NCBI RefSeq assembly: GCF_004348725.1 | Contig: NZ_SMKR01000069.1 | Location: 1-34,995, forward strand | DNA length: 34,995 bases | Direction: 5' to 3' | Source of the DNA: Kribbella turkmenica | GTDB taxonomy: Bacteria > Actinomycetota > Actinomycetes > Propionibacteriales > Kribbellaceae | Part shown: piece after piece, positions 1 to 34,995 of the stretch | Layout: every line of letters begins with the position of its first letter | Position numbering within the stretch: position 1 is the stretch's first letter | The notes under the pieces: generated by a model | Database searches by the model: none | Seen by the model: the letters and a program-made list of their open reading frames with translations, nothing else | Told to the model about the DNA's origin: nothing | Position numbers and translations under genes: made by a program

Positions 1-1
1 G

Positions 2-586
2 ACGGTCGCCGTACCCGGTCCCGGACATGGCCATGGCGGCGGTGGCGGGCACGGTGCCGCGCTCGACCCGGAGGAGCTGCGGTACGCGCCGCGGCCGCCG
101 AAGCGGTTCCCATGGCTGCGGCGGATCGCGGTCCTGGCCGTCATCCTCGCGCTGATCGTCGGCGGCGGCTGGTTCGCGTACGCCTGGACGCAGAACCAGT
201 ACTACGTCGGCACCGACGGCGACTACGTGGCGATCTTCAAGGGTGTGGACGAGGACATTCCGGGGTTGACGCTGTCGAAGGTGTACGAGAAGCAGACGCT
301 CCAGGTGGACAAGCTGCCGACGTACAGCCGCGAGCAGGTGGAGAGCAACATCCGGGCCGACGACCTGCCCGGGGCGCGGACGATCGTGAACGAGCTGGAG
401 CGGGCCGCTGCCGAGTGCGCCGCCCGGGCGAAGCCGACGCCCACCCCCAAGCCCAGTACGCCGCCGGCCACCGTGCCGCCGGCGTCCACCCCGCCGAAGC
501 CGCCGGCGACCGTGCCGGCGACCACTCCGTCGGCCACGCCGACGCCCGGCACGGTGAACCCCGACGATTGTGACGGGGTCCGATGA
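2..586 (+). CDS. pstP: PP2C-type Ser/Thr protein phosphatase, C-terminal part (partial at window edge)
   Basis: Only the last 194 codons are inside the window; the catalytic PP2C domain lies upstream of base 1. What is visible is a Gly/His-rich linker, a basic juxtamembrane stretch, one membrane span at about fragment residues 41-61, then an extracellular part of roughly 130 residues ending in a Pro/Thr-rich stalk (repeats of the TPTPKP and PPATVP kind). This matches the membrane-anchored PstP phosphatase that opposes PknB in actinobacteria. The family identity rests mainly on context: the stop codon overlaps the rodA start (ATGA), and rodA, pbpA and pknB follow in the usual order. The role would be dephosphorylating PknB and its cell-wall substrates. 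The catalytic metal-binding aspartates cannot be checked here. Confidence 0.85.
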   Translation, partial: TVAVPGPGHGHGGGGGHGAALDPEELRYAPRPPKRFPWLRRIAVLAVILALIVGGGWFAYAWTQNQYYVGTDGDYVAIFKGVDEDIPGLTLSKVYEKQTLQVDKLPTYSREQVESNIRADDLPGARTIVNELERAAAECAARAKPTPTPKPSTPPATVPPASTPPKPPATVPATTPSATPTPGTVNPDDCDGVR

Positions 587-1983
587 GTATCGCGTCGACC
601 TCCGTCGTCCAGATCATCCCGCGCACCCGGCGCGGGGTGGAGCTGCTGCTGCTGATCATCGCGATCGTCGTCTCGGTCGGCGCGTACGTGAACATCGGCA
701 TCACCGTCCAGGACAAGGTCCCGGCGAGCACCGGGTACTACGCCGCCGGCATCGGACTGCTCGCCCTGATCGCCCACTTCGCGCTGCGCTTCCGGGCGCC
801 GTACGCCGACCCGGTGCTGCTGCCGTGCGCCGTCGTGCTGAACGGGCTCGGGGTGGCGATGATCCACCGGGTCGACCTCGGCATGGCCGCGGCCGCGGAG
901 GCCGCCGGGCGGGATCCGCGGTCACCGGCCGCGCCGCAGCAGATCACCTGGACCGCGGTCGGCATCGTCTTGTTCCTGGCCGTCATCCTGCTGATCCGCG
1001 ACCACCGGCGGCTGCAGGCGCTGACCTACACCGCCGGCCTGGCCGGCCTGGTGCTGCTGGTCCTGCCGCTGATCCCGGGTCTCGGCGTCAACATCAACGG
1101 CGCGCAGATCTGGGTCCGGCTGCTCGGGATGTCGTTCCAGCCGGGTGAGTTCGCCAAGCTCTTCCTGGTCGTCTTCTTCGCCGGCTACCTGGTGGTGAAG
1201 CGGGACGTGCTGACGCTGGCCGGGCACCGCTTCCTCGGCCTCGACCTGCCCCGCGCCCGCGACCTCGGCCCGATCCTGATCGCCTGGGCGGTCAGCCTCG
1301 GTGTGCTGGTCTTCGAGAAGGACCTCGGCTCGTCGCTGCTGTTCTTCGGCCTGTTCCTGATCCTGCTGTACGTGTCCACCGAGCGGGCCGGCTGGCTGAT
1401 CATCGGTGGCCTGCTGTTCGCCGGCGGCGCCTTCTTCGCGTCCCAGACCTTCGGCCACGTGCAGAAGCGCGTGGACGACTGGCTGCACCCGTTCAACGAG
1501 GTCGGCGGCCAGGTCGCGACCGCACTGATGGGCCAGGCCTGGGGCGGCGTCCTCGGCCGCGGCCTGGGCCAGGGCCGGCCGGAGGTGCTCGGCTTCTACG
1601 GCCAGAGCGACTTCATCATCTCCTCGTTCGGCGAGGAGCTCGGCCTGACCGGGCTGATGGCGATCATCCTGATCTACACGCTGATCGTGGAGCGCGGGCT
1701 GCGGACCGCGCTCGGCTGCCGGGACGTCTTCGGCAAGCTGATCGCGACCGGTCTGGCGATGTCGTTCGCGCTGCAGGTGTTCGTCATCATCGGCGGCGTC
1801 ACCGGGCTGATCCCGCTGACCGGTCTGGCCACGCCGTTCATGGCGCTGGGCGGTACGTCGCTGGTCGCGAACTGGGCGATCATCGCGCTGCTGCTGCGGA
1901 TCAGCGACCAGGCCCGCCGCCCGCAGACCCCGGCCGCCCCAGTGTCCGACGAAACGATCGCGATGGCGGTGCAGAAGCAGTGA
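583..1983 (+). CDS. rodA: SEDS-family peptidoglycan glycosyltransferase RodA/FtsW
   Basis: A 466-residue polytopic membrane protein of the SEDS family, which polymerises lipid II into glycan strands together with a class B PBP. Many hydrophobic segments are visible along the whole length. The family signatures are present: a GEFAK motif after FQP in the middle, the FEKDLGSSLLFF segment, and the C-terminal GLTGLIPLTGLATPF-like loop. The ATG overlaps the pstP stop by four bases, and the stop overlaps the GTG of pbpA, so translation of the three genes is probably coupled. Pairing with pbpA and pknB/pstP favours the elongation-type RodA rather than the division FtsW. The length is normal for the actinobacterial family, and no defects were seen. 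Confidence 0.95.
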   Translation: MSIASTSVVQIIPRTRRGVELLLLIIAIVVSVGAYVNIGITVQDKVPASTGYYAAGIGLLALIAHFALRFRAPYADPVLLPCAVVLNGLGVAMIHRVDLGMAAAAEAAGRDPRSPAAPQQITWTAVGIVLFLAVILLIRDHRRLQALTYTAGLAGLVLLVLPLIPGLGVNINGAQIWVRLLGMSFQPGEFAKLFLVVFFAGYLVVKRDVLTLAGHRFLGLDLPRARDLGPILIAWAVSLGVLVFEKDLGSSLLFFGLFLILLYVSTERAGWLIIGGLLFAGGAFFASQTFGHVQKRVDDWLHPFNEVGGQVATALMGQAWGGVLGRGLGQGRPEVLGFYGQSDFIISSFGEELGLTGLMAIILIYTLIVERGLRTALGCRDVFGKLIATGLAMSFALQVFVIIGGVTGLIPLTGLATPFMALGGTSLVANWAIIALLLRISDQARRPQTPAAPVSDETIAMAVQKQ

Positions 1984-3431
1984 ACTCAGCGATCCGGCGA
2001 CTCGCCGTGGCGGCGATCATCCTGATGCTCGCGCTGATGGCGAACTCGACCTACCTGCAGGCCTTCCGGGCCGGCGACCTGAACGCGCGCAACGACAACC
2101 GGCGGGTGCGGGACTCGCAGTTCTCGGTCGACCGCGGCCCGATCCTGATCGGCAGTACGCCGGTCGCGCAGAGCAAACCGTCGACCGACCGGTTCCAGTT
2201 CCAGCGCACGTACGCCGCCGGCCCGGTCTACGCGCCGGTGACCGGCTTCTACTCGTACCTGTACGGCCGGGCCGGGATCGAGCTGACCCAGAACGCCGAG
2301 CTGAACGGGTCCGACCCGTCGATGGCGTTCCGCCGGGTGATCGACGTGATCACCAACCGGCGTCAGCAGGGCGCCAGCGTGACGCTGACGCTGAACGCCG
2401 CGGCCCAGCAGGCGGCGTACGCCGGATTGGCCGGCAAGACCGGCGCGGTGGTGGCGATCGAGCCCAAGACCGGTCGGGTGCTCGCGCTGGCGACCCGGCC
2501 GTCGTACGACCCGAACCGGCTCGCCTCCCACGACCTGAACGATGTCAGCGCGGCGTGGAAGGAACTGACCGAGGCGCCCGGTAAGCCGATGTCGAACCGG
2601 GCGGTCAAGGAGCTCTACCCGCCGGGCTCGACGTTCAAGCTGGTGACCGCGGCCGCGGCGCTGTCGAGCGGCAAGTACACGCCGGAGACGAAGGTGCACT
2701 CGCCGGCCGAGCTGCCGCTGCCGCAGACCACCGTCCCGCTGGTGAACGAGAACGGCCGGAACTGCGGCGGCAGCGACAACGCGACGCTGACGGTCGCGCT
2801 GCGGAACTCCTGCAACACCGCGTTCGGCACCATCGGTCTGGACCTGAAGGCCGACGCGCTGCGCGAGCAGGCCGCCAAGTTCGGCTTCGGCGAGCGGCAG
2901 CTGCCCGAGCTGGGCGCGGTCGCCAGCCGGTTCCCGGCCGACCCGAACGAGCCGCAGACCGCGCAGTCCGCGATCGGTCAGTTCGACGTTCAGGCGACGC
3001 CGCTGCAGATGGCGATGGTGGCCGCCGGGATCGCGAACAAGGGCGAGGTGATGAAGCCCTACCTGGTGCAGAACGTGAAGACCCACGACCTGAAGACGGT
3101 CTCCGAGACCAAGCCCGAGTCGCTGCACCAGGCGGTCACGCCGGAGGTCGCCGCCCAGCTGACCCAGATGATGGTCGACGTGGTCGCCAACGGCACCGGC
3201 AAGCCGGGCCGGATCAGCGGGGTCCAGGTGGCCGGCAAGACCGGTACCGCGCAGACGTCGCCGGAGCGGCCGCCGTTCGCCTGGTTCACCGCGTTCGCTC
3301 CGGCCGACGACCCGAAGATCGCGGTCGCGGTGATGATCGAGGACGCGAACATCCCGCGCAACGACATCGCCGGTGGCACCCTGGCGGCACCGATCGCCAA
3401 ACGGGTGATGGAGGCGGTGCTGGGCCAGTGA
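1980..3431 (+). CDS. pbpA: Class B penicillin-binding protein (D,D-transpeptidase) PbpA
   Basis: 483 residues. An N-terminal anchor helix lies at about residues 7-28, followed by a short pedestal region and a transpeptidase domain. The three active-site motifs are present: STFK with the acyl-serine at S217, SCN at 277-279, and KTG at 420-422 followed by TAQ. The product crosslinks peptidoglycan outside the membrane and is the usual partner of the preceding SEDS polymerase. The start is GTG at 1980, which overlaps the rodA stop and implies translational coupling. Its length fits the compact actinobacterial PbpA. It is followed by a 124-bp gap before pknB, where many relatives carry pknA. Confidence 0.95.
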   Translation: MNSAIRRLAVAAIILMLALMANSTYLQAFRAGDLNARNDNRRVRDSQFSVDRGPILIGSTPVAQSKPSTDRFQFQRTYAAGPVYAPVTGFYSYLYGRAGIELTQNAELNGSDPSMAFRRVIDVITNRRQQGASVTLTLNAAAQQAAYAGLAGKTGAVVAIEPKTGRVLALATRPSYDPNRLASHDLNDVSAAWKELTEAPGKPMSNRAVKELYPPGSTFKLVTAAAALSSGKYTPETKVHSPAELPLPQTTVPLVNENGRNCGGSDNATLTVALRNSCNTAFGTIGLDLKADALREQAAKFGFGERQLPELGAVASRFPADPNEPQTAQSAIGQFDVQATPLQMAMVAAGIANKGEVMKPYLVQNVKTHDLKTVSETKPESLHQAVTPEVAAQLTQMMVDVVANGTGKPGRISGVQVAGKTGTAQTSPERPPFAWFTAFAPADDPKIAVAVMIEDANIPRNDIAGGTLAAPIAKRVMEAVLGQ

Positions 3432-3555
3432 CGGGTCGACGAACACGATACGGAATGATGCCGTGACGGTGCGTCTTTCCAACGGGGTTCCACGTGCGGC
3501 GACGGCTACCGTGGGCAAGTTGAGTGTGTTTCCGGACAGGTTGGAAGGCTGAGTC

Positions 3556-5382
3556 ATGACATCGCAGGCACGTCTCGTCGGCGGCCGGTACGAAGAAGGC
3601 GAACCGCTCGGCCGCGGCGGCATGGCCGACGTCCGCAAGGGCGTGGACAACCGGCTCGGCCGGGCGGTCGCGATCAAGCGGCTGCGGGTCGACCTGGCCA
3701 GCGACGCCACCTTCCAGGCCCGGTTCCGGCGGGAGGCCCAGTCGGCCGCCTCGCTGAACCACCCGACCATCGTCTCGGTGTACGACACCGGCGAGGAGCC
3801 CGACCCGAACGGCTCCGGCATCACCATCCCGTACATCGTGATGGAGCTGGTGACCGGCAAGACCCTGCGTGACCTGATCCGCGAGGGCCGCAAGATCATG
3901 CCCGAGCGCGCCCTGGAGATCACCTCCGGTGTGCTCGAGGCACTCGACTACAGCCACCGGGCCGGCATCGTCCACCGCGACATCAAGCCCGGGAACGTGA
4001 TGCTGACCCCGCAGGGCCAGGTCAAGGTGATGGACTTCGGCATCGCCCGGGCGGTCGCGGACACCTCGTCCACGATGACCCAGACCGCGGCCGTCATCGG
4101 CACGGCGCAGTACCTGTCGCCGGAGCAGGCCCGCGGTGAGACCGTCGACGCGCGGTCGGACCTGTACTCCACCGGCTGCCTGCTGTACGAACTGCTGACC
4201 GGGCGGCCGCCGTTCGTCGGTGAGTCGCCGGTGTCGGTCGCGTACCAGCACGTCCGGGAGCAGGCGCTGCCGCCGTCGTCGTTCGACCCCGACATCCCGC
4301 CGGAGGTCGACGCCGTCGTCCTCAAGGCGCTCGCGAAGAGCCGCGAGGAGCGGTACCAGAGCGCCGCCGAGATGCGCCAGGACATCCACCGGGTGCTGGC
4401 CGGCCAGCAGGTGACCGCGCCGATGGCCGCGGTCGCCGAGACCCGCGCGCTGGCGCCGACGGTGGCCCAGACAGCGGCCACCCAGGCCTACCGGCAGACC
4501 GGCGCCGACGACCTGCTGCCGCCGGACGACGGGATCGACGAGGCCGAGGCGGCCCGCTCCCGGCGCAACCGCGGACTCGCCTACTTCCTGCTCGGCCTGG
4601 CGATCGTGGCGGTCGCCGTCGGCGCCTACGCCCTGTTCACCAGCATGAACAAGGACAACGGCGGCACGGCGAACCCACCGGCCAAGGTGGCGGTCCCGGA
4701 CGTCACGGGGAAGTCGCTGACGGAGGCGACCGCACTGTTGTCCGAGAAGGGCTTGAAGATCACCTCGACCAGCGCGAAGAACGACACGGTCGGGCGGGGC
4801 CTGATCATCGAGCAGACGCCGCCGGCGGAGACCCAGGCTGACCCCGGCTCGACCGTCAACGTGGTGATCTCGGCCGGTCGCAGCGCCTTCCCGGTGCCGG
4901 ACGTCATCGGCAAGTCCGAGTCGGCTGCCCGGAAGGAACTGGAAGGCACCGCGGCGAATTTCAAGGTCAAGGAAGCCACCCAGGAACAGGACAGCCCGGA
5001 GAAGAAGGGCACCGTGCTGGCCGTCAGCCCGGACCCGAGCGGGATGTACCCGTCCGGCACCGAGTTCACCCTGACCGTGTCCACCGGCGTGGAGCTGGTC
5101 GACGTGCCGAACGTGGTCACCCAGCTGCAGGACGACGCGACCAAGACGCTGAAGGATCTCGGCTTCCGCGTCGGCTACGCCACCGCAAGCGACCCCAACG
5201 CGGCCGACCAGACGGTGCTCAAGCAGAGCGTCAAGGCGAACACCAAGGCGCCGAAGGGCTCACTGGTCACGCTGACGGTGAACGACGCGGGCGAGCCGAC
5301 ACCGCCGCCGTCGTCACCGACGCCGTCCGAGTCGGAGACTCCGGACGATCCGGTCACCCCGCCGATCACCATCGGCGGCTGA
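3556..5382 (+). CDS. pknB: Transmembrane PASTA-domain Ser/Thr protein kinase PknB
   Basis: 608 residues. The cytoplasmic Hanks-type kinase occupies about residues 12-285, with glycine loop GRGGMADV, lysine K41, the HRDIKPGN catalytic loop (D142) and DFG (D160). A linker with several TQTA/ETRA threonines leads to one membrane helix at about 341-361. Three extracellular PASTA repeats follow, each opening with VPDV or VPNV, then a Pro/Ser/Thr tail. PknB senses lipid II or muropeptides and phosphorylates cell-wall synthesis and division proteins; PstP reverses this. Four PASTA repeats are common in actinobacterial PknB, so three is slightly short. The start is ATG with GGAAGG upstream (from 3542). 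The 124-bp leader may hold its own promoter. Confidence 0.95.
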   Translation: MTSQARLVGGRYEEGEPLGRGGMADVRKGVDNRLGRAVAIKRLRVDLASDATFQARFRREAQSAASLNHPTIVSVYDTGEEPDPNGSGITIPYIVMELVTGKTLRDLIREGRKIMPERALEITSGVLEALDYSHRAGIVHRDIKPGNVMLTPQGQVKVMDFGIARAVADTSSTMTQTAAVIGTAQYLSPEQARGETVDARSDLYSTGCLLYELLTGRPPFVGESPVSVAYQHVREQALPPSSFDPDIPPEVDAVVLKALAKSREERYQSAAEMRQDIHRVLAGQQVTAPMAAVAETRALAPTVAQTAATQAYRQTGADDLLPPDDGIDEAEAARSRRNRGLAYFLLGLAIVAVAVGAYALFTSMNKDNGGTANPPAKVAVPDVTGKSLTEATALLSEKGLKITSTSAKNDTVGRGLIIEQTPPAETQADPGSTVNVVISAGRSAFPVPDVIGKSESAARKELEGTAANFKVKEATQEQDSPEKKGTVLAVSPDPSGMYPSGTEFTLTVSTGVELVDVPNVVTQLQDDATKTLKDLGFRVGYATASDPNAADQTVLKQSVKANTKAPKGSLVTLTVNDAGEPTPPPSSPTPSESETPDDPVTPPITIGG

Positions 5383-5389
5383 CACGACG

Positions 5390-5401
5390 AAGCCCCCCGC
5401 G
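5390..5401. terminator. Left arm of a convergent-gene terminator split by the IS
   Basis: AAGCCCCCCGCG, starting 8 bases after the pknB stop. It is the exact reverse complement of CGCGGGGGGCTT at 6232-6243, on the other side of the IS element. The two arms plus a CAG loop would form a perfect 12-bp hairpin if the IS were absent. It would have served both pknB and the convergent amidotransferase gene. Confidence 0.85.
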
Positions 5402-5404
5402 CAG

Positions 5405-6228
5405 TGAGCTGGTCCCGGAAAGTTGGACTGGTTTGAGTAAGAGGTTATAGAGGGTTTCTAGGCTGCGAGGGTCTGGGTCCGGTAGTGCACCGGGCTCAGG
5501 CCCTCGAGTTGTGTGGAGATTCGGTGGTTGTTGTACCAGCCGACGTACTGGTGCAGCGCTTCGGCCAGCGCCTCGACGGAGGCGTATCGGGTGTGGTTGA
5601 AGAGTTCTTCTTTGAGGTGCCCGAACCAGTTCTCGATGACGGCGTTGTCGTAGCAGTTGGCTTTGCGGACATCGACTGTGTCGCGTCGGCGTCGGCGAGC
5701 AGCCGCTGCCAGGAGCGGTGCTGGTACTGGAATCCTTGGTCGGAGTGCACCAGCGGCGCCTGGCCAGGGCCGAGGGTGGCCAGGGCGTCGGGCAACGAGT
5801 TGTTGGTCAGGTCCAGGTTCGGCGAGGTGCCGATCGCGTAGGCGATGATCTGGTGGTCGAACAAGTCCATCACCGGCGACAGGTAGAGCTTGCGGTCCCC
5901 GACGCGGAACGCCAGCACGGTCACCGGCTCCCCCGCCAGGAACCGCTCCACCACAGCCAGCTTGAACTCGAACGAGTACGACCGTTTCGCCGGCCTGGTC
6001 AACAACGCTCCTCTGCCCCAGATCCGCCACCGCTGATACAGCATCTTCACCGGGTCACACGCCACCACCAACTGCCGCGCGACACCCCCCGGACCCAGCC
6101 CCCGCTCGAACAAACCTACCGCCAGCGCCCGCTGCGCCGCGCTCAGCGAACTACGACGATCCATACAAAACACTCCCCAGAAGCCGGAACTGAATTCTCA
6201 GTCCAACTTCTGGGCAGCAGTTCATTCA
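5405..6228 (-). mobile_element. Degenerate IS3-family (IS150-like) insertion sequence, internally deleted
   Basis: An 824-bp element with TG...CA ends and imperfect inverted repeats of about 25 bp, both ending AAGTTGGACT on the inner side (left end from 5405; right end 6200-6224, plus an extra tandem TTCA to 6228). It is flanked by the direct repeat CAG at 5402-5404 and 6229-6231, a plausible 3-bp target duplication. Intact relatives are about 1.2-1.5 kb, so roughly half a kilobase is missing. The internal reading frame fuses the front of OrfA to the back half of OrfB and carries a further frameshift, so the copy cannot encode its own transposase. The ends look intact enough that mobilisation in trans by a full-length relative cannot be excluded. 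Confidence 0.85.
5458..6164 (-). pseudogene. IS3-family transposase remnant (OrfA-OrfB fusion, frameshifted)
   Basis: Reading from ATG 6164, about 85 residues resemble the helix-turn-helix OrfA of IS150-like elements (MDRRSSLSAAQRALAVGLFE onward). The frame then passes at about 5905 directly into the OrfB integrase core (GDRKLYLSPVMDLFDHQIIA). The N-terminal part of OrfB with the first catalytic Asp is therefore lost. The second Asp survives in HSDQGFQYQ. Just after QSMS, at about 5667, one C appears deleted: the expected continuation RKANCYDNAVIENWFGHLKE, with the catalytic Glu, is found in the neighbouring frame down to 5458. Two independent lesions make this a dead transposase gene. Confidence 0.85.
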
Positions 6229-6231
6229 CAG

Positions 6232-6243
6232 CGCGGGGGGCTT
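6232..6243. terminator. Right arm of the split terminator
   Basis: CGCGGGGGGCTT followed by TTCTC, 10 bases beyond the stop codon of the minus-strand amidotransferase gene at 6254. It pairs perfectly with 5390-5401. With 827 bp now in the loop the hairpin is unlikely to work as before, so transcripts from either side may run into the IS and the opposing gene. Confidence 0.8.
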
Positions 6244-6253
6244 TCTCGTAGGT

Positions 6254-6880
6254 TCAGCTGACGACGGGCGCCAGGCCGGCGGAGCGGGCGACGGCGGCCG
6301 GGTCGCCGCACATCACCAGCCAGTTGGCGAGCATCCGGTGGCCACCTTCGGTGAGCACCGACTCGGGGTGGAACTGGACGCCCTCGACCGGGAGATCGCG
6401 GTGCCGGGCCGCCATGATCACGCCGGCCTCGGTCCGCGCCGTCACCTGCAGCTCGTCCGGCACGGTGTCCTGGGCGATCGCGAGCGAGTGGTACCGGGTC
6501 GCGGTGAACGGCGACGGCAGTCCGGCGAGCACGCCGGCGCCCTCGTGGAACACCTGGCTCGTCTTGCCGTGCAACAGCTCGTCGGCCCGGCCGACCACCC
6601 CGCCGTACGCGACGCCGATCGCCTGCAAGCCCAGGCAGACGCCGAAGATCGGGACCTGGCCGGCCTTCTCCTTGATGATGTCCACGCAGGCGCCGGCCTC
6701 TTCCGGCGTACCAGGGCCGGGCGAGAGCAGCACACCGTCGTACCCGGTGACCTGGTCGGGAGTGACTTCGTCGTTGCGGAGCACGGTGGTCTCGGCCTGC
6801 AGTTGCTGCAGGTACTGCACCAGGTTGTAGACGAAGGAGTCGTAGTTGTCGACGACGAGGATCCGCGGCATGCGGACCAT
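6254..6880 (-). CDS. trpG: Anthranilate/aminodeoxychorismate synthase component II (glutamine amidotransferase)
   Basis: 208 residues, a class I glutamine amidotransferase supplying ammonia to a chorismate-using partner for tryptophan or folate (p-aminobenzoate) synthesis. It starts like the family (ILVVDNYDSFVYNLVQYL), has the oxyanion motif LLSPGPGTP, the nucleophile C82 in GVCLGLQAIG, and H171/E173 in VQFHPESVLTEGG, a complete triad. In actinobacteria this gene sits between pknB and crgA and is called trpG or pabA; the sequence alone cannot say which synthase it serves. The synthase partner is not in this window. ATG 6880 is used, but the internal ATG at codon 4 is equally possible. A 15-bp gap to the upstream DUF881 gene suggests cotranscription. 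Confidence 0.92.
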   Translation of the reverse strand: MVRMPRILVVDNYDSFVYNLVQYLQQLQAETTVLRNDEVTPDQVTGYDGVLLSPGPGTPEEAGACVDIIKEKAGQVPIFGVCLGLQAIGVAYGGVVGRADELLHGKTSQVFHEGAGVLAGLPSPFTATRYHSLAIAQDTVPDELQVTARTEAGVIMAARHRDLPVEGVQFHPESVLTEGGHRMLANWLVMCGDPAAVARSAGLAPVVS

Positions 6881-6895
6881 TGTGACAGGGGCCGG

Positions 6896-7693
6896 CTAGC
6901 GCCCGCTCGCGGTCGGGCTGCCCGACGGCGTCTGCTCGAACCCGGGCACGGTCGCGCTCTGCAGGTCGAGGGTGCCCTCGTAGGCCGGCATCGCGATCGA
7001 CGACTCGTTCTTCACCTCGTAGCCGAGCTGGAACTTGACCACGTAATCCTGCAGGTTGTCGATGTACTGCGAGTCGTCCAGCGCCTTCTGCAGCTTCTGC
7101 CGGTCCCCGATGGCGGTGATCTTGTACGGCGGCAGGTAGGGCACGCCGTGCAGGACGACGGAGTTGCCGACGCACTTGATCCCGGTGGTGGAGATGACCC
7201 GGTGGTTCTGGATCGAGATCGCGTCCGCGCCGCCGGCCCAGAGCGCGTTCACCACGGCCTGGATGTCCTGCTGGTGGATCACCAGCCAGTCGGCGTCGAC
7301 GTCCGGGTTCTCCTTGACCACCTCGCGGGGCGCGTCCTTCAGGGTGACGGTCAGTCCGGGCCCGGTGACCGGCGTCGTGCCGACCTGCTCGGACAGTTCC
7401 TTCAGCTCGGCGGACAGCTTCGGGTCGATCGAGCCCTGCTGCGCCTGCAGCTTCTCGATGTCCTGGGTCAGGGCCGCGTGCTGGCGGACCAGGCTCGCGC
7501 TGCGACGGCTCTGTTCCTCCACCAGCCCGGCGAGCGTAGTGTTGCGGCTAGGGCGCAGGTCGGTGCCCCGGGCGTTGGTGGCGCTGGTCGCGAACAGCAG
7601 GCCGGCGCACAGCAGCGCCAACGGCGCTCCCGCGCGCCACAGCGAAATCCGCCTGAACCTACGCACCAGTGATCTCCAGGTTGCTGTCTGCAC
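6896..7693 (-). CDS. DUF881 family membrane-anchored protein
   Basis: 265 residues from a GTG start. A basic N-terminus is followed by a signal-anchor helix at about residues 19-38, then a coiled-coil-like stretch (NTTLAGLVEEQSRRSASLVR onward, about 50-95). A conserved globular domain follows, with the motifs TVTLKDAP, VIHQQDIQAVVNALWAGGAD, SIQNHRVI and NSVVLHGVPYLPPY, typical of DUF881 (YlxW/YlxX-like) proteins. In actinobacteria this gene is a fixed neighbour of crgA and trpG; its biochemical role is unknown, and a link to division or cell-wall work is inferred from location only. The domain should lie outside the membrane. The short spacing to the next gene downstream suggests an operon. 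Confidence 0.85.
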   Translation of the reverse strand: MQTATWRSLVRRFRRISLWRAGAPLALLCAGLLFATSATNARGTDLRPSRNTTLAGLVEEQSRRSASLVRQHAALTQDIEKLQAQQGSIDPKLSAELKELSEQVGTTPVTGPGLTVTLKDAPREVVKENPDVDADWLVIHQQDIQAVVNALWAGGADAISIQNHRVISTTGIKCVGNSVVLHGVPYLPPYKITAIGDRQKLQKALDDSQYIDNLQDYVVKFQLGYEVKNESSIAMPAYEGTLDLQSATVPGFEQTPSGSPTASGR

Positions 7694-7708
7694 TACGCTA
7701 ACCCGGGA

Positions 7709-7729
7709 CCGGACCCGACTACGGTCCGG
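7709..7729. promoter_or_regulatory. Inverted repeat between divergent DUF881 and crgA genes
   Basis: CCGGACC and GGTCCGG are separated by 7 bases (7709-7715 and 7723-7729), within the 84-bp divergent intergenic region. It could be an operator or a leader hairpin of crgA. No regulator is identified. The crgA ribosome site AAGGAG is at 7765-7770. Confidence 0.35.
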
Positions 7730-7777
7730 GCCTGAGCCCCAGAGCTCAGCTTATGCGTCCTTACAAGGAGTTCAGTC

Positions 7778-8038
7778 GTGCCCGAGTCGAGCAGTCGCAA
7801 CAAGAAGAAGACCGACAAGGTCAAGGCGGAGAAGACGCCGAAGAAGCCGCGCACCACCAGCCGCGCCTGGGTGGCGCCGCTGATGCTGGCCTGCTGGCTG
7901 CTCGGGCTCGCCTGGCTGGTCGTCTTCTACGTAGCGGGCCAGGACATCCCGGTGATGGACGACCTGGGCAACTGGAACCTGCTGATCGGCATGGGCCTGA
8001 TCGCCGTCGGTTTCGTCGTCTCCACCCAGTGGATCTAG
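7778..8038 (+). CDS. crgA: Cell division protein CrgA
   Basis: 86 residues: a Lys/Arg-rich cytoplasmic head (residues 1-29), two membrane helices at about 31-54 and 66-84, and a short loop ([14 protein letters not shown]) between them. Both the length and the pattern [20 protein letters not shown]...[20 protein letters not shown] are typical of CrgA. This small actinobacterial divisome protein influences FtsZ ring assembly and recruits peptidoglycan synthases. The start is GTG at 7778 with AAGGAG seven bases upstream. It is transcribed away from the DUF881/trpG pair, in its standard genomic position. Confidence 0.93.
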
Positions 8039-8051
8039 CCCGCCGCCGAGT

Positions 8052-8074
8052 CTCGCCGGACAGTTCCCGGCGAG
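8052..8074 (+). terminator. Possible crgA terminator hairpin
   Basis: CTCGCCGG and CCGGCGAG (8 bp perfect stem, 7-base loop) lie 14 bases after the crgA stop. There is no clear T-tract, as is common in high-GC actinobacteria, so terminator function is a guess. Confidence 0.45.
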
Positions 8075-8206
8075 CCGCCTAGTCCTCAGCCGGTCATCGG
8101 GCGCGCCTGGCCGAGGTCCGTGGTCAACTGCCGCGTTTGCGGGTGTCGTAGAGGACGACGTCGGCCGGTACCTCAACCGCCTGGCCGCGGAATCACAGGC
8201 GTGAAG

Positions 8207-8316
8207 TTATCCACACCCGTATCCCCAGCTGTGCACAGCTTTCCGCCGACTTGTCCCCAGGTTGTCCCCGGCTTCTCCACGATCCCCGGCGAGACTTCGG
8301 CGAAATCTGTGGATAA
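8207..8316. other. Cluster of DnaA-box-like sequences
   Basis: Two perfect TTATCCACA boxes face each other: 8207-8215 on plus and 8308-8316 on minus (TGTGGATAA). Between them are degenerate relatives: GTATCCCCA (8219), CTGTGCACAG (8229-8238, a palindrome), TTGTCCCCA (8251), TTGTCCCCG (8262) and TTCTCCACG (8273). This lies in the only stretch over 300 bp without a gene (8039-8418). No coding frame in that stretch looks real. It resembles a DnaA-binding cluster, but no AT-rich unwinding element or dnaA/dnaN gene is nearby. Confidence 0.55.
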
Positions 8317-8418
8317 CCGAGGTTTGAGGATTCGGCTTCCACAACGTTCACGCGAGCGGCGAACCGACGTACCGTCGATGTGCCGGACTGCGGCCTGAGA
8401 GACGGGGAGGGTCTCGCC

Positions 8419-9027
8419 ATGTTTGTGCAGGTCATTCAGGGACAGGTGACGGACGCCGAGCGCGCGCACGCCGCGCTCGACCAGTGGGTGGCGGAACTCG
8501 CGCCCCGGGCGACCGGGTGGCTGGGGACCACCGCTGGAGTGACGGAGGACGGGCGGTTCATCGCGCTCGCCCGGTTCGAGTCCGCCGAGGCGGCACGGCG
8601 GAACAGCGAGTCGCCCGCGCAGGACGCGTGGTGGACCGAGTTCTCGTCCGCCCTCGGCGGAGACGCGACCTTCCACGACACCGAGGACGTCGTCGTCGAC
8701 CTCCAGGGTGAGCCGGACGCGGCCGGTTTCGTGCAGGTGGTGCAGGGAGCGGGAAGCAACCCGGAACGCGCTCGCGAGCTGATGGGCCAGGACTCCGAAC
8801 CGTGGGCGGAGTTCCGGCCGGACGTGATCGGCAGCGTCGCCGCGTTGTACGACGACGGCGACTACACGATGGCCGTGTACTTCACCAGTGAGGCCGAGGC
8901 GCGGGTGGGCGAGAAGAAGGAGCCACCGCCAAAGCTGAAGGCGCAGATGGACGAGCTGCAGTCGCTCGCCGCCGGCCCGCCGACGTTCTTCGACCTCAAG
9001 CACCCCTGGCTGTACTCGCCGAGCTGA
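8419..9027 (+). CDS. Uncharacterised protein with two ferredoxin-like (ABM/dimeric alpha-beta barrel-like) repeats
   Basis: 202 residues from ATG 8419, chosen because GGGGAGG (8404-8410) lies at the right distance; an in-frame ATG at 8380 has no such site. The protein is an internal duplication: FVQVIQG...DAERAHAAL...GRFIALARFESAEAA (residues 2-59) matches FVQVVQG...NPERARELM...GDYTMAVYFTSEAEA (104-161), and the half-ends GDATFHD and GPPTFFDLKH also correspond. Each half has the strand-helix-strand-strand look of antibiotic-monooxygenase-like or dimeric alpha/beta barrel folds, so the chain could form the two-domain barrel by itself. No catalytic residues are evident. Its function is unknown. 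It sits just upstream of the EXLDI operator region but is probably a separate transcription unit. Confidence 0.75.
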   Translation: MFVQVIQGQVTDAERAHAALDQWVAELAPRATGWLGTTAGVTEDGRFIALARFESAEAARRNSESPAQDAWWTEFSSALGGDATFHDTEDVVVDLQGEPDAAGFVQVVQGAGSNPERARELMGQDSEPWAEFRPDVIGSVAALYDDGDYTMAVYFTSEAEARVGEKKEPPPKLKAQMDELQSLAAGPPTFFDLKHPWLYSPS

Positions 9028-9028
9028 G

Positions 9029-9090
9029 TCTACGTAGAGATATATGTAGACATCTACGTACCTCCTACGTATAGTTCTACGCAGGAGGAG
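9029..9090 (+). promoter_or_regulatory. Promoter overlaid by a tandem operator array (EXLDI gene)
   Basis: Five copies of an 8-mer related to TCTACGTA start at 9029, 9041 (TATATGTA), 9053, 9064 (CCTACGTA) and 9076 (TCTACGCA), a period of 11-12 bp. The first is part of the perfect palindrome TCTACGTAGA. A good promoter lies inside the array: TAGACA (9047-9052), a 17-bp spacer, TATAGT (9070-9075). The ribosome site GGAGGAG is at 9084-9090. The following gene encodes a ribbon-helix-helix-like protein, so autorepression is likely. Confidence 0.7.
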
Positions 9091-9097
9091 AGAAGAG

Positions 9098-9622
9098 ATG
9101 CCCAACAAGACGATCTACGTGTCGGACGACGACCTGCCGCTGTACAAGAAGGCGCAGGAGCTCGCCGGGAACCTGTCCTCGGCGATCTCGATCGCGCTGC
9201 GCAAGTACGTCGAACTGGAGGAAGGCCGGCTCGAGGGGTACGACGAGATCACCGTGCGGGTGGGCCGGGGGACCGGCCGCAAGCAGCGGTTCTCCGGCGT
9301 GCTGCTCGCCGAGGGCGGCCGGTCCAGCAGGTCGGGGTACGAGGCCTTCAAGGTCTACCGCAGCCGGTCGGGGAAGTTCGTCCTGCACGCCGACCGCCGC
9401 AACCAGTTCAGCCACGACGCCGACGACGAGCAGTACCTGACCGGCTGGCGTTCCTGGATCGGCAACTGGAGCACCGACCAGTCCTGGAGCATGGCGCAGG
9501 GCGAGGCCACGCTCTACGTGGTCGAGACGGTCCAGGAACTACGCGAACTGATTCCCGAGGATCTCTACGAACTGGTCGAGGAAGCCGCGAACCAGCCCGC
9601 GGTGGAGGACCTGGACATCTGA
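9098..9622 (+). CDS. EXLDI-type protein with ribbon-helix-helix-like N-terminus
   Basis: 174 residues. The N-terminus (TIYVSDDDLPLYKKAQELAG, then NLSSAISIALRKYVE) has the strand-helix-helix look of ribbon-helix-helix DNA-binding proteins. The middle (about residues 50-140) is a tryptophan- and arginine-rich domain I do not recognise as an enzyme. The last five residues are EDLDI, matching the EXLDI motif that names a small actinobacterial family. ATG 9098 follows a strong ribosome site. The gene is preceded by a tandem operator array and followed, after 137 bp, by ABC exporter genes, so it is probably a repressor of itself and perhaps of the exporter; ligand and signal are unknown. Confidence in DNA binding is moderate, in family assignment fairly good. 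Confidence 0.75.
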   Translation: MPNKTIYVSDDDLPLYKKAQELAGNLSSAISIALRKYVELEEGRLEGYDEITVRVGRGTGRKQRFSGVLLAEGGRSSRSGYEAFKVYRSRSGKFVLHADRRNQFSHDADDEQYLTGWRSWIGNWSTDQSWSMAQGEATLYVVETVQELRELIPEDLYELVEEAANQPAVEDLDI

Positions 9623-9759
9623 CCACCTGACCCCACCACGCTGACCACCGACCGCCGCCGGCGGCTCGGCCGGATCAGCACGCCCGAATCTCTCCTCCGC
9701 ACACCCTTCAGGCCATCCGGGCCAGGTTCACCCTGCCCGAAATCACTCAAGGAACCCTC

Positions 9760-10722
9760 ATGTCATCTGCGATCGACGTGCGCGGTCTGCACAAGTCGTA
9801 CGGCGACAAGGCGGTGCTCGGCGGCATCGACCTTCACGTTGCCGAAGGCACCATCTTTTCCCTGCTCGGCCCGAACGGCGCCGGCAAGACCACCGTCGTG
9901 CACATCCTGTCCACTCTGGCCACCGCCGACGCCGGCGAGATCCGGGTGGCCGGCCACGACCTGCACGCCGATCCCGAGGCGGTCCGGGCGGCGATCGGCG
10001 TCACCGGCCAGTTCTCCGCGGTCGACGGCCTGCTGACCGGCCGGGAGAACCTGATCATGATGGCCGACCTGCACCACCTCGGCCGCCGCGAAGCCCGCCG
10101 CCGGGCGGAAGAACTGCTCGCACAGTTCGACCTCGCCGAGGCCGGTACGAGGCCGGCGATGACGTACTCCGGCGGCATGCGACGCCGGCTCGACCTGGCG
10201 ATGACGCTGGTCGGCAGCCCGCGGATCATCTTCCTGGACGAGCCGACCACCGGCCTCGACCCGCGGAGCCGGCACACCGTGTGGCAGCTGATCCGGCAGT
10301 TGGTCGCCGACGGCGTGACGGTCTTCCTCACCACGCAGTACCTGGAGGAAGCCGATCAGCTGGCCGACCGGATCGCCGTACTGGACGTTGGCCGGCTGGT
10401 CGCACAGGGCACCGCGGAGGAGCTCAAGCGGCTCGTCCCCGGCGGGCACATCCGGCTGCGGTTCACGTCACCGGAGGAGTTCGCGCTGGCCGGCCGGGTG
10501 CTGCCGACGGCGCTGCCGGACAACGAGTCCCTGGTCCTGCAGCTGCCGAACGACGGCAGCGTGCACTCATTGCGCGCGCTGCTGTCCCGCATCGACGACG
10601 CCTCGCTCGAGGTCGACGAACTGACTGTCCACACCCCTGACCTGGACGACGTGTTCTTCGCCGTCACCGGTCAGCGCACCGCTCACGAGACCGAGCCTCA
10701 GAACGAAGGTGCATCGAAATGA
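9760..10722 (+). CDS. ABC exporter ATP-binding protein, DrrA-like
   Basis: 320 residues. Walker A is GPNGAGKTT (37-45), the signature is YSGGM (136-140), Walker B is IIFLDE (156-161) followed by PTTGLDPRS, and the H-loop region is FLTTQYLEEAD. The C-terminal extension of about 100 residues, ending with VHTPDLDDVFFAVTGQ, is typical of the daunorubicin-resistance (DrrA) branch, which powers drug, lipid or glycolipid export with a separate ABC-2 permease. The permease gene starts inside its stop codon (ATGA). AAGGAA lies at 9749-9754, before ATG 9760. The substrate cannot be predicted from sequence; the adjacent EXLDI protein suggests an inducible export function. Confidence 0.93.
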   Translation: MSSAIDVRGLHKSYGDKAVLGGIDLHVAEGTIFSLLGPNGAGKTTVVHILSTLATADAGEIRVAGHDLHADPEAVRAAIGVTGQFSAVDGLLTGRENLIMMADLHHLGRREARRRAEELLAQFDLAEAGTRPAMTYSGGMRRRLDLAMTLVGSPRIIFLDEPTTGLDPRSRHTVWQLIRQLVADGVTVFLTTQYLEEADQLADRIAVLDVGRLVAQGTAEELKRLVPGGHIRLRFTSPEEFALAGRVLPTALPDNESLVLQLPNDGSVHSLRALLSRIDDASLEVDELTVHTPDLDDVFFAVTGQRTAHETEPQNEGASK

Positions 10723-11501
10723 GTTACGCGCTCCAGGACACCGCCACGATGCTGCGCCGCAACCTGCGGCACGCGCAGCGCTACCCTGCCCTGTCGCTAG
10801 GCGCCCTCGGGATGCCGGTGATCATGATCCTGCTGTTCGGCCTGGTCTTCGGTGACACCTTCGCCGCCGGCCTGGGCGGAGCCGGCGGCTTCGACTACCT
10901 CGACTTCCTCACCCCGGGCATCCTGCTGATGTCGATCGCGTCCGGGACGATGTCGCCCGCGGTGGCTGCCTGCACCGACATGACCGAGGGGATCGTCTCC
11001 AGGTTCCGGACGATGGCGATCTTCCGGCCGGCCTTCCTGACCGGGCACGTGCTGGGCAACGTGATCCTGACGATCGTCAGCCTGGCCCTGGTGGTCGGGT
11101 TCGCGCTCCTGATCGGGTTCCGGCCGAACGCGTCGTTCGCGGACTGGCTGCTGGCGAGCGGGCTGCTGCTCGTGCTCACCGTCGCGCTGACCTGGCTCGC
11201 GATCGCGCTGGGGCTGACCAGCAAGACCCCGGAGGGCGCGAGCAACGTCGTCCTGCCGATCAGCCTGCTACTGCCCTTCCTGAGCACCACGTTCATCCCG
11301 CTGGAGTCGATGCCGGGCGGCATCCGCTGGTTCGCCGAATACCAGCCGTTCACCCCGATCATCGACACCCTGCGGCACCTGCTGATCGGTACACCGATGG
11401 ACAACGGCGACGGGTGGCTGGCGCTGGCGTGGTGCCTGGCGATCGCCGTGGTCGGCTACTTCTGGGCGCAGAAGAACTACAACAAGGGAACCACTGTCTA
11501 A
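10719..11501 (+). CDS. ABC-2 type exporter permease, DrrB-like
   Basis: 260 residues with about six membrane helices, starting with a cytoplasmic head (TATMLRRNLRHAQRYPAL) and including the ABC-2 pattern FLTPGILLMSIASGTMSPA, RFRTMAIFRPAFLTGHVLGN, and the late LLPFLSTTFIPLESMPGGIRWFAEYQPFTPIID. This is the membrane partner of the preceding DrrA-like ATPase, with which it overlaps by four bases. Its stop codon overlaps the stop of the convergent PNPOx-family gene by four bases, leaving no room for a terminator between them. The exported substrate is unknown. Confidence 0.92.
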   Translation: MSYALQDTATMLRRNLRHAQRYPALSLGALGMPVIMILLFGLVFGDTFAAGLGGAGGFDYLDFLTPGILLMSIASGTMSPAVAACTDMTEGIVSRFRTMAIFRPAFLTGHVLGNVILTIVSLALVVGFALLIGFRPNASFADWLLASGLLLVLTVALTWLAIALGLTSKTPEGASNVVLPISLLLPFLSTTFIPLESMPGGIRWFAEYQPFTPIIDTLRHLLIGTPMDNGDGWLALAWCLAIAVVGYFWAQKNYNKGTTV

Positions 11502-12178
11502 GACGGAGCACCGAGCAGGTTCGCGCGGGTGCGGACGTGCGCGGGCACGAGCAGATCGCAGTCCGGGTTGGTGAGCGGTTCACCGGCCACGACCTGGAGC
11601 GGGATCACACCGGTCCAGTAGGGCAGGTCGAGATCTTGCTCCTCGTCGTTGGCGGGTCCGGAGCGGGTCTTCACCGACGCCTCGGTGAGCGCGAGGGCCA
11701 GGACCGAGGTCTTGGCGAGCTCCTTTCGGTTCGGCGGGCGTACGGCGGTGGACCGGCCGGGCACCAGGTGGTCGACGATCCGGTTGAGACCGTGGCGCTT
11801 CTCGTCCGGATCCGTCACCAGCCGGGGTACGCCGAAGATCACCGCGGACCGGTAGTTGACCGAGTGGTGGAAGGCCGAGCGGGCCAGGACGAGTCCGTCG
11901 GTATGGGTGATCGTCACGCAGATCGTCTGCTCCGGCGCCGCGACCACGCTGCGGGCGGCGACCGAGCCGTGGAGGTAGAGCGTGCCGTCCGGTCCGCGGT
12001 CCAGGTCCACGCCGTACGCCGTGGGGAGCACGAGCGGAGCGCCGTCCAGGACGACACCGAGGTGGCAGAACATGCCGTCGAGGAGGATGTCGTGCAGAAC
12101 GTGGCGGTCGGTCGCAGCGCGCTCCTTCGAGCGGCGCAGAGAGGTCCGATAGGTCGGCGAGAGCGGCGTGATGGTCAT
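11498..12178 (-). CDS. Pyridoxamine 5'-phosphate oxidase family (flavin-binding split-barrel) protein
   Basis: 226 residues from ATG 12178, chosen because MTITPLSPTYRTSLRRSKER is the usual beginning of this family; an upstream in-frame start at 12214 would run into the promoter region. The split-barrel pattern is clear: ERAATDRHVLHDILLDGMFC, PLVLPTAYGVD, LYLHGSVAARS, VCVTITHTDG-like, then SVNYRSAVIFG. Such NimA-like proteins bind FMN or F420, and some are linked to vitamin B6 or drug reduction; the substrate here is unknown. It is divergent from a MocR-type regulator, a common pairing in which the regulator controls the flavin protein. The tail overlaps the convergent permease gene. Confidence 0.8.
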   Translation of the reverse strand: MTITPLSPTYRTSLRRSKERAATDRHVLHDILLDGMFCHLGVVLDGAPLVLPTAYGVDLDRGPDGTLYLHGSVAARSVVAAPEQTICVTITHTDGLVLARSAFHHSVNYRSAVIFGVPRLVTDPDEKRHGLNRIVDHLVPGRSTAVRPPNRKELAKTSVLALALTEASVKTRSGPANDEEQDLDLPYWTGVIPLQVVAGEPLTNPDCDLLVPAHVRTRANLLGAPS

Positions 12179-12215
12179 GTCACCAGGTTTGGGGAACCAG
12201 TGGCATGCTGGCACG

Positions 12216-12247
12216 GTCCATTCCCGAGCGAATCAGGTAGTCCATTC
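12216..12247. promoter_or_regulatory. Direct repeat, likely MocR operator
   Basis: GTCCATTC occurs at 12216-12223 and again at 12240-12247, 24 bp apart, ending directly at the GTG start of the regulator gene. MocR-type regulators commonly bind direct repeats, so this is a candidate site for control of both divergent genes. A short CCAG/CTGG inverted repeat (12197-12211) lies beside it. Confidence 0.5.
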
Positions 12248-13621
12248 GTGCAGAGCTCGCTGCCGTTGATCCTCGATCGTGCCGCCGGCCCGCCGCTGCA
12301 CCTGCAGCTGGCCGAGCAGGTCCGGGCGGCGATCCGGGACGGGCGGCTCCAGGCCGGCCACCGGCTCCCGTCCACGCGGGACCTGGCCAAGGATCTGGCC
12401 GTCTCGCGCTCGGTGGCGCAGGCGGCGTACGACCAGCTCCACGCCGAGGGGTGGATCGAGGGTCGCACCGGGGCCGGGACGTTCGTGACGGACGTGGCGC
12501 CGCTGCAGCCCGCCGTACGGCGTCGTCGTGAGCCTCGGCCGGATCCGGACGCCGGCCTGCTCACGCTGCGCCCCGGCATCCCGTACATCAGCCCGACGCC
12601 CGACCCCGGCTGGCGACGGGCCTGGCGGGAGGTGTCGGCCCAGTCGCCGCCGCGCGGGTACGACGACGCGGCCGGGCTGCCCGCGCTCCGGGAGGCGCTC
12701 GCGGACCACGTCGGCCGGGTCCGCGGGATCGCCTGCGGACCGGAGAACGTGCTCGTCACCAACGGGACCGTCCACGGGCTCCGGCTGCTGCTCGCGGTCA
12801 CGCTGCAGCCGGGCGAGCGGATCGCGATCGAGGACCCGGGTTACCTGAACGCCGTGGGCGCCGCGCGGGACCATCGGCTCGAGATCGTCGACGTACCGGT
12901 GGACGAGGACGGCCTGCGGGTGTCGGCGCTGACCGAGTGCTCGGCGGTCTACGTCACGCCGTCGCACCAGTACCCGCTCGGCGGCCGGCTGCCCGTTGCC
13001 CGGCGCAACGAACTGGTCCGGTGGGCACGCCGGACCGGGACGCTGCTGATCGAGGACGACTACGACAGCGAGTTCCGGTACGACGTCGCCCCGCTGCCCG
13101 CGCTCGCCCAGCTCGACCTGGACCGCGTCGTCCACCTCGGCACGCTGTCGAAGACCCTCAGCCCGTCGCTCCGCCTCGGCTGGCTGGTCGCCGCCGACAC
13201 CATGGTCGACCGCCTCGCCACTTTCCGCGCCAACTCCGGAGACTGGCCCGCCTGGCCGATGCAGGCGGCGCTCCTCACCATGCTCCGCGACGGCTACCTG
13301 GACCAGTCCGTCCGCCGCAACCGCCGCCTCTACGCCGACCGCCGCCTGCACACCTGCACGGCGCTCGCGCCGTACGGCCAGGTCATCGGCCAAGACGCCG
13401 GCCTCCACATCACCTTGCTACTGCCCGACCACGTCAACGACCACGAGGTGACCCGGCTGGCCCGCGCCTCCGGCGTCGTCATAGCCCCCCTCTCGGAGTA
13501 CCGCCGCACCAACCCCGGTCCGCCCGGCCTGGTGATCGGCTACGCCACTCCGTCAACCCCCGACCTCCACAAAGCCCTGGCCCTCCTCACGGACGTACTG
13601 AACCGCGTCACCAACCGTTGA
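12248..13621 (+). CDS. MocR-type (GntR-aminotransferase) PLP-dependent transcriptional regulator
   Basis: 457 residues from GTG 12248; the open frame runs much further upstream but that part covers the divergent gene and is not plausible. The N-terminal GntR winged helix (about residues 15-80: LHLQLAEQVRAAIRDGRL, LPSTRDLAKDLAVSR, GRTGAGTFV) is joined to a fold-type I aminotransferase domain (about 110-450). The PLP lysine is K302 in LSKTLSPSLRLGW, with the IEDDYDSEFRYD segment that is diagnostic of MocR/PdxR proteins. Such regulators sense PLP or amino compounds and usually control a neighbouring gene. Here the target is probably the divergent PNPOx-family gene, possibly as a PdxR-like activator. 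No pdxS/pdxT genes are nearby. Confidence 0.9.
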   Translation: MQSSLPLILDRAAGPPLHLQLAEQVRAAIRDGRLQAGHRLPSTRDLAKDLAVSRSVAQAAYDQLHAEGWIEGRTGAGTFVTDVAPLQPAVRRRREPRPDPDAGLLTLRPGIPYISPTPDPGWRRAWREVSAQSPPRGYDDAAGLPALREALADHVGRVRGIACGPENVLVTNGTVHGLRLLLAVTLQPGERIAIEDPGYLNAVGAARDHRLEIVDVPVDEDGLRVSALTECSAVYVTPSHQYPLGGRLPVARRNELVRWARRTGTLLIEDDYDSEFRYDVAPLPALAQLDLDRVVHLGTLSKTLSPSLRLGWLVAADTMVDRLATFRANSGDWPAWPMQAALLTMLRDGYLDQSVRRNRRLYADRRLHTCTALAPYGQVIGQDAGLHITLLLPDHVNDHEVTRLARASGVVIAPLSEYRRTNPGPPGLVIGYATPSTPDLHKALALLTDVLNRVTNR

Positions 13622-13651
13622 GAGATGCTTCTGTCCCGTCGCACGTGGGTC

Positions 13652-14647
13652 TTACGGGTGGTTGGGGTTTTCTTTCAGCGGGGGTTGTACGGCGGGGGTG
13701 TCGTCGGTCCACGTAAGTTCTGAGAGCCACATGGAGCGGCCGGGTGGGTCCACGCCGACGGCGGACGGGTCCCAGGCGTGGTAGACGAACCAGTAGCGGT
13801 TGTCCTTCTCGAGGACCATGTTGTGGCCGGGGCCCGCGGCGGCCTCGGAGGTGACGAGGATGGGGTCGCCGGACTTGGTGCAGGGGCCGGTGGGGGTGGT
13901 GCAGAGGGCGTGGCCGACGGCGTAGGTCTCCTTGTCGTAGGCGTTGGCGGAGTAGAAGAGGTGGAACTTGCCCTCGCGCTCCACCATGTACGGCGCCTCG
14001 ACCAGGTTGCCCTCCCAGTCGAGGTCCTGCTTGATCAGGCGACGGGTCGGCCCGACGAGCCGCAGCCCGTCGGGGGAGAGTTCGGAGACGTAGATCCAGG
14101 TGTCGACACCGATCGCGTTGCCGTCGTTCTTCCAGTACAGCCAGCGCTTGCCGGACGAGTCCTGGAACGGCGAGGCGTCGATCGAACCGCCCTCGTCCAC
14201 CTGACAGATCAACGGCTCGGACGATTTGTCGACATATGGACCCGTGGCCGAGGAAGCGACCGCGACCCCGATGCACTGCCGCCCGGACGCGTCGTCGGAC
14301 GTCGTGTAGTACATGGCGTACCGATCGGCAGCCTGGACGGTGACCTCCGGGGCCCACACCTTCCCCGGGGTGGTCCACGCGGGCAGCTCGGGCAGCGCGT
14401 CGCCGATCTGTTCCCACGACACCAGGTCCGCGGACTTCAGCGTCTGCACGTTGCCGAGCGAGCCGTTGGTCGCGAAGGCGACGTACCCGTTGTCGACGGC
14501 AATCACCTGCGGATCGGCGAAGTTCTGGTCGTAGACCGGATTGGTGAAGCCCATCGCGGGCGCTCCTTCCGAGGACGCACGGCCGGGATCGCTGCAACCA
14601 CCCAATCCCAGCACGAGCAGCAGCAACAACCCCAGCCGGCGTCTCAT
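13652..14647 (-). CDS. Secreted lipoprotein glycoside hydrolase family 43 (arabinan-active)
   Basis: 331 residues from ATG 14647; an upstream extension of the frame is arginine-rich shadow sequence. The lipoprotein signal ends with LGLGGC (lipid-bearing C18). The five-bladed GH43 fold is indicated by NFADPQVI (general base D45), KVWAPEVT, GSIDASPF (D157, transition-state/pKa modulator) and VEAPYMVERE (general acid E217), followed by FHLFYSANAY. It would act outside the cell on alpha-arabinan or arabinoxylan; the subfamily specificity cannot be read by eye. It is the last gene of the six-gene operon, starting one base after the stop of the other GH43 gene. Confidence 0.88.
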   Translation of the reverse strand: MRRRLGLLLLLVLGLGGCSDPGRASSEGAPAMGFTNPVYDQNFADPQVIAVDNGYVAFATNGSLGNVQTLKSADLVSWEQIGDALPELPAWTTPGKVWAPEVTVQAADRYAMYYTTSDDASGRQCIGVAVASSATGPYVDKSSEPLICQVDEGGSIDASPFQDSSGKRWLYWKNDGNAIGVDTWIYVSELSPDGLRLVGPTRRLIKQDLDWEGNLVEAPYMVEREGKFHLFYSANAYDKETYAVGHALCTTPTGPCTKSGDPILVTSEAAAGPGHNMVLEKDNRYWFVYHAWDPSAVGVDPPGRSMWLSELTWTDDTPAVQPPLKENPNHP

Positions 14648-14648
14648 C

Positions 14649-16880
14649 TCACTTGCTCTCGTAGAACCGCAGGTACTCGAACGTCGCCACCGGCGGTACC
14701 GCGGCCCCGGTGAACTCACCGTGCGCGTACAACCCGAGCCGGGCCGGAGCGGACAGCACCCACGCCGCACCCCACGTCCAGTCCTTCCCGTCCACCGACG
14801 TACCGGCGCGGTACACGTGCTCACCCGCCGCGTTCTCGTGGTACGCGAGCCGCATCCACAGCGTCGGCGCCGACCGCCCGATCGCGGCCGCGCCGTACGA
14901 TGTCGCACCGTCCGACGGCCGCGCCACCAGCTCACGCCCGTACTCCGTCTGCCGGGTCCGCCAGATCGCCACGTTCCCGAGTCGCGCGAAGTCGCTGTCG
15001 TTCAGGTACGCGATCATTCCGGCCTGCTGGTAGTTGCGGATGTCGCCCTCACCGAGGTCGAGGTGGAGCTTCGTCTCCGCGATCCAGCTGGACGTGGACG
15101 GCGTCTCGTGGAACAGCAGGCCGGCATTGTTGCCGCCGCCGACCAGGTCCGCGTTCTGCAGCGGCCACGACAACTTGCCGTCAGCAACGACTGCCTCGGC
15201 GTCCGGCCGCACCCAGGACCAGTCGGCACCCAGCCCGCCGGTGAACTCGTCACCGGCCAGCAACTTCCCGGTCCGAGGTACGTCCGCCATCCGCCGGACC
15301 GGAGCCGCCACCGGCCGCACCGTCAGGTTGTCCACCTCGGCCGAACCGAGCCACCGTACCGGCGCCGGCTTCACCGAGAGCCCGCGGACGACGAGCCGTG
15401 CCTCCGCGTACAGGTCACCCAGTCCGGCGTCGGACAACCGCGCCGTCACCGTCGACCCGGACACCTGGATGCTCAGCTTGTTCCAGTCGGACCGGTCGAA
15501 GTCCGCCGGCAGCGGCGCCGAGGCCGTACGACGGCCGGCCACCACGGTGATCTTGGACGCCGACACGGATGCGACGACCGCTTGACCGCCGAGCACCGTG
15601 GTGAACGACGACCCCAGCCGGACATCCGCTTCGACGCGGAGCGAACCGCGGGGAGCCGGCTTCCGTGTCCGCGCGGGACCGGAGATCGCCGCGGTCGGAC
15701 CACCGAGCTCGTCACCGGGCCGACGCTCGGCGCCGAGCAGACCACCGGCCGGGTCGGTCGAGGTGATGCCGAGCCCTGAACCGGTCGTCGGCGCGGGCAC
15801 CGGGCGGTCGGACGGGCCGAGGCCGGCCCGGGTCCGCGGCCAGCCGTCGATCCAGTCGATCCGGTCGATCAGCATCGGCCGCCGGTTGATCCCGAACGGA
15901 GCGGTCAGCCAGGGCGTGCCGCGGTCGATCGCGTGGTACACGATGTGGTCCTGCCCGGCCGCGTCCGTCATGAACGCGTGGTGGCCCGGACCGATCCACT
16001 TGTTGCCGTTCTGGGTGATGACCGTGGTACCGCCCACGCGGGACTCCAGCATCGACGCACCGTCCTTGTCCAGGAACGGGCCCTTGGGCGACCGCGACCG
16101 GCCGGCGAAGACCGAGTAGCCGGTGGTCGGGCCGGCGCAGCAGTTCATCGACGAGGCCATCAGGTAGTACCAGCCGTCGCGGTAGACGACGTACGAGCCT
16201 TCGTAGCGGTCGCCGATCGTCACCTGCGTCGGCTCACCGACCGCCTGCAGACCGTCCGGGGTCAGCTCGGTGACGGAGATGCCGCCGTAGAACCCGCCGT
16301 AGTACAGGTACCGCTTGCCGTCGGCGGCCGTCAGCAGCGCCGGGTCGATGGTGCCGAAGTAGCCGCCGTTGCCGTCCGGTTTCGGGGTGACGACCGGGCC
16401 GCCCGTGGCGGTCCACGGGCCCGCCGGGGTCGGGGCGGTGGCCACGCCGATGGCGGGATCACCACCGGGGTTGGCGGCGGTGTCGGTGACCGTGAAGTAC
16501 ATGACGTACTTGCCGTCGAAGTACCGGATGTCCGGCGCCCAGAAGAACGACCCGGGCGCCGCCCAGGCGGGTTTGGTCTGGTCGTCGAAGACCGTGCCGA
16601 GGTACTCCCAGGAGCTGAAGTCCTTGGTCCGGGCCATGTGCATCAAACCGAACGGACCGCCGGACACCAGCGGGTCGGAGGTGGCGTACGCGTACCAGTA
16701 GCCGTCCCGGCCCTGGATGATCGCCGGGTCGGCGAAGGTGTCGGCGAAGCTCGAGGAGATCGCGTTGGTCGTGGTCTGGCCGGGTGGTGCTGCGGTGGCG
16801 GCCGGATAACCGGCAGCCGTACCGGCGGCCACCGAGGCCACAGCGAGCGCTGCGGCCAGCCATCGTCTCTTGGAGGGCAC
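14649..16880 (-). CDS. Secreted multidomain glycoside hydrolase family 43 protein
   Basis: 743 residues from GTG 16880, preceded by AGAAGGGA; a TTG start at 16910 would overlap the upstream stop but has no such site. A Sec signal peptide (RRWLAAALAVASVAAG, about residues 1-32) leads to the GH43 domain: FADPAIIQ (base D51), FFWAPDIRYF, GTIDPALLT (D179) and RYEGSYVVYRDG (acid E227). A metal-binding-type histidine occurs in WIGPGHHAFM. The middle (about 350-500) is a beta-rich module of unknown type. The C-terminal part (DEFTGGLGADWSWVRPD onward) resembles the DUF1349/GH43 C2 concanavalin-like sandwich. It probably degrades arabinan-type polysaccharide outside the cell together with the next gene. 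Confidence 0.88.
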   Translation of the reverse strand: MPSKRRWLAAALAVASVAAGTAAGYPAATAAPPGQTTTNAISSSFADTFADPAIIQGRDGYWYAYATSDPLVSGGPFGLMHMARTKDFSSWEYLGTVFDDQTKPAWAAPGSFFWAPDIRYFDGKYVMYFTVTDTAANPGGDPAIGVATAPTPAGPWTATGGPVVTPKPDGNGGYFGTIDPALLTAADGKRYLYYGGFYGGISVTELTPDGLQAVGEPTQVTIGDRYEGSYVVYRDGWYYLMASSMNCCAGPTTGYSVFAGRSRSPKGPFLDKDGASMLESRVGGTTVITQNGNKWIGPGHHAFMTDAAGQDHIVYHAIDRGTPWLTAPFGINRRPMLIDRIDWIDGWPRTRAGLGPSDRPVPAPTTGSGLGITSTDPAGGLLGAERRPGDELGGPTAAISGPARTRKPAPRGSLRVEADVRLGSSFTTVLGGQAVVASVSASKITVVAGRRTASAPLPADFDRSDWNKLSIQVSGSTVTARLSDAGLGDLYAEARLVVRGLSVKPAPVRWLGSAEVDNLTVRPVAAPVRRMADVPRTGKLLAGDEFTGGLGADWSWVRPDAEAVVADGKLSWPLQNADLVGGGNNAGLLFHETPSTSSWIAETKLHLDLGEGDIRNYQQAGMIAYLNDSDFARLGNVAIWRTRQTEYGRELVARPSDGATSYGAAAIGRSAPTLWMRLAYHENAAGEHVYRAGTSVDGKDWTWGAAWVLSAPARLGLYAHGEFTGAAVPPVATFEYLRFYESK

Positions 16881-16906
16881 AGGCGGGTCCCTTCTGATTC
16901 GGTTGG

Positions 16907-17734
16907 TCAACCTTTGATGCCGCTGCGCGCGACACCTTCGATCACGTACCGCTGGACGAACACGTAGAGGATCAGCACCGGTACGGCGGCCACCGTCGCG
17001 CCGGCCATGATCACGGGGTAGTCGGTGGTGTAGGCACCCTGCAGCAGGGTCAGACCGGCCGGCAGGGTCAGCCGCTCCGGGCTGAACAGCACGAACAGCG
17101 GCCAGATGAAGTCGTTCCAGTTCGTCAGGAACGACAGCACGGTCAGCGTCGCCAGCGCCGGTTTGGCGTTCGGCAGGATGATCCGGGTGAAGATGATCCA
17201 GGAGTTCGCGCCGTCGATCAGCGCGACCTCCTCGAGCTCCTTCGGGATGGCCAGGAAGAACTGCCGCATGAAGAAGACGCCGAAGGCGCCCGCGGCACCG
17301 GGGACGATCAGCGCGGCCAGCGTGTCCAGCCAGCCCAGGTTGTCCATCAGCAGGTAGTTCGGCATCAGGAACACGAACCCGGGGACGAACAGCGTCAGCA
17401 GGATCACGCTGAAGATCGCGTTCTTGAACCGGAAGTTCATCCGGGCCAGCGCGTAGCCGGCCATCGACGCCACCGTCACGACCAGCAGCGCGTGCAGCGC
17501 GGCCGCGCCGAAGCTGTTCAGCGCCCAGCGCAGCACCGGGTTCTGACCACCGGTGGTGAGGATCTCGCCGTACGCCCGGCCGGTCGGCTCCTGCGGGAGG
17601 GGCGTCGGCGGGTCGGACTGCGACTCACCAATCGTCTTGAACGACGTGATCACCATCCACAGCAGCGGAAGGATGACCAGCACGGCCAGCAGGACCACCA
17701 GGATCCAGAAGGCGGCGGACGGTCGGCGCCTCAT
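16907..17734 (-). CDS. Carbohydrate ABC transporter permease (MalG-like)
   Basis: 275 residues from ATG 17734, which overlaps the stop of the first permease gene (ATGA). About six membrane helices are present. The ATPase-docking EAA loop is KELEEVALIDGANSWIIFTR followed by ILPNAKPALATL. It ends in the family's usual RYVIEGVARSGIKG. It forms the channel with the other permease for uptake of arabino-oligosaccharides (substrate inferred from the operon). No ATP-binding gene is in the operon, which is common in actinobacteria, where one shared MsiK-like ATPase drives several sugar importers. Confidence 0.93.
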   Translation of the reverse strand: MRRRPSAAFWILVVLLAVLVILPLLWMVITSFKTIGESQSDPPTPLPQEPTGRAYGEILTTGGQNPVLRWALNSFGAAALHALLVVTVASMAGYALARMNFRFKNAIFSVILLTLFVPGFVFLMPNYLLMDNLGWLDTLAALIVPGAAGAFGVFFMRQFFLAIPKELEEVALIDGANSWIIFTRIILPNAKPALATLTVLSFLTNWNDFIWPLFVLFSPERLTLPAGLTLLQGAYTTDYPVIMAGATVAAVPVLILYVFVQRYVIEGVARSGIKG

Positions 17735-18672
17735 GACTTGCGCTCCCTCAGCAGGACGAAGTTGAGCACGGAGATGATCGCCAGGCACAACGCCAGCAGG
17801 TAGCTCATCGCGGTGGCCTGTCCCATCCGGAACTGGCTGAAGCCGGTGTCGGTGATCACCATCAGCGCGGTCGCGGTGGTGTCGCCGGGACCGCCCTGGG
17901 TGATCAGCACCGACTGGCCGAACATGTTGGCACTGGCGAGCACGGTGATCGTGACGATGAAGACGGTCACCGGCCGCAGCCCCGGCAGCGTGACGTTGCG
18001 GAACTGCTGCCAGCTGTTCGCGCCGTCCAGCTCCGCCGCCTCGTACTGCTCGGCCGGGATGTCCTGCAGCCCGGCCAGGAAGATGATCGCGTTGAAGCCG
18101 GCGGTCCACCACACGGTGACCGCGACCAGGGCGATGAACGCGTACGGCTGGTCGTTCGTCCACCCGATGTCCGGAGCTCCGAACAGTCCGAGGAACGCGT
18201 TCAGCAGACCGAAGCTGGTGTCCAGGATGTAGCGGAACATCAGGCCGATCACGGCGACGCCGAGGACGAACGGCGCGAAGTACACCGCCCGGAAGAAGGT
18301 CCGGCCCGGGAACTTCCGGTTCAGCAGGACGGCGAGCGCGAGGGGCAGCGCCACCAGGAACGGCACCGACGCGACCGTGAAGATCCCGGTCGCCCGCATG
18401 CCGTGCCAGAACGGCTCGGCGGTCGCCGACAACGGGTCGAACAGGTCCTTGTAGTTCTGCAGACCGACGAACGGCTTCCCCGGCAGCTGGAAGTCCCAGT
18501 CGTGCAGGCTCATCCAGAACCCGAAGATCGCCGGCCCCACCACGAAGAGCAGGAACAGCGTGAGATACGGCGCCAGGAACAGGTACGGCGTCGCCCGTCC
18601 GTACCCGCGCACCTCGGTGGACGCGCGGGTGCGACGTCTGCGGATCGCACCCGCGTCGGCCTGGACGGCCAT
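17731..18672 (-). CDS. Carbohydrate ABC transporter permease (MalF/UgpA-like)
   Basis: 313 residues. A short basic cytoplasmic head (ADAGAIRRRRTRASTEVRGYG) precedes about six helices. The EAA loop is AEQYEAAELDGANSWQQFRN followed by VTLPGLRPVTVF. FLFLAPYLTL-like and PAIFGFWMSLHDWDF segments at the front are typical of sugar permeases of this branch. It starts two bases after the binding-protein gene ends and overlaps the next permease gene, so expression is surely coupled. Confidence 0.93.
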   Translation of the reverse strand: MAVQADAGAIRRRRTRASTEVRGYGRATPYLFLAPYLTLFLLFVVGPAIFGFWMSLHDWDFQLPGKPFVGLQNYKDLFDPLSATAEPFWHGMRATGIFTVASVPFLVALPLALAVLLNRKFPGRTFFRAVYFAPFVLGVAVIGLMFRYILDTSFGLLNAFLGLFGAPDIGWTNDQPYAFIALVAVTVWWTAGFNAIIFLAGLQDIPAEQYEAAELDGANSWQQFRNVTLPGLRPVTVFIVTITVLASANMFGQSVLITQGGPGDTTATALMVITDTGFSQFRMGQATAMSYLLALCLAIISVLNFVLLRERKS

Positions 18673-18674
18673 GC

Positions 18675-20003
18675 CTACGCGCCGTACTTCTTGCGGTTGG
18701 CGTCCAGGATCTTGTCGGCCCGCGCGGCGGCGTCCGAGAGCGCCTTGGCCGGTTCCGCCTTCAGCAGCACGGCCTCGTTGACGGCCTTGTTCAGCTCGTT
18801 CAGCGCGTCACCGATGCCGGGAACCGCCGGCGGGAAGTGCAGGTGGTCGATCTGAGTCGCCAGCGCCGCCTGCTCCGGCAGGGCCTTGAACTCGGCCGAC
18901 TCGCGGACCTGCTTGCGGGCCGGCACCTGGCCGCCCTTGGCCCACTCGAGCGACTTCTGGCTGATGTAGTTGACGAACACCCGGGCCGCGGTCGACTTGT
19001 TCGCGTCCGCGGTCTTCAGCTTCGGCAGCACGAACTGGTGCGAGCCGGCCCAGGCGGCCTCGGTGCCGCCGATGTTCGGCAGCGGGGCAACGCCCCACTC
19101 GAGGCCCTTCTTCTCCCGGAACGTGTTGATGTTCCAGATGCCGTTCCAGACGAAGGCGTTCTTGCCGTTCATCACCGCGATGTTGTCGGCGTCCTGGGCG
19201 ACGTTCTTCGGGCTGTGGCCGTTCTTCACCAGGTCGGAGAACCAGGTCAGCGCCTTCACGCCGCCCTCCTCGTGCCAGGTCGCCTTGGAGGCGTCGTCGT
19301 TGAACAGGTCGCCGCCGAACTGCCAGAGCAGCGCCTGCACGGTGAGGACGCCGGTGAACGGGAACGGCGTGGCCCAGTGGCCCTGGATCCCTTTGCCCTT
19401 CAGCGCGTCGAGGGCCGCCGCGTACTCGTCGGCGTTCGTCGGCGGCTTGGCCGGGTCGAGGCCGGCCTGGGTCATCACGGTCTTGTTGTAGAAGAAGCCG
19501 AGCGGGTGGACGTCGAGCGGGATGCCGTACCGCTTGCCGTTGAACTCCCCGGCCTTCCAGACGACCTCGGAGAAGTCCTCCTGCTTGAGCTCGAGCGCCG
19601 TGGCCACGTCGTCGAGCGGCTCGATCACGTTCCGGGCCGCGTTGGTCGCCAGCGAGTCGACGTGCATGATCGCGACCGCGGGACCGCGGCCGCTGCTGAC
19701 CGCGGTGGGCAGCTTGGTGTAGTAGTCCGCCCACTGCATCACGGTCATCTTGACCTTGATGTTGGCGTGCTCGCCGTTGAACTGGTCGACCAGTTTGCGC
19801 ATGAACGGGCCGTCACCGCCGGTGAATCCGTTCCAGAAGTCGAGTTCGACGTTCGGGCCGTCGTACCCCTTGGCGCCGCCGTCTCCGGTCGCGGGCGCGG
19901 CGCCGGGCTTGCCGGCCGACCCTTCGCCGCAACCGGCCAGGATTCCGGCCGCACCGGCCGCACCGATACCGCCGAGGACCAGGCGCCGGCTGATCGTGTT
20001 CAT
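18675..20003 (-). CDS. Extracellular sugar-binding lipoprotein of the ABC importer
   Basis: 442 residues from ATG 20003, which has GGAGG upstream and overlaps the arabinofuranosidase stop (ATGA). The signal peptide has twin arginines (SRRLVLGG) and a lipobox LAGC with C25 as the acylated cysteine, so Tat export of the lipoprotein is possible. The mature part is a family 1 solute-binding protein: VELDFWNGFTGGDGPFMRKL at the front, YGIPLDVHPLGFFYNKTVM in the middle, and ending ARADKILDANRKKYG. It would capture arabinose-containing oligosaccharides and deliver them to the two permeases encoded next. Confidence 0.93.
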   Translation of the reverse strand: MNTISRRLVLGGIGAAGAAGILAGCGEGSAGKPGAAPATGDGGAKGYDGPNVELDFWNGFTGGDGPFMRKLVDQFNGEHANIKVKMTVMQWADYYTKLPTAVSSGRGPAVAIMHVDSLATNAARNVIEPLDDVATALELKQEDFSEVVWKAGEFNGKRYGIPLDVHPLGFFYNKTVMTQAGLDPAKPPTNADEYAAALDALKGKGIQGHWATPFPFTGVLTVQALLWQFGGDLFNDDASKATWHEEGGVKALTWFSDLVKNGHSPKNVAQDADNIAVMNGKNAFVWNGIWNINTFREKKGLEWGVAPLPNIGGTEAAWAGSHQFVLPKLKTADANKSTAARVFVNYISQKSLEWAKGGQVPARKQVRESAEFKALPEQAALATQIDHLHFPPAVPGIGDALNELNKAVNEAVLLKAEPAKALSDAAARADKILDANRKKYGA

Positions 20004-21523
20004 GGTGTACCTCCAGGGGACTTTGCCTCTCCGGAAGAGAGGCGAATCAGGTGCCACGATGCCGGGGGCAAGGTGGCGGTGCAGCTGCCGTCGACGACTT
20101 CCGTTCCGTCGACGGCACGGGGGACCACCCGGTCCGGGTCGTCGGCGGTGTTCACCGCGGCCCGGTCGTCGTCATAGAGCGCCAAGTGCTCGATCACCCG
20201 GTACCCAGGGGCCAACGGGACCTCCAGGTCGACCTTGTCGTACTCGCTCCGGTTGACCACGAAGATCGCGATCTCACCGATGCTCTCGTCGTACGTCGCC
20301 GTGCTCCACAGCGCCGGCACCCGGCCGAACGCGGCGGTGTCGATCTCGGGCCCGCCGCTGACCGCGGTCCGCAGCACGGTCGGGCCGGCGTACCGGGCGG
20401 TCAGCGCGAACGGGTGGAAGATGGTCTGCCGCCAGGCGCGGCCGTCCGGCTCGGTGCGGATCGGCCCGATCACGTTGACCAATTGCGCGAGGCAAGCGAT
20501 CTTCACCCGGTCGGCGTGCCGGAGCAGGGTGATCAGCAGGCTGCCGACCACCACCGCGTCGTCGACGGTGTAGGTGTCCTCGATCAGCGGCCCGACCTCG
20601 CGGATGTCCAGGCCGAGCTCACCGGGGAAGCGCTGCTGGTACCAGACGTTCCACTCGTCGAACGACAGGGTGAGCTCCTTGTCGCTGCGCTTGAGCGCCT
20701 TCACGTGGTCGGCGGTCGCGACCACGGCGGAGATCATCCGGTCCATCTCCTCGGACGCGGCCAGGAAGCTCGCCTGGTCGCCGTCCTTCGGTTCGTAGTA
20801 CGCGTGCAGGCTGATGTGGTCGACCAGGTCGTAGGTGCGTTCGAGGACGACCCGCTCCCACTCGCCGAAGGTCGGCATCCCGGCGTTGCTCGAGCCGCAG
20901 GCGACCAGTTCGAGACCGGGGTCGACGCGACGCATCGCGTTCGCGGTCTCCTCGGCCAGCCGGGCGTACTCCTCGGCCGTCTTGTGGCCGATCTGCCAGG
21001 GCCCGTCCATCTCGTTGCCGAGGCACCAGACCCGGATGTCGTGCGGCGCCTCGCTGCCGTTGGCCACCCGGCGGTCGGGCAGCTCGGTCCCGGCCGGGAG
21101 GTTGCAGTACTCGAGCAGCTCGACGGCTTCCTTGATCCCGCGGGTGCCGAGGTTGACCGCCCAGATCGGCTCGACGCCGGCCTTGCGCGACCAGGCGACG
21201 AACTCGTCGGTGCCGAACTGGTTCGGCTCGATCGCCCGCCAGGCCAGGTCGAGCCGGCGTGGCCGCCGGTCCTTCGGCCCGACACCGTCCTCCCAGTCGT
21301 AGTTGGAGACGAAGTTGCCGCCGGGGTAGCGGATCGTCGTGACGCCCAGCTCGCGGACCAGCTCCAGCACGTCCTCGCGGAAGCCGTCGTGGTCCGCGGT
21401 CGCGTGCCCGGGCTCGTAGATGCCGGTGTACACACAGCGCCCCATGTGCTCGACGAACGAGCCGAACACCCGTCGATCGAGCCCGCCGATGACGAACGCA
21501 GGATCCACCACAAGCCGTGTCAC
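20000..21523 (-). CDS. abfA: Alpha-L-arabinofuranosidase, GH51
   Basis: 507 residues with no signal peptide, so probably cytoplasmic. A retaining GH51 enzyme that removes terminal alpha-L-arabinofuranosyl groups. Family motifs: FGSFVEHMGRCVYTGIYEPG, IRYPGGNFVSNYDWEDGVGP, the acid/base E171 in LGNEMDGPWQIGHK and the nucleophile E290 in LSFDEWNVWYQ. The length is normal for the bacterial enzyme. First gene of the operon, it starts about 90 bp from the divergent VOC gene, in a region with LacI-like sites. In the pathway it finishes the imported arabino-oligosaccharides produced by the two GH43 enzymes. Confidence 0.95.
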   Translation of the reverse strand: MTRLVVDPAFVIGGLDRRVFGSFVEHMGRCVYTGIYEPGHATADHDGFREDVLELVRELGVTTIRYPGGNFVSNYDWEDGVGPKDRRPRRLDLAWRAIEPNQFGTDEFVAWSRKAGVEPIWAVNLGTRGIKEAVELLEYCNLPAGTELPDRRVANGSEAPHDIRVWCLGNEMDGPWQIGHKTAEEYARLAEETANAMRRVDPGLELVACGSSNAGMPTFGEWERVVLERTYDLVDHISLHAYYEPKDGDQASFLAASEEMDRMISAVVATADHVKALKRSDKELTLSFDEWNVWYQQRFPGELGLDIREVGPLIEDTYTVDDAVVVGSLLITLLRHADRVKIACLAQLVNVIGPIRTEPDGRAWRQTIFHPFALTARYAGPTVLRTAVSGGPEIDTAAFGRVPALWSTATYDESIGEIAIFVVNRSEYDKVDLEVPLAPGYRVIEHLALYDDDRAAVNTADDPDRVVPRAVDGTEVVDGSCTATLPPASWHLIRLSSGEAKSPGGTP

Positions 21524-21543
21524 GAAGCCTCCCTGCGGCTTTT

Positions 21544-21589
21544 ACATCGTTTAACCTGGGGTTCTACAACGATTGACATGGCCTGTAAA
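21544..21589 (-). promoter_or_regulatory. Arabinan operon promoter with LacI-type operator candidates
   Basis: On the minus strand TTTACA (21589-21584), a 17-bp spacer and TAGAAC (21566-21561) make a plausible promoter for the GH51 operon. Two related sites centred on ATCGTT lie in opposite orientation: one in the spacer (21568-21573) and one downstream of the -10 (21546-21551). Both positions suit repression by the LacI-family protein encoded just beyond the divergent VOC gene. A perfect TTGACA also occurs on plus at 21573-21578, without a well-spaced -10. Confidence 0.5.
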
Positions 21590-21616
21590 GAGCTGGCCGC
21601 CCGCACACTGGGGAAC

Positions 21617-21994
21617 ATGCCGAAAATCCACTCAATCGTGATCCACTGTCACGATCCGTACCTGCTCGCACCGTTCTGGAGCATGGCCACCGGCCTGCCG
21701 GTGCACCCGGACGACGTCAAGGCACTGGCCGCGCACACCCTCGAGGAGGACGAGTCCGTCCTGCTCGGGTCCCGCGACGGCTTGCACGTCTGGATCACCC
21801 CGGCCGAGGAGCTCAAGCCGCCGGGCCGGATCCATCTCGACGTCACCGGCGCGGACGGTGAGCTGCGGACCCTGCTCAAGGCCGGGGCGACCGTCGCCCG
21901 CGAGTTGCCGCACTGGACCGTGCTGTCCGATCCCGAAGGCAACGAGTTCTGTTTCGTGCCGGCCGTGGCACACTCAGGCTCGTCGACCATGTGA
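21617..21994 (+). CDS. VOC (glyoxalase/bleomycin-resistance fold) family protein
   Basis: 125 residues, a single VOC module: MPKIHSIVIHCHDPYLLAPF at the start, GLHVWITPAEELKPPGRIHLD in the middle and WTVLSDPEGNEFCFVP at the end. This subgroup is frequent in actinobacteria and mostly uncharacterised; some VOC members are metal-dependent dioxygenases or isomerases, but the substrate cannot be told. ATG 21617 is preferred because MPKIHSIVI is the family-like start and GGGGA lies just upstream; ATG 21578 is in frame and possible. Its stop lies 26 bases before the LacI gene, so the two are probably cotranscribed. Confidence 0.8.
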   Translation: MPKIHSIVIHCHDPYLLAPFWSMATGLPVHPDDVKALAAHTLEEDESVLLGSRDGLHVWITPAEELKPPGRIHLDVTGADGELRTLLKAGATVARELPHWTVLSDPEGNEFCFVPAVAHSGSSTM

Positions 21995-22020
21995 GCGGGC
22001 CGGGTGAGACGGAGGTACGG

Positions 22021-23022
22021 ATGACGACCAGGCTGAGTGACGTGGCGGCGAGGGCCGGCGTGTCGGTGAAGACGGTGTCGAACGTCATCAACGACTACCC
22101 GCACATCACCTCGCAGACCCGGGCGAAGGTCGAGGCCGCGATCGCCGCGCTCGACTACAAGCCCAACGTCAGCGCGCGTTCGCTGCGCAAAGGCCGGTCG
22201 GACTTCATCGCGCTCGCCATCCCGGAGATGGCCTCGCCGTACTTCGCCGAGCTCGGCGCCGCGGTCAGCCGGGCCGCGAAGAAGCGTGGCATCACCGTGC
22301 TGATCGACCAGACCGAGGGCGAGTCCGCGGCCGAGAAGCTGGTCCTGGACGGGATGCGCGGGCAACTGATCGACGGCATCATCTTCTCCCCGATCACCAC
22401 CGCACCGACCAGAATCGGCACCGCCGGTACGGCGAAACCCCTTGTCCTGCTGGGCGAACGGCCGGCCGGTGGCACCTTCGACCACGTCGCGGTCGACTCG
22501 GTCAAGGCGTCGTTCGACGCGACCACGCACCTGGTCTCGATCGGCCGGCGCCGGATCGCCGCCATCGGTGTCGGCGGTGGCGCGGGGACCGGCGCCGTTC
22601 GCCGGAAGGGATACCGCAAGGCGTTGAAGGCCGCCGGCCTGCCGCACGATCCCGCGCTGGAACTGGCCGGCACCGGGTACCACCGGCCCGACGGCGCGGC
22701 CTCGATGCGGGCGCTGCTGGCCCTGCCCGAGCCGCCGGACGCCGTGTTCTGCTTCAACGACCTGCTCGCTCTGGGCGCGCTGCGCACGCTGGCCGACGCC
22801 GGGCTGTCGGTGCCGGACGACGTGGCCGTGGTGGGCTTCGACGACATCGAGGACGGCCGCTACCACTCGCCGTCGCTGACCACGATCTCACCGGACAAGG
22901 AGTGGCTCGCCGAGAACGCGGTCGGCCTCCTGCTCGAGCGGATCTCCGGGAACGCCGAGGCCGCGCGTCGCGACCTCAGCGTCCCCTACACGTTGGAGAT
23001 CCGGGAGTCGACGGCCGGCTAG
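22021..23022 (+). CDS. LacI-family transcriptional regulator, likely repressor of the arabinan operon
   Basis: 333 residues from ATG 22021, with GGAGG five bases upstream; an upstream GTG at 21991 overlapping the VOC stop is less likely. The helix-turn-helix is at about 4-25 (TRLSDVAARAGVSVKTVSNV) with the hinge PNVSARSLRKGR. A periplasmic-binding-protein-like effector domain follows (IALAIPEMASPYFAELGAAV, DAVFCFNDLLALGAL, VPDDVAVVGFDDIEDGRYHS). Divergent position next to the GH51-transport-GH43 operon and candidate operators in between point to control of that operon, with an arabinose-derived inducer inferred but not shown. Complete and normal in length. Confidence 0.93.
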   Translation: MTTRLSDVAARAGVSVKTVSNVINDYPHITSQTRAKVEAAIAALDYKPNVSARSLRKGRSDFIALAIPEMASPYFAELGAAVSRAAKKRGITVLIDQTEGESAAEKLVLDGMRGQLIDGIIFSPITTAPTRIGTAGTAKPLVLLGERPAGGTFDHVAVDSVKASFDATTHLVSIGRRRIAAIGVGGGAGTGAVRRKGYRKALKAAGLPHDPALELAGTGYHRPDGAASMRALLALPEPPDAVFCFNDLLALGALRTLADAGLSVPDDVAVVGFDDIEDGRYHSPSLTTISPDKEWLAENAVGLLLERISGNAEAARRDLSVPYTLEIRESTAG

Positions 23023-23114
23023 AAGGCCGCTGGACCGCATCGACAAAGGCCGGCTCGAGCTCAGGACCCGCGCCGAGTTCGGCTGTGCCGACTCCAGCAA
23101 CCCCGGCGCAGTGT

Positions 23115-26100
23115 TTACCGGCAGCCCGGGCCCGCCGCGGCCTCGGCTGCGGTTGTGCCGACGAGACCCGCTGGTACGCACGGCACGTCGATCCGGCCGG
23201 AGACGAGGTCGTGGCGAAGGTCCTCCAGCCGTCCGGCGTACGGGGTGATGAAGCCGCCGGATTGCGTGAGCTCGATGCCGCCGTTGGACAGGTCGTACTC
23301 GCGGAGGCCGGGTGTCAGGGTCCCGTCCAGCCAGGAGCGCAGGCCGTCGTACATTGCCACGTCGAAGCGGATGACCATCGAGGTCAGGACGTGCTCCCGA
23401 CTTTCTACCCTGGTAATCCAGTCGCCGTTGAGATAGGCGTCGTCGTCCACTCCGATTCCCCAGAGCTGCCGATCGAGCTGCGTGGAGAGTACGGCGACCT
23501 CGTCCAGCGCCCCGTACTGCGCGCCACCGGCGGCCGGGAAGATGACGTCCGCTCCTGCACGGACCATTTCGCGGGTTGTCCGGCGCGCCCCGACCTGGTC
23601 GAAGAAGCCGGTGTAGTCAGGGACACGGCTGAGGTACGTCGACAGCACCCGGGCACCCGGAGTCACCGCGCGGACCCCGGCGACGAATCCGGCCTCGAAT
23701 CTGCGCAGTACGTCGGTGTCGGCGCCGCCGATGAAGCCGACGGTCCCCGACTTGCTGGCCATGGCGGCCGCTGCCCCGGCAAGAAACGCGCCGTCCTGGT
23801 GGGCGAAGCCGATGGACGTCACGTTCGGCTCGTCGACGATACCGGTGAACATCAGGAAGTCGACGTCGCGATGGCGGCGGGCGACTGGTGCCAGGTCGGT
23901 GTCGTTGGTGGTGACGATGACCAAGTCGTCGCCTTGCGCTGCGAAGCGTTCCGCAGCCGATTCGGCCGATTCGACATCGACGTCGACCTTGGCCAGCGCG
24001 AAGCGGTTCTCATCGGCGACGCGGTCCAGGCCGAGCTCGAGGTACCGGTCGATGTGTCCGGTGCGGTGATAGACCCATCCCACTCGGGGGGTGGACTGCC
24101 CGCCGGGTGTGAGTAAGCCGAAAGCGGCCGACACGCCGGCGAACAGCACGGCCGCCACCGCAACGAGCAGCCAGCGCCGCGACCGCCGCTCGAGACGCCT
24201 GCGGGATTCGGCCAGGGCGGCCGCCCGTGCCATCTCGTCGTCGACCATGGTCTGCGAGGCATCGAGAAACGCCGCCTCTGGTCCGCTCAGCTGCAGCACG
24301 CCCTCAGCGCGCCAGTTCTGGAACTGCTCGAGCCGCGAGCCGCGGAGCAGATAGCCGGCATCGTGTTCCGCGGCGTGCCATTCCTCGAGGGCGACCCGCA
24401 GCGCACCGTGCCGCTCCAAGGCGGTGCGGTGCCTCCGCAGAAGGTTTGCGAGCCAGGGCCATCGCTCGAACAACGCGTCGTGAGCCACCTCGACGGTGGC
24501 GTGTCCTGTCTGCTCGTCCCGGTCGAAAGTGATCAGGTGGTGGCGACCGACGGCCCTGAGGACGTCGGAAATGGCGGCGGGGTCGACTCCGGTGAGTGCT
24601 CCGAGTTCCCGGGCGGGCGTGCGCCGCCGGACGATCTGGCCGCCTTCCACGCGGACCAGGCGAAGGAAAATCTGGGTGGCCGCGGCGGCGACCTCGTCCG
24701 GCCAGCCGCGCCGAATCTGCTCGGCACGCCGGGTCAAGGCCGCCTGCAGGCCACCGATCGCCTGGTAGCCGGCCAGGTCGAGCGCGGATCGGCTCCGGTC
24801 GAAGAGTTCGGTGAGAGCGAACTGCAGGAGTGGCAGCTGTGCTGGCTGGTCGGCGGTGGCGGCGACGAGCTCCGCGAGCAGCGCAGGTTCGACCGCGACT
24901 CCGACGCGGCTCGCCGGGGCGACCACGGCCGCTTCGACTTCCGCGGCCGTCATCGGCAGTACGTTCACCACCCCGGCGGCGAAGATTTCGGCGAACCCCG
25001 GCTGCCGTAGCGGCCGGTCGTAGAGGTCCGCCCGAAGCGCGAGCAGGAGACTCACCCCGGGCTGGGCCGAGAGGTTGGCCAGTCGGTCGAGAAGGGCGCG
25101 CACCTGCGCCTCGTCCAGTGCCAGCAGGTGTTCCTCGAACTGGTCCATCACCACGAGCACGGGCATTCCGGCGGACGCGTGTGGTCCGGCCGCACCCCCG
25201 GCGCGTGCGGCGGCGACCCGCGACTCGATCTCGTCCGGGTCGTGCACGTCGGGCGCCAGCTCGACGATGGCAGTTCGCCGGGGTTGACTCGCCAGGAGCC
25301 GCGCCAGCACTCCAGCTTTCAGGACGCTCGACTTGCCGGACCCGGATGGACCGACCACCGCGACCAACGGTTGCCCTTCGCCAAGGCGCGCCAGGATCCC
25401 CTCGGTCAGAGCCTCACGCCCGAAGTAGTCGTCGGCGTCCGCGACCTCGAAGGGCCGCAGGCCCTTGTAGGGATTCCGGTGGACCACCGAGACCGCGACG
25501 GCGGGAACCTCCGGGTCAAGCGCGGGATCGTGGAGAAGGATGCGTTCCTGGAGACCCGCCAGCGAAGGCATCGGGTCCAGGCCGAGTTCGTCACGCAGGC
25601 TCTCCCGGTACACGGTGTAGGTCCTCAACGCCTCCCGATGCCGCCCGGCGCGGTACAACGCAAGCATGAGCAGTTCCCGGCTGCGTTCGCGATAGGGGTC
25701 CTCGCGGCAGGCACGTTGGGCCCAGGTGACCGCTCGGGCCGGATCTCCGGACGACAGGCACGCCTGGGCGAGATCCTCGAGCACCCGCAGCCGCAAGTCC
25801 TGCCACCGCCGGATCTCAGGCTGAGCGATGGTTTCGAGCGCCGTGTCGGCGAGGGGTTCTCCCTGCCACAGCTCCAGTGCGGCGGTGAGCAGATCCGCTG
25901 CTGACGGCCTCATCTCCGTGACCTCGTGGTGCCCTTCGTCGGCCAGCTGCTCGAAGCGGATGACGTCCAGCGCCTCGGCCGGCAGATTCAGCAGGTAGCC
26001 CGGCTTCTGCGTCACGATGCCCCCCGGACCATAGCCGCCGAGGGCTCGCCTCAGGTTCGAGACGTACAGCTGAACAGAGTGTTCCGCCGTACGAGGTCGG

Positions 26101-26312
26101 CGCTCGCCCCAGAGCAGGTCGACTATTCGGTCGGTGCTGACGACGTCGCCACGGTGCAGCAGCAGGATGGCCAGCAGGCTTCGCTGCTTGGGTGGTCCCA
26201 GGTCGACCGGGCTGCCGTCGACAGTGACGCGGAGCGAGCCGAGCATTCGCACGCTGACGCGGTCACCCAGACCCCTGTGGCTGGGGAACCGCCCGCCGAC
26301 CAGGTCACCCAC
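23115..26312 (-). CDS. Membrane-spanning SARP regulator fused to STAND ATPase and BMP-type ligand-binding domain
   Basis: About 1065 residues from GTG 26312, chosen because GGAGGGGAGG lies just upstream; a TTG at 26330 is also in frame. Domain order: OmpR-like winged helix at about 22-105 (MLGSLRVTVDGSPVDLGPPK, VQLYVSNLRRALG); bacterial transcriptional activation domain at about 112-262 (RFEQLADEG, ALYRAGRHREALRTY); a novel-STAND type NTPase introduced by NPYKGLRPFE (280 on), with Walker A GPSGSGKSS (321-329) and Walker B VLVVMDQFEE (385-394). After an alpha-helical region come one membrane helix at about 714-735 and an extracellular domain (744-1050) of the BMP/PnrA substrate-binding family (FTGIVDEPNVTSIGFAHQDG, GTVGFIGGADTD, FEAGFVAGVRAV). 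No helical transporter domain is present. It is probably a ligand-controlled membrane-bound transcription factor; the ligand is unknown, possibly a nucleoside-like molecule. Confidence 0.85.
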   Translation of the reverse strand: MGDLVGGRFPSHRGLGDRVSVRMLGSLRVTVDGSPVDLGPPKQRSLLAILLLHRGDVVSTDRIVDLLWGERRPRTAEHSVQLYVSNLRRALGGYGPGGIVTQKPGYLLNLPAEALDVIRFEQLADEGHHEVTEMRPSAADLLTAALELWQGEPLADTALETIAQPEIRRWQDLRLRVLEDLAQACLSSGDPARAVTWAQRACREDPYRERSRELLMLALYRAGRHREALRTYTVYRESLRDELGLDPMPSLAGLQERILLHDPALDPEVPAVAVSVVHRNPYKGLRPFEVADADDYFGREALTEGILARLGEGQPLVAVVGPSGSGKSSVLKAGVLARLLASQPRRTAIVELAPDVHDPDEIESRVAAARAGGAAGPHASAGMPVLVVMDQFEEHLLALDEAQVRALLDRLANLSAQPGVSLLLALRADLYDRPLRQPGFAEIFAAGVVNVLPMTAAEVEAAVVAPASRVGVAVEPALLAELVAATADQPAQLPLLQFALTELFDRSRSALDLAGYQAIGGLQAALTRRAEQIRRGWPDEVAAAATQIFLRLVRVEGGQIVRRRTPARELGALTGVDPAAISDVLRAVGRHHLITFDRDEQTGHATVEVAHDALFERWPWLANLLRRHRTALERHGALRVALEEWHAAEHDAGYLLRGSRLEQFQNWRAEGVLQLSGPEAAFLDASQTMVDDEMARAAALAESRRRLERRSRRWLLVAVAAVLFAGVSAAFGLLTPGGQSTPRVGWVYHRTGHIDRYLELGLDRVADENRFALAKVDVDVESAESAAERFAAQGDDLVIVTTNDTDLAPVARRHRDVDFLMFTGIVDEPNVTSIGFAHQDGAFLAGAAAAMASKSGTVGFIGGADTDVLRRFEAGFVAGVRAVTPGARVLSTYLSRVPDYTGFFDQVGARRTTREMVRAGADVIFPAAGGAQYGALDEVAVLSTQLDRQLWGIGVDDDAYLNGDWITRVESREHVLTSMVIRFDVAMYDGLRSWLDGTLTPGLREYDLSNGGIELTQSGGFITPYAGRLEDLRHDLVSGRIDVPCVPAGLVGTTAAEAAAGPGCR

Positions 26313-26343
26313 GGCGCACCTCCCCTCCAAGGCAATGTACGAC

Positions 26344-26369
26344 GAGGGCGGAGTGGATGCTCCGCCCTC
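26344..26369 (-). terminator. Hairpin between the secreted-protein gene and the SARP-BMP gene
   Basis: GAGGGCGGAG and CTCCGCCCTC form a perfect 10-bp stem with a 6-base loop, 11 bases after the stop of the small secreted protein gene. No T-tract follows. It may be a terminator, partial terminator or mRNA-stabilising element setting different expression levels for the two genes. Confidence 0.6.
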
Positions 26370-26380
26370 AGTCCTCCGTT

Positions 26381-26857
26381 TCAGCCGGCGACCATTCCGC
26401 GCATCGCGTCGACGATGCCCACAGCCTCGTCACACGGCCCCGGGTAGTAGGTGCCGACGAGCTGACCGTGGCCAGACAGGTTCGCGTACGCGCCCGTGCC
26501 GGAGACAACGCTCCACGTGCCGCGGTCGGCCGGGTCACACGGCGACCAGCGAGCCAGGATGTGGACGACGAACGTTCCCGAGCCGTCGTCGCAGTTGAAG
26601 ACCTTGTCCACTTCGAACGTGAACATGTTGCGACGCTCGGTGACTTCTTGCGAGAGCAGCGCCGTGGTGCCGCTAGGGCAAAGCCTTCGTCCGCTCGCCT
26701 GGAACGTGCCGCTGCCGGCGTCGAACGACTCGGTGACGAGAAGCTCGACGTACCCGTCGCGCGGGGTCGCGCCCGAGGCCGGGACCGCCGCCGACACACC
26801 GGCCGCCGTGACAACGATCGCGACCGCCATCCGCACAACCCACCCAAGATGCCGCAT
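26381..26857 (-). CDS. Small secreted protein, AOC/dirigent-barrel-like, unknown function
   Basis: 158 residues from ATG 26857, preceded by GGAGGAGG. A Sec signal peptide (VVRMAVAIVVTAAGVSAAVP, cleavage near ASGA) precedes a small beta-rich domain of about 125 residues with four cysteines (RRLCPSG, VFNCDDG, SPCDPAD, PGPCDEA), enough for two disulfides. The segment TWSVVSGTGAYANLSGHGQL resembles the closing strands of allene-oxide-cyclase or dirigent-like barrels, a weak resemblance only. It sits 68 bp upstream of the SARP-BMP fusion gene on the same strand, separated by a hairpin. It may be cotranscribed and functionally linked, for example as a regulated product or an outside partner of the sensor; this is inference. 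Confidence 0.75.
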   Translation of the reverse strand: MRHLGWVVRMAVAIVVTAAGVSAAVPASGATPRDGYVELLVTESFDAGSGTFQASGRRLCPSGTTALLSQEVTERRNMFTFEVDKVFNCDDGSGTFVVHILARWSPCDPADRGTWSVVSGTGAYANLSGHGQLVGTYYPGPCDEAVGIVDAMRGMVAG

Positions 26858-27028
26858 TTCCAGACCTCCTCCCGTGGGCGGGTCCATCGCCGCCCGTACC
26901 GGAGGAGCCTTCCAACCGTCGCTCTACAGATGCTCTATCTCACCGCGCAGGCGCCGATTTGTGGCAGGCGGGCGGGACTCGAGGTGCCACCCGACGGCAC
27001 AGTCGTCGTGGTCTCCAGGACGTCGGGC

Positions 27029-28171
27029 TCAACGGTCCGGGAAGCCGGCCAGTTGTTTCGCCAGGTCGTCCTGCGTCCGCTGCAGCTTGCCGGCGAGTCC
27101 GAGGATTGCGTTGCGCAACGGCCGGACCGGTCGGGGCAGGTTGGCCAAGCGGGTCAGCCGGTGCGCGAGCGCGACCACGCGGACCGCCTCGGCGCGACTG
27201 TTCCTCGCGTAGGCGTCCAGGCCGGCCTCGTGGCCGTCGGTCAGGGCTGTGGACAGCGCGTCGGCCAGCGCGACCGCGTCGCGCAGACCCAGGTTCATGC
27301 CCTGGCCGCCGGCCGGGCTGTGCGTGTGCGCGGCATCGCCGGCCAGCAGCACCCGCCCGGCCCGGTAGGTGTCCGCGACCCGCTCGTGAATCCGGAAGCG
27401 CGAACCCCAGATCACCTCGGTCACCCTCGGCGAGTTCTTCTTCGGACCCCGCGCCGTCAGTAACTGCTGGGCGTACGCGAGGTCCGGGTGCTCGGGCGCG
27501 GCGTCGACGGACGCGACCAGCCGGAACGACCCGTCCGGGAGCGGTGCGATCACGAGCAGGCCGGCGGTCGCGAAGGACAGCGAGACCTCCTCGGCCGGCA
27601 GCCCTTCGGCCCGGACGTCGACCAGGCTGAACGACAGTTGCAGGGTGTCGCCCGGCATCTCCACCCCGGCGAGCTCGCGGATGGTGCTGTTCATGCCGTC
27701 GGCGGCGACGACGTACTGCGCCTTGATCACGTCGCCGGTGTCGAGCGTCACCTCGGCGCCGTCCGCGGTCTGACTCAGGCCGGTGGCGACGTACGGGCGG
27801 AGCACGCTCCCACCGAGCTCCTCGAGCCGCTCGAGCAGGATCTCCTCGGTCTGCCACTGCGGGATCATCAACGTGAACGGGTAGTCCGTCGGCAGGTCGC
27901 GGAAGCTGACCGGCACGAGCCGGCGGTCGCCGTCGCGGATGGCGAAGTCGTCCAGCTTCAGCCCCAGCTCGACCAGGCGCTTGCTGACACCGATCCGGTC
28001 GAGCAGCTCCAGCGTCCGGGCATGGATCACGGACGCCCGCGAGGTGTTCGCCCCCTCGGCCTGCTTGTCCACCACGACCACGGAGTGCCCGCGCAGCCGC
28101 AACCCGGCCGCCACCGCCAGCCCGATCGGGCCGGCGCCCACCACCACGACCTCTGCACCCTGCGGAGTCAT
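27029..28171 (-). CDS. FAD-dependent monooxygenase (PheA/TfdB-like aromatic hydroxylase family)
   Basis: 380 residues from ATG 28171, with GAGAGGAG upstream; longer frames run through the regulator gene. Rossmann dinucleotide motif GAGPIG (12-17) with acidic end VVVVDKQAEG; the DG motif in VVAADGMNSTIREL; and the GD motif in RVLLAGDAAHTHSPAGGQGM, followed by NLGLRDAVALADAL. This is the class A flavoprotein hydroxylase pattern using NAD(P)H and oxygen on aromatic or polyketide-like substrates; the substrate is unknown. It is somewhat shorter than the PheA type because the C-terminal thioredoxin-like domain is absent. Divergent from a TetR gene, which probably represses it through the inverted repeat between them. 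Confidence 0.88.
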   Translation of the reverse strand: MTPQGAEVVVVGAGPIGLAVAAGLRLRGHSVVVVDKQAEGANTSRASVIHARTLELLDRIGVSKRLVELGLKLDDFAIRDGDRRLVPVSFRDLPTDYPFTLMIPQWQTEEILLERLEELGGSVLRPYVATGLSQTADGAEVTLDTGDVIKAQYVVAADGMNSTIRELAGVEMPGDTLQLSFSLVDVRAEGLPAEEVSLSFATAGLLVIAPLPDGSFRLVASVDAAPEHPDLAYAQQLLTARGPKKNSPRVTEVIWGSRFRIHERVADTYRAGRVLLAGDAAHTHSPAGGQGMNLGLRDAVALADALSTALTDGHEAGLDAYARNSRAEAVRVVALAHRLTRLANLPRPVRPLRNAILGLAGKLQRTQDDLAKQLAGFPDR

Positions 28172-28195
28172 CGTCGCTCCTCTCATCGCATTTAT

Positions 28196-28251
28196 CAACG
28201 CTTGTTGACTTTTACTGTAGGCAGGCCGGGATGAAAAGTCAACAAGTGTTG
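28196..28251. promoter_or_regulatory. Long inverted repeat operator in the TetR/monooxygenase divergent promoter
   Basis: CAACGCTTGTTGACTTTT (28196-28213) and AAAAGTCAACAAGTGTTG (28234-28251) are reverse complements at 17 of 18 positions, with 20 bases between. For the minus-strand monooxygenase the repeat covers a promoter: TTGACT (28242-28237), 17-bp spacer, TACAGT (28219-28214). The right arm ends 15 bases before the TetR ATG, so repression of both genes is likely. Confidence 0.75.
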
Positions 28252-28266
28252 GCATATGCTGCGGGC

Positions 28267-28818
28267 ATGGCGGAACGGAAGTCGGACCGAACCCGGGCGG
28301 CGATCCTCGCGGCGGCCCGCGAGCGGTTCGGAGCGGACGGGTACGAGCGGGCCACGATCCGGGCGATCGCGGCCGACGCGGCGATCGACCCGGCGATGGT
28401 GATCCGCTACTACGGCACCAAGGAGAAGCTGTTCGCCGCGGCCGCCGAGTTCGATCTCCGGCTGCCCGATCTCCGCGACGTACCGCGGGATCAGCTGGGG
28501 GAGGAGCTGATCCGGCATTTCCTGACACGCTGGGAGGGTGACGACACCCTGCGAGCACTCCTGCGGGCGGCGATGACCCACGAGACCGCGGCCGACCGGA
28601 TGCGGCAGTTGTTCACCGACCAACTCGCGCCGACGCTGCGGGAACTCTTGGTCGACGCCCCGGACGTCCGCGCCGGCCTGGTCGCGAGCCAGGCGCTCGG
28701 CCTCGCGCTGGTCCGCTACATCCTGCAGGTGCCGCCGGTTGCCGGACTGTCCCACGACGACGCCGTGGCCTGGCTCGGCCCGACGCTGACGCGCTACCTC
28801 ACCGCGCCGTTGCCGTGA
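28267..28818 (+). CDS. TetR-family transcriptional repressor
   Basis: 183 residues from ATG 28267; the earlier ATG at 28231 is rejected because the operator repeat overlaps it. The helix-turn-helix is typical: RTRAAILAAARERFGADGYE, ATIRAIAADAAIDPAMVIRY, YGTKEKLFAAAA. The C-terminal ligand-binding helices are not family-specific, so the inducer is unknown. It is divergent from the FAD monooxygenase gene and shares a long inverted repeat with it, suggesting control of that gene and itself. The 3' end overlaps the convergent isomerase-like gene by 20 bp. Confidence 0.92.
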   Translation: MAERKSDRTRAAILAAARERFGADGYERATIRAIAADAAIDPAMVIRYYGTKEKLFAAAAEFDLRLPDLRDVPRDQLGEELIRHFLTRWEGDDTLRALLRAAMTHETAADRMRQLFTDQLAPTLRELLVDAPDVRAGLVASQALGLALVRYILQVPPVAGLSHDDAVAWLGPTLTRYLTAPLP

Positions 28819-29581
28819 TCCATGCCTGTGTGGCGGGGAGGGTCTCCTCCAGCGGAGGAAGGTGGGGGTGCCACTTGAGCTCCCACTCCAGCGACAGGGG
28901 ATAGCCGGTCCCGCTCAGCGTCGCGAGCAGGTCCTGGATGGGGAAGTCGCCGGTGCCGATGGCGACCGGACGGTAGTTCTGCCGGGAGTCCGTGTCCTTG
29001 ATCTGGACGAACTCGATCCAGGGCTCGAGCAGGTCGAAGGCCCGCGCCGGGGTCTCCCCGTGGCTCCAGGTGTGCGCGCTGTCCCAGACGACCTTCACGT
29101 GGTGGCCGGGGACGTCGGTGTCCAGCAGCCGGCAGAGCGCGGCCATCTTCGCTCCGGCCGAGTGCGAGTCGTGGGTCTCCAGCAGGATGCGGGTCTCCGT
29201 CGGCGCGGAGGTGACCCGGTCGAGCGCGCGGATCTCGCCGGCGCTCGGTCCGTCCGGCGTACCGGAGCCGGGGTCGGGGTCGCCGGGGAAGACGCGGACG
29301 CCGCGGGCCCCGAGATCGGCGGCCAGCTCGAGGTGCGCCTCCAGCGGCTGGTCCTCGACCGCGCACAGCTTCACGTAACTGCTGATCGCGAGGATCTCGA
29401 GGCCGGCGTCCTCGATCCTGGTCCGCAGCTCGCGCCGCTGCGCGAAAGTCAGCCCGGTGTTGGTGAACTCCTCGTCCGCGGCGCGGAGCTCCAGGCCTGA
29501 AATATCGTTGCCTTTGGCAAGTTTCAGGACGTGGTCGAGGGGTGCTCCGGGACAGCCGAGGGTCGAGAAGGCGAAAGTCAT
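28799..29581 (-). CDS. Sugar phosphate isomerase/epimerase-like TIM barrel protein
   Basis: 260 residues. An AP-endonuclease-2/xylose-isomerase-like TIM barrel: FAFSTLGCPGAPLDHVLKLA at the start, then GLELRAADEEF, RILLETHDSHSAGA (metal-ligand region), HVKVVWDSAHTWSHGE, FVQIKDTDS and a final LSLEWELKWHP. The acidic and His positions expected for a divalent metal (E in LLETHD, D in WDSAH, E in LEWE) are present. Members isomerise or epimerise small sugars or cyclitols; this substrate is not identifiable. ATG 29581 fits the family start. It ends inside the 3' end of the convergent TetR gene and lies 13 bp from the end of the upstream DUF4328 gene, so cotranscription with that is possible. Confidence 0.82.
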   Translation of the reverse strand: MTFAFSTLGCPGAPLDHVLKLAKGNDISGLELRAADEEFTNTGLTFAQRRELRTRIEDAGLEILAISSYVKLCAVEDQPLEAHLELAADLGARGVRVFPGDPDPGSGTPDGPSAGEIRALDRVTSAPTETRILLETHDSHSAGAKMAALCRLLDTDVPGHHVKVVWDSAHTWSHGETPARAFDLLEPWIEFVQIKDTDSRQNYRPVAIGTGDFPIQDLLATLSGTGYPLSLEWELKWHPHLPPLEETLPATQAWITATAR

Positions 29582-29594
29582 GAACCCTATTCGA

Positions 29595-31844
29595 TCAGAC
29601 CCAGCGGCGGCGCGGGTGCGTGCGCGGAGTGGTGCTGGTCCGGTCGTCCTCCCGCGAGGCCTGCTGCTGCTCGTAGCTGTACGGCGACTGCTGCTGGTAC
29701 TCCGGCTGCTGCTCCTGCGAGTGGTAGCCGTAGTCGGAGCCGCTGTCCGCCGGGTAGCTCTGGCTGTAGCTGTCGTACGTCGGCTGGACGCCGCTGTACT
29801 CGGAGCCGCTGTACGAGGTCTGGCTGTAGGAGTCGTACGACGCCTGCTGCTCGTAGCCGTTGCTGCTCGAGTACTCGGAGGTCGACGAGTAGCCGTGATC
29901 CGTGGACTCGTAGTTGCTGCTGCTCGAGTAGTCCGACTGCTCGTACGACGTGTACTCCGGGCTTGAGTCGTACGTCGACCGGTAGGAGTCGTCGTACGAG
30001 CCGTACGTCGGCTCGGCCGAGTACGTGCTCTCGGGGTACGACGGCTCCGGCCCGTACGACGTGACCGGCGGCAGTGGCTTCGACGGCGTCAGGAAGTCGT
30101 CCTGCTGGGAGACGGCCGGAGTCGGCTCGTAGTAACCGGAGGACGCCGACACGTGCGACGACCGCGTGGTGTGCTCCGACGGCGCGTACACCTCGTGCGA
30201 AGAGGTCTCCGACTGGATCGCCGACGGGCTGTCGACCGCGACCCGAGCGGCCCGGCGGCCAGCGCGCGCAACGGGCGCGGGCTCAGGCTCGGGTGCGGGC
30301 TCGACCTCCGCGGGGGAGGAGGTGGAGGTGAGGTAGTCGGAGGTCTCGTACGAGGAGCCTCCCGAGTACGGCTCGGAGTAGCTGCTCGCCCAGGACGCCG
30401 CCTCGGCCGGCTGCGAAGGCTGGTACTCAGTCGGCTGGTACTCGGTCGACTGGTACTCGGTCGACTGGTACTCCGCCGACTGGTACTGGCCCGACTCGTA
30501 CTGGTTCGGCAGGTACGAGTACGGCTCGGGCTCGACGACCGACAGCGGCGGCGTCTCGTCCAGGTAGCTGCTCGCAGTCGGGGTCGACAACACGTCGTCG
30601 TTCGCGGAGCCGAGGTAGTCGCTCCACCGAGTCTTCTCGTACGCCGTCTCCTGGGCCGCGGGCTTCTCGTCCTGCCAGGAGGCGACGGCGTCGAACTGCT
30701 CGGTCGACTGGCCGTTGTCGCCGTCCTGCCAGCTCTGCACGACCGGCGCGAACGGGCTCCACTTCGGCGCCTCCTCGACCGGAGCGCTCCCGTCGAACGC
30801 GCCGGGCACCTCACCGAAGGCCGGCCGGTCACCATCGAGGGCCGCGGGCGCACCGAACGGGGTGCTGCCGCCGGGAAACGCACCGGCGGCGGCACCGTCG
30901 CCCGGGAAACCGGCGGCCGGCGCGGGCGCCGGAGCCGGCGCGAACGGGCTCGGCGCCGGGGCCGGAACGCCACCGGCCATCTGCAGCTCGGGCTGCCGCT
31001 CGAGCCGCAGCGCCGGCGCGGCGGCGATCGGCTCGTTGATCGCGAGCTGCTCGTCGGTGTCCTCGTTCGCGTACGTCGGGACCGCGGTCAGCTTCGGCTC
31101 GCGCTGGTCCCACCACGGGACCCACTCGCGGCTGGTCTGCATGTGGTTGATCCGGCGGATCACCAGCGTCGCCGCGACCGCCGAGACCGCGGTCAGCAGC
31201 AGGGACGCCGTACCGGCGAGGGCGATCCCGCGCAGCGACCCGACGGTCGCCTCCATCCACATCAGGAACCGGCGGACGACCACGTCGAACGCGAGAGCGC
31301 CGATCCAGGTCACCCACCACACGGACGTGAGAGCGGGGGTCCTGAATCGGCGCAGGTCGTCGGCGTACACCGGGGTCTTCGGATCACTGGCCAGCCAGAC
31401 GTCGTCGACGATCTGCTTGGGGTACCAGAGATTGGGGCCGGGGCAGAACCAGCTGGCCAGCACCCAGCCATGGCTGCGGCGATGGTCGGCCTGGCAGAAC
31501 ACCTCGGAGTTGACCCGGGCCCGCCAGAGCCAGATGACGAAGACGACGGCGGCGGCGACCGAGATGACGACGTTCGGGACCGCGGTGACCTTGGCGATGG
31601 CGTCGGCGCGGTTCAGGTCCGCGTCGTCGACGTTCGGCATCCCGCCGAGGTAGCGGTTGACGACGGAATACGTGTTCCAGTCGGACCAGGTGGAGAGCAG
31701 ATGGGTGAGTGTCGACGCTCCGAGGAGTCCGATGGCGATCTTTCCGATCGTCCCGACCTGCTGGAACTCCTCAGCTGCGTGCGGCTGCCACTCTGCTTCA
31801 TCGTTTTCGACAGCAGACAACACTGCTGGCTGCGGGTGGCTCAC
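29595..31844 (-). CDS. DUF4328 membrane protein with long tyrosine-rich disordered tail
   Basis: 749 residues from GTG 31844 (SHPQPAVLSAVENDEAEWQ follows); the frame continues upstream without a better start, and the ribosome site is weak. Four membrane helices lie at about 33-52, 88-108, 173-192 and 206-228, with the DUF4328 core FVIWLWRARVNSEVFCQADH, GWVLASWFCPGPNLWYPKQI and VDDVWLASDP. After residue 250 there are about 500 residues of low-complexity sequence: a Pro/Ala segment, then a Ser/Tyr/Gln/Glu-rich region with tandem STEYQ-type repeats, ending THPRRRWV. The tail has no recognisable fold and may mediate assembly or condensation. Function unknown; a shorter paralogue without the tail is encoded next door. 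Confidence 0.8.
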   Translation of the reverse strand: MSHPQPAVLSAVENDEAEWQPHAAEEFQQVGTIGKIAIGLLGASTLTHLLSTWSDWNTYSVVNRYLGGMPNVDDADLNRADAIAKVTAVPNVVISVAAAVVFVIWLWRARVNSEVFCQADHRRSHGWVLASWFCPGPNLWYPKQIVDDVWLASDPKTPVYADDLRRFRTPALTSVWWVTWIGALAFDVVVRRFLMWMEATVGSLRGIALAGTASLLLTAVSAVAATLVIRRINHMQTSREWVPWWDQREPKLTAVPTYANEDTDEQLAINEPIAAAPALRLERQPELQMAGGVPAPAPSPFAPAPAPAPAAGFPGDGAAAGAFPGGSTPFGAPAALDGDRPAFGEVPGAFDGSAPVEEAPKWSPFAPVVQSWQDGDNGQSTEQFDAVASWQDEKPAAQETAYEKTRWSDYLGSANDDVLSTPTASSYLDETPPLSVVEPEPYSYLPNQYESGQYQSAEYQSTEYQSTEYQPTEYQPSQPAEAASWASSYSEPYSGGSSYETSDYLTSTSSPAEVEPAPEPEPAPVARAGRRAARVAVDSPSAIQSETSSHEVYAPSEHTTRSSHVSASSGYYEPTPAVSQQDDFLTPSKPLPPVTSYGPEPSYPESTYSAEPTYGSYDDSYRSTYDSSPEYTSYEQSDYSSSSNYESTDHGYSSTSEYSSSNGYEQQASYDSYSQTSYSGSEYSGVQPTYDSYSQSYPADSGSDYGYHSQEQQPEYQQQSPYSYEQQQASREDDRTSTTPRTHPRRRWV
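30420..30509 (-). repeat. 15-bp tandem repeat inside the tyrosine-rich tail
   Basis: Six consecutive 15-bp units related to CTGGTACTCGGTCGA on the plus strand; units at 30435-30449 and 30450-30464 are identical. They encode five-residue repeats of the STEYQ/PTEYQ type in the DUF4328 protein. Such in-frame tandem repeats can expand or contract without breaking the gene. Confidence 0.8.
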
Positions 31845-32048
31845 GTCTCGCGTCCCTCGCGTTGCTGGAACTCCGTCTGTTCGGCGTTTCGGCCAAATCC
31901 TGCCCCCGCATGACCGAGCCACATTGATACCACGAAGTAAGTACCCGTGTGGAGTTGAGTCCAGCACGGAGGGTGTCGACTTAACATGCTTCTTTCGTAC
32001 GCCCATCACCTCTTGTAACGACCGATTCGACCGTCCGTGACGGTTGCT

Positions 32049-32765
32049 TTACCGCTCAGGAGGTTGGAAACCGGGCTGCGCCTGCCCGGCCGCCCACCAC
32101 GGAACCCAGGCCCGCTTCGTCTGCAGCTCGTCAATCCGCTCGATCAGGATCACCGCGAGCACCGCGGCCGCGGTGGTGAACAGGGCCGAGATCGTCGACA
32201 GGACGACGTTCGTCCGCAGCTGACCGGGCTCGGTCGCGGCGACCAGGATCCCCCGCTGCACGACGTTGCCCGTGACCAGGCCGGCGACCCAGGTGAGCCA
32301 CCAGGCCCAGACCAGCCGGGTGCCCGGGATGTCGCGCAGGACCAGGGTCTGCGGCGGCGTCCGCGGATCGCTGGCGGCGACGATGTCGTCGACGACCTGC
32401 TTGGGGTACCACAGGTTCACCACCGGGCAGATCCAGCTGCCGAGCACCCAGCCGCGGGTGAACCGGTGCTCGCCGCGGCAGAACATCTCCGCGTTCCACC
32501 GGACCCGCCACAGCCAGACGATGAACACCACCGCGGCGGCGAGCAGGGCCAGCGCGGCGACGATGCCGAGCGAGCCGGAGATCAGGTCGGCCTCGGCCAG
32601 CCGGTCCGGGTCGTCGGCATGGTTCTTGACCGACTGGTACGAGTACCAGTCGGACCACGCCGTCGCCCAGGTGGACACCGTGACGACACCGATCAGGATC
32701 GACGCGGCCAGTCCCATCGCCCGCTCGGAGCTGAACCAGCGGTCCAGCGGCGGCTGGGTCGGCAT
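32049..32765 (-). CDS. DUF4328 domain membrane protein
   Basis: 238 residues from ATG 32765; the longer open frame runs antisense through the ogt gene and is rejected. Four membrane helices at about 17-36, 65-87, 151-170 and 186-207. Core motifs nearly match the neighbouring large paralogue: FIVWLWRVRWNAEMFCRGEH, GWVLGSWICPVVNLWYPKQV, VDDIVAASDP and the closing VPWW. It ends soon after the last helix and lacks the disordered tail. The two genes are tandem on the minus strand with 204 bp between, suggesting duplication. Function unknown; the conserved Cys and Trp-rich loops hint at a defined membrane fold. It is divergent from ogt. Confidence 0.82.
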   Translation of the reverse strand: MPTQPPLDRWFSSERAMGLAASILIGVVTVSTWATAWSDWYSYQSVKNHADDPDRLAEADLISGSLGIVAALALLAAAVVFIVWLWRVRWNAEMFCRGEHRFTRGWVLGSWICPVVNLWYPKQVVDDIVAASDPRTPPQTLVLRDIPGTRLVWAWWLTWVAGLVTGNVVQRGILVAATEPGQLRTNVVLSTISALFTTAAAVLAVILIERIDELQTKRAWVPWWAAGQAQPGFQPPER

Positions 32766-32892
32766 GTGCCAGAAATAGCACAACACCCTGTGACCAGGCG
32801 AGGACTGCAGGTTGTTGCCACCAGGTGTCGGCGAGCGGGTCGATGTCGCGAACCCGCCGGAAACTGTCCGTCCCGGGCGGAAGGATGGGCAC

Positions 32893-33369
32893 ATGCGCTG
32901 GTCCGTGATCGACTCTCCGATCGGTTCTCTGTCCCTGGCCGTGGACGAGACCGGGCTCTGCCGGCTGAACTTCGGCCGGGTCGACCAGCAGCACCTCGAG
33001 CCGGACCCGCTGCTCACCGAGACCCAGGAGCAGCTCGAGGCGTACTTCGCCGGCGAGCTCCAGGAGTTCACCGTGCCGCTGTCGGTCCGCGGCGGCTCCG
33101 ACTTCGAGCGCGCCGTCTGGTCCGAGCTGCGGCGGATCCCGTACGGCGAGATGCGGACGTACGGCGAGGTCGCGAAAATCCTCGGCGAGCCGGGCGCCGC
33201 GCGGGCCGTCGGAGTGGCCTGCAACCGGAACCCGATCGCGGTCGTCGTGCCGTGCCACCGGGTGGTGGGCGCCGGCGGGAAGATGGTCGGCTTCGGCGGC
33301 GGCATCCCGCTCAAGCGGCACCTGCTCGAGCTGGAGGCGCGGATCACTCTGGAGACGCTGTGGAGCTGA
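32893..33369 (+). CDS. ogt: Methylated-DNA--protein-cysteine S-methyltransferase
   Basis: 158 residues from ATG 32893, preceded by GGAAGGA. A suicide DNA repair protein that takes alkyl groups from O6-alkylguanine onto its own cysteine. The acceptor is C121 in VVVPCHRVVGAGG; the helix-turn-helix with the arginine finger is YGEMRTYGEVAKILGEPGAA followed by RAVGVACNRNP. An N-terminal ferredoxin-like half (MRWSVIDSPIGSLSLAVDET) is complete, and the length matches stand-alone Ogt. No Ada domain is fused. It is divergent from the DUF4328 gene across 127 bp and appears monocistronic. Confidence 0.96.
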   Translation: MRWSVIDSPIGSLSLAVDETGLCRLNFGRVDQQHLEPDPLLTETQEQLEAYFAGELQEFTVPLSVRGGSDFERAVWSELRRIPYGEMRTYGEVAKILGEPGAARAVGVACNRNPIAVVVPCHRVVGAGGKMVGFGGGIPLKRHLLELEARITLETLWS

Positions 33370-33549
33370 AGCGAAAAGGTGTCCCCGCGACCACGCTGTG
33401 AAACCTGACGAAGATCTGACACCGGGCGGCGCGGGCGAACCCGTCGCGTCGGCTGCAGGGCGACTAAAGTCGCTAACAGCGATCACATCGTCACGCTTCA
33501 GCGTGGCCTGCTGGTCCGCGAACCTCCCTGCCCCCCGGAAGACGCATAG

Positions 33550-33900
33550 ATGAACAAAGCTCGTTCGACCGCACACCTCCACCCCGACCTGAGTGCCCTG
33601 ACGGACAAGAGCGCCGAGGACTGGACCGCACCCGAGATCCAGGATGCCGCCCGCTCGGCTCTGAAACTGCACGCACCCGACCGCGAACCGCTGACCTGGA
33701 TCAAGCGGTTCGGCATCGTGCCCTGGCTGCACCGCAACGACGCCGTCTGCCGGCACTGCGGCGGCACGTACCCGTGCATCACGCACCGGTACGCCACCCA
33801 ACTGCTGTCGGCCGGTCGCTACACGATCGCCAAGCCGCAGCACGACGAGGATCCCGAGGTCGACCCCGCCGGCGAGAGCCGCGAGCCGACGAACGACTGA
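33550..33900 (+). CDS. Small conserved-looking protein with a C-x2-C-x5-C-x2-H motif
   Basis: 116 residues from ATG 33550, with GGAAG (33537-33541) upstream. I do not recognise a named family. The middle contains a likely metal site: C67, C70, C76 and H79 in CRHCGGTYPCITHRYA, a spacing suited to a small zinc ribbon or knuckle. The N-terminal half is helical-looking (DWTAPEIQDAARSALKLHAP); the C-terminus is acidic and probably disordered. It stands alone between ogt and a bidirectional terminator. Function unknown; a nucleic-acid or protein-contact role is possible but not shown. Confidence 0.7.
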   Translation: MNKARSTAHLHPDLSALTDKSAEDWTAPEIQDAARSALKLHAPDREPLTWIKRFGIVPWLHRNDAVCRHCGGTYPCITHRYATQLLSAGRYTIAKPQHDEDPEVDPAGESREPTND

Positions 33901-33933
33901 ACGTCGTACGCGCAAGGCGACGTCGGACGAAAC

Positions 33934-33969
33934 GAAGGCCGCGAGCCCCTTCCGGGGATCGCGGCCTTC
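33934..33969. terminator. Bidirectional terminator hairpin
   Basis: GAAGGCCGCGA (33934-33944) and TCGCGGCCTTC (33959-33969) form a perfect 11-bp stem; CCCC/GGGG inside extends it. It lies between the convergent CxxC protein gene (ends 33900) and the helical membrane protein gene (ends 33989), so it can serve both. Confidence 0.85.
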
Positions 33970-33988
33970 GCCGTTGCGGTGGTCCGGA

Positions 33989-34831
33989 TCAGGAGTCGGA
34001 CGGCTTCGGGTTCGTCGACTTCCGGGCGGTGGTGGTCTTCTTCGCGGCACCGTTGGCCGCCGCGTTCGCGTCGGAACCCTCGCCCTTGGCGTTGTCGGTG
34101 GCCGGCGACTCCGCCTTCGGCGCGTCGGCCTTGCCGTTCGACGAGGCCGGCTCGGATGTGGTGCCGGTCTTGGTGTCCGGCTTGGTGTCCGGCTTGGTCT
34201 CCGGCTTGGTCTCCGGCGTGCTCTCCGGCTTGGTCTCGCCCGGGCGCGACGTCGTCCCGGCCGGGGCCGAGCTGTAGTCGCGACCACTGGTCGGGGTCGA
34301 CTGCCAGGCCGGCTCCGGCGGGGTCAGCAACTTCTTCACGGCCGCCGCGGCCAGGGCACCGAAGCCCAGGAACAGGACGACCTTGCGGAGCCGGTGGCTC
34401 TTCTTCGGCACGTCGAGCTCACCCTTGAGCGCGGCCTTGGTGGCCTTGCCCCGGCGCGAGGTCTCCTCGACGACCGGCTCGGCGGCGGCCGCGAGCGACG
34501 CCAGTGCGGCGGTCACCTTCGGCAGGACGTCGTCGTTGAACCGCTCCCGCGCCTTCTCGGCGGCGTGCTCGGTCGCCGGGCCGACCTTGGCCAGCGCGTC
34601 GTCGATCACCGGGCTCGCTTTCTCGACGGCGACGTTCGCGTAGTGGGCGCCGCGCTCGACGGCCTTCTCGGCGTACGGCGACACCTTCTCCCGTGCGGTG
34701 CCCACAGCCGGCCCGAGGTGGTCGCGGACCTGGCCGGCGACCGGCCCGATCTTCTCCGACGCCGACTCGGTGAGCGGCCGGACCCGGTCCTTCGCGGTCT
34801 CGACCCGGCCCTTGGACTTCAACAAACCCAC
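33989..34831 (-). CDS. Helical membrane-anchored protein (DUF5324-like), unknown function
   Basis: 280 residues from GTG 34831, with GGAGG a few bases upstream. Residues 1-140 are amphipathic helices with repeated lysine/glutamate patterns (ASEKIGPVAGQVRDHLGPAV, REKVSPYAEKAVERGAHYA, EKARERFNDDVLPKV), suggesting coiled-coil or apolipoprotein-like behaviour. One membrane helix follows at about 150-166 (VVLFLGFGALAAAAVKKLL). The rest is a Pro/Thr/Lys/Glu-rich disordered tail with tandem ETKP/DTKP units. This layout resembles DUF5324-type actinobacterial proteins; that assignment is from memory and moderate. The gene is isolated; its upstream region runs to the window end. Confidence 0.7.
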   Translation of the reverse strand: MGLLKSKGRVETAKDRVRPLTESASEKIGPVAGQVRDHLGPAVGTAREKVSPYAEKAVERGAHYANVAVEKASPVIDDALAKVGPATEHAAEKARERFNDDVLPKVTAALASLAAAAEPVVEETSRRGKATKAALKGELDVPKKSHRLRKVVLFLGFGALAAAAVKKLLTPPEPAWQSTPTSGRDYSSAPAGTTSRPGETKPESTPETKPETKPDTKPDTKTGTTSEPASSNGKADAPKAESPATDNAKGEGSDANAAANGAAKKTTTARKSTNPKPSDS

Positions 34832-34995
34832 GGTTCCTCCTCGGTGCCGCCCGCCCTCGGTGGGCAGCCATCTGGCCCATCGGCGGTATGGACGCTACTG
34901 ATACGACTCTGGACAGATCCGGCTTCGTTTGCATCGTACGACGTACCCAGCCGACAAACCCGCTCCCCGGCCCTCCCCGGGGACCTGTATCGATC

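What the first reader, a model, noticed from the sequence alone, without database searches (positions are those of the whole stretch)
23115..26312. One-polypeptide transmembrane transcription factor: SARP + STAND ATPase + BMP-type binding domain
Seen: winged helix, activation domain, NTPase with intact Walker motifs, one membrane helix, then a complete BMP/PnrA-like binding domain outside. Known: SARPs are normally cytosolic activators, STAND ATPases are signal switches, and BMP proteins are separate lipoproteins feeding nucleoside or autoinducer transport. Inference: the binding domain has been captured as a sensor, so ligand binding outside would change the ATPase state and free or oligomerise the DNA-binding end inside. 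I do not know of a characterised member. Whether it stays membrane-bound or is cleaved is open; the roughly 40 residues before the helix are charged and could be a linker or protease site.
Basis: partly seen in the sequence, partly recalled or inferred. Interest (0 to 1): 0.85.

Follow-up and report, generated by a model that had tools for sequence, protein, structure and literature searches.

The report
Membrane gene switch with outside sensor
One bacterial protein joins a gene-activating end inside the cell, an ATP-binding switch, a membrane anchor and a small-molecule-binding end outside; it belongs to a rare family that I did not find described, and its outer part looks altered to bind something other than the usual nucleosides.

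Summary
Window 23115-26312 (minus) encodes one intact protein: SARP (winged helix + BTAD), nSTAND1 NTPase, one membrane helix, PnrA/BMP fold. It is no chance join: 26 further STAND-BMP fusions were found, all 24 named ones from MAGs, mostly Acidimicrobiia, and fused BMP domains form one branch apart from the sampled stand-alone BMPs. Elsewhere the scaffold carries SBP_bac_1 or WD40 domains instead: the outer module is swapped. In its genus the gene is in 1 of 38 genomes, inside a 4.0-kb insertion together with a small exported-protein gene; one distant relative has the same pair. Corrections: the fold is complete but the nucleoside pocket is not (2 of 8 contact positions kept; all 8 in 60 of 60 stand-alone BMPs); the charged stretch is modelled as a continuous helix, not a loose linker. 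Most likely a one-component transmembrane receptor-activator: ligand outside, helix, STAND switch, SARP on DNA. Anatomy is shown; mechanism, ligand and targets are inferred. New variant of a known kind (transmembrane regulators; large SARPs).

The parts
23115..26312 (-). SARP-nSTAND1-TM-BMP fusion gene, GTG start, 1065 aa
   Evidence: homologues
25995..26195 (-). winged-helix DNA-binding domain (Trans_reg_C, residues 46-112)
   Evidence: SARP part of the model fits AfsR 8k60, rmsd 2.7, 41% identity
25536..25970 (-). bacterial transcriptional activator domain (BTAD, residues 121-265)
24357..25472 (-). nSTAND1 NTPase (residues 287-658)
   Evidence: E 4.1e-85
25326..25352 (-). Walker A GPSGSGKSS (residues 327-335)
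   Evidence: sequence; invariant positions
25131..25160 (-). Walker B region ending DQFEE (residues 391-400)
   Evidence: sequence; D396, Q397, E399, E400 invariant
24144..24284 (-). predicted continuous helix (residues 683-729), charged stalk leading into the membrane segment
24111..24167 (-). membrane helix (residues 722-740)
   Evidence: hydropathy peak 2.46; residues 728-745 have pLDDT under 50
23169..24095 (-). extracytoplasmic PnrA/BMP-fold domain (residues 746-1054)
   Evidence: pocket changes
26381..26887 (-). small exported protein (168 aa; an internal ATG at residue 11 gives a plain signal-peptide start), same strand, upstream; weak DUF3224 match below the cut-off
   Evidence: DUF3224 E 5.7e-4, 20.1 bits against a cut-off of 25; homologue beside fusion L090
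26344..26369 (-). 10-bp perfect inverted repeat (6-nt loop) between the two genes; possible attenuator
   Evidence: z -2.74; no T-run terminator found
23023..27028 (.). about 4.0 kb absent from the corresponding place in 4 of 6 fetched relatives

Best explanation
A one-component transmembrane receptor that is itself a transcription activator. The BMP-fold domain outside closes on a small ligand, probably not a canonical nucleoside. The closure is passed through the membrane helix and the helical stalk to the nSTAND1 NTPase, which goes from an autoinhibited to an ATP-bound, oligomer-prone state. That releases or pairs the SARP ends, which bind direct repeats and recruit RNA polymerase, acting from the membrane. 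The likeliest target is its own two-gene operon with the small exported protein. Shown: domains, order, motif conservation, predicted fold, family, sensor replacement, gene-pair insertion. Inferred: topology, ligand, switching, oligomer, DNA site, targets.
For: Domains and Walker motifs. BMP fold: Z 34.8 to PnrA. SARP fold close to AfsR, whose NOD/TPR part inhibits the SARP domain, inhibition lifted by ATP (PMC10936776, passages). Single TM helix in 25 of 27 fusions including this one, with an Arg-rich inner flank. Stalk modelled as one helix. The outer module is swapped while SARP-nSTAND1-TM stays: in the own genus 21 matches in 12 other genomes end at query residues 733-743, i.e. at the TM, and 3 of 3 examined carry WD40; SBP_bac_1 in L082/L113, L140, L145, L147, L151, L153. 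Pair with the small exported gene conserved in L090 and inserted together.
Against: No ligand, ATPase, DNA-binding or expression data exist. Pocket residues for nucleosides are mostly lost, so ligand binding is presumed from the fold. 2 of 27 fusions lack a TM helix (L089, L096), so an outside sensor is not universal. The full-length model has pTM 0.43, so the arrangement of domains is not predicted. No direct repeats were found in the two intergenic stretches searched. A homologue of the small gene stands without a fusion within about 1.5 kb in G503. Exported neighbours are as common beside STAND genes without BMP.
Confidence: 0.6

Rival explanations
1. Co-component receptor: the outer BMP domain is a docking platform, and the signal is sensed by or with the small exported protein encoded next to it, as VtrC/ToxS do for VtrA/ToxR.
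For: Two-gene insertion, pair conserved in L090, both genes in 1 of 38 genus genomes; pocket degenerate; exported proteins of differing families adjoin several fusions; precedent PMC9214523 (passages).
Against: Only 1 of 24 named fusions has a homologue of this small protein (several contigs end before the neighbour). Neighbour families differ, and the enrichment is seen equally in STAND loci without BMP: 11 of 21 against 53 of 304. The small protein could simply be the regulated product.
Confidence: 0.2
2. Membrane-tethered activator freed by proteolysis: the STAND-SARP half is cut off and works in the cytoplasm.
For: Charged stretch before the helix (sequence); TM-less natural versions L089 and L096 exist.
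Against: The stretch models as a continuous helix and is Arg-rich, as a usual inner flank is. No cleavage site was sought with a dedicated tool.
Confidence: 0.1
3. Immune-type STAND that senses phage or damage rather than a nutrient signal.
For: nSTAND NTPases include defence proteins (recalled); sporadic distribution and an insertion at a variable site.
Against: PADLOC gives only weak P-loop matches, mad3 1.1e-5 and mad8 5.3e-4, over residues 320-373. The effector is a SARP activator, not a toxin, and no defence genes were seen among the 20 window ORFs scanned with Pfam.
Confidence: 0.04
4. Relic: a decayed BMP domain on an otherwise working or dead regulator.
For: 6 of 8 contact positions changed and a long branch (1.39) in the BMP tree; single-genome occurrence in the genus.
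Against: Open frame with codon-position GC 0.71/0.49/0.84 in the BMP part; structural Gly, Ala and Asp positions kept; high-confidence fold; aromatic at the Phe176 position in 22 of 25 fusions and Asp or Glu at Asp225 in 25 of 25.
Confidence: 0.06

Closest known systems
Large SARPs (AfsR of Streptomyces coelicolor)
   Same: N-terminal SARP domain (AfsR 8k60, E 9.5e-40; fold rmsd 2.7) followed by a STAND NTPase expected to restrain it
   Different: nSTAND1 instead of NB-ARC, and no C-terminal TPR sensor; a membrane helix and an outer BMP domain instead. The SARP review PMC10972967 has no occurrence of 'membrane' or 'transmembrane' in its main text (find)
Transmembrane transcription regulators (ToxR/CadC type; survey PMC10269533)
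   Same: DNA-binding domain inside, single TM, outer domain, in one polypeptide
   Different: An NTPase switch lies between DNA-binding domain and membrane. The survey's main text has no occurrence of SARP or BTAD (find); its supplements were not seen
PnrA/BMP nucleoside-binding lipoproteins (TmpC 2fqw, BmpA, BmpD)
   Same: Fold (Z 34.8) and 2 of 8 nucleoside-contact positions
   Different: Not a lipoprotein, no nucleoside transporter among the window ORFs scanned, contact residues D19, D24, F27, N28, D98, K242 replaced
Med-type BMP protein of Bacillus (2hqb, named transcriptional activator of comK)
   Same: BMP fold tied to gene regulation (Z 30.9, rmsd 2.6)
   Different: No SARP or STAND part; I saw only the PDB title, and the paper search on Med gave nothing relevant
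SARP-nSTAND1-TM proteins with WD40 or SBP_bac_1
   Same: Same scaffold through the membrane helix
   Different: WD40 propeller (L154, L178-L180) or SBP_bac_1 (L082/L113) in place of BMP

Membership tests
SARP | N-terminal OmpR-type winged helix plus BTAD | tested here: met
Large SARP as defined in PMC10972967 (passages) | NB-ARC domain followed by C-terminal TPR | tested here: not met
   Pfam gives nSTAND1, TM, Bmp; TPR matches are weak (below cut-off) and lie inside the BTAD, 179-220
STAND (nSTAND1) | nSTAND1 domain with Walker A and B | tested here: met
STAND (nSTAND1) | nucleotide-dependent switching or oligomerisation | not testable with these tools
   needs purified protein
Transmembrane transcription regulator | DNA-binding domain and TM helix in one chain | tested here: met
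   (prediction)
Transmembrane transcription regulator | regulates genes while in the membrane | not testable with these tools
   no expression data
BMP/PnrA | two-lobe BMP fold and Pfam Bmp match | tested here: met
BMP/PnrA nucleoside receptor | nucleoside-contact residues (D19, D24, F27, N28, D98, F176, D225, K242 in Borrelia Bmp numbering) | tested here: not met
   2 of 8 kept (F909, D962); 60 of 60 stand-alone BMPs keep all 8. Positions mapped by motif and alignment, not by superposition; contacts from PMC13325309 and PMC7093131 (passages)
BMP/PnrA transporter subunit | lipoprotein beside a nucleoside ABC transporter | tested here: not met
   no N-terminal signal in the fusion; no such permease among 20 window ORFs scanned
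Co-component system (VtrA/VtrC, ToxR/ToxS) | adjacent exported partner that binds the regulator's outer domain | tested here: inconclusive
   adjacent exported gene present; binding untested; same neighbour trend in controls

The most novel reading that the evidence does not exclude
A modular class of transmembrane STAND receptors that are themselves SARP transcription activators, built by swapping extracellular domains (BMP, SBP_bac_1, WD40) onto one SARP-nSTAND1-helix scaffold. The BMP line arose once, has redesigned the nucleoside pocket for new ligands, and moves between genomes with a small exported partner that forms part of the receptor or is its output. This would be a bacterial NLR-like receptor that reads the outside and writes directly to DNA.
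Probability: 0.35. Interest if true: 0.8.

Novelty: new variant of a known kind. Interest (0 to 1): 0.6.

Why it matters
SARPs are known as cytosolic activators, and what most large, STAND-bearing ones sense is unknown; the AfsR paper calls its own inducer elusive (PMC10936776, passages). A SARP-STAND whose sensor is a ligand-binding fold with dozens of solved relatives makes the question testable: find the ligand of the outer domain, and the STAND switch can be driven on demand. The swapped outer modules suggest a general plug-in receptor chassis in uncultured Actinomycetota, useful for engineering promoters that answer to outside molecules.

Tried and rejected
Direct search of genome contigs with the single protein found no relative; a 5-row alignment without the Walker A region worked. 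Long 'open_frame' values of BMP hits looked like fusions but are not: L051 is a stand-alone BMP protein with an ABC ATPase downstream, and 0 of 60 fetched stand-alone BMP loci hold SARP or STAND.

Exported-neighbour idea: upstream neighbours within 200 bp of BMP fusions are exported in 9 of 15 cases against 21 of 134 more distant ORFs (23 loci, L110 dropped as near-copy of L107), but STAND loci without BMP show the same, 11 of 21 against 53 of 304 (56 loci). So this is not special to BMP fusions; ORF picking was a home-made heuristic that misses some signal peptides (L095 and L102 scored none) and the loci are related. An earlier run with all 24 loci gave 13 of 28 near and 21 of 136 far. Foreign base composition: GC 0.692 for the insertion against 0.692 for the window, no signal. 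Promoter and terminator scans found nothing. Plasmid collection: 405 records match parts, none covers 80% of the query. PADLOC: weak P-loop matches only. Pfam on ten neighbour proteins gave a family only for L103 (alpha/beta hydrolase). Literature searches for a described member found none in the held library; subscription papers are mostly not held.

Numbers in the printed table are one residue too low; corrected here.

Full report
What is there. The minus strand holds one uninterrupted gene, 23115-26312 from a GTG with a strong ribosome-binding sequence. It encodes a winged helix, a BTAD, an nSTAND1 NTPase, one membrane helix and a BMP-fold domain, each domain above its Pfam cut-off. The key NTPase residues are invariant in 22 aligned fusions. 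AlphaFold models the outer domain alone at pLDDT 91.5, with PnrA of Treponema as best structural match (Z 34.8) and the Bacillus comK-activator Med-type protein the closest by rmsd among the top BMP matches (2.6 over 278 residues). The SARP part of the full-length model matches AfsR and EmbR. The full-length model (pLDDT 84.6, pTM 0.43) draws residues 683-729 as one helix into the membrane segment; residues 728-745 are low-confidence and the placement of domains relative to each other is not predicted.

It is a family. A phylum sample of 396 genomes gave full-span matches in 5 other genomes, all outside the window's class. A scan of named genomes gave 24 loci with STAND plus BMP, of which 21 also show the SARP part; the other 3 (L092, L094, L108) run off their contigs. 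All 24 named records are MAGs: 11 Acidimicrobiia or Acidimicrobiales, 3 Ilumatobacter or its family, 1 each of Nitriliruptorales, Euzebyaceae, Thermoleophilia and Geodermatophilaceae, 4 unplaced Actinomycetes or Actinomycetota, 1 labelled Acidobacteria, 1 'bacterium'. In a tree of 25 fused and 30 stand-alone BMP domains the two kinds fall on opposite sides of one branch (SH-aLRT 99; quick method, midpoint root, stand-alone rows only from the window's genus and order). The nearest kin are L090 and L091. In the STAND tree the BMP fusions need 2 changes of label, because L129, which ends about 100 residues after its TM helix, lies inside them.

Sensor swapping. Proteins with the same SARP-nSTAND1-TM scaffold carry SBP_bac_1 (L113, identical in its STAND part to L082, and L140, L145, L147, L151, L153) or WD40 (L128, L130, L154, L155; L120 only below cut-off) after the helix. 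In L140, L145, L147, L151 and L153 the STAND domain starts some 250 residues later, so another segment lies between. In the window's own genus, 21 matches in 12 other genomes stop at query residues 733-743, the membrane helix, and the 3 of these examined have WD40. Two fusions, L089 and L096, lack a membrane helix; L089 has a paralogue with the helix in the same genome.

How it came here. All 38 genomes of the genus have the adjacent LacI gene, but only the window's genome has the fusion and the small gene. In 4 of 6 fetched relatives the LacI gene is followed, after 0 to 0.44 kb, by the FAD-enzyme gene; the 4.0 kb between them in the window is missing. In the two others, L174 and L175, the stretch after LacI differs otherwise. 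A class sample found the fusion in no other of 394 genomes. This points to gain by transfer rather than loss everywhere, though composition gives no sign of it. I believe the genus is Kribbella; no call names it.

The gene pair. The inserted stretch holds two genes: a small exported protein (26381-26887) and, behind a 10-bp hairpin, the fusion. The closest relative, L090, has a homologue of the small protein (37%, 1e-22) in the same upstream place. It is otherwise rare: 2 of 296 genomes of a phylum sample, the second without a fusion nearby. Other fusions adjoin exported proteins of unrelated families, for example proteins with a HExxH motif in L101, L102, L105 and L109 (the motif reading is mine), but STAND loci without BMP show the same tendency.

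The pocket. Nucleoside contacts in Borrelia BmpA/BmpD are Asp19, Asp24, Phe27, Asn28, Asp98, Phe176, Asp225 and Lys242 (PMC13325309, abstract and passages; PMC7093131, passages). Mapped by motif order on an alignment of 25 fusions and 60 stand-alone BMPs from the window's genus and order, all eight are present in 60 of 60 stand-alone proteins. The window protein has H755, T757, I760, D761, T829, F909, D962, I987: two kept. In the 25 fusions the Phe27 place is aromatic in at least 9, Asp98 kept in 19, Phe176 aromatic in 22, Asp225 Asp in 22 and Glu in 3, Lys242 kept in 21. So the loss is strongest in the window's own line, and the family as a whole keeps a usable cleft. The mapping has not been checked by superposition; at Phe176 either F909 or F910 could be the partner.

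How it most likely works. Ligand closure of the outer domain is transmitted by the stalk helix to the STAND NTPase, which by analogy with AfsR (NOD and TPR parts inhibit the SARP domain, ATP binding relieves this; PMC10936776, passages) frees the SARP dimer to activate promoters from the membrane. The own operon is the first candidate target. Each step after the anatomy is inference.

What is new. I found no description of a membrane SARP, of a BMP-SARP fusion or of this scaffold in the papers searched; the library lacks most subscription journals. The parts are known kinds, so this is a new variant of a known kind rather than a new category.

Noticed in passing
L089 (G615) and L096: Two fusions lack the membrane helix, joining STAND almost directly to the BMP domain; L089 has a TM-bearing paralogue L078 in the same genome, so the helix was probably lost.
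   Followed up: partly
L101:7204-7797 (+), L102:6954-7703 (-), L105:6992-7678 (-), L109:3005-3709 (-): Homologous exported proteins with a HELGHAW or HEIGHAW (HExxH) motif sit directly beside four BMP fusions; L101 and L105 have no Pfam match (the other two were not scanned).
   Followed up: partly
L104:6997-7647 (-), L107:6894-7664 (+), L110:6825-7595 (+): A second family of exported or membrane-anchored neighbours, without a Pfam match in L104 and L107.
   Followed up: partly
window 26344-26369: Perfect 10-bp hairpin between the small gene and the fusion, which could set their expression ratio.
   Followed up: partly
L113-L169 with STAND but no BMP: Immediate upstream neighbours of nSTAND1-TM genes encode exported proteins more often than background (11 of 21 against 53 of 304 by a rough heuristic).
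   Followed up: partly
L107 and L110: Nearly identical fusion loci in MAGs labelled Thermoleophilia and Acidimicrobiales: transfer or, likelier, mislabelled binning.
   Followed up: no
window 13652-21523: Cluster with two GH43 enzymes, an alpha-L-arabinofuranosidase, a sugar-binding protein and a permease next to a LacI regulator: an arabinan-type utilisation locus, unrelated to the finding.
   Followed up: no
window 583-5382: FtsW/RodA-type protein, penicillin-binding protein and PASTA kinase genes in a row: a usual actinobacterial cell-wall cluster.
   Followed up: no
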